DNA of 53,480 bases from Aureimonas sp. AU4. Its GTDB lineage: Bacteria > Pseudomonadota > Alphaproteobacteria > Rhizobiales > Rhizobiaceae. The notes beneath the pieces were generated by a model. It had not been told where the DNA came from and did not search any database. It worked only from the letters and a program-made list of their open reading frames with translations. This document shows positions 1-53,480 of this stretch, in pieces (positions within the stretch are counted from its first letter, which is position 1; each line of letters begins with the position of its first letter). Both the position numbers and the translations under genes were made by a program. The stretch lies in NCBI RefSeq assembly GCF_001463765.1, contig NZ_BBWK01000003.1, positions 1 through 53,480 of the forward strand. Reading direction: 5' to 3'.

Positions 1-615
1 CCCCGCCATATCCGCGACATCCGGCAGGTGATCGGCAAGGCGCCGGGGGTCCGCAACCTTTCCGCGCTCAGCCTTCTGATCTCGTCGGAGCGGACGCTCT
101 TCTTCGCCGACACCTACGTCCAGGAGAGCCCGTCCGCCGAGTGCCTCGCCGAGATCGCCAAGCTGGCCTCGATCGAGATCCATCGCTTCGGCATCAAGCC
201 GAGGGCCGCGCTCCTGTCCTCGTCCAACTTCGGCACGAGCGACATGGAGGACGCGCAGAAGCTGCGCCGCGCTCTGGCGCTGGTGCAGGAGAGCGGCATC
301 GACATGGAGATCGACGGCGAGATGCACGGCGATGCCGCGCTGTCGGAGGAGTTGCGCCGTCGCGTCATGCCGGAAACGTCGCTGAAGGGCGACGCCAACC
401 TTCTGCTCTTCCCGACGCTGGATGCCGCCAACATCACGATGAACGTCGTCAAGGTGACGACCGACGCGCTGCATGTCGGACCGATCCTTCTCGGCACCGC
501 CCGGCCGGCTCACATCCTCACGCCATCCGTCACCTCGCGCGGCGTCGTCAACATGGCCGCCATCGCCGTGGCGGAGGCCGTGCAGAAGGACGAGAACCGG
601 GCGTCGAACGCCTGA
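1..615 (+). CDS. maeB: NADP-dependent malic enzyme, C-terminal part (5' end outside window)
   Basis: The reading frame is open from the first base of the window, so the gene is truncated at its 5' end. About 204 residues remain and they match the C-terminal phosphotransacetylase-like domain that follows the malic enzyme domain in MaeB-type proteins. Recognisable segments are SERTLFFADTYV, PRAALLSSSNFG, EIDGEMHGDAAL and the LLFPTLDAANI/VGPILLG block. Malic enzyme converts malate to pyruvate and CO2 with NADP reduction; in this family the C-terminal domain is thought to be regulatory (acetyl-CoA sensing) and not a working phosphotransacetylase. A stand-alone Pta is the alternative, but the spacing and wording of these motifs fit MaeB better. 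Confidence 0.88.
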   Translation, partial: PRHIRDIRQVIGKAPGVRNLSALSLLISSERTLFFADTYVQESPSAECLAEIAKLASIEIHRFGIKPRAALLSSSNFGTSDMEDAQKLRRALALVQESGIDMEIDGEMHGDAALSEELRRRVMPETSLKGDANLLLFPTLDAANITMNVVKVTTDALHVGPILLGTARPAHILTPSVTSRGVVNMAAIAVAEAVQKDENRASNA

Positions 616-718
616 AACCGTCCGCCGCCGGAGCAAACTCGCTTCGGCAGCGGACGGTGCGAGCCGGATAAGGTGGCCCAGACTATCCCGGGACGGATCA
701 AGGATCGTCGGCGTCGGG

Positions 719-2092
719 CTAGGGGCGGCGTTCCAGCGCCTTCTCGCGCCCGATCAGCGGCAGAAGCGCGGACATATCCGGTCCGTGCTCGCGTCCCGTC
801 AGCGCGATGCGCAACGGCAGGAAGAGCGCGCGACCCTTGCGTCCCGTGCGCGCCTTGAGATCGTCAGTCCAGAGCTTCCAGGTCGTTGCAGCGAAAGGTT
901 CCGGCGGCAGCGCATCGATCGCGTCCGCAACGAAGGCGCGGTCCGCGTCCGCAACAGCCGCCTCCTGCGACGGCCCCTTCCAGATGATATCGGCCCAGGC
1001 TGCGGCATCGCGCACCCGTTCGCAATTGCCTCGTACGGTGAGCCAGAAGGCATCCGCCCGGTCGGCCGGCACGCCCATACCTTCAAGCTCTTCCGCGACC
1101 TCGCCGGTTTGCTTGGCGTGGACGAGCTCGGCGTTGAGGCGCAGGAGGTTTGCCGGATCGAACTTTGCGCTCGAGTGCGACACGGCGCCGAAGTCGAGGC
1201 GGCGGGCGAGCGTGCCGAGATCGGGCACAGCCTCGATCGAACCGGAGAGGCCGGTCAGCACGGCCAGCGAGGCGACGGCCATGGGCTCGAAGCCCTCCTC
1301 GCGCAGTGTGCGAAGCGACAGGGCGCCGCTGCGCTTGGACAGGCCCTCGCCGTCGATCGTGGTGAGAAGGTTGAAATGCCCGAAGCGCGGCACGGGCGCG
1401 CCGAGCGCTTCGAAGATCGCGATCTGAACGCCCGTGTTCGTCACGTGGTCGTCGCCGCGCAGGATGTGGGTAATGCCCATCTCGGCGTCGTCGACGACCG
1501 AGGTGAAGGTATAGAGGTAGGTTCCGTCCTCCCGTCGCACTACGGGATCGGAGAGCGAGGCGAGATCGACCAGTTCCTCGCCGCGTACGAGGTCGTTCCA
1601 GCGGATTTCGGTGCGAACGGGATCGAGCGATCCGTCCGGCGCGTTCGGCAGCCGAAAGCGCCAGTAGGGCTTGCGGCCTTCCGCCTCGAGCCGCGCGCGC
1701 TCCTCGGCGTTCAGGCGAAGCGCATCACGCGTATAGACGGGTGGAAGCCCGCGCGCGAGACGACGGCGGCGCGCACGCTCCAGCTCGTCCGCCGTTTCGA
1801 AGCAGGGGTAGATCGCGCCGCTATCCCGCAGCCGCTCGGAGGCGGCATCATAGCGGTCGAGCCGCTGGGACTGGCGCGCGATCTCGTCCGGGCGCAGGCC
1901 GATCCACTCGATGTCCTCCAGGACCGCGTCGGCATATTCGCGCTTCGACCGTTCGAGGTCCGTGTCGTCGTAGCGCAGGATGAACCGGCCGCCCTCGCGC
2001 TGGGCGAAGAGCCAGTTGAAGAGCGCCGGGCGCAGGTTTCCGATGTGGAGATAGCCGGTGGGCGACGGAGCGAAGCGGACGATGGGAGCCAT
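719..2092 (-). CDS. gltX: Glutamyl-tRNA synthetase (one of the two alphaproteobacterial types)
   Basis: This 457-residue class I aminoacyl-tRNA synthetase attaches glutamate to tRNA in the cytoplasm. The N-terminus reads [14 protein letters not shown], with the HIGH-type motif at residues 16-19, and the KMSKS-type motif is LSKRS at 251-255. The YDDTD and RGDDHVTNT segments are also typical. The protein is slightly shorter than the roughly 470-485 residue form. Many Hyphomicrobiales carry two GltX paralogues, one of which may misacylate tRNA-Gln for the GatCAB route; which one this is cannot be decided here. The gene lies 35 bp downstream of the MFS transporter gene on the same strand and may be co-transcribed with it. 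Confidence 0.95.
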
Positions 2093-2127
2093 GCGCCGCG
2101 ATTAGACCGCGCGCGGCGCGGGCGCAA

Positions 2128-3423
2128 TCACGCGTCCGACCGGCCGACGGCGGGTTCGGAATCGACCCGATCGACGATCGGCTCCGGCAGGGGCGCCTCG
2201 ACCGGGCGCAGGTGGGCGGCGCCTCTCAGCCGCAGCGAAACCAGCGTCATGAGGATCGTCGCGACCAGGCAGTAGAACGCCATGACGTTGATCTGTGAGG
2301 AGAGCGGCACGCCTCGATCGATCAGCACGCCGGTCAGACCGGGGCCGAGCGCAGAGCCGAAGACGATCGCCGCCAGAACCAGGGAACGGAGTTGGCCGAG
2401 ATGCTTCGTGCCATACACCTCTGGCCAGAGCGCGCCGAATAGCGTCGCCGAGAACCCGTTCGAGATGCCGAGCAGCGCCATGAAGAGAAAGACGTAGCCG
2501 ATCTCGCTCGCGTTCGCGATCACGAGGCAAGCCAGCGTCATCGGCACGAGAAAGAAGGGCAGGATGCGAAGCGCGGTGAAACGGTCGATCATCCATCCGC
2601 AGACCAGCGCGAAGGCCGCAGTCACCCCGGACATGACGATGAACGAGGACGCGAAGACTTCCAGCGGCCAGCCGCGCTCCTCGGTCAGGTAGACCTGGTG
2701 AAAGAAGATGCTCGTCGCGATGAAGGGCGGCGCGAGAACGCCGAGGCACAGGACGTAGAACTCCCAGGAGCGGAGCACTTCGCCGATCGTCCAGTCCCGC
2801 GCCGCCGGTCGCAGCGACGCACGGTGTCCGGATGCGGGATCGCGCTCGCGGCGCACGAGCGTCGTGATGGCGGGCAGCGCGACGAGGACGAGGACGGCGG
2901 CGGACAACATCCAGTTGCCGCGCCAACCGAGCCACCCGGCCAGCACCACGAAGGAAAGCGGAAAGATCGCCTCGCCGGCCTGGTTGCCGATGGTCGCGAT
3001 CGAGACCGCCCGTCCGCGATTGGCGACGAACCAGCGGCCAACCGCGGTGAAGGCGATCTGCGACATCATCCCCTGCCCGAAGAAGCGCAGGAGGTAGATG
3101 GCGACCACCAGCATCGCGACGTTGCGGACGGCGGCCATCAGGAGGCAGGCAACCGCAAGCCCGAGTATCACGACGGCGGCGATCCGTCGGGTCGAAAATC
3201 GGTCGAGCAGCCGTCCGGCAAAGGGTAGCGTGGCGGCGCTGCCCAGCGTCGCCATCATGTAGATGAAGCCGAAGGCGCCGTTGGAGAGCGAGAGTTCGCG
3301 CCGGATCTCGCCGCCCGACAGGGAGATGAAGAAGGTCTGACCGAAGGACGAGCCGAAGCATAGGAGGAACGTGCCGCCCAGCCAGCGGGCATTGCGACGC
3401 GCGAAGTCGAGAAAGCCGCTCAC
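2128..3423 (-). CDS. Major facilitator superfamily transporter
   Basis: This 431-residue protein has about twelve hydrophobic segments and the MFS layout. The loop after the second helix reads GRLLDRFSTRR, the typical MFS motif A region. The substrate is not identifiable; the overall pattern resembles the oxalate/formate or monocarboxylate branch. I chose the GTG at 3423 as start because it overlaps the stop of the upstream membrane-protein gene as GTGA. The frame stays open 65 codons further upstream, but that extension is Arg/His/Ser rich, non-membranous, and lies over the upstream gene. Translational coupling with the upstream 112-residue membrane protein is likely. Confidence 0.85.
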   Translation of the reverse strand: MSGFLDFARRNARWLGGTFLLCFGSSFGQTFFISLSGGEIRRELSLSNGAFGFIYMMATLGSAATLPFAGRLLDRFSTRRIAAVVILGLAVACLLMAAVRNVAMLVVAIYLLRFFGQGMMSQIAFTAVGRWFVANRGRAVSIATIGNQAGEAIFPLSFVVLAGWLGWRGNWMLSAAVLVLVALPAITTLVRRERDPASGHRASLRPAARDWTIGEVLRSWEFYVLCLGVLAPPFIATSIFFHQVYLTEERGWPLEVFASSFIVMSGVTAAFALVCGWMIDRFTALRILPFFLVPMTLACLVIANASEIGYVFLFMALLGISNGFSATLFGALWPEVYGTKHLGQLRSLVLAAIVFGSALGPGLTGVLIDRGVPLSSQINVMAFYCLVATILMTLVSLRLRGAAHLRPVEAPLPEPIVDRVDSEPAVGRSDA

Positions 3424-3758
3424 GTCACGATGCGCCGCCCGAGGGCGACCAGCCCACCCTCGGCAAGAATGGGCCTGAGGACGGACACGGACACCAGCCA
3501 ACCATAGAGAGCCACCGCTATGCTGAGGAACACGAGACCGATGCCGAGCTGGCGCGCCGCGTGCCGCCGCTCCGGCTCGTGTTCGGTGCCGAAGGAACCG
3601 GCGAAGCGAACGCCCCAAGCATGACGCATCCCGCCGCCCCGAAGGCCGCTGTCAGCGCGCAGGCGGCGCAGCGCCAAGGCGAAGCGCGCGAGAAAAAGGA
3701 CGCCGACCGCAAGGCTTGCAGCCGCCACGTCCGAAAGCGCGGGGAGTTCGTTCCACAT
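3420..3758 (-). CDS. Small hypothetical membrane protein
   Basis: This 112-residue protein has two clear hydrophobic stretches, around residues 12-30 (AAASLAVGVLFLARFALAL) and 70-93 (LGIGLVFLSIAVALYGWLV), separated by a basic loop. No family is recognised. Its stop overlaps the GTG start of the MFS gene by four bases, so the two are probably made together and this protein could be an accessory to that transporter. The perfect 12-base palindrome GCGAAGCTTCGC at 3761-3772 lies directly before the ATG. The coding call rests on the hydrophobic pattern and the GTGA overlap. Confidence 0.6.
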   Translation of the reverse strand: MWNELPALSDVAAASLAVGVLFLARFALALRRLRADSGLRGGGMRHAWGVRFAGSFGTEHEPERRHAARQLGIGLVFLSIAVALYGWLVSVSVLRPILAEGGLVALGRRIVT

Positions 3759-3930
3759 CGGCGAAGCTTCGCGCCGGACCGGCGATCGAGCGCGGCGCCA
3801 GCTTTCCTATTCTTAATGGGATGACGACCGGGACGGCATTCCCAGGCGCGTTATATGGAGCCATAGCACGTCCCGCGCCGGCCGGCGCACACCATCGACC
3901 GCTGCTTTCATCATTTGCTGGAGACGGACC

Positions 3931-4497
3931 ATGGATCCGATTCGGAACGGCCGCAGCCTGGCCCTGCGCATCTTCGGGCGGCCGCTCGAGCGTTTGAAGC
4001 CCGTCGAACGGCGGGTGCTGGAGAGTTCACGCCAGCACCAGCCGATCTCCAGCGACGTCAACGACAAGATCCAGGGCGAAACGACGTTCGGCGACCGGCT
4101 CGCGGACGCGATCGCGCGCGTTGGCGGCTCTTGGTCTTTCATCATCGGGTTCCTCGCCTTCCTGGCCGCGTGGGTCGTGATGAACTCGGTTCTCCTCGTC
4201 CGCGAGGCGTTCGATCCCTATCCCTACATCTTCCTGAACCTCGTCCTCTCGATGATCGCCGCCATCCAGGCGCCGATCATCATGATGTCGCAGAACAGAG
4301 CGGCCAAGCGCGACCGGCTCGACGCGAGCCTCGACTACGAGGTGAACCTCAAGGCCGAGATCGAGATCATGGCGCTGCACGAGAAGCTCGACGACATGCG
4401 GCGGGAGGCGTCCGAGGCGTCCTTGCGTGAAGCCCTCCTGGCGATGGAAACGCGACTGGCCCGCATCGAACTGGGTTTGCAGCGACGCGACGCCTGA
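3931..4497 (+). CDS. DUF1003 family membrane protein
   Basis: This 188-residue protein matches the DUF1003 family. The conserved blocks are GSWSFIIGFLAFLAAWVVMN and the second membrane span ending in APIIMMSQNRAAKRDR, followed by the helical DYEVNLKAEIEI segment. Two transmembrane helices occupy about residues 68-90 and 100-122, and the C-terminal third should be cytoplasmic and coiled. The start is supported by GGAG seven bases upstream of the ATG. The function of the family is not established. A terminator-like hairpin follows at 4530-4563, so the gene probably stands alone. Confidence 0.88.
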   Translation: MDPIRNGRSLALRIFGRPLERLKPVERRVLESSRQHQPISSDVNDKIQGETTFGDRLADAIARVGGSWSFIIGFLAFLAAWVVMNSVLLVREAFDPYPYIFLNLVLSMIAAIQAPIIMMSQNRAAKRDRLDASLDYEVNLKAEIEIMALHEKLDDMRREASEASLREALLAMETRLARIELGLQRRDA

Positions 4498-4529
4498 AAC
4501 GAACGGCCGCAGCGGTACGCGACCGCCAC

Positions 4530-4563
4530 AGGCATTAGGGGCAATCAGGCTTCCATGCCTTTT
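4530..4563 (+). terminator. Candidate intrinsic terminator after the DUF1003 gene
   Basis: AGGCAT at 4530-4535 pairs with ATGCCT at 4555-4560. An inner GGGGC/GCTTC stem using G-U pairs can extend the hairpin, and TTT follows. The short T-run makes this only a moderate candidate. Confidence 0.4.
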
Positions 4564-4644
4564 GGGTTTGCAAAATCGTCCGCAAGCCCGACATAGCGTC
4601 CGCCGGGTGCGCCACGTCCGGGTCAGCGCCGTTCGGAGTCGCGT

Positions 4645-5289
4645 GTGTATGAGATTCTCGACCTGATCGACCGCTTCGGTCCGATCATCGTCTTCATCGG
4701 GACGTTCTTCGAGGGCGAGGTCTTCGCGATCATCGGCGGATTCCTGGCCTATCGGGGTACCTATCCGCTCGAGCTGATGGCCGCCCTCGCGCTGGTCGGG
4801 TCCTTCTGCGGCGACCTCGCGGTCTTCCTCTTCGCTCGCTACTTCTCCGACAGCCGCTGGGTAAGGCGATGGACGAAGAAGCCGAAGTTCGCCAAGGCAC
4901 TGCGCCTCGTCGACCGCTTCCAGGCGTACTTCGTGATCGTGAACCGTTACGTCTACGGCCTTCGGGTCCCGGGCCTCATCGCGCTCGGCCTGTCGTCGAT
5001 CAGCGTCCCGCGCTTCCTTGTTCTCAACGCGATCGGCGCCTTCATCTGGGCCGGCCTCTTCACCACCATCGGCTACGTCTTCGGCTACTCCATCACCGGC
5101 GTCTTCGCACGGCTCGAGCAGATGGAGCATTGGGCGATGGTGGTGGTGGGCGTTCTGCTCGTGGCGCTGGTCGCCTTCATCATGTGGCAGCAGGGCGGCT
5201 CGCTCCTGCGCGACCGCTTGCTTCGGCGCGACCGCTGCGACGACGATCTGAGCCCCTCGCGCACGACCGCCAAGCGCCGCAACGACTGA
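4645..5289 (+). CDS. DedA family membrane protein
   Basis: This 214-residue integral membrane protein belongs to the DedA/SNARE-associated family. The signature G-x-F-x-E-G is visible as GTFFEGEVFAIIGG near the N-terminus, and the later NRYVYGLRVPGLIALGLSS matches the conserved arginine-containing F-x-R-x-x-P-x-x-R type motif. Characterised members work as undecaprenyl-phosphate or phospholipid translocases and support membrane homeostasis; this member's substrate is unknown. The GTG start at 4645 has GGAG six bases upstream. The gene is followed by a strong hairpin terminator shared with the convergent DAHP synthase gene. Confidence 0.88.
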   Translation: MYEILDLIDRFGPIIVFIGTFFEGEVFAIIGGFLAYRGTYPLELMAALALVGSFCGDLAVFLFARYFSDSRWVRRWTKKPKFAKALRLVDRFQAYFVIVNRYVYGLRVPGLIALGLSSISVPRFLVLNAIGAFIWAGLFTTIGYVFGYSITGVFARLEQMEHWAMVVVGVLLVALVAFIMWQQGGSLLRDRLLRRDRCDDDLSPSRTTAKRRND

Positions 5290-5307
5290 TCGCCAACGGC
5301 GAGAACG

Positions 5308-5340
5308 AAAAAGGGCGGTGCCTTTCGGACCGCCCTTTCG
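5308..5340. terminator. Bidirectional intrinsic terminator between dedA and the DAHP synthase gene
   Basis: AAAGGGCGGT at 5310-5319 and ACCGCCCTTT at 5329-5338 form a perfect 10-bp stem with a 9-base loop. The run of A before the stem becomes a T-run on the minus strand, so the structure suits the minus-strand gene best; TTT on the plus strand lets it serve dedA as well. Confidence 0.82.
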
Positions 5341-5365
5341 CATGAGACGACGTGGCGTCGACCCG

Positions 5366-6745
5366 TCAGAAGTTGACGACCTGCCGAGGCGGATGAGCCT
5401 CCTGCTCCTTCTTGATGCGTTCGGCCACCAGGAACGAGAGCTCCAGCGCCTGATTGGCGTTGAGACGCGGATCGCAGTGCGTGTGGTAGCGGTCGGACAG
5501 GTCCTCGGCGAGAACCGGACGCGCGCCGCCCGTGCATTCGGTCACGTCCTTGCCGGTCATCTCGACATGGATGCCGCCGGCATGCGTTCCTTCGGCGCGA
5601 TGCACGTCGAAGAAGGTCTCGACCTCGGCGAGGATGCGCTCGAAGGGGCGCGTCTTGTAGTCGTTCACCGTGATCGTGTTGCCGTGCATGGGATCGCACG
5701 ACCACACGACCTTACGCCCTTCCCGCTCCACGGCGCGCACGAGGCGCGGCAGGTGCTCGGCCGCCTTCTCGTGGCCGAAGCGCGTGATGAGCGTCAGGCG
5801 TCCCGCCTCGTTTGCAGGGTTGAGGACGTCGATCAGGCGGATGAGGTCGTCGGCGGCAAGCGAGGGCCCGCACTTCAGGCCGATCGGATTGCGGATGCCG
5901 CGGCAGTATTCGACATGGGCATGGTCGATCTGGCGCGTGCGATCGCCGATCCAGATCATGTGGCCCGAGGTCGCGTACCACTCGCCGCTCGTCGAATCGA
6001 CGCGCGTCAGCGCCTCCTCGTAGCCCAGAAGCAGCGCCTCGTGGCTCGTGAAGAAATCCGTCTCGCGCAGCGAGGGATGCGACTCGGAGTTGATGCCGAT
6101 CGCGCGCATGAAGTTCATCGTCTCGGAGATGCGGTCGGCCAACTGGCCGTAGCGCTCCGCCTGCGGGCTGCCGGACACGAAGCCGAGCATCCACTGATGA
6201 ACGTTATCCAGATTGGCGTAGCCACCCTGCGCGAAGGCGCGCAGAAGGTTCAGCGTCGCAGCCGACTGGCGGTAGGCCATCTCCTGGCGCTCGGGCGCCG
6301 GGATGCGCGAGGCCTCATCGAAGTCGATGCCGTTGATGATGTCGCCGCGGTAGGACGGCAGCGTGACGCCGTTCTTCGTCTCGTCGCCCGACGAACGAGG
6401 CTTGGCGAACTGGCCCGCGATGCGACCGACCTTCACCACCGGCGAGGACGCCGCGAAGGTGAGGACGACGGCCATTTGCAGAAAGGCGCGGAAGAAGTCG
6501 CGAATGTTGTCGGCGCCATGCTCGGCGAAGCTCTCGGCGCAGTCACCGCCCTGGAGCAGGAAGGCACGGCCCTCCGCGACCTCGCCGAGCGCACGCTTCA
6601 GCTTGCGCGCCTCACCTGCAAAAACGAGCGGCGGAAAGGACGCGAGGCGCTTCTCGGTTTCGGCCAGGGCATCGAGATCGGGATAGGCGGGAACCTGCTG
6701 GATCGGCTTCGCGCGCCAGCTCTTGGGATTCCAATCCTTGACCAT
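5366..6745 (-). CDS. Class II (plant-like) 3-deoxy-7-phosphoheptulonate synthase
   Basis: This 459-residue enzyme condenses phosphoenolpyruvate and erythrose 4-phosphate, the first step of the shikimate pathway. It is the class II type: [14 protein letters not shown] near residues 60-73, the [16 protein letters not shown] block, [23 protein letters not shown] and SCDPMHGNT are all characteristic, as is the length near 450-460. Class II enzymes are the usual form in Hyphomicrobiales. It lies downstream of the glutathione reductase gene on the same strand, with 137 bp between them, so it probably has its own promoter. Confidence 0.95.
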
Positions 6746-6882
6746 ATGACCTCCTTCGCCGCCCTATGCGGCCTCCGGCAGAAGTGCCGGCGAAGCGAGG
6801 TGCCGGCCGCCCGTCGGAGCGAACGATGGGCGGCTTATACGCAGGATTTCAGCCGCTTGTCACCCGAACGCGCGCGGCAACC

Positions 6883-8283
6883 TCAGCTCTCGATCCGCTG
6901 ACCGCCTCGGATGCGGTAGCTTGGGTCATACAGCGTGACGAGCTCCTCGGCTGCTGTGGGGTGAACCGCCATGGTACGGTCGAAGGCATCCTTGGTCAGC
7001 TCCGCCTTGACGCAGATGCCGAGGATCTGCGCGAGCTCGCCCGCATCGCCACCCAGAACATGCGCGCCGAGAACGCGCCCGCCATCGGCTGCGACCACGA
7101 GCTTCATGAGCGTGCGCTCCTCGCGGCCCGTCACGGTGTGCTTGAGCGGCTTGAAGCGGGCCCGGAAGATATCGATGTCGCCGAAGCGCCTGACGGCCTC
7201 AGCCTCGGTCAGGCCGACCGTGCCGAGCTCAGGTTGCGAGAAGACAGCGGTCGGCACGAAGTCGAGATCGGGCTTGGTGGGACGGTCGAGGAACAACGTG
7301 TCGACGAGGCACATGGCCTCGTGGATCGCGACCGGGGTCAGCTGCAGGCGGTCAGTGCAGTCGCCGATGGCATAGATGCCGGGCGAGGTGGTGCGAGAGT
7401 AGTCGTCGACGCGAACGGAGCCCTTCTCGTCCAGCTCCACGCCCGCCCGCTCGCAGCCGAGGTCGATCGTGTTGGGCTTGCGCCCGACCGCGAGCATCGC
7501 CTGGTCGACCACGAGCCGGTCGCCACCCTTCAGCGTCACGGCCATACGACCGTCCCGGGCCATGGCAACGTCCGCAAAGGACTCGCCGGTCCGAATCTCG
7601 ATACCCTTGGCGATCATCTGAGCCTGAAGCTCGTCGCGAAGATCCTCCTCGAACCCCTTGAGAAGCCTATCGCCGCGCAGGACCAGCGTTACCTTAGAGC
7701 CGAGGCCGTGGAAGATGTTGGCGAACTCGACCGCGATGTATCCGCCCCCCAGGATCGCGATCTCGCGCGGCAGCGCTTTGAGGTGGAAAGCCTCGTTGGA
7801 GGTGATGCAGTACTCGGCACCGGGTAGCGCGGCGACGCTGTCCGCGCTGCCGCCGACCGCAAGCAGGATACGCTCGGCGGTGACGACGCGATCATCGGCG
7901 AGAAGCCGAACCTGGTTCGGACCCTCCAGGACGGCACGACCCTCGAGGATTTGGGTTCCGGCCCTTGCGAGGTTCGCGCGGTAAAGTCCCTCGAGGCGCG
8001 CGATCTCCTTGTCCTTCGCCTCGATCAGCCTGGACCAGTCGAAGCTCGTATCGCCTACGCTCCAGCCGAAGGCATGTGCATCCTCGAACTCTTCGGAGAA
8101 GCGCGAGGCATAGACCATGATCTTCTTCGGCACGCAGCCGCGGATCACGCAGGTGCCGCCGTAGCGATACTCCTCGGTGATGCCGACGCGCAGCCCGAGC
8201 GCCGCCGCCCGGCGAGCTGCGCGAACGCCGCCCGACCCGCCGCCGATCACGAAGAAGTCGTAGTCGTATCCGCTCGACGCCAC
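6883..8283 (-). CDS. gor: Glutathione-disulfide reductase
   Basis: This flavoprotein of about 466 residues reduces oxidised glutathione with NADPH in the cytoplasm. FAD binding is shown by FFVIGGGSGGVRAARRA near the N-terminus, the redox-active disulfide by GGTCVIRGCVPKK, the second dinucleotide site by AILGGGYIAVEFANIFHG, and the C-terminal catalytic histidine by VHPTAAEELVTLYD. I chose the GTG at 8283 because GGGGA stands eight bases upstream and it leaves the usual short lead before the first Rossmann strand. An ATG at 8298 and a GTG at 8301 are possible but press against a hairpin at 8305-8329. The gene appears to sit at the end of an rpiA-DUF2059-gor unit. Confidence 0.93.
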   Translation of the reverse strand: MASSGYDYDFFVIGGGSGGVRAARRAAALGLRVGITEEYRYGGTCVIRGCVPKKIMVYASRFSEEFEDAHAFGWSVGDTSFDWSRLIEAKDKEIARLEGLYRANLARAGTQILEGRAVLEGPNQVRLLADDRVVTAERILLAVGGSADSVAALPGAEYCITSNEAFHLKALPREIAILGGGYIAVEFANIFHGLGSKVTLVLRGDRLLKGFEEDLRDELQAQMIAKGIEIRTGESFADVAMARDGRMAVTLKGGDRLVVDQAMLAVGRKPNTIDLGCERAGVELDEKGSVRVDDYSRTTSPGIYAIGDCTDRLQLTPVAIHEAMCLVDTLFLDRPTKPDLDFVPTAVFSQPELGTVGLTEAEAVRRFGDIDIFRARFKPLKHTVTGREERTLMKLVVAADGGRVLGAHVLGGDAGELAQILGICVKAELTKDAFDRTMAVHPTAAEELVTLYDPSYRIRGGQRIES

Positions 8284-8304
8284 TGGTACTGTCCCCATCA
8301 CGAA

Positions 8305-8329
8305 AAAGGCGGCCGTTGCGGCCGCCTTT
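8305..8329 (-). terminator. Strong terminator-like hairpin between the DUF2059 gene and gor
   Basis: AAAGGCGGCC at 8305-8314 and GGCCGCCTTT at 8320-8329 form a perfect 10-bp stem with a 5-base loop. On the minus strand the stem is followed by TTTTTCG, the form of an intrinsic terminator for transcripts coming from the DUF2059 gene. It stands immediately before the gor start region. Confidence 0.8.
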
Positions 8330-8356
8330 GCATCTATAGCGCGTGAGCGCGTGCCG

Positions 8357-8878
8357 TCACTGCGCGGTGCTGGCCTCGGCAGGGGGCGCCAAACGCCGCA
8401 TGCCCTGCTGGGCGCTGTTGCGAAGGTCGCGCACGATGCCGTTCGACCAGACGTCGGCCGCCTGCATCATGTCGCGCGAGGCGGCGGGCCCCTGCGAGAT
8501 GAGCTTGCGACCCGCCTCGGACTTGTAGAACTGCGCGATCTCGCGAAGCTCCTGCTCGGTGAAGAGCTTGGCGTAGATGCGCGCGACCTCGTTCTCCAGA
8601 TCGCCGCGACGGGGAGCGAGCGCCAAAGCGTTCTCGTCCACCATGTTGGAAATCTCGTTCTGGAGATTCGGATTATTGACGATCAGCTCGGCCTTGATCT
8701 GCGTCGCCGCGTTCAGGAGGATCTGATCGAACTGCTCGGTGGCGTCGATCGCATCCACTGCCTCGCGCGCCGCTGCCAGATGGGCGGGGCTGACGTCCTG
8801 CGCCATCGCGGGCGTCGCGAACCAAAAGGCGGCGGCAGCGAAGGGGAGCAGCCCACGACGCAAGCTAGTGCTGACCAT
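8357..8878 (-). CDS. DUF2059 domain secreted protein
   Basis: This 173-residue protein begins with a classical signal peptide (basic SLRRG, a hydrophobic FAAAAFWFA core, cleavage after ATPAMA). The mature part is helical and fits DUF2059, with FYKSEAGRKLISQGP as the family hallmark. It should be periplasmic; the function is unknown. The ATG at 8878 is preferred over a TTG seven codons upstream, since GAGGAAAAG lies just before it and the signal peptide then has normal length. It lies between rpiA and gor on the same strand. Confidence 0.85.
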   Translation of the reverse strand: MVSTSLRRGLLPFAAAAFWFATPAMAQDVSPAHLAAAREAVDAIDATEQFDQILLNAATQIKAELIVNNPNLQNEISNMVDENALALAPRRGDLENEVARIYAKLFTEQELREIAQFYKSEAGRKLISQGPAASRDMMQAADVWSNGIVRDLRNSAQQGMRRLAPPAEASTAQ

Positions 8879-8962
8879 CAAGATCTTTTCCTCGTTCAAA
8901 CCGACCGACGGTCGTTCGGGCTGCAGGTGCCAAACTCCGCGCGTCGTCGCAAGCCCCGGACG

Positions 8963-9661
8963 CTAGAGCGCGCCTCGAACCTCGATCTCCCCGCCGCGAG
9001 CGATCACGGCTGCCGTGGCCAATCCGATGAAGAGGCCGTGCTCGACGACGCCTGGAACGGCATGGAGGGACGCGGAAAGCGCTTCTGGATCGGGAATACG
9101 GCCAAATGATGCGTCGAGGATATGGTGCCCGCCATCGGTGACGAACGGAACGGCGTCGCGCATGCGGAGCGTGAGCGCACCGTCCAGCCCTAGGCGCGAC
9201 GCGGCTTTCTCGATCTGGATCCGCGTCGCCACAGCCCCGAACGGATTGATCTCGACCGGCAGCGGGAAGGTGCCGAGCGTATCGACCGTCTTGCTGCTGT
9301 CGGCGATCACGATCATCCGGGCCGAGCTGGCGGCGACGATCTTCTCGCGAAGAAGCGCCCCGCCTCCCCCCTTGATGAGCCGAAGCGACGTGTCGATCTC
9401 GTCGGCGCCGTCGATCGTGAGATCGAGCTCGGGCATGTCGTCGAGCGTCGTCAGCGGAACGCCGAGGTCGCGGCAGAGCGCCGCCGTCCTCTCCGAGGTC
9501 GGCACCCCGACAATCCGCAAGCCCTCGTCGCGGATGCGCACCGACAGAAGATGAACGAAGGCTTCGGCGGTCGATCCCGTGCCGATGCCGAGCCGCATTC
9601 CCTGGCGAACCTCCGTTAAGGCCGCCGCAGCCGCGCGCCGCTTCCCGTCCGCCGCATCCAT
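8963..9661 (-). CDS. rpiA: Ribose-5-phosphate isomerase A
   Basis: This 232-residue enzyme interconverts ribose 5-phosphate and ribulose 5-phosphate in the pentose phosphate pathway. The family motifs are [11 protein letters not shown] near residue 25, [26 protein letters not shown] (with the catalytic glutamate and lysine region) and DGGHHILD. The length is normal. It starts the minus-strand run rpiA-DUF2059-gor and is divergent from gph, with a 200-bp region between the two start codons. Confidence 0.96.
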
Positions 9662-9747
9662 CGCTCGTCTCCCCGTCTCGCGCTTCGCCCTTACGACGGT
9701 TCACCGGGCAAGGAAACGTTGCAGACCGAAACGCCTTGGAAACCATT

Positions 9748-9772
9748 GGGGATACACGATCCCCTTTCGTGT
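9748..9772 (+). promoter_or_regulatory. Two mutually exclusive hairpins in the rpiA/gph divergent region
   Basis: GGGGAT (9748-9753) pairs with ATCCCC (9759-9764) around the loop ACACG and is followed by TTT. The overlapping ACACGA (9754-9759) can instead pair with TCGTGT (9767-9772). The two cannot form together. The element lies about 90 bp upstream of gph. Regulation is inferred from the layout only. Confidence 0.35.
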
Positions 9773-9861
9773 TGCCCTGTTGCGTCGCTCGAACCGGAAT
9801 GGGGGGGAGCGAGTCCCCAGCGGCTTGATTCGTTGTCCGCCCCGGCCAAAGTCGCCCCCAC

Positions 9862-10602
9862 ATGAACGCTCAGCCGCCCAGGCGCACCATCGCCCCCTTC
9901 GAACCCGCTCTCGACAACGAGGCGCCTTTGGCCGTCTTCGATCTGGACGGCACGCTGGTGGACACGGCCCCGGACCTGACGGGCGCGCTGAATCATTGCC
10001 TTCAACTTGCAGGCCTTCCCGCTTTGCACGTCGATGACGTGCGCCCCCATGCCGGGCGCGGGGCGCGAGCCATCCTGCGGCTTGGTTACGAAATGGCCGG
10101 CCGCGAGGCTGACGAAGCGAGCCTGACAGAGCAACTGCCGCGCTTTCTCGAGCGATACGGCGCGCACATAGCCGACGATTCGCGGCCCTTCCCGGGTGCG
10201 GTGGAGGCACTGGACCGGCTGCGCCGAGCTGGCTTCCGGCTCGCCATCTGCACCAACAAGACGGAAAGCCTCGCACAGCGGCTTCTCGCGGAACTCGGCC
10301 TCGCCGGCGACTTCGTCGCGATCTGCGGCAGCGACACGTTCGCTGGCCGCAAGCCCGATCCGGTCCATCTCCTGGGAACCGTCTCGCTCGCACGCGGCAC
10401 GGCCGCGCGCAGCGTGATGATCGGCGACACCGACACGGACATGGAGGCGGCGCGGCGCGCGGGGCTGCGGTCCGTCCTCGTGGATTTCGGCTACGATCCC
10501 TGCCCCGCCGCCCGGGCGAAAGCCGACCTCGTCGTGACGCACTTTCGCGAGATCGACGCCTCCGCGCTTTTCCGGCTCATGGAAACCGTCGCGGCCGATT
10601 GA
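9862..10602 (+). CDS. gph: Phosphoglycolate phosphatase, HAD family
   Basis: This 246-residue haloacid-dehalogenase-type phosphatase has motif I as AVFDLDGTLVDTAPDL near residue 31, motif II as LAICTNKTE, the conserved lysine region as GRKPDPVHL, and motif IV as MIGDTDTDMEAA. The cap inserted after motif I is of the Gph/PGP type. The expected reaction is dephosphorylation of 2-phosphoglycolate, made during DNA repair; HAD enzymes are often broader, so the substrate is inferred. The gene is followed by tRNA-Val on the same strand. Confidence 0.88.
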   Translation: MNAQPPRRTIAPFEPALDNEAPLAVFDLDGTLVDTAPDLTGALNHCLQLAGLPALHVDDVRPHAGRGARAILRLGYEMAGREADEASLTEQLPRFLERYGAHIADDSRPFPGAVEALDRLRRAGFRLAICTNKTESLAQRLLAELGLAGDFVAICGSDTFAGRKPDPVHLLGTVSLARGTAARSVMIGDTDTDMEAARRAGLRSVLVDFGYDPCPAARAKADLVVTHFREIDASALFRLMETVAAD

Positions 10603-10665
10603 CGGCGCGCGGCCTTTTGCCTAAACACCTCCTACCCGACGGGCGCCAAGGCGCACCGATCGCAA

Positions 10666-10740
10666 GGGCGCGTAGCTCAGCGGGAGAGCACCTCGTTCAC
10701 ACCGAGGGGGTCACAGGTTCGATCCCTGTCGCGCCCACCA
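10666..10740 (+). tRNA. tRNA-Val (anticodon CAC)
   Basis: A full cloverleaf can be folded. The acceptor arm GGGCGCG (10666-10672) pairs with CGCGCCC (10730-10736), followed by discriminator A and an encoded CCA. The D-arm contains AGCTCAGCGGGAGAGC, the anticodon stem CCTCG/CGAGG closes a seven-base loop TTCACAC with anticodon CAC, and the T-arm has GGTTCGATCC. The length is 75 bases. Confidence 0.97.
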
Positions 10741-10942
10741 TGTTCCCGAATCATCCCGCCGATCGTTTTCGTCGTTGAGTGCAACGGGCGCGTCGTTTGT
10801 GCCGACCGCACGCGAGAAGGGTCGATCCGCCCGTTCAGATCACGTCGGTTCGGTTGCGGGCTGCAAGCAGGAGCGAGCAAACCCCGCCTGAGGTGGTCGA
10901 GGTCGCACGGGTTCGGCGACCGAAGCGCCTAACCCTGCCCGC

Positions 10943-11704
10943 TCACGCTACGGCGCTGACGTGCTTCTCGTAGGCGGCGATCACCTCTGCGATCTCGCCC
11001 TGCATGCGAATACGGCCGTGTTCCAGCCACAATCCGGTCCGGCACCACTCGCGCAGGAGCGAGTTGGAATGCGAGGCCATGACGAGCAGGCCAGCTTCGC
11101 CGATAAAGGTCCGCAACCGTTGCTGCGCCTGCTCGATGAAGGCGGCGTCGCCCGCCCCGATGCCCTCGTCGATCAACAGTATTTCGGGACGGATCGAGGT
11201 CGAGACGGCAAAGGCGAGGCGCGTCGCCATACCGGCGCTGTAGGTGCGCAGCGGCATGTCGAGGAACTCGCCCAGTCCCGTATCGGCGCCGATCTGCGGC
11301 GCCCGGCGCTCGATCTCGCGCTTGGAGTAGCCGAGCAGCATGCCGCGCAGCGTGATGTTCTCCCAGCCCGTCGCCTCCGGGTCCATGCCGAAGCCGATAT
11401 CGAACATGGCGGCGACCTCGCCCTCGACGCGGACGCGCCCGCCGGTCGGCTCGTAGATGCCGGAGATCACGCGCAGGATCGTCGACTTGCCCGCGCCGTT
11501 GTGTCCGATCAGCCCGACGCGGTCACCATGGTCGAACCGCAGGGTCATGCTGTCGACCGCGCGAATGGCCACCTTGCCACGCCCCTCGCGCGGGCGAATC
11601 TGCCCCCCGGTGGCTGCGGCTAGGACGTTGTTCTTCAGCGAACGACTGCTCGCGTCGTAGATCGGGATGTCGACCACGACATCCTCGAAGGTTACGGATG
11701 CCAT
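10943..11704 (-). CDS. wzt: Polysaccharide/O-antigen ABC exporter ATP-binding protein (Wzt/KpsT type)
   Basis: This ATPase of about 253 residues powers export of an undecaprenyl-linked polysaccharide. Walker A is GHNGAGKST, the signature is YSAGMATRLAFA and Walker B is EILLIDEGIGAGD, all typical of the Wzt/TagH/KpsT group. It ends shortly after the nucleotide-binding fold, so it lacks the extra C-terminal domain with which some Wzt proteins recognise a terminally modified glycan. The ATG at 11704 is preferred; a TTG three codons upstream overlaps the permease stop. It follows wzm directly and closes the unit that begins near 15.9 kb. Confidence 0.9.
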   Translation of the reverse strand: MASVTFEDVVVDIPIYDASSRSLKNNVLAAATGGQIRPREGRGKVAIRAVDSMTLRFDHGDRVGLIGHNGAGKSTILRVISGIYEPTGGRVRVEGEVAAMFDIGFGMDPEATGWENITLRGMLLGYSKREIERRAPQIGADTGLGEFLDMPLRTYSAGMATRLAFAVSTSIRPEILLIDEGIGAGDAAFIEQAQQRLRTFIGEAGLLVMASHSNSLLREWCRTGLWLEHGRIRMQGEIAEVIAAYEKHVSAVA

Positions 11705-11709
11705 GCGGT

Positions 11710-12507
11710 TCAAGCCCAGTAGGCGACGCGCGAGCGAAAGCGCGCGTAGAAGAGGAAGGATGCCGTTCCGAGGATCGCCGTCAGGACGATCGCGACGACC
11801 CAGTGCAGGAGGCTGATCGGCTCCCCGAGCAGCGGTTCGCGTGCGATCTCGATGAAGTGGTAGAACGGGTTGAGGTTCACGAAGTGGGCGCGCTGCGGGA
11901 TCTGCTCCGCGCTCCAGAGAACCGGGGTCATGAAGAAGGCGACCTGGATCAGGCTCGCGATGATCAGCGGTATGTCGCGGAACCGCGCGCAGAGCGGCCC
12001 TAGGATCATCGCGCAGAAGACGGCATTGAGCGTGAACAGCCCGATCGCGGGTATGACGAGAAGCGTCGACCAGGACGGCTTGATCGAAAAGATCAGCGCG
12101 ACCGCGATGTAGATCACGAAGTTATGGGCGAAGGTAATGAGCTGCGACCAAGCGAACTGGAACACATAGATGCTGAGCGGCATGTGAATCTGTCGCACCG
12201 AGCTCGCCGCGGAGGTGAACACGGTGCAGGCATTCGTGATCGACGTGCCGATCAGACCCCACAGGATGAAGCCGAGCGCGAGGAACGGCAGGTAGGTCGA
12301 GATCTCCATGTTGAAGATCTGCGAGTACAGGACGCCAAGACCCGCCACCATGATGCCCATGGACAGGGTCAGCCAGAAGGGCCCGAGCACAGAGCGACGA
12401 TAATGCTTCTGGACGTCGCGCCAGCCAAGAAAGAGCCAGAGCTCGCGCCGCCGGATTCCGGCACGCAGGTCCGCCAAGCCGGCCTCGAGCCGGGCACGCC
12501 GATCCAT
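11710..12507 (-). CDS. wzm: Polysaccharide/O-antigen ABC exporter permease (ABC-2 type, Wzm)
   Basis: This 265-residue inner-membrane protein has six hydrophobic segments and the ABC-2 export pattern. The N-terminal WRDVQKHYRRSVLGPFWLT is the hallmark of Wzm/KpsM/TagG permeases, and the C-terminal FVNLNPFYHFIEIAREPLL is also conserved. It pairs with the adjacent ATPase to move lipid-linked polysaccharide to the periplasmic face. The start lies 3 bp after the rfbA stop, and the stop lies 5 bp before the wzt ATG, so the three genes form one operon. Confidence 0.92.
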   Translation of the reverse strand: MDRRARLEAGLADLRAGIRRRELWLFLGWRDVQKHYRRSVLGPFWLTLSMGIMVAGLGVLYSQIFNMEISTYLPFLALGFILWGLIGTSITNACTVFTSAASSVRQIHMPLSIYVFQFAWSQLITFAHNFVIYIAVALIFSIKPSWSTLLVIPAIGLFTLNAVFCAMILGPLCARFRDIPLIIASLIQVAFFMTPVLWSAEQIPQRAHFVNLNPFYHFIEIAREPLLGEPISLLHWVVAIVLTAILGTASFLFYARFRSRVAYWA

Positions 12508-12510
12508 ATC

Positions 12511-13377
12511 TCAGTTCTCCGCGATCCGCTGCAGGTAGCGGCCGTAGGTGCTCTTCCCCAGTCGCTTGCCCAGCGCCAGAAGCTGCTGCGCGTCGATGAA
12601 GCCCCTCTGGAAGGCGACCTCCTCCGGGCAGGCTATCTTGAAGCCCTGGCGATGCTCGAGCGTGCGCACGAACTCGGCCGCCTCGAGGAGCGAGTCCGGC
12701 GTGCCGGTATCGAGCCAGGCGAAGCCACGCCCCATCGTCTCGACGCTGAGGCTTCCCTCCTCGAGGTAGATCCGGTTGAGGTCCGTGATCTCGAGCTCGC
12801 CGCGCGGCGACGGCTTCAGGCTGCGTGCAAGACCGGAGGCACGGCCGTCGTAGAAGTAGAGGCCCGTGACGGCCCAGTTCGACGCCGGCTTCTCCGGCTT
12901 CTCCTCGATCGACAGGGCGCGACCACCCTTGTCGAAGGCGACGATGCCGTAACGCTCGGGATCGGCCACATGGTAGGCGAAGACGCTGGCGCCGCTCGGC
13001 CGCTCGGCGGCCCGCGTCAGAAGTTCCGGCAGACCGTGGCCATAGAAGAGGTTGTCGCCAAGGATGAGGACGGAACTCTCGCCCGCCACGAACTCCTCGC
13101 CGATCAGATAGGCTTGCGCCAGACCATCGGGACTCGGCTGCTCGGCATAGGTGAAGCTTACCCCCCACGCCTCGCCGCTGCCGAGCAGATCGCGAAAGCG
13201 CGGCAGGTCGTGGGGCGTCGAAATGATCAGGATGTCGCGAACGCCCGCCAGCATCAGCGTCGTCAGCGGATAGTAGATCATCGGCTTGTCGTAGACCGGC
13301 AGCAACTGCTTCGACGCGGTCAAGGTCATGGGATGCAGACGCGTCCCGCTGCCACCGGCAAGTACGATACCCTTCAT
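12511..13377 (-). CDS. rfbA: Glucose-1-phosphate thymidylyltransferase
   Basis: This 288-residue enzyme makes dTDP-glucose from dTTP and glucose 1-phosphate, the first step to dTDP-rhamnose. [19 protein letters not shown] and [17 protein letters not shown] are the nucleotidyltransferase signature, followed by [26 protein letters not shown] and [13 protein letters not shown]. The ATG at 13377 begins exactly at the conserved MKGIVLAGG. Its pathway partners rfbD, rfbB and rfbC lie at 25.7-28.2 kb, not next to it. It forms one operon with wzm and wzt, and the CysC-like gene ends 73 bp upstream. Confidence 0.96.
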
Positions 13378-13450
13378 GTCCTCGACGCTTCCCATCCGCT
13401 TGCGTTTCGGGCGGCTTATATCGGCAGCGGCCGGGATGCGCCACAGGCGC

Positions 13451-14917
13451 TCACGCTACGAGATGCCCTCGCTCCGCCAGAAGCGCGAAAACCTGCTCCG
13501 CAAGCGTTTCGGCCGGCGTCGACGCGGTATCGAGCCGGATGTCCGGCCGGTCGGGCGCCTCATAGGGACTGTCGATCCCGGTGAAGTTGCGCAGCTCGCC
13601 TCGACGCGCCCGGCGATAAAGGCCCTTGGGGTCCCGCTCCTCCGCAACCGCGAGCGGGGCATCGACGAAGACCTCCACGAACTCGCCCTCGCCGAGCAGA
13701 TCGCGGGCGAGAGCGCGCTCGGCACGGAAGGGTGAGATGAATGACGCGAGCACGATCAGTCCTGCATCCACCATCAGCTTCGCGATCTCGGCGACGCGGC
13801 GGATGTTCTCGACGCGATCGGCATCGGTGAAGCCGAGATCGCGGTTGAGACCGTGGCGTACATTGTCGCCGTCGAGCAGATACGTATGGCAGCCCTCAGA
13901 AATGAGGCGCGCCTCGAGCAGGTTGGCCACGGTCGACTTGCCGGAACCGGACAAGCCCGTGAACCACACGAGGACCGGCTTCTGGTGCTTGAGCGCGGCG
14001 CGCTGGGACTTGGAGACCGCAACGCTTTGCCAGTGGATGTTAGCGGCCCGGCGCAGGGCGAAGTCGAGGACGCCGGTGCCCAGAAGCGTTTCCTCGCTCG
14101 TGTCGTAGACGCGCACGCGGCGCAGGCGCCCACTGCGGTCGGTCAGATCGAAGGCGATGGGCGAACGCAGCGACAGGTTCACGGCTCCGGTCTCGCCGTC
14201 GCGCAGCGTGCGGGCGGCCAGCGGCTCGGCGATGCCCGGCTCGATGCGATGCTTGATCGTCGTGACGCTGCCGGTCACGATCTTTTCGCCGACTTTCAAT
14301 CGATAGGCGCGGCCCGCGATCAGCGGCACCCCGCCCTGCCAGACGATGCGGGCGGCGAACTGGTCGGCGACCTCGGGTCGCTCCGTGAGGCGGCAGATGA
14401 CGTCGCCGGGCGATACCGCAAGCGAACGGTCAAGGGTCAACCGGACCAGATCCCCATCCACGTCTTCGACGTCTTCGACCAAGGCACCGAGCCCCTCGCG
14501 AGCCTCGCAGACCGTGTCACCCTTCTGAAGAACGCCGGAAACGCACGAAACCTCGATCAGATGCCCCTCGACGGCACGAACGAGGGCACGCAACGGCTCG
14601 GCGTCGCCAGAGGCGGCGATGTCGCCGAGAATGGCGGCGAGGGACGAGGCTTGTGTCTCGCGAACGTTTCGGAAGCCGAAACGCCGGATGTCCGTGCTGC
14701 CGGCCGAGCCAAGGACGACGGCGTCGGGCGTTCCGCCCGCGGCGAGGCTTCGGGCCCGAACCAGATCATCCGGGCCGAAGTCGGAAAGGACCACGCAATC
14801 GACCACACCTCCTCGGAGCACGTCCGCGAGCGACACGATGTGATGACCGACGAGCGCGTCCTGAATGGCTCGCGCGTCGCCGATGACCGCGACACTCAGC
14901 CGACGATCTCGCCTCAC
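13451..14917 (-). CDS. APS kinase (CysC) fused to a CysN/NodQ-type region lacking the GTPase domain
   Basis: This 488-residue protein carries an apparently complete adenylylsulfate kinase at residues 305-488: P-loop GLSGSGKST (321-329), [15 protein letters not shown] (349-363), [10 protein letters not shown] and [19 protein letters not shown]. Residues 115-300 resemble the EF-Tu-like barrels of CysN/NodQ, ending in [13 protein letters not shown] just before the kinase, as in bifunctional CysNC. The GTPase that should precede them, with its P-loop and DxxG/NKxD motifs, is missing; a domain of about 110 residues ([17 protein letters not shown] onward) with no recognisable motif stands there. 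The expected activity is phosphorylation of APS to PAPS; sulfurylase GTPase activity is not expected. The GTG start overlaps the pdxJ stop as GTGA. Its place in a polysaccharide export operon suggests PAPS for glycan sulfation, which is inference. Confidence 0.85.
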
Positions 14918-15651
14918 GCGGAGAGCGCCGCAAGGAAGCGACGTACCGTCTCCGGCATTCCGTATTCCAGGGCATCGGCCGTCAGCGCGTGGCCGATCGA
15001 GACCTCGGCAAGCCGGGGGATCGCCCGCTTGAGCGCCGGCAGGTTGCCGACCGTCAGATCGTGTCCCGCGTTGACGTCCATCCCAAGCGCGAAGGCACGC
15101 TCGGCCGTCTCGCGAAGGCGGTCTATCTCCCGCATGGCGGCGTCGGCGTCGGCGTGGGTTGCGCCATAGGGGCCGGTATACAGTTCGATTCGCTCCGCGC
15201 CGAGTTCAGCCGCTGCCTCGAGACCCTGAGGAGATGGGTTCGAAAAAAGCGACACGCGAGTGCCCCGCCCTCGCAGACGCTCGATAACCGGTCGAAGGGT
15301 GTCGCGCGACGCCTCGAAGTCCCAACCGTGGTCCGATGTCGCCTGGCTCGGATCATCCGGCACCAGGGTCACCTGATCCGCCCGTGCATCCTCGCACAGG
15401 CGCAGGAAGTCATCGCTCGGATAACCCTCGATGTTGAACTCAGCGGACGGAAAGTCGGTGTCGATGAGTTCGCGCAGCGTCGGCAGATCCGAGAAGCGCA
15501 CGTGACGCTGATCGGGCCTCGGATGCACCGTCAGGCCTCCCGCGCCGCTTTGCAGGGCGAGGCGACCGATATGGGCAAGGTCGGGCCAAGGCAGGTTGCG
15601 CCGATTGCGCAACATCGCCACGGCGTTCACATTAACGGACAAGACGGTCAT
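14914..15651 (-). CDS. pdxJ: Pyridoxine 5'-phosphate synthase
   Basis: This 245-residue TIM-barrel enzyme makes pyridoxine 5'-phosphate in the DXP-dependent vitamin B6 pathway. It begins [18 protein letters not shown], and the active-site segments [26 protein letters not shown] and [11 protein letters not shown] are present. The longer open frame upstream (start at 15720) adds a lead unlike the family, so the ATG at 15651 is used. The stop overlaps the start of the CysC-like gene by four bases. pdxJ is more often found beside acpS; coupling to a sulfate-activation enzyme and a polysaccharide exporter is unusual. Confidence 0.93.
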
Positions 15652-15750
15652 GGGCGCGAAACTCCGGCACCGGACGAAAACCCGGCCTCCGTGGTTATGA
15701 GCAACGCCTGCGTCGATCAAGTCGCCGAGAAAGGGCGACCCAGCCGCCGG

Positions 15751-15927
15751 TCATCCGTGCCGGCGTTGCAGTTCGCCCTGACGGTTTGCGACCTGTCCGC
15801 CATAGCGCCGCTCGCGTGGAACACGCGAGTAGAGGTCGTCGATGGTTTCGACCATCCCCTGTTCGGTTGCCTCGTTCTCCGTGATGACGCCCGCCTCGTA
15901 GGCCGTCACGATCTCGGAAGCGGTCAT
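15751..15927 (-). CDS. Small hypothetical protein, 58 residues
   Basis: This short frame runs on the minus strand upstream of pdxJ with 99 bp between. The predicted protein begins MTASEIVTAYEAGVITENEA and ends in a basic tail (ANRQGELQRRHG). It is hydrophilic, with an acidic helical first half and a YSRVPRERRYGG middle. The ATG is preceded by GGGGGA at good Shine-Dalgarno distance, the best support for the call. No family is recognised. It may be the first gene of the pdxJ-to-wzt unit. Confidence 0.6.
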   Translation of the reverse strand: MTASEIVTAYEAGVITENEATEQGMVETIDDLYSRVPRERRYGGQVANRQGELQRRHG

Positions 15928-16149
15928 CGCCGTCCCCCAACCTGTTGCCGCAAGGTGGTACTACGTGCGAGCCACCAATCGGTTCCGCCTGTATTCAGAT
16001 AAATTTAACGACTCTTCGTTTGTGCCATGACGACAGACGCCCGCGCGCCGCATGTCGCGCAGAAATGGCTTGCGAAATCCGGCGATTGACGCAGGATCGC
16101 CGCTTCCGGATCGGCACCCATCGCGCCGATTCACGTCGGGAGAATCTTC

Positions 16150-17064
16150 GTGCCGCGTCTGCCGTTTCTCTTCACCGCCGCCGTGGCCAGCGCCCTGTTG
16201 GCCGGCTCCGCCTTCGCCGCGCCCGTCGTCGTCTCCTCGAAGATCGACACGGAGGGCGGCGTCATCGGCAACATCATGCTGCTCGCGCTCCAGAATGCCG
16301 GAATCGAGACGACCGACCGCCTGCAACTCGGCGGCACGCCCGTGATGCGGCAGGCGATCACGGCGGGTGAGATCGATATCTACCCGGAATACACGGGCAA
16401 TGCGGCCTTCTTCTTCAATAAGGCGGACGCGCCGATCTGGAAGGACGCAGCGGCGGCCTACGAAGAGGCCAAGAAGCTCGACTACGATGCCAACAAGATC
16501 GTCTGGCTGACGCCCGCGAGCGCCAACAATACGTGGGGGATGGCGGTCCGTGACGACGTGGCGAACAGCAACAACCTGAGGACGCTCAGCGACTTCGGCC
16601 GCTGGGTGTCGGGCGGCGGCGACGCCAAGCTCGCAGCGTCGGCCGAGTTCGTGAACTCGCCTTCCGCCCTGCCGGCCTTCCAGACGACGTATCAATTCAC
16701 GCTGAAGCCCGAACAGCTGCTGACGCTCTCCGGCGGCGATACGGCGGCGACGATCGCCGCGGCCGCTCAGGGGACGAGCGGGGTCAACACGGCCATGGTC
16801 TACGGGACGGATGGCGGCATCGCGCCGTCCGGCCTCAAGGTGCTGGAGGACGACAAGAACGTCCAGCCAATCTACCAGCCCGCGCCGATCGTTCGCGAGG
16901 CGGTTCTCCAGGCGAACCCGAAGATCGCCGACGTCCTGAAGCCCATCTTCGAGAAGCTCGACCTCGAGACGCTGCAGGACCTGAACGGCCGCGTCCAGGT
17001 CGGCGGCGAGCCGGCACGCGCGGTCGCCGAGGACTTCCTGAAGAGCCACAATCTCCTGCCCTGA
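16150..17064 (+). CDS. OsmF/YehZ-type ABC transporter substrate-binding protein (orphan)
   Basis: This 304-residue protein has a signal peptide ending near AGSAFAA and then the OpuAC/OsmF fold, with SSKIDTEGGVIGNIMLLALQ, the EIDIYPEYTGNA block typical of quaternary-amine binders, and AMVYGTDGGIAPSGLKVLEDD. Members bind glycine betaine or related osmolytes in the periplasm. No permease or ATPase gene adjoins it, so partners must lie elsewhere. The GTG start at 16150 is preceded by GGGAG. A strong terminator follows at once, so the gene is monocistronic. Confidence 0.88.
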   Translation: MPRLPFLFTAAVASALLAGSAFAAPVVVSSKIDTEGGVIGNIMLLALQNAGIETTDRLQLGGTPVMRQAITAGEIDIYPEYTGNAAFFFNKADAPIWKDAAAAYEEAKKLDYDANKIVWLTPASANNTWGMAVRDDVANSNNLRTLSDFGRWVSGGGDAKLAASAEFVNSPSALPAFQTTYQFTLKPEQLLTLSGGDTAATIAAAAQGTSGVNTAMVYGTDGGIAPSGLKVLEDDKNVQPIYQPAPIVREAVLQANPKIADVLKPIFEKLDLETLQDLNGRVQVGGEPARAVAEDFLKSHNLLP

Positions 17065-17087
17065 CCGGGCCGGTTCGCGAACAGCGC

Positions 17088-17127
17088 GGGCCGCCGTATC
17101 CGTTCGGGATGCGGCGGCCCTTTTTCG
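17088..17127 (+). terminator. Intrinsic terminator after the osmF-like gene
   Basis: GGGCCGCCGTATCC (17088-17101) pairs with GGATGCGGCGGCCC (17107-17120) as a 14-bp stem with one G-U pair and a 5-base loop, followed by TTTTTCG. This is a textbook plus-strand terminator. Confidence 0.88.
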
Positions 17128-17140
17128 TTTCGGCGGACGC

Positions 17141-17305
17141 CTACTGCTTGAGCGCCGCCTTCTCGGCCTGCGCCTCGCAGACCTCCACATGCTTCTTGAG
17201 GGCTTCGATCGAGAGGATCGCCGCAACGGAGCGGATATTGCGCCCCTGCATCTGCGGCATGTCCTGCACGCGCTGGAGGCGGACCAGAAGTTCGGCTCGG
17301 CTCAT
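17141..17305 (-). CDS. Small hypothetical protein downstream of minE, 54 residues
   Basis: The frame starts MSRAELLVRLQRVQDMPQMQ and continues as a helix-rich protein ending EAQAEKAALKQ. The ATG at 17305 has AAGGAGAG a few bases upstream, a strong Shine-Dalgarno match; a longer upstream start has no such support. It follows minE by 83 bp on the same strand and may be the last gene of the min operon. No family is recognised. It has no signal peptide or membrane span. Confidence 0.65.
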   Translation of the reverse strand: MSRAELLVRLQRVQDMPQMQGRNIRSVAAILSIEALKKHVEVCEAQAEKAALKQ

Positions 17306-17388
17306 GGATCTCTCCTTGGGAAGAGCACCGTCCGGAAGGGAGATCACCCGGACGGCGCAGTGACGACGGCGCCAGGCACCGCCGATGG

Positions 17389-17667
17389 CTAGTGGGCCAG
17401 CGCGGCGCCGGCGAGCTGCGGCAGCTCGATGTCGACCTCGAGCATCGAGATCTGGTCACCGCGATCCATCTTCACCTTCACCTTGTCCCGATTGACCGGA
17501 ACATGCTTGGCGATGACGGCGAGGATCTCCTCCCGCAGCACCGACACGAGGTCGGCCTGCCCGATCTCGGCCCGCTCGTGCGCGAGCAGGACCTGAAGGC
17601 GCTCACGCGCCGCCGGCGCGCTGGACGAAGCGGCGGACCGCTTCTGGAACAGGTTGAAAAGGTTCAT
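17389..17667 (-). CDS. minE: Cell division topological specificity factor MinE
   Basis: This 92-residue protein starts with the membrane-binding helix [10 protein letters not shown], followed by the MinD-interacting segment ([14 protein letters not shown]) and the topological specificity domain ([29 protein letters not shown]). It drives release of MinD from the membrane and sets the pole-to-pole pattern that keeps FtsZ at mid-cell. Its ATG overlaps the minD stop by four bases, the usual minDE coupling. Confidence 0.96.
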
Positions 17668-18482
17668 GCAGCCCTCCGGCCGAAGAACTTGTTGAGGAGC
17701 CCCTTGCTGCGGTCGGCCGGCACGGTCATCGGAATGGTCTGGCCCATGAGACGCCGCGCGGCGTCCGCATAGGCCCGTGCCGGAGCGCTCTGGGCGTCGC
17801 TCAGCGTCACGGGCGTGCCGAGGTTCGAGGCGCGCAGCACTTCCGGGCTCTCGGGCACGATGCCGAGGAGCGGGATCGAAAGGATCTCCAGCACGTCGTC
17901 GATCTTCAGCATGTCCCCGCGCTCGGCGCGCATCGCGTCGTAGCGCGTCAGCAGGAGATGCTTCTCGATGCGGCTGCCGCTTTCGGCACGAAGGGTCTTC
18001 GAGTCGAGAAGGCCGATGATGCGATCCGAATCGCGAACGGACGACACCTCGGGGTTGGTCACGACCACCGCGACGTCGGCGTGGCGCATCGCAAGCGTCG
18101 CGCCGCGCTCGATGCCGGCGGGGCTGTCGCAGATGACCCAGTCGAACTGCGCGCGGAGCTGGTCCATCACGCGATCGACGCCGTCCTGCGTCAGGTTGTC
18201 CTTGTCGCGTGTCTGCGAGGCCGGCAGCAGGCAGAGCGTATCCACGCGCTTGTCGCGGATCAGCGCCTGGTTGAGGTTGGCGTCGCCCTGCACGACGTTG
18301 ATGAGGTCGTAGACGACCCGGCGCTCGGCGCCCATGACGAGGTCGAGGTTGCGCAGTCCGACGTCAAAGTCGACCACGACGACCTTCTGGCCGGCCTGGG
18401 CGAGGGCCGCTCCCAAAGCTGCCGTCGAGGTCGTCTTTCCGACGCCCCCCTTGCCCGATGTCACAACCATCACTTCAGCCAT
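17664..18482 (-). CDS. minD: Septum site-determining ATPase MinD
   Basis: This 272-residue ParA/MinD-family ATPase has the deviant Walker [17 protein letters not shown] at its N-terminus, [29 protein letters not shown], and the C-terminal amphipathic membrane-targeting helix [12 protein letters not shown]. It recruits MinC to the membrane and is cycled by MinE. I prefer the second ATG (18482) because it matches the family N-terminus ([13 protein letters not shown]); an ATG three codons upstream is possible. It lies between minC and minE in the standard order. Confidence 0.96.
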
Positions 18483-18560
18483 GGAGGCCATTCCTTCCCT
18501 TGTTGTCGAGGCCCAGACGGTCGGGCTGCCTGAGTTGCGTGCCGTGGAACGCCTGCCGTA

Positions 18561-19304
18561 TCACGCGGGCAGGACCACGGTCTTCAGAACGGTATCGTCG
18601 AGCCAGGCATGGACCGGCTGTCCGAAGACCTTGGGGTCGATGTCCTCGGCGGTCTTGTAGAGACCGTCGATGGCGATGAGCTCGGCCTCGAGCTTGCGGC
18701 AGAAGATGCGCGCATTCTCGTTGCCGCTGGAGCCGGCGAGCGCCCTGCCCCGCAGCGCGCCGTAGACGTGGATCGAGCCGCCGGCGATCACTTCCGCGCC
18801 GGACGAGATCGAGCCGAGCACGGTGACGTCGCCCTCCGGGAAGATGATGGACTGGCCGGAGCGGACGGGCGTCTCGATCAGCAGCGAGGGGGTGGGCGCC
18901 GGCATGGCGAAGCGGGCCTGCGCGGTCTCGACCGCCGGCTTGGCCGCCGCCGGGGCAGCGCCCCCCTCCGGCACCTCGATGTCGGGAGCGTTTCGGCCGC
19001 CCCGCATCTCGGGCGGCATTCCGGGACCGAGGATCGAGGGCAATGCGCCCTCGATGCCCATGACGCGGACGTTGCGCTTCGTCAGCTCGGCCAGGAGGTC
19101 GGCGAGCTGTTCGCGCGTGATGGGGAGACCGCTGACGTCGAGGACGATCGGGCGGCCGAGAAAGAAGCCGGTGGATCGCCGCGCGAGATCGTCCAGCTGG
19201 GCCAGCCAGTCGCGGAACGGCAGTTCCGGCGAAAGCACCAGGGCCAGGAAGGATCGACCGCGCAGGCGGACCGCTTTGCGGGATGTTAATGTTTCGGTCA
19301 TCAT
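18561..19304 (-). CDS. minC: Septum site-determining protein MinC
   Basis: This 247-residue FtsZ assembly inhibitor has an N-terminal MinC domain (residues about 10-100), an Ala/Pro-rich linker, and the C-terminal beta-helix with IIFPEGDVTVLGSISSGAEV, GGSIHVYGALRGRA and NARIFCRKLEAELIAIDG. It acts with MinD to block division near the poles. The ATG doublet at 19304/19301 gives two nearly equal starts. A CtrA-type box lies about 40 bp upstream at 19345-19359, suggesting cell-cycle control of the whole minCDE operon. Confidence 0.95.
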   Translation of the reverse strand: MMTETLTSRKAVRLRGRSFLALVLSPELPFRDWLAQLDDLARRSTGFFLGRPIVLDVSGLPITREQLADLLAELTKRNVRVMGIEGALPSILGPGMPPEMRGGRNAPDIEVPEGGAAPAAAKPAVETAQARFAMPAPTPSLLIETPVRSGQSIIFPEGDVTVLGSISSGAEVIAGGSIHVYGALRGRALAGSSGNENARIFCRKLEAELIAIDGLYKTAEDIDPKVFGQPVHAWLDDTVLKTVVLPA

Positions 19305-19344
19305 CGTTAAGGCTTCGTTGATGACCGACTGAACACCCTCAGGC

Positions 19345-19359
19345 TTAACTGAGGGTTAA
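19345..19359 (-). promoter_or_regulatory. CtrA-type binding box upstream of minCDE
   Basis: TTAA, seven bases, TTAA matches the full alphaproteobacterial CtrA consensus exactly. It is embedded in an 8-bp inverted repeat, ACCCTCAG (19335-19342) and CTGAGGGT (19349-19356). It stands about 40 bp upstream of minC, in the space between minC and purU. Binding is inferred from the sequence match. Confidence 0.6.
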
Positions 19360-19401
19360 TTTTCGGGTCCCGCTCGTCCTCGAGACGGAACCCGTTGCAG
19401 A

Positions 19402-20268
19402 TCAGTCGCGGAAGACCACCGTCTTGTCGCCGTTCAGGATGACGCGGTTGTCGAGATGCCAGGCGATCGCCCGGGAAAGGACGCGGCGCTCGATGTCACG
19501 GCCTTTGCGTACGAGGTCCTCCGGCGCGTCCTGATGCGAGATGCGCTCGACGTCCTGCTCGATGATCGGACCCTCGTCGAGGTCGGCGGTCACGTAATGA
19601 GCCGTCGCGCCGATCAGCTTCACGCCGCGCTGATGCGCCTGATGGTAGGGCTTGGCCCCCTTGAATCCAGGGAGGAACGAATGATGGATGTTGATGCAGC
19701 GGCCCGAGAGCGCGGCCGACATCTCGTCCGACAGGATCTGCATGTAGCGTGCCAAGACGACGAGGTCGGCGCCCGTCTCCTCGACGATGGAGAGGATGCG
19801 CCCCTCCTGTTCGCGTTTGGTGTCGCGCGTCACCGGCAGGTGGTGGAACGGGATGCCGTCGAAGTCGTGGTGCCCGTAGGTCTCGCGCGGGTAGTTCGCG
19901 GCGATGCCGACGATGTCCATCGCAAGCTCGCCGATCCGCCAGCGGTAGAGCAGATCGGCAAGGCAGTGATCGAAGCGCGAGACGAGGATCAGCACCTTCT
20001 GCCGCTTGGCGCTCGACGAGACGCGCCACTCCATGCCGAAGCGGTCGGCGATGGTCTCGAAGCCCTTAGTCAGGCTGTCCACCGTCACCACCGCCTGAAC
20101 GATCGCGAAGCGGACGCGCATGAAGAAGCGCCCTGTCTCGGGATCGTCGAACTGGGCGGCCTCGCGAATGTCCGCCCCGTTGTCGAAGAGGTGCCGCGAC
20201 ACCGCCGCCACGATGCCCGGACGATTCGGGCAGGACAGGGAAAGGATGAAGTCTTCGGACGTGGGCAC
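19402..20268 (-). CDS. purU: Formyltetrahydrofolate deformylase
   Basis: This 288-residue enzyme hydrolyses 10-formyltetrahydrofolate to tetrahydrofolate and formate. It has an N-terminal ACT domain ([19 protein letters not shown]) and a C-terminal formyltransferase fold with the catalytic region [38 protein letters not shown] and the terminal [16 protein letters not shown]. The GTG at 20268 (reading [11 protein letters not shown]) is chosen because the family begins here; the open frame further upstream is low-complexity Arg/Ser sequence antisense to the neighbouring gene. Confidence 0.95.
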
Positions 20269-20377
20269 GGCGCTCGGGGCTCCCTCGGGGCGGGCGAAAC
20301 GGATGGTTCGCCTTAGCCGATCGCCGCGCGCTGCGGTAGCGACGAGACGACAGCGCCCGGAAGAAGCCCGACAGCGA

Positions 20378-21142
20378 TCAGATCGAGCCCGCCTCGACCA
20401 TGTAGTTGTTGGCGGTGCACATGGCCGCGTCGTCGGAGGCCAGGAAAAGGACCATGCGCGCGAGGTAGACCGGCTCGATGGGAACCGGAATGCACTGCCG
20501 AGCAAGCGTGCGGTCCAACGCCTCGGGCGTCACCCAGAGTTCCTTCTGCCGGTCCGTCATCACCCAGCCCGGCACGACCGTATTGACGCGGATGCGATGG
20601 GGCCCGAGGTCGCGCGCGAACGAGCGCGTCATCCCGTGAACGGCAGCCTTGGCCGTGGTGTAGACCGGCATTCCGCCGCCCGCCTCCCACCAGGAATTCG
20701 AGCCGAGGTTGACGATCGAGCCGCGATTGGCGGCGATCATGTCGGGCGCGACGGCCTGGATCGCGAAGAACATGTGCCGCAGGTTCGTCGCGATGCGCTC
20801 GTCGTAGTAATCCGGCGTGACGTCCTGCCATCCGTGGCGGTCGTCGCGCGCGGCGTTGTTGACCAGAACCTCGGCCGGTCCGACCCGTTCGCGCAGGCGA
20901 CGGAGCGCGACGCGCAAAGCCTCGATGTCACGCAGATCGCACGCCTCGAACGCGACCTCACCCTCTCCGGACGCCTCGATCTCCGCGACGAGCGAAGCGG
21001 CGCGCGTCTCGTCGAGATCGACGAAGCCGACGCGCGAGCCCTGCGCCGCAAAGGCGCGCACGATGTCCGCCCCGATGCCCGACGCGCCGCCCGTGACGAA
21101 GACCGAGCGGCCGTCGAGGCTCGGATAGATGGCAAAGCTCAT
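20378..21142 (-). CDS. SDR family oxidoreductase, XylB-like sugar 1-dehydrogenase
   Basis: This 254-residue short-chain dehydrogenase has the cofactor motif TGGASGIGA, the NNA motif followed by RDDRH, and the catalytic Ser-Tyr-Lys as GSNSWW and YTTAK. The opening [16 protein letters not shown], the NNAxxDDRH signature and [16 protein letters not shown] recall the D-xylose 1-dehydrogenase XylB of Caulobacter, so oxidation of an aldose to its lactone is the best guess. The substrate is not proven. The ATG has GAGGGGA upstream. The gene lies between purU and tspO, with no sugar pathway genes adjacent. Confidence 0.82.
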
Positions 21143-21215
21143 GGTCGGTCCCCTCGGTCGCCGGATGCGGCGCCGGGGGTGTGGAGGACGCCTCGGACCG
21201 CGTCAAGCTGCCGGT

Positions 21216-21674
21216 TCAGGCGAAGACGCCGCGATCGCGGTTGAGCCTCCACACCGAAAGATTGAGCACCAGCGCGACGCTGACCCAGACGAGATACGGC
21301 ACGAGAAGCCAAGCGGCGAACGTGCTGACCGGGGCGAAGACCGCAATGTTGGCGGCAACAAGCAGCCAGAGCGCGACGATATCGCCGAAGGCGAGGTCCG
21401 GACGATGCTTCCCGAAGAAGAGCCACGACCAGAGCAGGTTGGCGAGGAGTTGCGCGCCGAAAACCAGAAACGGCCAGCCGGGACCGATCTGCCGCCAGAC
21501 GAGCCAGCCGCTGATGGCGATCAGCACGTAGAGGATCGACCAGACGATCGGAAAAGCGAGATTGGGGGGCGTCCAGCCGGGCTTCTTCAGGCCCCGGTAC
21601 CAGGATCCCGGCTTGAAGAGGATGCCCGTCGAGGCGACGGCCGCGGACAAAAGAAGAAAGGCGATGAGCGACAC
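21216..21674 (-). CDS. tspO: TspO/MBR family tryptophan-rich sensory protein
   Basis: This protein of about 152 residues has five membrane helices and the TspO signature: GSWYRGLKKPGWTPPN, FPIVWSILYVLIAISGWLVW and a Trp-rich ANLLWSWLFFG. TspO proteins bind porphyrins and are linked to tetrapyrrole and stress regulation in alphaproteobacteria. The open frame continues more than 100 codons upstream, but that part is antisense to the next gene; the GTG at 21674 with CGGGAA upstream gives the normal family N-terminus and length. It is divergent from the LprI-like gene. Confidence 0.88.
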   Translation of the reverse strand: MSLIAFLLLSAAVASTGILFKPGSWYRGLKKPGWTPPNLAFPIVWSILYVLIAISGWLVWRQIGPGWPFLVFGAQLLANLLWSWLFFGKHRPDLAFGDIVALWLLVAANIAVFAPVSTFAAWLLVPYLVWVSVALVLNLSVWRLNRDRGVFA

Positions 21675-21750
21675 GGCGGATTGTTCCCGGGCAACCTGAA
21701 GGATAGTTTTCCTCCGGTCTAGTCCCGTCCTCCAGAGGAGCCAACCCGCC

Positions 21751-22254
21751 ATGGCGACGCGCGTCGCATTCCTGTCCATGCTCGTGCTACTCGCCACGGG
21801 AGCCGTCGCCCCAGCCCAGGACTTTGGTCCGAGCGAGGCCGAGACGCTGCGTAGCGTCGAGACTTGTCTGGCGTCCGCCAAGGACGATCCGAGACGCTGC
21901 ATCGGAAAGGCGTCGGACAAATGCACCGCCCTGCCGGGCGCGGAGACGACGGAGGCGATCGACACCTGCCTCGAAAGTGAACGGGCCGCCTGGGACACGA
22001 TCCTCAACCGCAACTACAAGGCGGCCATGAAGGCGGCCGAGGAGAAGGACCGCGAACTTTCGGCCAACTACGAGACCGATATCGTCTCCACCCTGAAAGC
22101 CGCGCAACGCGCCTGGATCGCGTATCGCGACGCCGAATGCGACCGCGTCTTCGCCTTCTGGAAAGACGGGACGATCCGGACCTCACAAGCGCTTTCCTGC
22201 CAGCGTGACCTCACCGGCGCGCGTGCAATCGAACTTGCCGCGACAGAGGATTGA
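21751..22254 (+). CDS. LprI-like (DUF1311) secreted protein
   Basis: This 167-residue protein has a signal peptide (LSMLVLLATGAVAPAQ) and a mature part with paired cysteines: ETCLASAKDD, RRCIGKASDKC, DTCLESERAAWD, RDAECDRVF and LSCQRDLTGARAIEL. The ending W-x-x-YRDAEC matches the LprI N-terminal/DUF1311 family, some members of which inhibit lysozyme. It should be periplasmic with disulfides. The function here is unproven. It is divergent from tspO with a short shared regulatory region. Confidence 0.83.
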   Translation: MATRVAFLSMLVLLATGAVAPAQDFGPSEAETLRSVETCLASAKDDPRRCIGKASDKCTALPGAETTEAIDTCLESERAAWDTILNRNYKAAMKAAEEKDRELSANYETDIVSTLKAAQRAWIAYRDAECDRVFAFWKDGTIRTSQALSCQRDLTGARAIELAATED

Positions 22255-22350
22255 GGCGCGCATCCTCGCGCGACGCATGAAGTCCCGGTCGTCTCCGGTT
22301 CTGCGTCTGCTGTCTTGCGGCCGGGCTTCGTCGCGCCGATAGACGTGGCC

Positions 22351-23517
22351 ATGCCCAAGATCGCCTTCGTCGTCACCGAGGACTGGTTCTTCGCCTCGCA
22401 TTTTCTGCCCATGGCCCGCGCCGCACGCGAGATGGGACTGGACGTCGTCGTCGTGACGCGGGTGCGCGACCATGCGGAGGCGATCGAGGCGACAGGCGCC
22501 CGCATCGTTGCCGTGGAAGCGGAACGCCGCAGCCTCGATCCGCGCGCGCTTCTGCGTGCGGTCGCCGACTTGCGCGCCGTTCTCGTCGCAGAGCGGCCGG
22601 ACCTCGTCCATTGCATCGCCCTGAAGTCGATCCTGACCGGCGGCGCGGCGGCGCGCGCGGCCCGTATCGAACGCCGGGTCTTCGCTCCGACCGGGCTCGG
22701 GCTCGTGGGTGCGCGACTTGACGCGAAGGGGCGCCTGGGGCGCCTCGTGCTGCGCTCTTTACTGCGCGGTCCCCTGCGCTCGCCACGAACGGTCTTCCTG
22801 TTCGAGAACAGGGACGACCCGCTCGTGCTGGGGCTGGACCCGGCAGATGCCGACTGCCGTTTCGTCGGAGGCGCCGGCATCGACCCGCTCGCCCTACCCA
22901 TTCAGCCACCTCTTGCCGACGGCCCGCTGCGTCTGGCTCTCGTCGCGCGCATGCTCTGGTCGAAGGGGGTCGATACGGCCGTTGAGGCCGTGACGCTCGC
23001 CCGGCGGCAAGGCGTCGAGGTCGAACTCGACCTCTTCGGCGCGCCCGATCCTTCGAACCCGCGCGCCATTGCGGCGGAGACGCTGCAGGAATGGAACGAG
23101 CGCGACGGCATTCGCTATCTTGGCCCGACGCGGGACGTGGTGGCCGTCTGGGCGCGGCACGACGCCGCGATCCTTCCCTCCCGGGGCGGCGAGGGCCTGC
23201 CGCGGACGCTTCTGGAATCGGCCGCCTGCGGCCGACTCAACCTCACCACCGACGTTCCCGGCTGCCGCTCGTTCGTGCGCGACGGCGTGGACGGCTTCGT
23301 GCGCCCAGTGGACGATGTCGACGGACTGGCGGGCGTCATCGCCGAACTCGCCGCCTCGCGCGATCTCGTTCACCGCTTGGGCGCGGCGGCGGCGGCGCGC
23401 GTTCGCGACGGGTACACGGAGCGCGACGTCATGGCGGCCGTGACAAGCCTTTATCGCGAGTTGTTGAGCGATACGGTCGCCGGTCACGAAGGGCGGCACG
23501 TGGCGCGCCAAACGTGA
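22351..23517 (+). CDS. Glycosyltransferase family 4 (GT-B fold)
   Basis: This protein of about 388 residues shows a GT4 layout. The N-terminal Rossmann half begins MPKIAFVVTEDWFFASHFLP, and the donor-binding half has LRLALVARMLWSKGVDTAVEA, LPSRGGEGLPRTLLESAACG (the E-x7-E retaining motif) and TTDVPGCRSFVRDGVDGF. It resembles PglA/WbpX-like transferases acting on undecaprenyl-linked intermediates. The ATG at 22351 is chosen over a TTG twelve codons earlier because it begins at the conserved strand. It sits upstream of a sugar aminotransferase on the same strand, which suggests use of an amino sugar. Confidence 0.86.
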   Translation: MPKIAFVVTEDWFFASHFLPMARAAREMGLDVVVVTRVRDHAEAIEATGARIVAVEAERRSLDPRALLRAVADLRAVLVAERPDLVHCIALKSILTGGAAARAARIERRVFAPTGLGLVGARLDAKGRLGRLVLRSLLRGPLRSPRTVFLFENRDDPLVLGLDPADADCRFVGGAGIDPLALPIQPPLADGPLRLALVARMLWSKGVDTAVEAVTLARRQGVEVELDLFGAPDPSNPRAIAAETLQEWNERDGIRYLGPTRDVVAVWARHDAAILPSRGGEGLPRTLLESAACGRLNLTTDVPGCRSFVRDGVDGFVRPVDDVDGLAGVIAELAASRDLVHRLGAAAAARVRDGYTERDVMAAVTSLYRELLSDTVAGHEGRHVARQT

Positions 23518-23601
23518 ACGGTGCGATCCCGCTAGCGGGTTGATTTAATGCCCGAAACCGATAGCCCTTCGCCCCAACTGCCGCATCCGGAGCGCCCGCC
23601 C

Positions 23602-24753
23602 ATGTCCACGATCCCGTTCATCGATCTCGCCACGCAGCGCGACCGCGTGCGTCCTGCCATCGAGGCGCGGCTTGGGCGGATCATGGATCAGGGCTCGTTC
23701 ATCATGGGTCCCGACGTCACGGAACTGGAAATCGCGCTCGGCGCGTTTTCCGGCGCGAAGGAGACCATCACCTGCGGCTCTGGTACCGACGCGCTCGTCA
23801 TGCCGCTCATGGCCTGGGGCATCGGCTCGGGCGACGCCGTCTTCGTGCCGAGCTTCACCTTCGCGGCAACCGCCGAGGTCGTCGGTCTGGTGGGCGCGAC
23901 CCCGGTCTTCGTCGATGTGCTGCCCGGCACGTTCAATCTCGATCCAGCCCATCTGCGCCGCACCGTCGAGGAGGTCGTCCGACGCGGCAACCTCACCCCC
24001 CGGGCCATCATCGCGGTCGACCTCTTCGGCCAGATCGCCGACTATGCGCAGATCCGCGCCGTCGCCGACGAGTTCGGGCTGAAGCTCATCTCGGACGCCG
24101 CGCAGGGCTACGGCTCGACGCGCGACGGTCGTCAGGCCGGTGCCTTCGCGGATGTGGTGGCGACGAGCTTCTATCCCGCCAAGCCACTCGGTTGCTGGGG
24201 CGACGGCGGCGCGATGCAGACCGACGACGCGGAGCTTGCCGCGATCCTGCGCTCCATCCGCATCCACGGCCAGGGCAGCGACAAGTACGACAACGTCCGC
24301 CTCGGCCTGACGGCCCGCCTCGACACGTTCCAGGCGGCCGTGCTGATCGAGAAGCTTGCGATCTTCCCCGACGAGATCGAGGCCCGCACGCGCATTGCCC
24401 GGCGCTACCACGAACTTCTCGACGGGCTCGTCGCGCCGCAGACGATCGAGCCCGATGTCGTCTCGACCTGGGCGCAGTATACGGTCCGCATTCCCGGCGG
24501 ACATCGGGACGCCTTTACGGTCGCCATGCGCGAGCGCGGCGTTCCGACCGTCATCTACTACGGCAAGGGCCTGCACCAGCAGACGGCCTATCGGCACTGG
24601 CCTGTCGGCGGCAACGGATTGCCGGTGACTGAGGCCCTATGCCGCGATGTCGTGAGTCTGCCGATGCACGCCTATCTCGACGAAGAGACGCAGGATCGGA
24701 TCGTCGACGCGGTGCGCGCCGCGCTTGCGTCGCTCGGCCGGGCCGCCGCCTAA
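23602..24753 (+). CDS. DegT/DnrJ/EryC1/StrS nucleotide-sugar aminotransferase, WbpE-like
   Basis: This PLP enzyme of about 383 residues begins STIPFIDLATQRDRV. It has the family segments GSFIMGPDVTELE, CGSGTDALVMPLMAWGIG, VPSFTFAATAEVV, and the PLP lysine in SFYPAKPLGCWGDGGA, then HGQGSDKYDNVRLG and LDTFQAAVL. The wording is close to WbpE, which aminates the C3-keto group of a UDP-GlcNAc-derived uronic acid; substrate assignment is by resemblance. The ATG at 23602 has GGAG upstream, while the ATG at 23548 has none. The stop overlaps the convergent glycosyltransferase stop. Confidence 0.88.
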   Translation: MSTIPFIDLATQRDRVRPAIEARLGRIMDQGSFIMGPDVTELEIALGAFSGAKETITCGSGTDALVMPLMAWGIGSGDAVFVPSFTFAATAEVVGLVGATPVFVDVLPGTFNLDPAHLRRTVEEVVRRGNLTPRAIIAVDLFGQIADYAQIRAVADEFGLKLISDAAQGYGSTRDGRQAGAFADVVATSFYPAKPLGCWGDGGAMQTDDAELAAILRSIRIHGQGSDKYDNVRLGLTARLDTFQAAVLIEKLAIFPDEIEARTRIARRYHELLDGLVAPQTIEPDVVSTWAQYTVRIPGGHRDAFTVAMRERGVPTVIYYGKGLHQQTAYRHWPVGGNGLPVTEALCRDVVSLPMHAYLDEETQDRIVDAVRAALASLGRAAA

Positions 24754-25694
24754 GATCGCGCTTCGGGGTCCAGCGTGAACCGACGAAGAAGCTGGCGCGC
24801 CACGCGCCAGATCGGCTTCGGCGTGCGGACATAGGCGTGGTGCGCGGCGAGCAGCAAGTAGGGATGGCGTCCCCAAAAGCGGCTGATCGGCAGCGCGAAG
24901 GGGTTGGGCGTCCGTGAGACAGCTTCCTCCGTCAGCGCGGTCCGGCTCTGCGCATCGAGCCGGGAGGCCCCCAAGAGACCCGGAAGCGCCTCCGCCGCCG
25001 TGACCCAGTAGCCTGCCCGCTCGCTGACGAGAGCGAAAAGCCGTTCCGCCGCGTGGGCCGCCGTGCCGTCCAACTGGCCCTTCTCGCGCGGGAACAGGTC
25101 TTCGAGTTCGTTCACCGAAAAGGCGCGCAAGGCATTGCGTCGGAACCAGAACATGGAACCGGCCGCAAAGCGTTTCTGCGCCAGCTCGTCGAAGTCGAGA
25201 GAGATGTCCATGCGTTCGGCAACGCGCCGCATCGCCCGGCGGTTGAGCGCGATCCGGCCCTCGAGCGGCAGAAGATGGGCGAGCGGCGCAACGAGCCCCA
25301 ACTCCCGCTCGCGCTCCATCAGCCGCAGCGCGTCGGGAGTCCCGCCCTCTCCGACGAGCAGCGAGTCGGTCATGTAGTGCCGCCAGTCCTCGCCGTCGGC
25401 ACGATGCTTCGATCGCTTGGTATGGAGCTTCAGACCGATGTCGAAGTCGTCCCCCATCTCGCGCAGCGCCCGGATGAAGGGCAGGACGTCGCGACCCCGG
25501 TTCTCGGTCCGCAGACGCCGCGTGTAGACGAGATGAGGCGTATCGACGCTCGCCAGTTCGATATCGTCGTCGCGGCAGGTGATCACGAGACCAAAGGGCC
25601 GGTCGAAGGCGGCCGCGATCTCGCGCGCCATGTCCGCCCAAACGTCCGGGTAGTGGACGTGGACGAAGACGACCGGCACGGCCCTCCCCGTCAT
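24750..25694 (-). CDS. Rhamnan synthesis F-type glycosyltransferase
   Basis: This 314-residue protein fits the rhamnan synthesis F (RgpF) family. Typical segments are VFVHVHYPDVWADMA, TENRGRDVLPFIRAL, IGLKLHTKRSKHR and FAAGSMFWFRRNALR. RgpF-like proteins add rhamnose in surface polysaccharides, which fits its position directly after rfbD. The ATG at 25694 overlaps the rfbD stop as ATGA, which decides the start against a longer frame. The downstream end converges on the aminotransferase gene, with a four-base stop overlap and no room for a terminator. Confidence 0.84.
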   Translation of the reverse strand: MTGRAVPVVFVHVHYPDVWADMAREIAAAFDRPFGLVITCRDDDIELASVDTPHLVYTRRLRTENRGRDVLPFIRALREMGDDFDIGLKLHTKRSKHRADGEDWRHYMTDSLLVGEGGTPDALRLMERERELGLVAPLAHLLPLEGRIALNRRAMRRVAERMDISLDFDELAQKRFAAGSMFWFRRNALRAFSVNELEDLFPREKGQLDGTAAHAAERLFALVSERAGYWVTAAEALPGLLGASRLDAQSRTALTEEAVSRTPNPFALPISRFWGRHPYLLLAAHHAYVRTPKPIWRVARQLLRRFTLDPEARS

Positions 25695-26575
25695 CGCGCG
25701 GATGCGCGCTCCAGCGCTTCGAGGCAACGGACGACGCCCGAGCGCCAGTCCGGCAGCCGGTGCCCGAAGCTCTCGGCAAAGCGTGTCGTATCGAGCCGCG
25801 AGTTGGCCGGACGCTTGGCCGGCGTCGGATAGTCGCTGGTCGCAATCGGCTCGACACGGGCGGACGGTCCGCCGCGCTCGGCGGAGCGGGCGAAGATCTC
25901 TTCCGCGAAGCCCGCCCAGGTCGTCTCGCCCTCGGCTACCATGTGGAAGGTTCCGCGTGCCGTCGGCGTGCCGGTCCTGAGACCGCGCGCCACGGCCACG
26001 ATGCCCTCGGCGATGTCCGGCGCATAGGTCGGCGTGCCGTGCTGATCGGCGACCACGCGAACCACGTCCCGGTCGCTTGCCAGCCGCAGCATGGTCTTCA
26101 GGAAGTTCTGCCCGAACGGGCCGTAGACCCAGGCCGTGCGCAGGATCGCGTGCGCGGGGTTAGCGTCGGCGACGGCTAGCTCGCCATCGAGCTTGGAGCG
26201 TCCGTAGACGCCTTGCGGACCGGTCGGCGCGTCTTCGCGATAGCGGCCTTCGCCTTGGCCGTCGAAGACGTAGTCCGTCGAGATCTGCACGACCGGAAGG
26301 TCGAATTCCGCCGCGACCGAGGCGACGTTGCGCGAGCCGTCGCGGTTCACGAGAAAGGCCGCCGCCTCGTCGCTCTCGGCACGATCCACCGCCGTATAGG
26401 CGGCCGCGTTGACCACGACGTCGGGCTTGAGTTCGGCAACGATGTCGCGGACCGATCGAGCCTGCGTGATGTCGAGGTCGGGCCGTCCGACGGCGACGAT
26501 CTCGACGCCCTGCCCGTCGAGGGCCAGCATCGCCTGAGCGACCTGTCCCTCGCGCCCGGTGACCAGAATGCGCAT
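25691..26575 (-). CDS. rfbD: dTDP-4-dehydrorhamnose reductase
   Basis: This 294-residue extended SDR performs the last step of dTDP-L-rhamnose synthesis, using NAD(P)H. MRILVTGREGQVAQAM is the cofactor site; VVNAAAYTAVDRAE, ISTDYVFDGQGEGRYRE, YGRSKLDGE (catalytic Tyr-Lys) and LRTAWVYGPFGQNFLKTML are all characteristic. It lies four bases after rfbB and overlaps the following glycosyltransferase gene, so it is part of the rfbC-rfbB-rfbD-rgpF-like operon. Confidence 0.96.
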   Translation of the reverse strand: MRILVTGREGQVAQAMLALDGQGVEIVAVGRPDLDITQARSVRDIVAELKPDVVVNAAAYTAVDRAESDEAAAFLVNRDGSRNVASVAAEFDLPVVQISTDYVFDGQGEGRYREDAPTGPQGVYGRSKLDGELAVADANPAHAILRTAWVYGPFGQNFLKTMLRLASDRDVVRVVADQHGTPTYAPDIAEGIVAVARGLRTGTPTARGTFHMVAEGETTWAGFAEEIFARSAERGGPSARVEPIATSDYPTPAKRPANSRLDTTRFAESFGHRLPDWRSGVVRCLEALERASAR

Positions 26576-26579
26576 GGGC

Positions 26580-27650
26580 TCAGACCTTCTCCGCCGTCTT
26601 CGAGCCGAGCCGCTCGCCGAAGTAGCGCTTCTCGCGGATCGGACGCCACCAGCTCTCGTTGTCCAGATACCAGCGGATCGTCTTCTCCAGGCCCGTGTCG
26701 AAGGTCTCCTCCGCGCGCCAGCCGAGCTCGGTCTCGATGCGGGTGGCGTCGATCGCGTAGCGCAGGTCGTGGCCGGGTCGATCCGTCACGAAGTCGATGA
26801 GCTGGCGACGCGAACCGGTGTTGAGCGGTGGCGCGTGGCGGTCGAGCGTGTCGCAGATCGTCTCGACGACGGTGAGGTTCGAGCGCTCGTTGCGCCCGCC
26901 GATATTGTAGGAGCGGCCGGGTACGCCCTTCGTGGCGACGAGCGCCAGCGCCTTGGCGTGGTCGCCGACATAGAGCCAGTCGCGCACGTTCTCGCCCCGG
27001 CCGTAGACCGGCAGGCGCCGCCCCTCCAGCCCGTTGAGGATCATCAGGGGGATGAGCTTCTCGGGGAAGTGGAACGGCCCGTAGTTGTTCGAGCAGTTCG
27101 AGAGAACCACCGGCAGGTGGTAGGTGTGGAACCAGGCCATCGCGAGGTGATCGGACGCCGCCTTCGAGGCCGAGTAGGGCGAGGACGGCGCGTAGGGCGT
27201 CTCCTCGGTGAAAAGGCTGTCGTCTAGCGGCAGATCGCCGTACACCTCGTCGGTCGAGACGTGATGGAAGCGGAAGTCCGCCTTTCGTCCATCGGGAAGC
27301 TTCGCCCAGTAGGCGCGCACGGCTTCCAGAAGCTCGTAGGTGCCGACGATGTTGGTCTGGATGAAGTCGCCCGGACCGTCGATCGAGCGATCGACATGGC
27401 TCTCCGCCGCCAGATGCATGACGGCGTCCGGCTTCTCGGCCTCGAGCAGTTCGGACACGAAGCGCCGATCGAGAATGTCCCCTTGCGCGAAGCGATAACG
27501 CGGGTTCGCCTCGACCGAGGCCACCGAGCCCAGCGTCGCGGCATAGGTCAGCTTGTCGAGGTTGACGACGGAATGGTCCGTATCGGCGATCAGGTGGCGG
27601 CAGACCGCCGACCCGATGAAGCCAGCACCGCCGGTGACGAGAATCTTCAT
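26580..27650 (-). CDS. rfbB: dTDP-glucose 4,6-dehydratase
   Basis: This 356-residue extended SDR converts dTDP-glucose to dTDP-4-keto-6-deoxyglucose. [20 protein letters not shown] binds [40 protein letters not shown] (catalytic Tyr-Lys) and [18 protein letters not shown] are the RmlB signature. The length is normal. Its ATG overlaps the rfbC stop by four bases. Its substrate is made by RfbA, encoded about 12 kb away at 12511-13377. Confidence 0.97.
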
Positions 27651-28222
27651 CGGCTGGCCTCCTCGAAGACGAAGGGTGTCCGCGCCTCTTCCAGCGTCGG
27701 CGCGCTCGCATCCTTGGCGGAGAGAACGGGTTGGCGACCGGCGAGCGGCCAGTCGATGCCGATGGCCGGATCGTCGAAGCGGATCGAGCGATCATGCTCG
27801 CCGCTATAGCGAGCGGTCACCTTATAGAAGACCTCGGTGTCGGGCTCGAGAGTCAGGAAACCGTGGGCAAACCCCTTCGGCACCAAAATCTGGTTGAAGA
27901 GATCGGCCGACAGCTCCAGCGCGACCCACTGGCCGTAGCTCGGCGAGCCCTTCCGGATGTCGACCGCGACATCCAGGATGCGGCCGCGCAGGACGCGGAC
28001 CAGCTTGTCCTGCGCGAAAGGGGGCTCCTGGTAGTGAAGGCCGCGCAGCGTTCCGGCTTCGGCGGAATAGGACTGGTTGTCCTGCATCCAGTCGAGGTCG
28101 ATGCCGTTCTCGCGCAGCCGGTCCTGATTGAAGGTTTCGGAGAAGAAGCCACGGTGGTCGCCGAACTTGCGGGGCTTGATCTCCAGAACCTCGGGAATTC
28201 TCAGCTGCCGTACGTCCAGCAT
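27647..28222 (-). CDS. rfbC: dTDP-4-dehydrorhamnose 3,5-epimerase
   Basis: This cupin-fold epimerase of about 191 residues performs the third step of dTDP-L-rhamnose synthesis. [38 protein letters not shown] (with the catalytic histidine), [30 protein letters not shown] and the [11 protein letters not shown] end are all typical. Several in-frame starts exist (28234, 28231, 28222); the ATG at 28222 has GAGGTGA at good distance and best matches the family start. It is the first gene of this rfb operon. Confidence 0.95.
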
Positions 28223-28377
28223 TCGTCGCATCACCTCGGGATGGCGCGGCCGGGCCGCGCAGAGCCGGCCGGACTACAAGGACCCAGGCGCGGCGGTTGC
28301 CGCGCACGGCCTATCGCATGGGGCGTGCAGGCTCAAGCGTCGGAATGGTCCGACGGGGTGGCCGGCCGGCATTTCGG

Positions 28378-28394
28378 GAGGGGCATCGCCCCTC
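28378..28394 (-). terminator. Hairpin just downstream of the polyol transporter ATPase gene
   Basis: GAGGGGC (28378-28384) and GCCCCTC (28388-28394) form a 7-bp stem with a 3-base loop directly after the ATPase gene on the minus strand. There is no T-run, so it may be a processing or weak termination site. A second hairpin, GCGCGGC/GCCGCGC at 28244-28260, lies in the rfbC leader. Confidence 0.35.
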
Positions 28395-28402
28395 GAGCCG
28401 GC

Positions 28403-29404
<1,002 letters not shown>

Positions 29405-29429
29405 GAACGCGTTTCCTTTGCGAGACGGG

Positions 29430-30260
29430 TCACTTCACGGCGCCGAAGGTCAGGCCGCGAACCAGCTGCTTCTGCGAGAACCATCCGATGATGAGAATGG
29501 GCGCGATGGCAAGCGTCGAGGCGGCCGAGAGCTTGGCGTAGAAGTTGCCCTGCGGACTGGAGAAGGAGGCGATGAAGGCCGAAAGAGGCGCGGCGTTGGT
29601 GGTCGTGAGAAGCAGCGTCCAGAAGGCCTCGTTCCAGGCCAGGATCACGTTGAGGAGGATCGTCGAGGCGATGCCCGGAACCGCCATGGGGGCAAGCACA
29701 CGCAGCAGCTCCTGCCGCAGGTTCGCGCCGTCCATTCGGGCCGCCTCCAGGATCTCGCCAGGGATCTCCTTGAAGTAGGTGTAGAGCATCCAGACCATGA
29801 TCGGCAGGTTGATCAGGAACAGGATGACGATCAAGCCGAAGCGGCTGTCGAGCAGCCCGAAATTGCGGAACAGGATCGTGATCGGGACGAGCGCGCCGAC
29901 CGCCGGCATCATCTTGGTCGACAGCATCCAGAGGAGAACGTCCTTGGTGCGCGGCGTGGGCGAGAAGGCCATCGCCCAAGCGGCGGGTATGGCGAAGAGA
30001 AGCCCGAGCGCCGTCGATCCGAGCGACAGGTAGATCGAGTTCAGAAGGAACGAGAAGTAGTTCCGCTGCTCCTGGATGGCGACGTAGTTTTCCGTCGTCC
30101 AGTCGAAGAACAGGAACTTCGGCGGGATGGCGATCGCGTCGAGCTCGGTCTTGAAGGAGGTCAGGACCGTCCAGAGAATCGGGAAGAAGATCAGAAGGCC
30201 AACCGCCCATGCGAGGACGGTCATGCCGATCTTGCGGCGGGGCGAGACGCGGCGCGACAT
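29430..30260 (-). CDS. smoG: Polyol ABC transporter permease 2 (carbohydrate CUT1 family)
   Basis: This 276-residue inner-membrane protein has six spans and the importer EAA loop as [20 protein letters not shown]. Typical are the N-terminal [20 protein letters not shown] and the ending [17 protein letters not shown]. The ATG at 30260 follows the stop of the first permease by five bases, with GGAGG inside the end of that gene; the much longer open frame upstream reads antisense-like and overlaps the first permease. It pairs with the 30266-31129 permease. Confidence 0.88.
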
Positions 30261-30265
30261 CGAAC

Positions 30266-31129
30266 TCAGGCCTCCAGGTTCTTGCCGACGAGGCGGACGA
30301 GAAAGATCGACACGACATTGGCGAGGATGACCGCGACAATGCCGCCCGCCGAAGCCGTTCCCACGTCGCCCTCGAGCGAGATGATCGACGCGATCAGGAA
30401 GGGCAGGTTCGAAGACGACTCGCCGCCGCCCGTCGTCACGAAGATCTCGGCATAGACGGACAGAAGGAAGATCGTCTGGATCAGGATGACGATCGTGATC
30501 GCTCGCTTCATGTGCGGCAGGGTGATGTAGAAGAAGATCGACAGCGGCTTGGCGCCGTCCATCTCGGCCGCCTCCTTCTGGTCCTCCGACAGCGACTGCA
30601 GCGAGGTCAGGAGGATCAGGGTCGCGAAGGGCAGCCAGATCCACGCGACGATGATGATGATCGACAGGAGCGGATAGTCGGTCAGCCAGTTGATGGACGG
30701 AAGGCCGAGCCCGTTCAGCGCCTGGCCGATGACGCCGTAGACCGGGTTCATCATCATGTTCTTCCACACCAGCGCGGCCACCGTCGGCATGACGAAGAAG
30801 GGGGCCAGCACCAGAAGGCGCACGGGCGACTGGCCGAAGAATTCCTGGTCGAGCAGAAGCGCGATCAGCGTTCCGCCGATCACGGTGATGGCGAGCACGC
30901 CCGCGACCAGGATCAAAGTGTTCTGGAAGGCGCTGAAGAAGCGCGGATCGGTCAGGAAGTACTGGTAATTCTCGAAGCCGACGAAGGGCGTCTCGGGATT
31001 GTAGAACCCGTAGCGCAGCGTCGAGAAATAGATCGTCAGAACGAGCGGGACGATCATCCAGATGAAGAGCGCGATGACAGACGGTGCCATCATGGCACGC
31101 GCGGCCGACTTCGTATGGGTGGTCGCCAT
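30266..31129 (-). CDS. smoF: Polyol ABC transporter permease 1 (carbohydrate CUT1 family)
   Basis: This 287-residue permease has about six membrane spans, the MalF-type N-terminal IVPLVLTIYFSTLRYGF, and the EAA loop as DQKEAAEMDGAKPLSIF. LVWKNMMMNPVYGVIG and the WIWLPFATLILLTSLQSL stretch resemble SmoF/MtlF. It is separated from the binding-protein gene by 188 bp containing two hairpins, and is followed closely by the second permease. Confidence 0.88.
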   Translation of the reverse strand: MATTHTKSAARAMMAPSVIALFIWMIVPLVLTIYFSTLRYGFYNPETPFVGFENYQYFLTDPRFFSAFQNTLILVAGVLAITVIGGTLIALLLDQEFFGQSPVRLLVLAPFFVMPTVAALVWKNMMMNPVYGVIGQALNGLGLPSINWLTDYPLLSIIIIVAWIWLPFATLILLTSLQSLSEDQKEAAEMDGAKPLSIFFYITLPHMKRAITIVILIQTIFLLSVYAEIFVTTGGGESSSNLPFLIASIISLEGDVGTASAGGIVAVILANVVSIFLVRLVGKNLEA

Positions 31130-31186
31130 GGGCTCGATCCGGAAAAGGGCGGCGATCCCCGGACGGGATCGACGGCGGTGAAACAG

Positions 31187-31218
31187 GCCGGGCGCAGCGG
31201 TACCCCGCCGCGCCCGGC
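31187..31218 (-). promoter_or_regulatory. First intercistronic hairpin between binding protein and permease genes
   Basis: GCCGGGCGCAGCGG (31187-31200) pairs with CCGCCGCGCCCGGC (31205-31218), a 14-bp stem with one mismatch and a 4-base loop. Such structures often protect the upstream binding-protein mRNA and lower permease expression; that role is inferred. Confidence 0.55.
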
Positions 31219-31272
31219 AGTCTCGCGGGAAGGCTGGGACCGGCCTAACCCATGCGGCGAAAATCGATAGGA

Positions 31273-31304
31273 CCTGCCGGGCGCCTTGCGATGCGCCCGA
31301 CAGG
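31273..31304 (-). promoter_or_regulatory. Second intercistronic hairpin between binding protein and permease genes
   Basis: CCTGCCGGGCGC (31273-31284) pairs with GCGCCCGACAGG (31293-31304) as a 12-bp stem with one wobble position and an 8-base loop. It lies 13 bp after the end of the binding-protein gene on the minus strand and should act on the 3' end of that message. Confidence 0.6.
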
Positions 31305-31317
31305 CCCGGCTCTCAGC

Positions 31318-32637
31318 CTACTTGATGTAGCCGGCGCGGGTCATCTCGCGCGTCGCCTGGGCCTGGGCCGCGGCGAGCGCCTTGTCGACCGTGGTCGAGC
31401 CCGAGAGAGCCGCCGCCATCTGCTGTCCGACCGCCGTGCCGAGCCCCTGGAACTCCGGGATCGCGGCGAACTGCAGGCCGACATAAGGCTTGTCGGGACC
31501 GGCCGAGGGATCGGCGCGATTGATCGCGGCGAGCGTCTGCTCGGCGAAGGGCGCGGCCTTCGTGTACTCGGGGTTCTTGTAGAGCGAGGTGCGCGTGCCC
31601 GGAGGCACGTTGGCCCAGCCCTCCTTCGAGGCCACGAGGTCGGCATAGGCCTTCGAGGTCGCCCACGAGATGAACGTCTCGGCCGCTTCCTTCTTCTGCG
31701 AGGAAGCCGGAATGGCCAGCGACCAGGCCCAGAGCCAGTTCGCACCTTCGTTGGGGCAGCTGTCGGTTCCGCACGGGGCCGGCGCGAAGCCGACCTTATC
31801 GGAAACCTGGCTCTGCTTCGGATCGGTCACGAAGGAAGCCGCGACAGTCGCGTCCATCCACATGCCGCACTTGCCCTGGCCGAAGAGCGAGAGGTTCTCG
31901 TTGAAGCCGTTCGAGGCCGCACCCGGGGGGCCGTACTTGGTCATCAGGTCGACGTAGAGCGTGACGGCCTTCTTCCAGCCCTCGCTCTCGAACTGCGGCT
32001 TCCAGTTGGCGTCGAAGTAATTCGCGCCGAATTCGCGAGCCATGTTGCCGAGGAAGGCCATGTTCTCGCCCCAGCCCGGCTTTCCGCGAAGGCACAGGCC
32101 GTACACGCCGGCATTCTTGTCGGTCATCTTCTCGGCGGCCTGGGCGATGAAGTCCCATGTCGGCTTCTCGGGCATCTTGAGCCCGGCCTTGTCGAGGAGA
32201 TCCTTGCGATAGAGCGTCATGACGCTCTCGGCATAGAAGGGAGCGGCGTAAAGCGTGCCGTCGGTCGAGAGCGCCGCGCGGATCGGCGGCAGCAGGTCGT
32301 CGGCGTTGTACTCGGCGCCGAGGTTGCTGAGCGGCGCCAGCCACTGCTGCTTCGACCAGATCGGAACCTCGTAGGTGCCGATCGTCATGATATCGAATTG
32401 CCCGCCCTTGGTGGCGATGTCGGTGGTCACACGCTGGCGCAGCACGTTCTCCTCGAGCGTCACCCAGTTCACCGAAATGTCGGGATGCTGCTTGGTGAAC
32501 TCCGACGTCAGACCCTGCATGCGGATCATGTCGTTGTTGTTGACGGTGCCGATCGTCAGCGTCGTCTGCGCCAAAGCCGGCGCAGTCGCCAACGCGGCCA
32601 ACGAAATCGCGCCCGCCATCCATGCACGGTAATTCAT
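31318..32637 (-). CDS. smoE: Polyol ABC transporter substrate-binding protein (family 1)
   Basis: This 439-residue periplasmic protein has a signal peptide (MNYRAWMAGAISLAALATA, cleavage after ALAQ). The mature start is TTLTIGTVNNNDMIRMQGL, followed by family 1 segments such as WVTLEENVLRQRVTTDIATK, FDIMTIGTYEVPIWSK and YGLCLRGKPGWGEN, which resemble sorbitol/mannitol binders. The ATG at 32637 has GGGAGG upstream. The gene is expressed from a region carrying two tandem 13-base repeats at 32662-32693, directly after the SorC regulator gene. Confidence 0.9.
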   Translation of the reverse strand: MNYRAWMAGAISLAALATAPALAQTTLTIGTVNNNDMIRMQGLTSEFTKQHPDISVNWVTLEENVLRQRVTTDIATKGGQFDIMTIGTYEVPIWSKQQWLAPLSNLGAEYNADDLLPPIRAALSTDGTLYAAPFYAESVMTLYRKDLLDKAGLKMPEKPTWDFIAQAAEKMTDKNAGVYGLCLRGKPGWGENMAFLGNMAREFGANYFDANWKPQFESEGWKKAVTLYVDLMTKYGPPGAASNGFNENLSLFGQGKCGMWMDATVAASFVTDPKQSQVSDKVGFAPAPCGTDSCPNEGANWLWAWSLAIPASSQKKEAAETFISWATSKAYADLVASKEGWANVPPGTRTSLYKNPEYTKAAPFAEQTLAAINRADPSAGPDKPYVGLQFAAIPEFQGLGTAVGQQMAAALSGSTTVDKALAAAQAQATREMTRAGYIK

Positions 32638-32661
32638 GTAGAGCCTCCCAAAGCCTACTGA

Positions 32662-32693
32662 CGGGCAAATACCCGGCGTGCGGGCAAATTCCC
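32662..32693 (-). promoter_or_regulatory. Tandem operator-like repeats upstream of the polyol operon
   Basis: CGGGCAAATACCC (32662-32674) and CGGGCAAATTCCC (32681-32693) are two 13-base direct repeats, 19 bp apart start to start, located 25-56 bp before the binding-protein ATG. Each has GGG/CCC ends. A related CGGGCAAGA half-site lies before the regulator gene near 33785. Binding by the adjacent SorC-type regulator is inferred. Confidence 0.5.
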
Positions 32694-32762
32694 ACCGATC
32701 CCGGAGCCTTGTCAAACGATTCTCGTGCCGCACCGCACGCGCCGCGATCAGAGCTCCATCGG

Positions 32763-33761
32763 TTATTTCTTTCTCGCCTTCCGGTGCTTTGCAAGGCCCC
32801 CGCCATCAACCGCCGCGAGAAGGAGACGCGCGGTCTCTTCGTCCGTGATGAGCTCGTCGACGAGGTGCCCGCGCAACGCTCCGAGGATGGCCTCGACCTT
32901 GGAGGCTCCCGCCGCCACCCCAACAACCCGGGTCTCCGTAGGAAACGGAAGCGGGACGCTGAGCACGCGGCCGTTAAGGGCGCAATCGAGGACGCGCCCT
33001 TCCCGATCGAAGACCCAGCCGATGATCTCGCCCACCGCACCTTGCGCCATGACCTCGTCGCACTCCTGCTGTGAGATGAACCGGTCGACCAGAAGCTGTG
33101 CCTGCGGACCCATCTCGCCGATTCCGACGAAGGCGATGTCCGGCCGCTCCGCCAGTTCGTGCAACGGCCTCAGCATGGCCTGTCCTCGCAGGACGGTGCG
33201 CTCCTCGGCCGAAGGTGCGACGACCGGCAGCGGCATCGGGTAGTGCGCCGCCGCGATCTTGTCGGCAAGCGAGAAGATGACGTTGTAGACGGCGGCCGTG
33301 CCGTCCGGCGCGATGCTGCCGGTCAGCGATACGATGCGGTGCTGCGGGCAGCGCACCGGCGACATCTGCTCGACAGCCGCCCGGAGGCTCCTTCCGGTCC
33401 CGACCCCTACGACAAGCGGCTCGGCGCGCTGCAACTCCCGTTCGAAACGCGCGGCACAGGCGGAGGCGATACCGAGAAGCGAAGGTCTTGCCGAATCGGA
33501 CATGGCGACCTCGATGGCATCCAATCCGAAGTGCTCTGCGAGGCTGCGGCCGAGCTCCAGCGATTCGGCAACCGGATGCTCGATCCGCACCCGCACAAGC
33601 CCCGACGACATGGACAGGGAGACCAGACGCTGCGCCGCCTGCCGCGACAGACCCAGTTTGGCCGCGATCTCGTCCTGCGTGTTTCCCGCGACGTAGTAGA
33701 GCCAACCGGCGCGCGCCGCCATGTCGAGCCTGTTGGCAGGCTCCTCCTTGGATTTGGCCAT
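32763..33761 (-). CDS. SorC/DeoR-type sugar-binding transcriptional regulator
   Basis: This protein of about 332 residues has an N-terminal helix-turn-helix (TQDEIAAKLGLSRQAAQRLV, about residues 30-49) and a C-terminal sugar-phosphate-isomerase-like effector domain of the SorC family, with VVGVGTGRSLRAAV, VSLTGSIAPDGTAAVYNVI and GEMGPQAQLLVDRFIS. It should sense a polyol or phosphorylated sugar and control the adjacent transporter operon, which it directly precedes on the same strand. The ATG at 33761 has GGGAGGACACG before it, which decides the start. Confidence 0.9.
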   Translation of the reverse strand: MAKSKEEPANRLDMAARAGWLYYVAGNTQDEIAAKLGLSRQAAQRLVSLSMSSGLVRVRIEHPVAESLELGRSLAEHFGLDAIEVAMSDSARPSLLGIASACAARFERELQRAEPLVVGVGTGRSLRAAVEQMSPVRCPQHRIVSLTGSIAPDGTAAVYNVIFSLADKIAAAHYPMPLPVVAPSAEERTVLRGQAMLRPLHELAERPDIAFVGIGEMGPQAQLLVDRFISQQECDEVMAQGAVGEIIGWVFDREGRVLDCALNGRVLSVPLPFPTETRVVGVAAGASKVEAILGALRGHLVDELITDEETARLLLAAVDGGGLAKHRKARKK

Positions 33762-33923
33762 CGTGTCCTCCCGAGCGCTGCGGGCGGGCAAGATGGGCGA
33801 GGGAGGGAGGTGGGCGCAAGCGCTCGCTCAAGCTTTCGACGATTTGCGGCTTGTCTGCGCATTTCCGGCAAAAGCCGCTTGGCATTGCTGCGGTTTCGCG
33901 CATCATTCCCGCAGGGCAGCAAA

Positions 33924-35351
33924 ATGGAAGGACGGGGCTTGAGCGGGTTCGACGAGATGCTGGTGTCCGATGCGGACGTGCGCGCCCCCTATCGCCGCTT
34001 TCATTCCTGGTTCTCGCAACAGGTTCCCCAGACACTCGCCCAGAAGGCCACCGAGGCGGAAGGTTTCTTCCGGCGAACCGGCATCACCTTCAACGTGTAC
34101 GGGGAACAGGAGGCGTCCGAGCGGCTGATTCCATTCGACCTCGTGCCGCGCATCATCTCCGGCGCCGAGTGGAGCCGGCTGGCGGAGGGGATCGAACAGC
34201 GCGTTACAGCGCTCAACGCCTTCCTCGACGACATCTACCACGGCCAGGAGATCGTGCGGGCGGGCATCGTTCCCAGACGCCTGATCGACAACAACGAGGC
34301 CTTCCTGCCCCAGATGGTCGGCTTCCGGCCGCCGGGCGGCGTTTACACGCACATCATCGGCGTCGACATCGTGCGCACGGCCGAAAACCAGTTCTACGTC
34401 CTGGAGGACAACGCCCGGACGCCATCCGGCGTGTCCTACATGATCGAGAATCGCGAAACGATGATGCAGATGTTTCCCGAACTCTTCGCACAGAACAGGG
34501 TGCGGCCGGTCGAGACGTACCCCGGGCACCTGCGCCGCTCGCTCTCGGCCGTCGCGCCGGCCGCTTGCGAGGGCTCGCCGCGCGTCGCGATCCTGACGCC
34601 CGGCATCCACAACTCGGCCTATTACGAGCACGCCTTCCTGGCCGACCAGATGGGCGTCGAGCTGGTGGAAGGATCCGACCTCAAGCTGATCGACGGGCGC
34701 ATCGCAATGCGTACGACCGAAGGCTACCTGCCCATCGACGTCCTCTACCGGCGGGTCGACGACGCCTATCTCGACCCCCTCGCCTTCCGTTCGGACTCGA
34801 TGCTGGGCGTGCCCGGCATCATGGACGTCTACCGCGCGGGCGGCATCACGATCGCCAACGCGCCCGGAACCGGCATCGCCGACGACAAGGCGATCTATTC
34901 CTACATGCCGGCGATCGTCGAGTTCTACACCGGACGCCCCGCCCTTCTGGAGAACGTTCCGACGTTCCGCTGCGCGGAGCCCGACAGCCTCAGCCATGTC
35001 CTCGACAACCTGCACGAGCTCGTCGTGAAGGAGGTCCACGGCTCCGGCGGCTACGGCATGCTGGTCGGCCCCGCCGCCTCGAAGGCGGAGCGCGAGGTCT
35101 TCGCCGCCAAGCTGCGGGAGCGACCCGGCAACTACATCGCCCAGCCGACCCTTGCGCTCTCGACCGTTCCCATCCTGACGGAAGCCGGCCTCGCCCCGCG
35201 CCATGTCGACCTGCGCCCCTTCGTCCTCGTCAGCGACGCCGTGAAGATCATTCCCGGCGGCCTGACGCGCGTTGCCCTCAAGGAGGGATCGCTCGTCGTC
35301 AATTCCAGTCAGGGCGGCGGTACGAAGGATACCTGGGTGCTGGAGGACTGA
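33924..35351 (+). CDS. Circularly permuted ATP-grasp protein (DUF404/DUF407), Anbu-associated
   Basis: This 475-residue protein matches the circularly permuted ATP-grasp type 2 family. Typical segments are FFRRTGITFNVYGEQEASER, RIISGAEWSRLAEGIEQR, YVLEDNARTPSGVSYMIENR, TPGIHNSAYYEHAFLADQ, VKEVHGSGGYGMLVGP and SSQGGGTKDTWVLED. Proteins of this kind are predicted amide ligases and usually sit with an alpha-E protein, a transglutaminase and the Anbu peptidase; the first and last are present here. The frame is open far upstream, but that part is antisense to the SorC gene; the ATG at 33924 is preferred with modest ribosome-site support (AGGGCAG). Confidence 0.9.
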   Translation: MEGRGLSGFDEMLVSDADVRAPYRRFHSWFSQQVPQTLAQKATEAEGFFRRTGITFNVYGEQEASERLIPFDLVPRIISGAEWSRLAEGIEQRVTALNAFLDDIYHGQEIVRAGIVPRRLIDNNEAFLPQMVGFRPPGGVYTHIIGVDIVRTAENQFYVLEDNARTPSGVSYMIENRETMMQMFPELFAQNRVRPVETYPGHLRRSLSAVAPAACEGSPRVAILTPGIHNSAYYEHAFLADQMGVELVEGSDLKLIDGRIAMRTTEGYLPIDVLYRRVDDAYLDPLAFRSDSMLGVPGIMDVYRAGGITIANAPGTGIADDKAIYSYMPAIVEFYTGRPALLENVPTFRCAEPDSLSHVLDNLHELVVKEVHGSGGYGMLVGPAASKAEREVFAAKLRERPGNYIAQPTLALSTVPILTEAGLAPRHVDLRPFVLVSDAVKIIPGGLTRVALKEGSLVVNSSQGGGTKDTWVLED

Positions 35352-35411
35352 CCGCGTTCAAGCCTTTCTCTCGCCGATCTTCCTCACTCCTCGGAGGCAT
35401 TTGCCGACCTC

Positions 35412-36353
35412 ATGCCGCTTCTCGGACGCACCGCCAACGGCCTCTTCTGGATGCAACGCTACATCGAAAGGGCCGAGAACACGGCCCGCCTGCTCGATGC
35501 GGGACTGCGCCTGTCGCTCACCAACCTGAGCGGGCAGCCGGAAGAGTGGCAGTCGGTGCTGGTGTCGGCAGGCATCGAGACCCAGTATCTCGAGAAGTAC
35601 GACGACTTCGCCCCCGAGCGGATCATCGACTTCATGGTCCGCGACCTCGACAACCCGTCCTCGATCCTGTCCTCGATCGGCGTTGCCCGGACGAACGGCC
35701 GCATGGTGCGAACCGCGCTGACTCGCGAGACCTGGGAGGCGATCAACGAGAGCTGGATCATCCTGCGCTCGCGCTTCGCGCGGCCGGTCGACGATCTGCC
35801 GGCTGTTCTGGATCTGGTGAAGGCGCGCACGGCGCTGATTCGTGGGTCGTTCTACGGCACGATGCTGCGCAACGAGATCTTCGACTTCTGCAATCTCGGC
35901 ACGTTTCTGGAGCGCGCGGACAACACGGCGCGCATTCTCGACGTCAAATACTGGGTGCTTCTGCCGGACCATTCCTCGGTCGGCTCCTCGCTGGACAACT
36001 ACCAGTGGGGCTCGCTTCTGCGCTCCGTCTCGGCCCTGAGGTCCTATGCGTGGGAGTACGAGCCGGAGTTCCGCGCGACCGACATCATCGACTTCCTCGT
36101 TCTCAACAAGCGCATGCCCCGCTCGCTGAGCTACTCCTACCGCTGCATCAACGACAGCCTCGACTACCTCGCGCGGGCCTATGGCGTCGAGCACGAGTGC
36201 CACCGGTTGGCGAAGGAGACGGCGGCGCGCTTTGAGTCGCGCACCATCAAGCAGATCATCGACGGGGGCTTGCACGAATTCCTGGAGGACTTGATCGTGG
36301 ACGGGAACCGCCTGTCCAACGAGATCGCGCGTTCCTACGGCTTCTTCTCCTGA
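35412..36353 (+). CDS. Alpha-E domain protein (DUF403), Anbu-associated
   Basis: This 313-residue all-helical protein starts PLLGRTANGLFWMQRYIERA, the diagnostic alpha-E opening, and continues with ENTARLLDAGLRL, FLERADNTARILDVKYWVLL and FLVLNKRMPRSLSYSYRCI. Its biochemical role is unknown; it is nearly always encoded beside a circularly permuted ATP-grasp protein. It begins 60 bp after that gene on the same strand and is followed, 130 bp later, by the Anbu peptidase gene. In many genomes a transglutaminase-like gene would stand in that gap. Confidence 0.92.
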   Translation: MPLLGRTANGLFWMQRYIERAENTARLLDAGLRLSLTNLSGQPEEWQSVLVSAGIETQYLEKYDDFAPERIIDFMVRDLDNPSSILSSIGVARTNGRMVRTALTRETWEAINESWIILRSRFARPVDDLPAVLDLVKARTALIRGSFYGTMLRNEIFDFCNLGTFLERADNTARILDVKYWVLLPDHSSVGSSLDNYQWGSLLRSVSALRSYAWEYEPEFRATDIIDFLVLNKRMPRSLSYSYRCINDSLDYLARAYGVEHECHRLAKETAARFESRTIKQIIDGGLHEFLEDLIVDGNRLSNEIARSYGFFS

Positions 36354-36483
36354 GAGTCTCAGCCTGTAAGATGCGCTACCCCCATCCCGGGCGGATTGAG
36401 TCGCGCAATCTTGTGGCCCGGTCCAGCCTCGCGCGATAAGCAGGCCCGCAAGTGAGGCGGCTCGGCTGCGGGAGGCGATATTC

Positions 36484-37242
36484 ATGACCTATTGCGTCGG
36501 CATGCTCCTCGATCGGGGCATCGTGTTCATGTCGGACACGCGGACGAATGCGGGTGTCGACAACATCTCCGTTGTCACCAAGCTTCGCTCCTGGAGTGTT
36601 CCGGGGGACCGCTTCCTTTGCCTTCTCTCGGCCGGCAACCTTGCGACCACCCAATCGACGATCTCGCTTCTGGAGGAGCGCGGAGTGCTGCCGTCCGAGA
36701 GGCGCGGCAACTTTCTGAAGCAGCCCTCGATGTTCCAAACCGCCAAACTGGTGGGCGAAACGCTGCGCGAGGTCATCTCCTACACGGCCGAGGGCGGTCC
36801 CAACGCCGAGAGCCGTTTCCTCGGCTCGTTCATCCTGGGTGGCCAGATCAAGGGCGGGCGACCGCGCCTGTTCATGATCTATCCCGAAGGCAACTTCATC
36901 GAGGCGGGGCCGGACAACCCCTTCTTCCAGATCGGCGAACACAAGTACGGCCGCCCGATCATCGTGCGGACCTACGACGCGGCGATGCGACTGGAGGACG
37001 CGGTCAAGCTGCTGCTTGTGTCGTTCGATTCGACCATCAAGTCCAATCTCTCCGTTGGCCTACCCATCGACCTCCAACTCTACGAGACTGACGCGTTCGC
37101 CGCCGGCTACCGTCAACGGTTCGACCAGCGCGACCCGTATTTCCGGATTATCTCGGACGGGTGGTCCGACTCGCTCAAGGCGGCGTTCGACAGCCTGCCG
37201 GGCTTCGTTCCACAGGAGCCGGGCAAACCCGCCGCCAGCTGA
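36484..37242 (+). CDS. Anbu: ancestral proteasome-like (HslV-related) peptidase
   Basis: This 252-residue protein starts [20 protein letters not shown]. That is the Anbu/BPH form of the Ntn-hydrolase fold, in which Thr2 becomes the N-terminal nucleophile after Met removal. [30 protein letters not shown] and [20 protein letters not shown] also match. Anbu assembles into open-ring or helical oligomers, and its substrate is not known. GGAGGCG lies upstream of the ATG. It follows the ATP-grasp and alpha-E genes on the same strand. Confidence 0.92.
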
Positions 37243-37249
37243 AGCCGAC

Positions 37250-37624
37250 TCAGACCGGCTCGCGGCGCAGGCCCTTGGTTTTCAGCTCGTCCAGGTAGGC
37301 GTTCCACCGCGCGTCGCGCTCGACGCCGAGCGAGGACAGGTAGCGCCACGTGAAGAGTCCGGTATCGTGGCCGTCGTCGAAGACGATCCGCACCGCGTAG
37401 TGTCCGACCGGCTGAACGTCGGCGATCGCGACGTCCCGCTTGCCGCCCACCGTCACGCGCTGCTCGGGCGAGTGCCCCTGAACCTCGGCCGAGGGCGAAA
37501 GGACGCGCAGCAATTCGGCCGAGAACGTGTCGCGCGCGCCGTCCGCGTGGACGACGGTCAGGCTTCGTCGGTCGCGCGAGACTCGGATCTGATCGGGCGC
37601 GCGGTCCTGATTTGTGGACGGCAT
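37250..37624 (-). CDS. DUF971 (gamma-butyrobetaine hydroxylase-like N-terminal) domain protein
   Basis: This 124-residue protein fits the DUF971/GBBH-like N-terminal family. Typical blocks are [37 protein letters not shown] and [20 protein letters not shown], with WRYLSSLG near the end. The family is a small beta-rich domain thought to bind metal or to act in Fe-S-related processes; the role here is unknown. GGAG precedes the ATG. It converges on the Anbu gene (7 bp apart) and is divergent from moaA. Confidence 0.87.
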
Positions 37625-37726
37625 CGTGAACTCCGTGGGACGCTTTGCTTGACCCTCCCCTCACCCCCTTCCACATTCGGGTGGGAATTGAAAGAAAAGG
37701 ACGGCGCCGATGAGCGTCGGCGCTCC

Positions 37727-38764
37727 ATGAACCTACTCGACCGGTCCGGTCCGATCACCACCAGCGCCGCGCCGATCGTCGATCCGTTCGGGCGCGCGAT
37801 CTCGTACCTGCGCATCTCCGTGACGGATCGCTGCGACTTCCGCTGCACCTACTGCATGTCCGAGAACATGCAGTTCCTGCCCAAACGCGACCTCCTCACC
37901 CTCGAGGAGCTCGACCGCATCGCGAGTGCGTTCGTCGAGCGGGGCGTTCGGCGGCTGCGGTTGACGGGCGGCGAGCCCCTCGTGCGCCGCGACGTCATGC
38001 AACTCGTCCGATCGCTCTCGCGCCATCTGGCGACAGGCCGCCTCGGCGAGCTCACCCTGACGACCAACGGATCGCAGCTGGCCCGTTTCGCGGCGGAGCT
38101 CGCCGATTGCGGCGTGCGGCGCCTGAACGTATCGCTGGATACGCTCGATCCCGAGAAGTTTCGCGTGATCACCCGGCGCGGCGAGCTGGGCCGGGTGCTG
38201 GAAGGTATAGACGCTGCGCGCCGGGCCGGCATCCGGATCAAGATCAACGCTGTCGCGCTCAAGGGCTTCAACGAGTTCGAGCTCGCCGACATGATCGCCT
38301 GGGCCCACGGCGAGGGTCACGACATGACCGTGATCGAGACCATGCCGATGGGTGAGATCGACGAGGACCGCACAGATCGCTACCTGCCGCTCGATTTCGT
38401 GCGCGCACGCCTTTCCGAGCGATACACGCTGCAGGAATCGCCACACCGGACGGGAGGCCCCGCGCGCTATGTGACGGTCGCGGAGACCGGCGGGCGCCTC
38501 GGGTTCATCACGCCGATGACCCACAACTTCTGCGAAAGCTGCAACCGCGTGCGCCTGACCTGCACGGGAACGCTCTACATGTGCCTCGGGCAGGAGGACG
38601 CGGCGGATCTGCGAGCCGTCGTTCGCGGCTCGGAGGGCGACGAGGCGCTGCATCGCGCGATCGACGAAGCCATCGCGCGCAAGCCGAAGGGGCACGACTT
38701 CGTCATCGATCGGGCGACGCGACGTCCCTCCGTCTCGAGGCACATGAGCGTGACTGGGGGATAA
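37727..38764 (+). CDS. moaA: GTP 3',8-cyclase MoaA (molybdenum cofactor synthesis)
   Basis: This 345-residue radical SAM enzyme makes the cyclic intermediate of molybdopterin synthesis from GTP, with MoaC. The first cluster motif is [13 protein letters not shown], and the second, C-terminal cluster is [33 protein letters not shown] and [10 protein letters not shown] are also typical, and the protein ends in the conserved Gly-Gly. The start at 37727 is chosen because the long open frame upstream is unrelated and overlaps the DUF971 gene antisense. mobA lies 1.3 kb downstream on the same strand. Confidence 0.96.
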
Positions 38765-38848
38765 GCGGTCGCACAGGGAACGAGCGGGCCGCTCAAGCGT
38801 TGGCGACGCACCGCGAGTTCAGCGGGGGCGTTTGTAGGAAGGTCGATC

Positions 38849-39076
38849 ATGAAATCTGTTTGGAAGCCGGCGCTGGCGCTCGGAGCCGTCATGCTCGTTT
38901 CGACGGGTTGCACCACGTCCGAGCGGACGGTGGGTGGCGCGCTCATCGGCGGTGCCGGCGGAGCGGTCGTCGGCAATGCGGTCGGTGGCGGCACCGGCGC
39001 GGTGATCGGCGGAGTGGCGGGTGGCACCGCGGGTGCCGTGATCGGCCGCAACTCGGGCCGTCGCGGCTACTACTGA
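38849..39076 (+). CDS. Glycine-zipper lipoprotein, 75 residues
   Basis: This small protein has a signal sequence ending in a lipobox (MLVSTGC, with Cys21 the expected lipidated residue). A repeated glycine zipper follows: GGALIGGAGGAVVGNAVGG, GTGAVIGGVAGGTAGAVIG. It resembles the short outer-membrane lipoproteins of the 17-kDa antigen/SlyB type and should insert in or attach to the outer membrane. GGAAGG precedes the ATG. It lies between moaA and the DMT transporter on the same strand, without an obvious functional link to either. Confidence 0.85.
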   Translation: MKSVWKPALALGAVMLVSTGCTTSERTVGGALIGGAGGAVVGNAVGGGTGAVIGGVAGGTAGAVIGRNSGRRGYY

Positions 39077-39178
39077 GGCGCGACGAAACGGATTTGACGC
39101 CGGTCGGCCCGTCGGCACTGGTCTCGTGCCGTCCGGCGTCCTAATCCCTCCCCATCCTACTCATGGGGAACGCATATC

Positions 39179-40096
39179 TTGCCGTCGTCCATACCGTCGT
39201 CCTCGACGGCAAACAGCAACGTCAGGGCGGCTGCCCTTATGGTGGCCTCCCAGACCGCCTTCGCCGTCAACGACACGCTCGTGAAACTGTCGTCAGGATC
39301 GATCGAGACGGCGCAGATCATGGCCCTTCGTGGTGTCATGACGACCACGTTGCTCGTCGGCCTGGCGCTCTGGTTCGGTGCCCTCCTGCCTTGGCGGCAG
39401 GCGTTCCACCGCGCTGTGATGTGGCGTGCCCTCGCCGATATCGGCACGACGATCGCCTATATCACCGCCCTTCGGCACATGCCGCTCGCCAATACGACGG
39501 CGATCTTCCAAGCGCTGCCGCTGACCATCACGCTGCTGGCGGCTGTGTTCCTGCGAGAGCGCGTCGGGTGGCGGAGGTGGTGCGCGATCGCGGTCGGCTT
39601 CGTCGGCGTGCTGATCATCGTGCGGCCGGACACCGAAGGCTTCAACATCTACGCGGTCTGGGTCATCCTGTCGGTGCTCAGCGCGGCGCTGCGCGATCTC
39701 GTGACCCGGGCGATGCCGGTGTCGATCCCCTCCCTCCACGTCGCCTGCATCACGGCCGGCGCCGTATGCCTGACAGGCTTCGCCTGGCTTCCGGCCGCCG
39801 GCTGGCAGCCCATGACGCCGACGCTCTGGACGATGCTCGCCGTGGCGGCGGTCGCGGTCGGCACGGGCTACGTTCTGATCGTGTTGGCCGTGCGGCTCGG
39901 CGACATGAGCTTCGTCGCTCCGTTCCGCTACAGCGTTCTACTGTCGGCCTTCGTGCTCGGGGTGCTCGTATTCGCGGAAATGCCAGGTCCGTCGGCGCTT
40001 CTGGGATCCGCGATCGTGGTTGCGAGCGGCGCCTACATGATTCGCCGCGAAACGCGGAGGGGGATCAAGACCGCCGCCGAAGCCGAGGTGCCGTGA
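39179..40096 (+). CDS. DMT superfamily (EamA) transporter
   Basis: This protein of about 305 residues has ten hydrophobic segments in two EamA repeats. The first repeat ends near RVGWRRWCAIAVGFVGVLII and the second near GDMSFVAPFRYSVLLSAFVLG. The substrate is unknown; relatives export metabolites such as amino acids or riboflavin. The TTG at 39179 (GGGGAA upstream) keeps the first helix whole; the ATG at 39239 would cut it. The stop overlaps the mobA GTG start as GTGA, an unexpected coupling to molybdenum cofactor synthesis. Confidence 0.84.
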   Translation: MPSSIPSSSTANSNVRAAALMVASQTAFAVNDTLVKLSSGSIETAQIMALRGVMTTTLLVGLALWFGALLPWRQAFHRAVMWRALADIGTTIAYITALRHMPLANTTAIFQALPLTITLLAAVFLRERVGWRRWCAIAVGFVGVLIIVRPDTEGFNIYAVWVILSVLSAALRDLVTRAMPVSIPSLHVACITAGAVCLTGFAWLPAAGWQPMTPTLWTMLAVAAVAVGTGYVLIVLAVRLGDMSFVAPFRYSVLLSAFVLGVLVFAEMPGPSALLGSAIVVASGAYMIRRETRRGIKTAAEAEVP

Positions 40097-40719
40097 GAAC
40101 GCGAGTGTCGGTCGTCGGCGTGGTGCTGGCCGGCGGCCGGGGTTCGCGCCTCGGCGCGGACGTGCCGAAGCCGTTCGTGCATCTCGCCGGTCGCCCCCTG
40201 ATCGAGCACGTCATCGAGCGGCTTGCGCCGCAGGTCGACGACCTTCTCGTCTCCGTCGCGCCGAGTCCGTTCGCTGATGCGCTCGGTCGGGTGGTCGTGC
40301 CGGATGAGGGTGAACTGTTCCAGGGTCCGGGCGTGGGGATCGTGTCCGCCTGGCACCATCTCGCAGCTCGCGCAGAAGATGCACCCTTTCAGCTTGCGCC
40401 CGCGGCGGGCGACACCCCGTTCCTGCCGCTCGACCTCGTCGAGCGTCTGTCGTCCTCCGTCCCGCCGGATGGCGTCGCGATCCCGACCTATCGGGGACGC
40501 TGGATACCCACCTTCGCCGTCTGGAGCAGCGAAGCCGCCTCGCGCATCGCTGACGCGCATGGCCGGTCGATCCGCGCGCTCGCGACGGCCGCCCCGCATG
40601 CCGTGGTCGATTTTCCACCGGTCGCCGATGCGCCGGACGGTGACCCGTTCTTCAATATCAATACGCCGGAGGATCTCGACCGCGCCCGTCTTCACGTGAC
40701 ACGTGGCGAAATCGGTTGA
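40093..40719 (+). CDS. mobA: Molybdenum cofactor guanylyltransferase
   Basis: This protein of about 208 residues attaches GMP to molybdopterin, making the guanine dinucleotide cofactor. GVVLAGGRGSRLGADVPKPF is the nucleotide-binding start, PAAGDTPFLPLDLVERL carries the conserved G-D-T-P-F-L-P block, and FFNINTPEDLDRA closes the fold as in MobA. The GTG start overlaps the stop of the DMT transporter gene. MobA fits the nearby moaA, although other Moco genes are not in the window. It is slightly divergent in the middle part, so substrate identity is less sure than the fold. Confidence 0.88.
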   Translation: MRTRVSVVGVVLAGGRGSRLGADVPKPFVHLAGRPLIEHVIERLAPQVDDLLVSVAPSPFADALGRVVVPDEGELFQGPGVGIVSAWHHLAARAEDAPFQLAPAAGDTPFLPLDLVERLSSSVPPDGVAIPTYRGRWIPTFAVWSSEAASRIADAHGRSIRALATAAPHAVVDFPPVADAPDGDPFFNINTPEDLDRARLHVTRGEIG

Positions 40720-40851
40720 GTCGCACGGCATCGTCTCTTGCGCCGCGCGGGGAAACCGGCACTATCGCACCGATAATGGGCATGCCCGTTTCGAAGGCCC
40801 CAACGCCTGGTGCCGCGAAGTCATCGCCTTATTCCAAGGACTCATTGTTCC

Positions 40852-41649
40852 ATGCGAACCATCAAGACCCTTCTCCTGGCTGCCGTGACGCTGTCGACGC
40901 TCGCCGGCGCGGCGGTCGCCCAGAGCGGCGACGCCAACAAGACTTGGACTGAGGTTCGCATCGGCTCGGAAGGGGCCTATCCGCCGTTCAACTTCCTCGA
41001 CGCGTCGGGCAAGCTTCAGGGCTTCGACATCGATATCGCGAACGCCCTGTGCAAGCAGATGAAGGTCACCTGCTCCTTCGTGACGAACGACTGGGACGGC
41101 ATGATCCCCGCGCTGCAGAACGACCGCTTCGACGCGGTGATCGCCTCGATGTCGATCACGCCCGAGCGCGAGAAGCAGGTGCTCTTCACCAACAAATACT
41201 ACAACACGCCGGGCGCGCTGGCGGTGCCCAAGGACTCGACGATCGCCGACACGAAGGCGGCCTCGCTTTCCGGCAAGACGATCGGCGTGCAGGGCTCGAC
41301 CACCCATGCGCAGGCCGTGGAGACATACTTCCCGGATGCCGATGTGCGCGTTTATCCGACCGCAGAGGAATACAAGCTCGATATCGAGAACGGCCGCCTG
41401 GACGCGGTTTCCGACGATATCGTCGTTCTGTCGCAGTGGATCGACAGCCCGGAAGGCGCGTGCTGCAAGGTGCTCGGAGCGCTTCCCCCGAACGAGCAGA
41501 TCTACGGCCGAGGCGCCGGCATCGCCTTGCGCAAGGGCGACGAGAAGTTGAAGAAGATGTTCGACGACGCGATCATCGCGATCCGCGCCGACGGCACCTA
41601 CAAGACGATCCAGGACAAGTACTTCAAGTTCGACGTCTACGGTAAGTAA
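40852..41649 (+). CDS. Polar amino acid ABC transporter substrate-binding protein (family 3)
   Basis: This 265-residue periplasmic protein has a signal peptide (MRTIKTLLLAAVTLSTLAGA, cleavage after AVAQ). The family 3 pattern follows: RIGSEGAYPPFNFLDASGKL, GFDIDIANALCKQMKVTC, NDWDGMIPALQNDRFDAVIA and MSITPEREKQVLFTNKYY. It is of the lysine/arginine/ornithine/histidine-binding type. The ATG at 40852 is used since it starts the signal peptide. It is followed by a 184-bp gap rich in hairpins and then two permease genes, but no ATPase gene. Confidence 0.92.
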   Translation: MRTIKTLLLAAVTLSTLAGAAVAQSGDANKTWTEVRIGSEGAYPPFNFLDASGKLQGFDIDIANALCKQMKVTCSFVTNDWDGMIPALQNDRFDAVIASMSITPEREKQVLFTNKYYNTPGALAVPKDSTIADTKAASLSGKTIGVQGSTTHAQAVETYFPDADVRVYPTAEEYKLDIENGRLDAVSDDIVVLSQWIDSPEGACCKVLGALPPNEQIYGRGAGIALRKGDEKLKKMFDDAIIAIRADGTYKTIQDKYFKFDVYGK

Positions 41650-41655
41650 TCCACC

Positions 41656-41709
41656 GAGGACCGCCGCAGATGCAGGCAATCGATCTGCGGCGCCTCCTGC
41701 CGTGGCAGG
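41656..41709 (+). promoter_or_regulatory. Two adjacent hairpins after the amino acid binding-protein gene
   Basis: CGCCGCAGAT (41662-41671) and ATCTGCGGCG (41683-41692) form a perfect 10-bp stem, extendable by GAGG/CCTC across a 2-base bulge. CCTGCC/GGCAGG (41696-41709) follows as a second perfect stem with a 2-base loop. There is no T-run, so a transcript-stabilising or attenuating role is more likely than full termination. Confidence 0.6.
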
Positions 41710-41751
41710 ACCGGGCGATGCTCTGGACTCGCTCCGGCGACTCGACACCAA

Positions 41752-41782
41752 GGGGCGTCCTGTGCCACCCGCAGGGCGCTCC
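41752..41782 (+). promoter_or_regulatory. Third hairpin before the amino acid permease genes
   Basis: GGGGCGTCCTG (41752-41762) pairs with CAGGGCGCTCC (41772-41782) as an 11-bp stem with two G-U pairs and a 9-base loop. It stands 50 bp before the first permease start. Confidence 0.45.
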
Positions 41783-41833
41783 GGTCGTTTCCCCGACGAT
41801 GACGGGCCGTAGCGCGCGTCGGGTCACAGGGTC

Positions 41834-42541
41834 ATGAATTTCCTTCAGCTTCTCAGTTTCGGCGACAACGGATGGGGCGACGAGATCGCATCCGGCGTGC
41901 TCGTCACGGCCGCGCTCGCGATCGCCACCCTTCCCTTTGGTCTTGGACTGGGTTTCGCGCTCGCCGTTGCCAAGCGCAGCGCCGACCCGGCGCTGCGTCT
42001 CGCCGCGCAGATCTACACGACCCTGTTTCGCGGTCTCCCCGAGCTCCTGACGCTCTTTCTGGTCTTCTACGGCGGCCAGAACGTTCTCAATCTCATAACC
42101 GGCGCGACCGGCTTCGAGCAGATTCTCCTCTCCAGCTTCGTAGCGGGCATGATCGGGCTCGGCATTGTCTTCGCCGCCTACGCGAGCGAGGTCTTTCTGT
42201 CCGCCTTCCAGGCCATCCCGGCCGGTCAGTGGGAAGGTGGCCGCGCGCTCGGCCTGTCCCGCATGGCGATCCTGCGCCTTGTCATCTTCCCCCAGCTCGT
42301 GCGGATCAGCCTGCCGGGCCTGACCAACGTCTGGCTGAACCTATTGAAGGACACCTCGCTCGTGTCGGTCATCGGCCTTGCCGATATCCTGCGGCAGACC
42401 GGAATCGCCGCCCGCGTCACGCGCGAGCAGTTTCCCTTTTTCGCCCTCGCATGCGTCCTTTATCTGTTGCTGACCTTCGCCTCGCTTGCCGTCGTCCGGC
42501 GCGTCGAAGGCTGGGCGCGGCGCGGCGAGGTCGCGCGATGA
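41834..42541 (+). CDS. Polar amino acid ABC transporter permease (HisQ-like)
   Basis: This 235-residue permease of the HisQM family has about five membrane spans. The importer loop reads QAIPAGQWEGGRALGLSRMA, and the preceding TTLFRGLPELLTLFLVFYGG is the usual TxFRGxPxLxxL block. NVWLNLLKDTSLVSVIGLAD is also characteristic. The stop overlaps the next permease start as ATGA. It works with the binding protein upstream and the second permease downstream; the needed HisP-type ATPase is not in this locus. Confidence 0.92.
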   Translation: MNFLQLLSFGDNGWGDEIASGVLVTAALAIATLPFGLGLGFALAVAKRSADPALRLAAQIYTTLFRGLPELLTLFLVFYGGQNVLNLITGATGFEQILLSSFVAGMIGLGIVFAAYASEVFLSAFQAIPAGQWEGGRALGLSRMAILRLVIFPQLVRISLPGLTNVWLNLLKDTSLVSVIGLADILRQTGIAARVTREQFPFFALACVLYLLLTFASLAVVRRVEGWARRGEVAR

Positions 42542-43335
42542 CCATCACCGCCCCTGTGCAGTCACGCGCGAAGCCCGGCCTTCTCGGCATCCTGATCCTT
42601 GGCATCTGGGTCGCGGGCGGCATCGCCCTCGTCGCCTACCTCGTGTCGGTCTTCAATCCGACCTTCATCGGCACATACGGTCCGTCCTATCTCGCCGGTC
42701 TGCGGGTCACGATCACGCTGGTCGCGATCTCCTACACGCTCGGCGCACTTCTTTCCGTGGCAGTGGCGGCAGGGCGCATGTCGTCGAACCGCATCGCGCG
42801 GGGCATGAGCGGCGCCTACGTCACCTTCTTTCGCGGCACGCCGTTTCTCGCGCAGATCTTCCTCATCTACTACGGACTCGGCTCGTTCCGGGGCGCGATC
42901 GAGTCGGTGGGCCTCTGGTGGTTCTTTCGTGAAGCCTGGTACTGCGCCATCCTGGCGATGACTCTGAACACGGCGGCGTATCAGGCGGAGATCCTGCGTG
43001 GCGCCATCGAGAGCGTGCCGGCGGGGCAATGGGAAGGCGCGAAGTCGCTCGCGCTCTCGAGACTGACAACCCTGCGCCGCATCATCCTGCCGCAGGCGCT
43101 CATCGTCGCACTGCGCCCCTATGCGAACGAACTGATCCTGATGATCAAGACCTCTGCGGTGGTCGCGATCATCACCGTCTTCGACCTGTTCGGCGAGACG
43201 CGGCGCGCTTTCAGTAAGACATTCGATTTTCAGACATATATTTGGGCTGCCGTCTTCTACCTCGTGCTTGTCGAGCTTCTTCGTCACCTGACCGACTGGG
43301 TCGAGCGGCGTGCGACGCGGCATCTTCGCCGTTAG
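42538..43335 (+). CDS. Polar amino acid ABC transporter permease (HisM-like)
   Basis: This 265-residue permease carries the same signature as its partner: TFFRGTPFLAQIFLIYYGL and the importer loop ESVPAGQWEGAKSLALSRLT, then ANELILMIKTSAVVAIITVFD. Four or five hydrophobic spans are visible. The ATG overlaps the stop of the first permease gene. Its last 125 bp overlap the 3' end of the convergent TetR gene. An ATPase gene would normally follow here and is absent. Confidence 0.92.
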   Translation: MTITAPVQSRAKPGLLGILILGIWVAGGIALVAYLVSVFNPTFIGTYGPSYLAGLRVTITLVAISYTLGALLSVAVAAGRMSSNRIARGMSGAYVTFFRGTPFLAQIFLIYYGLGSFRGAIESVGLWWFFREAWYCAILAMTLNTAAYQAEILRGAIESVPAGQWEGAKSLALSRLTTLRRIILPQALIVALRPYANELILMIKTSAVVAIITVFDLFGETRRAFSKTFDFQTYIWAAVFYLVLVELLRHLTDWVERRATRHLRR

Positions 43336-44011
43336 AAGCGCTGGCACCCGGGCCGAGAGCCGCAAAGAACAGATCGACGCGCCGATCGATCAGCGTTCGC
43401 TGGATCTCGGGACGCTCCGGCAGATCGTAGCCGAAAACGAGCCGGCGCAGGTCCGAGGCGCAGACCGCTTCCAGGAACTGCTCCGCCAAGAAGGCCGGAT
43501 CCCACCGCTCCGTGATGGCGCCCTCGTCCGCCGCGCGTTGGAACTGCATCGTCAGCGCCGAAATCAACGGCTTCAAGTAACGGTCCGCGCCAAGCATCAG
43601 GCCACCGCCATCCCGCTGGCGTTCGGACTGGGACACCAGCAGGCGATAGACGTCGACGCTGAACGGCATCAGGATGCGACGGTGCATGTGATGCGCCATG
43701 TCGCGAAGCACTTTCACGGGCGTTTCGGTCACATCGTGATAGCGCGTGAACTCGCTTTTGGTTTCCGTGAAGAGATGGTCGGCCACCGCCTGGAGAAGGA
43801 GTGGCTTGGATCGAAACCGGGCATAGAGTGTCCGCTTCGAGATGCCCGCCTCGGCGGCGACCGCGTCCATGCTGGTCGCCTCGAATCCTTCGTCGAGGAA
43901 GCGTCTCGCTGCTACCGCGACGATCCTGCCGGTCAGTTCGGCAGCATCGGCCTTCGCCGGGCGGCCTCGCGGCCTCGACAGGCCCTTCGATATCGAACTC
44001 CCACGCGGCAT
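43211..44011 (-). CDS. TetR/AcrR family transcriptional regulator
   Basis: This protein of about 266 residues has the N-terminal TetR helix-turn-helix: RRFLDEGFEATSMDAVAAEA followed by GISKRTLYARFRSKPLLLQ. The ligand domain follows, with MHRRILMPFSVDVYRLLVSQ and FLEAVCASDLRRLVFGYDLP. The ATG at 44011 has GAGG upstream and starts just before the HTH domain. The family fold seems to end near FFAALGPG; about 47 further residues, Ser/Arg rich, are antisense to the end of the HisM-like gene. That tail may be non-functional read-on. The ligand and targets are unknown. Confidence 0.85.
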   Translation of the reverse strand: MPRGSSISKGLSRPRGRPAKADAAELTGRIVAVAARRFLDEGFEATSMDAVAAEAGISKRTLYARFRSKPLLLQAVADHLFTETKSEFTRYHDVTETPVKVLRDMAHHMHRRILMPFSVDVYRLLVSQSERQRDGGGLMLGADRYLKPLISALTMQFQRAADEGAITERWDPAFLAEQFLEAVCASDLRRLVFGYDLPERPEIQRTLIDRRVDLFFAALGPGASASNGEDAASHAARPSRSGDEEARQARGRRRQPKYMSENRMSY

Positions 44012-44201
44012 TCCCAAGCGCCTCTCAGCATCACGAAACCCTTGAGTTCCCCAACGGAACCGGGACCGATTCGGTTCATGAGCCGGATATGGATTCCGCT
44101 GCGAGGATCGGCGATCGATGGCGTCGCTCCCGGCACCTCTTTCGCGGGCATTGCCGAACCTGCTAGCGCAGGCCGAAACGCAGAAGGTCGGAGTGGAATC
44201 G

Positions 44202-45068
44202 ATGAAGGTCGCGTTCGTGGGCTTAGGTGTCATGGGTTACCCGATGGCGAGGCATCTTGTCGGCAAGGGCGGGCACGAGGTCGCCGTGTTCAACAGGACG
44301 GCCGAGAAGTCGGAGACGTGGGCCCGCGAGAACAAGGGGCGCAAAGCTGCGACGCCGCGCGAGGCCGCGATGGGTGCCGAGGTCGTGTTCATGTGCGTGG
44401 GAAATGACGACGACGTGCGCAGCGTCGTCTACGGCGAAGACGGCATCCTCGCGGACCTCGCGCCCGGAGCCGTACTCGTGGACCATACCACGGCGTCCGC
44501 GACCCTTGCGCGCGAGCTCGACGAGGCGGCGCGAGCGAAAGGCTGCGGCTTTCTCGATGCTCCCGTGTCCGGAGGACAGGCTGGCGCCGAAAACGGCGTC
44601 CTGACCGTGATGGTGGGCGGTGACGAGGCGACGTTCGAGACGGTTCGCCCGGTCCTTGACAGCTACTCGCGCATGGTCGGCCTGATGGGTCCGGCCGGCA
44701 GCGGGCAACTGGCGAAGATGATGAACCAGATCTGCATCGCAGGTCTCGTCGAGGGCCTCTCGGAAGCGCTGCATTTTGGCCAGAAGGCCGGGCTCGACCT
44801 TGCGAAGGTGGTTGAGGTCATCTCCAAGGGCGCCGCGGGTTCGTGGCAGATGGAGAACCGCCACAAGACCATGGCGGAAGGCCGCTACGACTTCGGTTTC
44901 GCCGTCGAATGGATGCGCAAGGACCTCGGCATCTGCCTCGACGAGGCGCGGCGCAACGGCGCCACGCTTCCCGTCACCGCCCTCGTCGACCAGTTCTACG
45001 CCGAGGTGGAGACCATGGGCGGTCGACGCTGGGACACCTCGTCCCTCCTGGCCCGCCTAACGCGTTGA
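44202..45068 (+). CDS. NAD(P)-dependent beta-hydroxyacid dehydrogenase (3-hydroxyisobutyrate dehydrogenase family)
   Basis: This protein of about 288 residues starts with the cofactor motif VAFVGLGVMGYPMARHLVGK. It has the substrate motif FLDAPVSGGQAGAENGVLTV, the catalytic lysine in GSGQLAKMMNQICIAG, and the KDLGICLDEARRNGATLPVT block. Family members oxidise 3-hydroxyisobutyrate, tartronate semialdehyde or related hydroxyacids, or reduce succinic semialdehyde. The exact substrate cannot be read from sequence. The ATG at 44202 has GGAG upstream; a longer frame exists but lacks family similarity. It is convergent with the Lrp gene across a shared terminator. Confidence 0.88.
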   Translation: MKVAFVGLGVMGYPMARHLVGKGGHEVAVFNRTAEKSETWARENKGRKAATPREAAMGAEVVFMCVGNDDDVRSVVYGEDGILADLAPGAVLVDHTTASATLARELDEAARAKGCGFLDAPVSGGQAGAENGVLTVMVGGDEATFETVRPVLDSYSRMVGLMGPAGSGQLAKMMNQICIAGLVEGLSEALHFGQKAGLDLAKVVEVISKGAAGSWQMENRHKTMAEGRYDFGFAVEWMRKDLGICLDEARRNGATLPVTALVDQFYAEVETMGGRRWDTSSLLARLTR

Positions 45069-45073
45069 CGGCC

Positions 45074-45105
45074 GGCGACCGGGGCATCACGCGTCCCGGT
45101 CGCCC
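45074..45105. terminator. Bidirectional terminator overlapping the lrp-type stop codon
   Basis: GGCGACCGGG (45074-45083) and CCCGGTCGCC (45095-45104) form a perfect 10-bp stem with an 11-base loop, in which the stop codon of the minus-strand regulator gene lies. CTTCTC follows on the plus strand. It separates two convergent genes only 18 bp apart. Confidence 0.6.
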
Positions 45106-45572
45106 TTCTCGAGGATCATGTAGTCGAGCGGCAGCTCGGTCGTGTACTTGATTTGCTCCATCGCGAAGGACGACGAGACGTCCCGGATCTCGATCCGGGC
45201 GATGAGGCGCTTGTAGAAGGCGTCGTAGGCGGCGATGTCCGGCACGACGACGCGCAGGAGATAGTCGACGTCTCCGCTCATGCGATAGAACTCGACGACC
45301 TCGTCGAACTCCGAGACGACCTCCGAGAATCGCTTCAACCATTCCACGGAATGGGTCGCCGTGCGCACCGAGACGAAGACCGTCACGCGCGCATTGATCT
45401 TCGTCGGATCGAGCACGGCGACGCGACGCCGGATGACGCCCTCTTCCTCGAGCTTCTGGATACGACGCCAGCACGGCGTGGTGGACAGGCCGACACGCTT
45501 GGCGACGTCAGCCACCGCCAGCGTCGAGTCCTCCTGCAGGAGACGCAGGATTTTTTTGTCCAACCTGTCCAT
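45087..45572 (-). CDS. Lrp/AsnC family transcriptional regulator
   Basis: This 161-residue regulator has the AsnC-type helix-turn-helix near the N-terminus (LDKKILRLLQEDSTLAVADV, AKRVGLSTTPCWRRIQKLEE) and the C-terminal RAM ligand domain (VVEFYRMSGDVDYLLRVVVP and DAFYKRLIARI). Such proteins respond to amino acids or their derivatives. GGGGA precedes the ATG. It lies between the hydroxyacid dehydrogenase and the UDG-like gene, and its target is not evident. Confidence 0.94.
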   Translation of the reverse strand: MDRLDKKILRLLQEDSTLAVADVAKRVGLSTTPCWRRIQKLEEEGVIRRRVAVLDPTKINARVTVFVSVRTATHSVEWLKRFSEVVSEFDEVVEFYRMSGDVDYLLRVVVPDIAAYDAFYKRLIARIEIRDVSSSFAMEQIKYTTELPLDYMILEKGDRDA

Positions 45573-45622
45573 TCAGCGATCCCCGTTCGCGATAGGGCCT
45601 TTTAACAGGTCTCCGCGATGCG

Positions 45623-46294
45623 TCACGTCAGTTGCGCGACGAGCCGCCGCAACTCGGGCAGGAGATCGGCCTCGAACCACGTGTTGCGTCGCAGCCATGC
45701 GTTGTTGCGCCAGGACGGATGCGGCAGAGGCAGAAGCCGTGGCGTCGCCTGCATGAACGACTCGTTCCGCCATGCGGCGACCGCCGCACCGACCCTGCCC
45801 TCCGGCAAGGTGATGCCGGCCCGGCGCGCATGCCAGACCTGCGCATGGCCGCCGACCATGAGAAGGAGTTCGACGCTGCCGAGGCTTCGAAAGACCTCCT
45901 CGTGCCACGTCAGTCGGCACTCGCGGCGCGGCGGACGGTCGCCGCCATGCCGGTCGAGTCCGGGGAAACAGAACCCCATCGGCACGATCGCGATTCGGCT
46001 CCGATCGTAGAAGACATCCGGCCCGATCCCCATCCAGTCCCGGAGCCGTTCGCCGGAGGGATCGGAGAACGGAATGCCGGACTGGTCGGCCCGCGCGCCC
46101 GGTGCCTGCCCCGCAATGAAGATGCGGGCCGTCCGCGACAGGGCGACGATCGGTCTGGGCTCCCGCTCCAGAGGCCGTCCGATCGGCGCGTCGCGGCAGA
46201 CGCGGCAGGACCGGCTACGCGTTTCCAGGTCGCAGGCACCCTCCGATCCACCCGAATGGTCCCGTTGCGTACTCCCCTCGGACAGTGGCTCCAT
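45623..46294 (-). CDS. Uracil-DNA glycosylase family protein
   Basis: This 223-residue protein belongs to the UDG superfamily. The first motif is IFIAGQAPGARADQSGIPFS, followed by ERLRDWMGIGPDVFYD, and the C-terminal motif is LPLPHPSWRNNAWL. An N-terminal C-x-x-C (SCRVCRD) precedes the first motif, but the four-cysteine Fe-S pattern of family 4 enzymes is not complete. It may act in base-excision repair or be a less characterised UDG-fold protein of this type, common in proteobacteria; activity is not certain. Confidence 0.85.
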   Translation of the reverse strand: MEPLSEGSTQRDHSGGSEGACDLETRSRSCRVCRDAPIGRPLEREPRPIVALSRTARIFIAGQAPGARADQSGIPFSDPSGERLRDWMGIGPDVFYDRSRIAIVPMGFCFPGLDRHGGDRPPRRECRLTWHEEVFRSLGSVELLLMVGGHAQVWHARRAGITLPEGRVGAAVAAWRNESFMQATPRLLPLPHPSWRNNAWLRRNTWFEADLLPELRRLVAQLT

Positions 46295-46323
46295 CCCGTC
46301 GATCGGCGTCTCTTTACGCGTTT

Positions 46324-46342
46324 CTTAAGCCAATTCCTTAAG
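46324..46342. repeat. Repeated CTTAAG hexamer between the UDG-like and histidine kinase genes
   Basis: CTTAAG occurs at 46324-46329 and again at 46337-46342, seven bases apart, in an AT-rich patch within a GC-rich genome. Each hexamer is palindromic. It lies in the divergent promoter region and could be an operator. Confidence 0.35.
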
Positions 46343-46402
46343 CTTTCCGCAACAGGATAGGCAGGCCCAAGCCGTATCCTGGATCGAGTTCCGCCGCGTT
46401 CG

Positions 46403-47899
<1,497 letters not shown>

Positions 47900-47976
47900 C
47901 GGTCGCGTTTGCGTGAGATGGCGCGCCACCGCGTTGCCGCGCCTCGCTCCGGCGCCCACCTAACGGAACATGACGC

Positions 47977-48141
47977 TTGACGGTCCCCTCGCCTTGCCGC
48001 CGCGAATGCCGCCTGTCCGCGGACCGCACGATTTGCCTGTCGTGCCGGCGGACCCTTGCCGAGATCATGCACTGGGCGACCATGACGGAGCCGGAGCAGA
48101 GAGCCGTGCTGGCGAGGCTTGCCCGGTTGCCGAATGCCTGA
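47977..48141 (+). CDS. DUF1289 small cysteine-rich protein, 54 residues
   Basis: This short gene encodes a DUF1289 protein with the expected cysteine pattern: PSPCRRECRLSADRTICLSC, RRTLAEIMHWATMTEPEQRA and the terminal LARLARLPNA. Four cysteines suggest a zinc- or metal-binding knuckle. The only in-frame start after the upstream stop is a TTG at 47977 with a weak ribosome site. The gene overlaps the following protease gene by eight bases in another frame. The role of the family is unknown. Confidence 0.75.
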   Translation: MTVPSPCRRECRLSADRTICLSCRRTLAEIMHWATMTEPEQRAVLARLARLPNA

Positions 48142-48850
48142 CGGACGCGAGATGAGGGACCGCCTGTTCTGGATCGTCATCGCCCTCCTCGCCATCGGCG
48201 GCGCGATTCTCGTTCTTGGCGGGACAGGCTTCCTTGGAATGGCGGACGGAGACTTCGCCGGCCTCCTGTATGGCGGCGTCCTCGCCACCGTGATCGGCGC
48301 GGGCGTCGTTCGGTCGGCGCGGGGACGCTGGGGCCGGTCGGCGCTTGCGGCCGTCGCGTGGATGGCTGCCTTCGCGGTCGTGATCGGCCTTTACGCGTTC
48401 GGTCCGGAACTCCGCTTCGTGGGTGACCGGATGTTGTCGGTCCTCCAGCCGGGCCGCACGGTGACGACGGGAGAGGCAGGCGACCGTCAGGTTTCCGTCG
48501 AGCGGGCGCAGGACGGGCAGTTCCACCTCGAGGCCTCGGTGAACGGCGAGCGGCTGCGCTTCATCGCGGATACGGGGGCCAGCGTCGTGGCGCTCGATCG
48601 GGCGTCGGCCGCCCGCGCGGGCATTGCGACCGACACGCTGCGCTATACGACGCCGATCCGGACCGCGAACGGCGTGGCGCATGCGGCGAGCGTCCGCATC
48701 GATCGCCTCGACGTGGGCGGGATCGAGCGGCGCGACGTGCCGGCCGTCGTCGTGGACGAGCCGCTTGGCGTCGGCCTCCTCGGCTTGAGCTTCCTCGACA
48801 CGTTCCGCTCGGTCGAGTTTCGCGGCGACCGCTTGGTGCTCACCGAGTAG
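48134..48850 (+). CDS. Membrane-anchored retropepsin-like aspartic protease (clan AA, TIGR02281 type)
   Basis: This protein of about 238 residues has three N-terminal hydrophobic spans (from RLFWIVIALLAIGGAILVLG) and a C-terminal retropepsin-like domain. The catalytic motif is FIADTGASVVALD, and LLGLSFLDTFRSVEF is the second conserved block. A single-motif protease like this would act as a dimer, probably on the periplasmic side. Two starts are plausible, an ATG at 48134 overlapping the DUF1289 stop and an ATG at 48152. It ends five bases before the convergent dusA stop. Confidence 0.83.
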   Translation: MPDGREMRDRLFWIVIALLAIGGAILVLGGTGFLGMADGDFAGLLYGGVLATVIGAGVVRSARGRWGRSALAAVAWMAAFAVVIGLYAFGPELRFVGDRMLSVLQPGRTVTTGEAGDRQVSVERAQDGQFHLEASVNGERLRFIADTGASVVALDRASAARAGIATDTLRYTTPIRTANGVAHAASVRIDRLDVGGIERRDVPAVVVDEPLGVGLLGLSFLDTFRSVEFRGDRLVLTE

Positions 48851-48855
48851 CGGGG

Positions 48856-49878
48856 TCAGGCCGCGACGGTTTCGATGGGACGGACCTCGGTAAAAGCGCG
48901 CGCGATGAGGCTCGCATCGGCGCCGGGCCGCACCGCGTCCTCGGAGAGGATCTGCCGCCAGCGCCGCGCACCGGGACGGCCGGCGAAGAGCGAGGTCATG
49001 TGGCGCGTGACCTGCCCGAGGCGTCCGCCGCGCGCGATATGCTGCTCGGCGTAGTGCGTCATCGCCTCGATCAACTCGCCGTCCTCGATGGGACGACGCT
49101 CGACCTTCGCGATCAGCGGCGCGACGTTGCGCAGGTCGTCGGGCTGGTTGTAGGCCGCACGCCCCAGCATCACGCCATCGACGCGACCGATCTGCCCGGC
49201 GCCCGCCGCCACGCTTGCAAGACCGCCGTTCAACCCCACGAACACATCCGGCAGGCGGCGCTTCAGCGCGTAGACCCGCTCGTAGTCGAGCGGCGGAATC
49301 TCGCGATTCTCCTTGGGGCTCAGCCCTTTCAGCCAGGCTTTCCGCGCATGGACCCAGATCGCGGAAACGCCCGCTTCGACCGCCTCGTCCGCCAGCGCGT
49401 CGAGGGCGGGGCCGGTCTCCTGCTCGTCGACACCGATGCGGCATTTCACGGTGACGGGCACCGCGACCGCCTCGCGCATCGCCTTGAGACAGGCTCCCAC
49501 GAGCTTCGGCTCGCGCATGAGACAGGCGCCGAACGCGCCCGACTGCACGCGATCGGACGGGCAGCCGACGTTGAAGTTGATTTCGTCGTATCCCATTCCG
49601 GCGCCGATCGCCGCGGCCCGGGCGAGCTTGTCGGGGTCCGAGCCTCCGAGCTGAAGCGCAACCGGGTGTTCGGCCGCGTCGAAGCCGAGAATGCGCTCGC
49701 GGTCCCCATGCAGCACGGCGTCCGCGACGACCATTTCGGTGTAGAGGAGCGCATCGGGCGCCAGCAGGCGGTGCAGCATGCGACAATGCCGATCCGTCCA
49801 ATCGATCATCGGCGCGACCGCGAAGAGCGGCCGGCCGGGACGATAGGAAAACGGGACACTGCGTCGGGATTCCGTCAT
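48856..49878 (-). CDS. dusA: tRNA-dihydrouridine(20/20a) synthase
   Basis: This 340-residue FMN enzyme reduces uridines in the tRNA D-loop. It has [55 protein letters not shown] (with the catalytic cysteine in GACL), [28 protein letters not shown] and GRAAYNQPD, the DusA form and not DusB/DusC. The ATG at 49878 begins the family N-terminus; the frame is open further upstream into the acpXL promoter region but without similarity. It is divergent from acpXL. Confidence 0.96.
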
Positions 49879-49981
49879 GGTCTGGCTGGACGCCTTCTGA
49901 TCGGGTTTCGTGCGGAACCGACGCATTCCGATACCCGCAATGGAAACAGTCCGGCCAGAAGCCGGGCCGGGTCGGCCTGCT

Positions 49982-50009
49982 TTGCAAAAGCCGGAGGATT
50001 GCCTATAGG
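49982..50009 (+). promoter_or_regulatory. Candidate sigma-70-type promoter of the acpXL cluster
   Basis: TTGCAA at 49982-49987 and TATAGG at 50004-50009 are separated by 16 bases. The -10-like hexamer ends about 40 bases before the acpXL start codon. This is a by-eye match only. Confidence 0.4.
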
Positions 50010-50051
50010 CTGGCTTTCCAACCGATCTCCCGCATCTACGAGGTACGCGTC

Positions 50052-50333
50052 TTGTCTTCAACCTTCGACCGCGTGGCCGACATCATCTCCGAAACGAGCG
50101 AGATCGATCGCAGCCAGATCACGCCCGAGAGCCATACGATCGACGATCTCGGCATCGATTCCCTGGACTTCCTCGACATCGTCTTCGCGATCGACAAGGA
50201 GTTCGGAATCAAGATCCCGCTCGAGACCTGGACCCAACGCGTCAACGACGGCCAGGCCAGCACCGAGGAATACTTCGTGATGAAGAACCTAGTCGCCAAG
50301 ATCGACGAGCTACGCGCGGCCAAGGCTGCCTGA
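50052..50333 (+). CDS. acpXL: Acyl carrier protein AcpXL for very-long-chain fatty acids of lipid A
   Basis: This 93-residue acyl carrier protein has the phosphopantetheine site as [20 protein letters not shown] (Ser37). The rest is distinctive for AcpXL: the C-terminal extension [18 protein letters not shown] replaces the short end of ordinary ACP. It carries the 27-octacosanoyl-type chain that LpxXL transfers to lipid A. The start is a TTG at 50052 with GAGG eight bases upstream. It leads the cluster acpXL-fabF2-fabF1-adh, divergent from dusA. Confidence 0.95.
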
Positions 50334-50360
50334 CACAGCTCCTTCGCCTAGGCTTCTCAA

Positions 50361-50390
50361 GGCCGCGCCTCCCGACGCGCGCGGCCCCTT
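50361..50390 (+). terminator. Attenuator-like hairpin between acpXL and fabF2XL
   Basis: GGCCGCGC (50361-50368) and GCGCGGCC (50379-50386) form an 8-bp stem with a 10-base loop, followed by CCTTT. The T-run is weak, so partial termination after acpXL is plausible, giving more carrier protein than ketosynthase. Confidence 0.45.
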
Positions 50391-50406
50391 TGGAAACGGA
50401 ATCGTC

Positions 50407-51603
50407 ATGCCGGATGCCTCGCACACGGTGCTGATCACGGGGGTTGGCCTCGTATCGTCGCTCGGCGAGGGTGTCGAGGCGCACGTGTCCCGCCTGCGGG
50501 ACACGACGACGCCGCAGCCGCGCATCGAAGCCGACCGGTTCGCCCCCTACCTCGTCCATCCGCTGCCGGAGATCGACTGGAGCCGTCAGATCGCCAAGAA
50601 GGGCGACCAGCGGCAGATGGAGACCTGGCAGAAGATCGGCGTTTATGCTGCGGGGCTCGCGCTCGAGGATGCGGGCATCCCGGCCGAGGAGAGCGTCCGC
50701 TCAGGCGTTGACATGATCGTGGCGGCCGGCGGCGGCGAGCGCGACCCGGCGGTGGACGCCCTCGTCATGGCGCGTGCGCGCGGCCTCGACGATCCGCGCC
50801 CGCTGATGAACGAGCTCCTGTCGAGCGAATTGCGGCCGACCCTGTTCCTGGCCCAGCTTTCGAACCTCATGGCGGGCAACATCTCGATCGTCCACAAGGT
50901 GACCGGCTCGTCGCGGACCTTCATGGGCGAAGAGGGTGCGGGCGTGTCCGCCGTGCAGGTTGGCGCCGCTCGCGTGCGGGCCGGACAGAGCCGCATCTGC
51001 CTCGTCGGCGGCGCCTTTTCGGCCGAGCGCAAGGACCTCCTCCTCAACTACGAACTGGCGGGAATGCTGCTTCGCGAGGGCTGGCAGCCGGTGTCCGCGC
51101 GGCGCGGCGGGAACGGCGGCCTCGTGCCCGGAAGCATGGGCGCCTTCCTTGTTCTCGAGTCCGCAGAAAGCGCGGCCGAGCGCGGCGCGACCGCCTATGG
51201 CGCGGTGCGTTTCGTCGCCGGCGATCGAGGTCGCCCCGAGGGCATGGCCGAGCGTCTGGGCACGATGATCGAGGAAAGCGGCGCGATCGCCGACGAAACC
51301 CTCGTCCTGTCGGGTGCGACCGGCCTCGCGGACGACATGGTGCGCGAGACGCAGGCGCTGGCCCCGCGTTTGAACGAGGTGCCGGTCCGCGCCGTCGCGA
51401 ACCTTGTCGGGCACGGCTTCGAGGCGCAGTTCCCCGCCTCCATCGCGCTGGGGGCCATCTGCCTGTCGCGCGGCATTCTCCCTTTGCCGGCCGGCGGCGG
51501 CGAGGAGCGTCCAGCCGACTTCGCGCCGCGTTCGGTGGTCGTGACGAGCCATGGTCATCGTCGCGGCGAGGGCGTCTGCGTGCTCGACACGACCGCGCGC
51601 TGA
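50407..51603 (+). CDS. fabF2XL: Ketosynthase-like protein without catalytic cysteine (FabF2XL)
   Basis: This 398-residue protein has the thiolase/ketosynthase fold of FabF but not its active site. The region that should carry the nucleophile reads TFMGEEGAGVSAVQVG (171-186); aligned with TACASGASAIQLG of the next gene, the cysteine position is Glu176. The first catalytic histidine motif (NAHGTSTP) is absent, while LVGHGFEAQFPASIALG still resembles the second. It corresponds to FabF2XL of the rhizobial cluster and probably works as a non-catalytic partner of FabF1XL, like chain-length factors of polyketide synthases; the partner role is inference. Confidence 0.88.
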   Translation: MPDASHTVLITGVGLVSSLGEGVEAHVSRLRDTTTPQPRIEADRFAPYLVHPLPEIDWSRQIAKKGDQRQMETWQKIGVYAAGLALEDAGIPAEESVRSGVDMIVAAGGGERDPAVDALVMARARGLDDPRPLMNELLSSELRPTLFLAQLSNLMAGNISIVHKVTGSSRTFMGEEGAGVSAVQVGAARVRAGQSRICLVGGAFSAERKDLLLNYELAGMLLREGWQPVSARRGGNGGLVPGSMGAFLVLESAESAAERGATAYGAVRFVAGDRGRPEGMAERLGTMIEESGAIADETLVLSGATGLADDMVRETQALAPRLNEVPVRAVANLVGHGFEAQFPASIALGAICLSRGILPLPAGGGEERPADFAPRSVVVTSHGHRRGEGVCVLDTTAR

Positions 51604-51620
51604 AGGGACGGGAGAGAATC

Positions 51621-52907
51621 ATGCCCGCAAGCGATCTCGATCATCTCGGTCGTCACGTCGTCGCCGTCACAGGCGTCGGCCTCGTCACCTCGCTCGGTCG
51701 TGGCGTCGCCGACAACTGGTCGGCGCTGACCGCAGGCCGTTCGGGCATCCATTCGATCACGCGTTTCCCGACCGACAACCTGCGCACCACCATCGCCGGC
51801 ACGGTCGACTTCATGAACGTCGAGCCCTGGAGCGGCATCGACCTCTCCTATGCGCTGGCGGAAGCCGCAGGACGCGAAGCGATCGAGCAGGCGGGTCTGC
51901 CGGACAGGCATTTCGGAGGCCCGTTGTTTCTCGCGGCTCCGCCGATCGAGCTGGAATGGTCTCAGCGCCTTTATCTCGACAAGCTCTCCGGCGAGGCGCG
52001 GGAGGAAGCGGGCTACGATCGCCTCCTCGAGCTTGCGCGCACCAACCGTTCGCCGTCGATCTACGACCTGACCCTCTTCGGCGGCATTTCGGAGCGCCTG
52101 TCTGACGTTTTGGGCACTCGCGGCCTTCCCGTGACGCTGTCGACCGCATGCGCCTCTGGCGCAAGCGCGATTCAACTCGGCGTCGAGGCCATCCGCCGGG
52201 GCGAGACCGAGCGTTGCATCGCCATCGGCACGGACGGGTCGGTCGGCGCCGAGGCGCTGATCCGCTTCTCGCTCCTCTCGGCTCTCTCGACCCAGAACGC
52301 GGTTCCCGAACGCGCCTCCAAGCCCTTCTCCCGCGACCGGGACGGTTTCGTGATGGCCGAGGGCGCGGGCGGCCTCGTTCTTGAGTCCTTGTCCGCCGCC
52401 CGGGCGCGAGGCGCCACGGTGCTCGGCGTGCTTCTCGGCGTCGGAGAAAAGGCGGACGATTTCCATCGCACCCGCTCCAAGCCCGACGGTTCGCCGATCA
52501 TCGCGACGATCCGCGCAGGCCTTGCCGACGCCGGCATCGGTCCCCAGGACATCGGCTACATCAACGCTCACGGCACCTCGACGCCCGAGAACGACCGGAT
52601 GGAGTATATCGGCCTTGCCGCCGTGTTCGGCGACGATATCCAGCGCACGCCGATCTCCTCATCCAAGTCGATGATCGGGCATACGCTGACGGCCGCCGGC
52701 GCCATCGAGGCGGTGATCTCGATCCTCGCCATGCGCGAGGGCGTGCTTCCGCCCACCATCAACTACGATCAACCCGATACCGCCATTCCGCTCGACACGG
52801 TGCCGAACAAGGCCCGCCCGGCCGACGTCTCGGCCGTCCTGTCGAACTCGTTCGGGTTCGGCGGTCAGAACGTATCGCTGGTTCTCGGCCGCGAACCGCG
52901 CGGCTGA
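51621..52907 (+). CDS. fabF1XL: 3-oxoacyl-ACP synthase of the AcpXL pathway (FabF1XL)
   Basis: This 428-residue condensing enzyme has the full ketosynthase triad: LSTACASGASAIQLG (Cys177), INAHGTSTPENDRMEY and KSMIGHTLTAAGAIEA, plus the C-terminal NSFGFGGQNVSLVLG. It should elongate the acyl chain on AcpXL. It starts 17 bp after fabF2XL with GGGAGAG before the ATG and is followed 35 bp later by the alcohol dehydrogenase gene, matching the usual order of the cluster. Confidence 0.95.
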   Translation: MPASDLDHLGRHVVAVTGVGLVTSLGRGVADNWSALTAGRSGIHSITRFPTDNLRTTIAGTVDFMNVEPWSGIDLSYALAEAAGREAIEQAGLPDRHFGGPLFLAAPPIELEWSQRLYLDKLSGEAREEAGYDRLLELARTNRSPSIYDLTLFGGISERLSDVLGTRGLPVTLSTACASGASAIQLGVEAIRRGETERCIAIGTDGSVGAEALIRFSLLSALSTQNAVPERASKPFSRDRDGFVMAEGAGGLVLESLSAARARGATVLGVLLGVGEKADDFHRTRSKPDGSPIIATIRAGLADAGIGPQDIGYINAHGTSTPENDRMEYIGLAAVFGDDIQRTPISSSKSMIGHTLTAAGAIEAVISILAMREGVLPPTINYDQPDTAIPLDTVPNKARPADVSAVLSNSFGFGGQNVSLVLGREPRG

Positions 52908-52942
52908 CACCCGATCCGAGCGAACCCGAGGTTTTCAGTACG

Positions 52943-53480
52943 ATGCGCGCATTGCAACTCATCGCCGACAAGGATCTGCGGCCGGTCGAGATCGACGGAC
53001 CGGGTGATCCGGGGCCCGGCGAGGTCACGGTGCGCATCTCCGTCGTCGCGCTCAACCATATCGACGTCTGGGGTTGGCGCGGCATGGCCTTCGCCAAGCG
53101 CAAGCTGCCGCTGACGATCGGCGCGGAGGCGTCGGGCGTCGTCGAGCGGCTCGGCGAGGGCACGAGCGGTCTCGTGCCCGGCCAGCTCGTGTCGATCTAC
53201 GGCGCGCGGACCTGCGGCCTGTGCCGGGCCTGCCGGGCGGGCGCCGACAATCTGTGCGAGCATGTCGGCGGCGTTCACGGCTTCCATCTCGACGGCTTCG
53301 CGCAAGAGAGCATCAACCTGCCGGCCCGCCTCCTCGTCCCCGCCCCTCCCGGCTGCGACGCCGTCGGCGCGGCGCTGGCGCCCGTCACCTTCGGAACGGT
53401 CGAGCACATGCTGTTCGACAACGCCAAGCTCGAGCCAGGCGAGACGATCCTCGTTCATGCCGGCGGGTCGGGGATCGGAA
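52943..53480 (+). CDS. Zinc-binding alcohol dehydrogenase of the AcpXL cluster (3' end outside window)
   Basis: The first 179 residues of a medium-chain dehydrogenase/reductase are present. GEVTVRISVVALNHIDVWGW, IGAEASGVVERLGEG and the structural-zinc cysteines in CGLCRACRAGADNLC are typical, and the frame runs off the window just as the cofactor site VHAGGSGIG begins. In rhizobia the gene at this place (fabXL/adh) works in very-long-chain fatty acid synthesis for lipid A, next to lpxXL. The exact reaction is not settled. Confidence 0.88.
   Translation, partial: MRALQLIADKDLRPVEIDGPGDPGPGEVTVRISVVALNHIDVWGWRGMAFAKRKLPLTIGAEASGVVERLGEGTSGLVPGQLVSIYGARTCGLCRACRAGADNLCEHVGGVHGFHLDGFAQESINLPARLLVPAPPGCDAVGAALAPVTFGTVEHMLFDNAKLEPGETILVHAGGSGIG

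Follow-up and report, generated by a model that had tools for sequence, protein, structure and literature searches.

The contig C3 of Aureimonas sp. AU4 (53,480 nt; from here: the window, i.e. the whole stretch of DNA analysed, in a genome of 4.49 Mb and 139 contigs) encodes a 488-aa relative of the bifunctional protein CysNC that lacks the G domain. The protein combines an APS kinase with eroded CysN-type barrels and a collapsed N-terminal domain (Table 1). We consider it likely that a CysNC has here been pared down to its APS kinase, the GTPase surviving as a pseudoGTPase remnant, and that the protein supplies PAPS, probably for a surface polysaccharide.

Table 1. Features of the 488-aa reading frame and of neighbouring genes in the window
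Feature	Position	Strand	Basis
CysNC relative without G domain (APS kinase, eroded CysN barrels, collapsed N-domain)	13451..14917	-	488 aa
N-domain, residues 1-112, small alpha/beta, no G motifs, probably a G-domain remnant	14582..14917	-	no family match; AF2 model
CysN/EF1A-like beta barrels 2 and 3, residues 113-287, eroded	14057..14581	-	17/34 invariant positions kept
APS kinase domain, residues 288-488	13454..14056	-	79/79 invariant positions kept
APS kinase P-loop GLSGSGKST, residues 321-329	13931..13957	-	translation; conserved columns
APS kinase DGDNVRHG motif, residues 349-356	13850..13873	-	translation; conserved columns
pdxJ	14914..15720	-	Pfam PdxJ E 3e-76; stop overlaps GTG start of the 488-aa frame
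rmlA/rfbA, glucose-1-phosphate thymidylyltransferase, next downstream	12511..13395	-	TIGR01207 480.7 bits, cut-off 360.65
Wzm-like polysaccharide ABC permease	11710..12507	-	Pfam ABC2_membrane; galactan_ABC_perm 294 bits, below cut-off 380
Wzt-like polysaccharide ABC ATPase	10943..11713	-	Pfam ABC_tran; galactan_ABC_ATP 314.6 bits, below cut-off 400
rgpF-like, rmlD, rmlB, rmlC (dTDP-rhamnose, rhamnan)	24750..28234	-	Pfam RgpF, RmlD_sub_bind; TIGR01181, TIGR01221

The reading frame starts with a GTG codon that overlaps the TGA stop of pdxJ, in line with the translational coupling to pdxJ that the first-pass annotation had noted. Its C-terminal part matches Pfam APS_kinase (residues 314-463, E 5e-70) and scores 258.9 bits with the APS kinase model TIGR00455 (cut-off 138.7); together with the complete set of invariant positions, these matches bear out the intact kinase that had been read from the letters alone. 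Domains 2 and 3 of CysN/NodQ and the CysNC linker had also been recognized correctly. The EF1A-type C-terminal barrel is found by Pfam GTP-eEF1A_C at residues 186-277 (E 9e-10) and barrel 2 in the alignment only; both barrels are present, albeit eroded, and a linker of the CysNC type joins them to the C-terminal kinase. The NCBIfam CysN model TIGR02034 matches residues 126-283 (E 1e-18), yet below its cut-off. Residues 126-484 align to positions 264-630 of 632 in the NCBIfam CysNC model PRK05506 with a score of 394.8, lower than the family cut-off of 715. Since this alignment begins only at position 264, model positions 1-263, i.e. the G domain, have no counterpart, in agreement with the absence of this domain claimed before.

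None of the GTPase motifs P-loop, DTPGH and NKxD precedes the barrels in the translation, and none was detected in the A. jatrophae protein, the closest full-length relative. Tblastn searches with five normal G domains (E<=1e-3) gave no match in the window or at the A. jatrophae locus, whichever frame was read, so that a hidden frameshift is ruled out. The A. jatrophae protein is built alike (66-67% identity), and the genes surrounding it, among them pdxJ and wzt, follow in the order seen in AU4. This shared architecture at the same place in an independent assembly also rules out an assembly error, an outcome that the first-pass annotation had named as a refutation of its reading.

Relatives of CysNC without G motifs occur in 11 of the 21 Aureimonas genomes, and in seven of these 11 they are the only APS kinase found. 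The genomes G001, G004, G010 and G016 additionally carry a normal CysNC. Among the other ten genomes of the genus, the APS kinase of G013 stands without barrels, G007 shows a marginal partial match, and eight have none. A 100-row tree was built from barrels and kinase; its rows include some identical ones from one genome entered twice. In it, the 11 members stand on one side of a branch (support 100/100) opposite to 89 normal sequences, and the proteins of AU4 and A. jatrophae are sister (100/94) to those of G001 and G011. A further tree, with 66 rows, again brought the 11 members together (99/96); in it, G304 was labelled normal despite its altered P-loop and missing DTPGH, and G156 was labelled normal although its sequence stops at a contig end, so that its missing G domain proves nothing.

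The region in front of the barrels differs between the members of this clade. Seven of the 11 (A. flava, G004, G008, G010, G002, G016 and G019) possess an N-domain of 152-189 residues that, for the seven as a group, is a decayed G domain. Grouped together, these seven align with 22 normal G domains in hhalign at E 3e-17 (probability 98.9, 135 columns), and still at E 4e-15 after removal of the best preserved one. Tblastn with G domains recovered five of the seven (best 1e-16, G019), the exceptions being G002 and G016. The P-loop, DTPGH and NKxD patterns are absent from all seven, and Pfam GTP_EFTU was not reported at E<=0.001 in three decayed members that were scanned, nor in A. jatrophae. The barrels of G001 and G011 are preceded by almost no residues, hence 2/11 clade members are without an N-domain.

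Conservation was compared at the positions where 22 normal CysNC rows (21 distinct, one duplicate) show no variation. Across the 11 clade members, 76-79 of the 79 such positions are kept in the kinase and 14-21 of 34 in the barrels, the AU4 protein falling within these ranges (Table 1). NG86 omega ratios, which are rough because several pairs have a high or uneven dS, point the same way: over eight clade pairs they range from 0.43 to 0.69 in the N-domain, from 0.26 to 0.53 in the barrels and from 0.05 to 0.14 in the kinase, with 0.43, 0.34 and 0.08, respectively, for AU4 versus A. jatrophae. Three pairs of normal Aureimonas CysNC yielded 0.10-0.12 for the G domain, 0.05-0.09 for the barrels and 0.11-0.15 for the kinase; a fourth pair, with the G001 copy, yielded 0.40, 0.26 and 0.22, and two normal pairs from other genera 0.24-0.51, 0.19-0.51 and 0.14-0.54. 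A mild slope is therefore possible in normal CysNC proteins, whereas a strict kinase combined with a loose remainder was seen only in the clade. Constraint has shifted to the kinase, and the N-domain and the barrels are relaxed but not free. The view that the gene is alive and under selection is upheld by the kinase values.

The N-domain comprises 112-115 residues in the AU4 and A. jatrophae proteins, which share 39-40% identity there. Neither Pfam nor NCBIfam gave a match to residues 1-116 at E<=1. No Pfam family, CheY-like receivers included, was reported at E<=10, at settings where the HMMER filters drop most matches above about 0.1, and the A. jatrophae domain gave one weak Pfam match (0.056). 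Against PDB sequences, two matches at chance level were obtained (E 0.25 and 7.7). Comparisons with G domains by hhalign, semi-global and anchored tests revealed no significant sequence similarity; in one of them the A. jatrophae N-domain was trimmed to the AU4 length, a handicap to A. jatrophae. Weak N-domain-like matches occurred in 15 of 394 family genomes; the best (8.5e-4) was rejected as a homologue because its frame reads, by eye, as a fatty-acid oxidation enzyme. The AF2 model of the domain by itself (pTM 0.73) resembles CheY-like receivers, and the full-length model superposes on residues 21-434 of CysN (1zun_B), G domain included. A P-loop GTPase fold in residues 1-115, which by the first-pass annotation would have refuted its reading, is thus borne out only in part: the full-length model speaks for it, the missing P-loop and the domain modelled alone do not. 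The N-domain of AU4 and A. jatrophae is probably a remnant of the G domain, and a novel domain of other origin is less likely.

Such a domain of other origin could have arisen if the G domain had been deleted fully, as in G001 and G011, and the AU4/A. jatrophae lineage had later gained an unrelated CheY-like domain that regulates the kinase. We regard this course of events as unlikely. In another reading, the collapsed G domain of this translational-type GTPase would have turned into a new, receiver-like regulatory module through loss of the P-loop and switch I; it would sense a signal and gate the PAPS available for surface glycan sulfation, and CysNC would have been converted repeatedly in the order. 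We hold this reading to be improbable.

According to the first-pass annotation, the barrels had been put to some other use together with a novel N-domain, and such a specific new job, e.g. binding CysD, a sulfotransferase or a ligand, appears doubtful to us. The frame has stayed open in two species, the omega values of both parts remain below 1, and in the analogous APS kinase of Entamoeba an inactive sulfurylase-like domain raises kinase activity (PMC13213808). Against it, both parts evolve much faster than the kinase, while in three of the four normal Aureimonas pairs the three parts are about equally constrained; half of the invariant barrel positions have been lost; and the N-domain is a decayed G domain in seven clade members and missing from two. 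An artefact of annotation or assembly, a frameshift or a decaying pseudogene would account for the eroded N-terminal half and has nothing else in its favour. Such an explanation is extremely improbable given that no frame holds G-domain sequence, that an independent assembly of another species has the same architecture, and that the kinase evolves at an omega of 0.08 with every invariant position in place. A CysNC reduced to its kinase, with a pseudoGTPase remnant, remains the reading that we prefer.

CysNC losses of a similar type occur in other families of the order, where 323 of 397 genomes surveyed gave a match and the G-domain losses are those among the matches listed. The CysNC proteins of G398 and G304 have an altered P-loop, GGAGSGK[ST], which may still bind a nucleotide, judging from its sequence; DTPGH is absent from them and NKMD retained, and G398 scores for GTP_EFTU from model position 66 onward. 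Both are placed, with starred support, within their own family, among proteins whose motifs are normal, and away from the Aureimonas clade, hence the canonical motifs were lost at least twice. G058 has a weak G-domain relic (tblastn 4e-4) and has lost barrel 2, judged by eye. In G199, G054 and G204, no G-domain match was found in the sequence searched, which for G199 was a piece of just 3.2 kb (L141). G058 and G199 sit on long branches and G054 is unplaced, leaving the mutual independence of these losses unsure. At the loci L139:3379-5145 and L158, CysNC proteins with GGAGSGK[ST] show a shortened switch I region, lack DTPGH and keep NKMD; they are possibly an intermediate stage with altered nucleotide use.

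In the AU4 genome, a search with PF01583 detected the 488-aa protein as the only APS kinase. A normal cysD and cysN, which the first-pass annotation had proposed to look for, are located on contig C83, where cysH and cysD (PF01507) adjoin cysN and a nearby gene appears by eye to encode a sulfite reductase. The C83 CysN carries an intact GTPase (GSVDDGKST, DTPGH, NKMD) and scores 578.3 with TIGR02034 (cut-off 336.1) and 599.9 with NF003478 (cut-off 590). It is 581 aa long (L124:6720-8465), and the CysN models stop near residue 471; the tail of about 110 C-terminal residues has a hydrophobic stretch, and an equally long protein stands at the same position in A. jatrophae (L127). The C83 CysH, whose type was assigned by eye, contains CC and CxxC pairs, which we take to be a mark of APS reductases. 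A Sat-type sulfurylase was found in none of the 21 genus genomes, the same search being positive in 5 of 14 control genomes, and the cysH/cysD pair is present in all 21. With CysDN present, Sat absent and a CysH of the APS reductase type, APS most likely comes from CysDN. As far as gene content tells, PAPS is most likely not needed for cysteine in AU4, and the 8 of 21 genus genomes in which no APS kinase was found fit this.

The sulfotransferase families PF00685, PF13469 and PF09037 gave no match in the AU4 genome (PF09037 matched none of the control genomes and did match in A. jatrophae), and no sulfotransferase was present among the Pfam-scanned genes of the window (28 of 58 called genes, plus pdxJ). 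PF03567 had no match anywhere, controls included, and says nothing on sulfotransferases. With none found in AU4, the use of PAPS for polysaccharide is an inference. The match in A. jatrophae is a Stf0-type sulfotransferase (G009:C23:817950-818642, L132; PF09037 E 2e-67) and the sole PF09037 match in the 21 genus genomes. The normal CysNC genes of four Aureimonas genomes (L118, L120, L121, L122) lie near sulfotransferase genes of PF00685/PF13469 on the same contigs.

The APS kinase gene is located between pdxJ and rmlA, followed by the Wzm- and Wzt-like genes, all co-directional with overlaps or gaps of <=55 bases; with these flanks, no cysD adjoins the frame. On the same contig, rmlB, rmlC, rmlD and the RgpF-like gene (TIGR01181 484.3 over 365.1; TIGR01221 212.8 over 155.75) point to a rhamnose-containing polysaccharide. 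In 9/9 other clade members, genes for a bacterial sugar transferase and CysQ are situated upstream of the gene; in A. flava, the first is recognized by Bac_transf and the second by the CysQ model TIGR01331 (280.5 over 228.8). CysQ clears PAP, the product of sulfotransferases. The PAPS-forming role near polysaccharide genes suggested before is plausible. Elsewhere in the window, CP_ATPgrasp, Alpha-E and a proteasome-like gene stand in a row (33159-37242), presumably a cluster type known from other bacteria, and positions 50073-53479 hold an 86-aa frame along with an alcohol dehydrogenase domain and a pair of ketoacyl-synthase genes, reminiscent of the Rhizobiales gene cluster for long-chain fatty acids of lipid A.

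The likely scenario begins with a bifunctional CysNC, one copy of which would have lost its GTPase motifs in an Aureimonas ancestor. Relaxed constraint would then have eroded the GTPase domain and afterwards the barrels, with the kinase under strong selection throughout, and in AU4 and A. jatrophae the former G domain would persist as a compact 112-residue alpha/beta pseudoGTPase without nucleotide motifs. The separate CysD-CysN would make APS, which also feeds the APS reductase, and the 488-aa protein would phosphorylate part of it to PAPS. Remnant and barrels would at most provide a scaffold for folding or oligomerization, or weakly modulate the kinase. The PAPS would probably be used to sulfate a surface polysaccharide that leaves the cell through the Wzm/Wzt transporter encoded next to the gene.

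One enzyme family displays a translational-type GTPase domain at several stages of loss next to an intact fused kinase: altered motifs with NKxD kept (G398, G304), a remnant that can still be recognized, a core reduced to a compact alpha/beta form, and no domain at all. With this natural series one can ask what function an inactive module in front of an APS kinase retains for that kinase. A gene annotated as CysNC or as 'sulfate adenylyltransferase subunit' may encode no more than an APS kinase, and an APS kinase beside an apparent APS-reductase assimilation pathway indicates that the organism requires PAPS for another purpose, most likely for sulfation.

No description of a CysNC without G domain was found in the literature searched, which leaves most subscription papers outside, nor in the accessible parts of PMC1780047, PMC4342817 and PMC4373884. 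A dead Sat-type module in front of an APS kinase is already known (PMC13213808), and the fused-CysN version with a collapsed GTPase was not encountered in the literature searched. According to PMC13213808, the sulfurylase-like domain of E. histolytica EhAPSK (PDB 23VK) has lost substrate binding and still raises kinase activity, and the Thiobacillus denitrificans APSK has an inactive sulfurylase-like N-domain. Like the AU4 protein, both carry the kinase behind a sulfate-activating module that lost its activity, but there the module is a Sat-type ATP sulfurylase, a protein unrelated to the CysN GTPase and barrels of AU4. The pseudoGTPases pG1 and pG2 of p190RhoGAP descend from GTPases and lack G motifs, as proposed for the AU4 N-domain; they are conserved and affect RhoGAP activity (PMC5593906), whereas the AU4 domain is bacterial and eroding. 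With stand-alone CysC (TIGR00455) the AU4 protein shares the complete kinase, and it differs by about 290 extra N-terminal residues, the barrels coming from CysN. With CysNC/NodQ (PRK05506), whose normal members are 46-59% identical to it over the matched part, it shares the order barrel 2, barrel 3, linker and APS kinase; unlike them, it lacks P-loop, DTPGH, NKxD and an adjacent cysD and scores below the family cut-off. On its sequence, the protein is most likely an APS kinase by function and, by descent, a CysNC devoid of the GTPase that defines this family.
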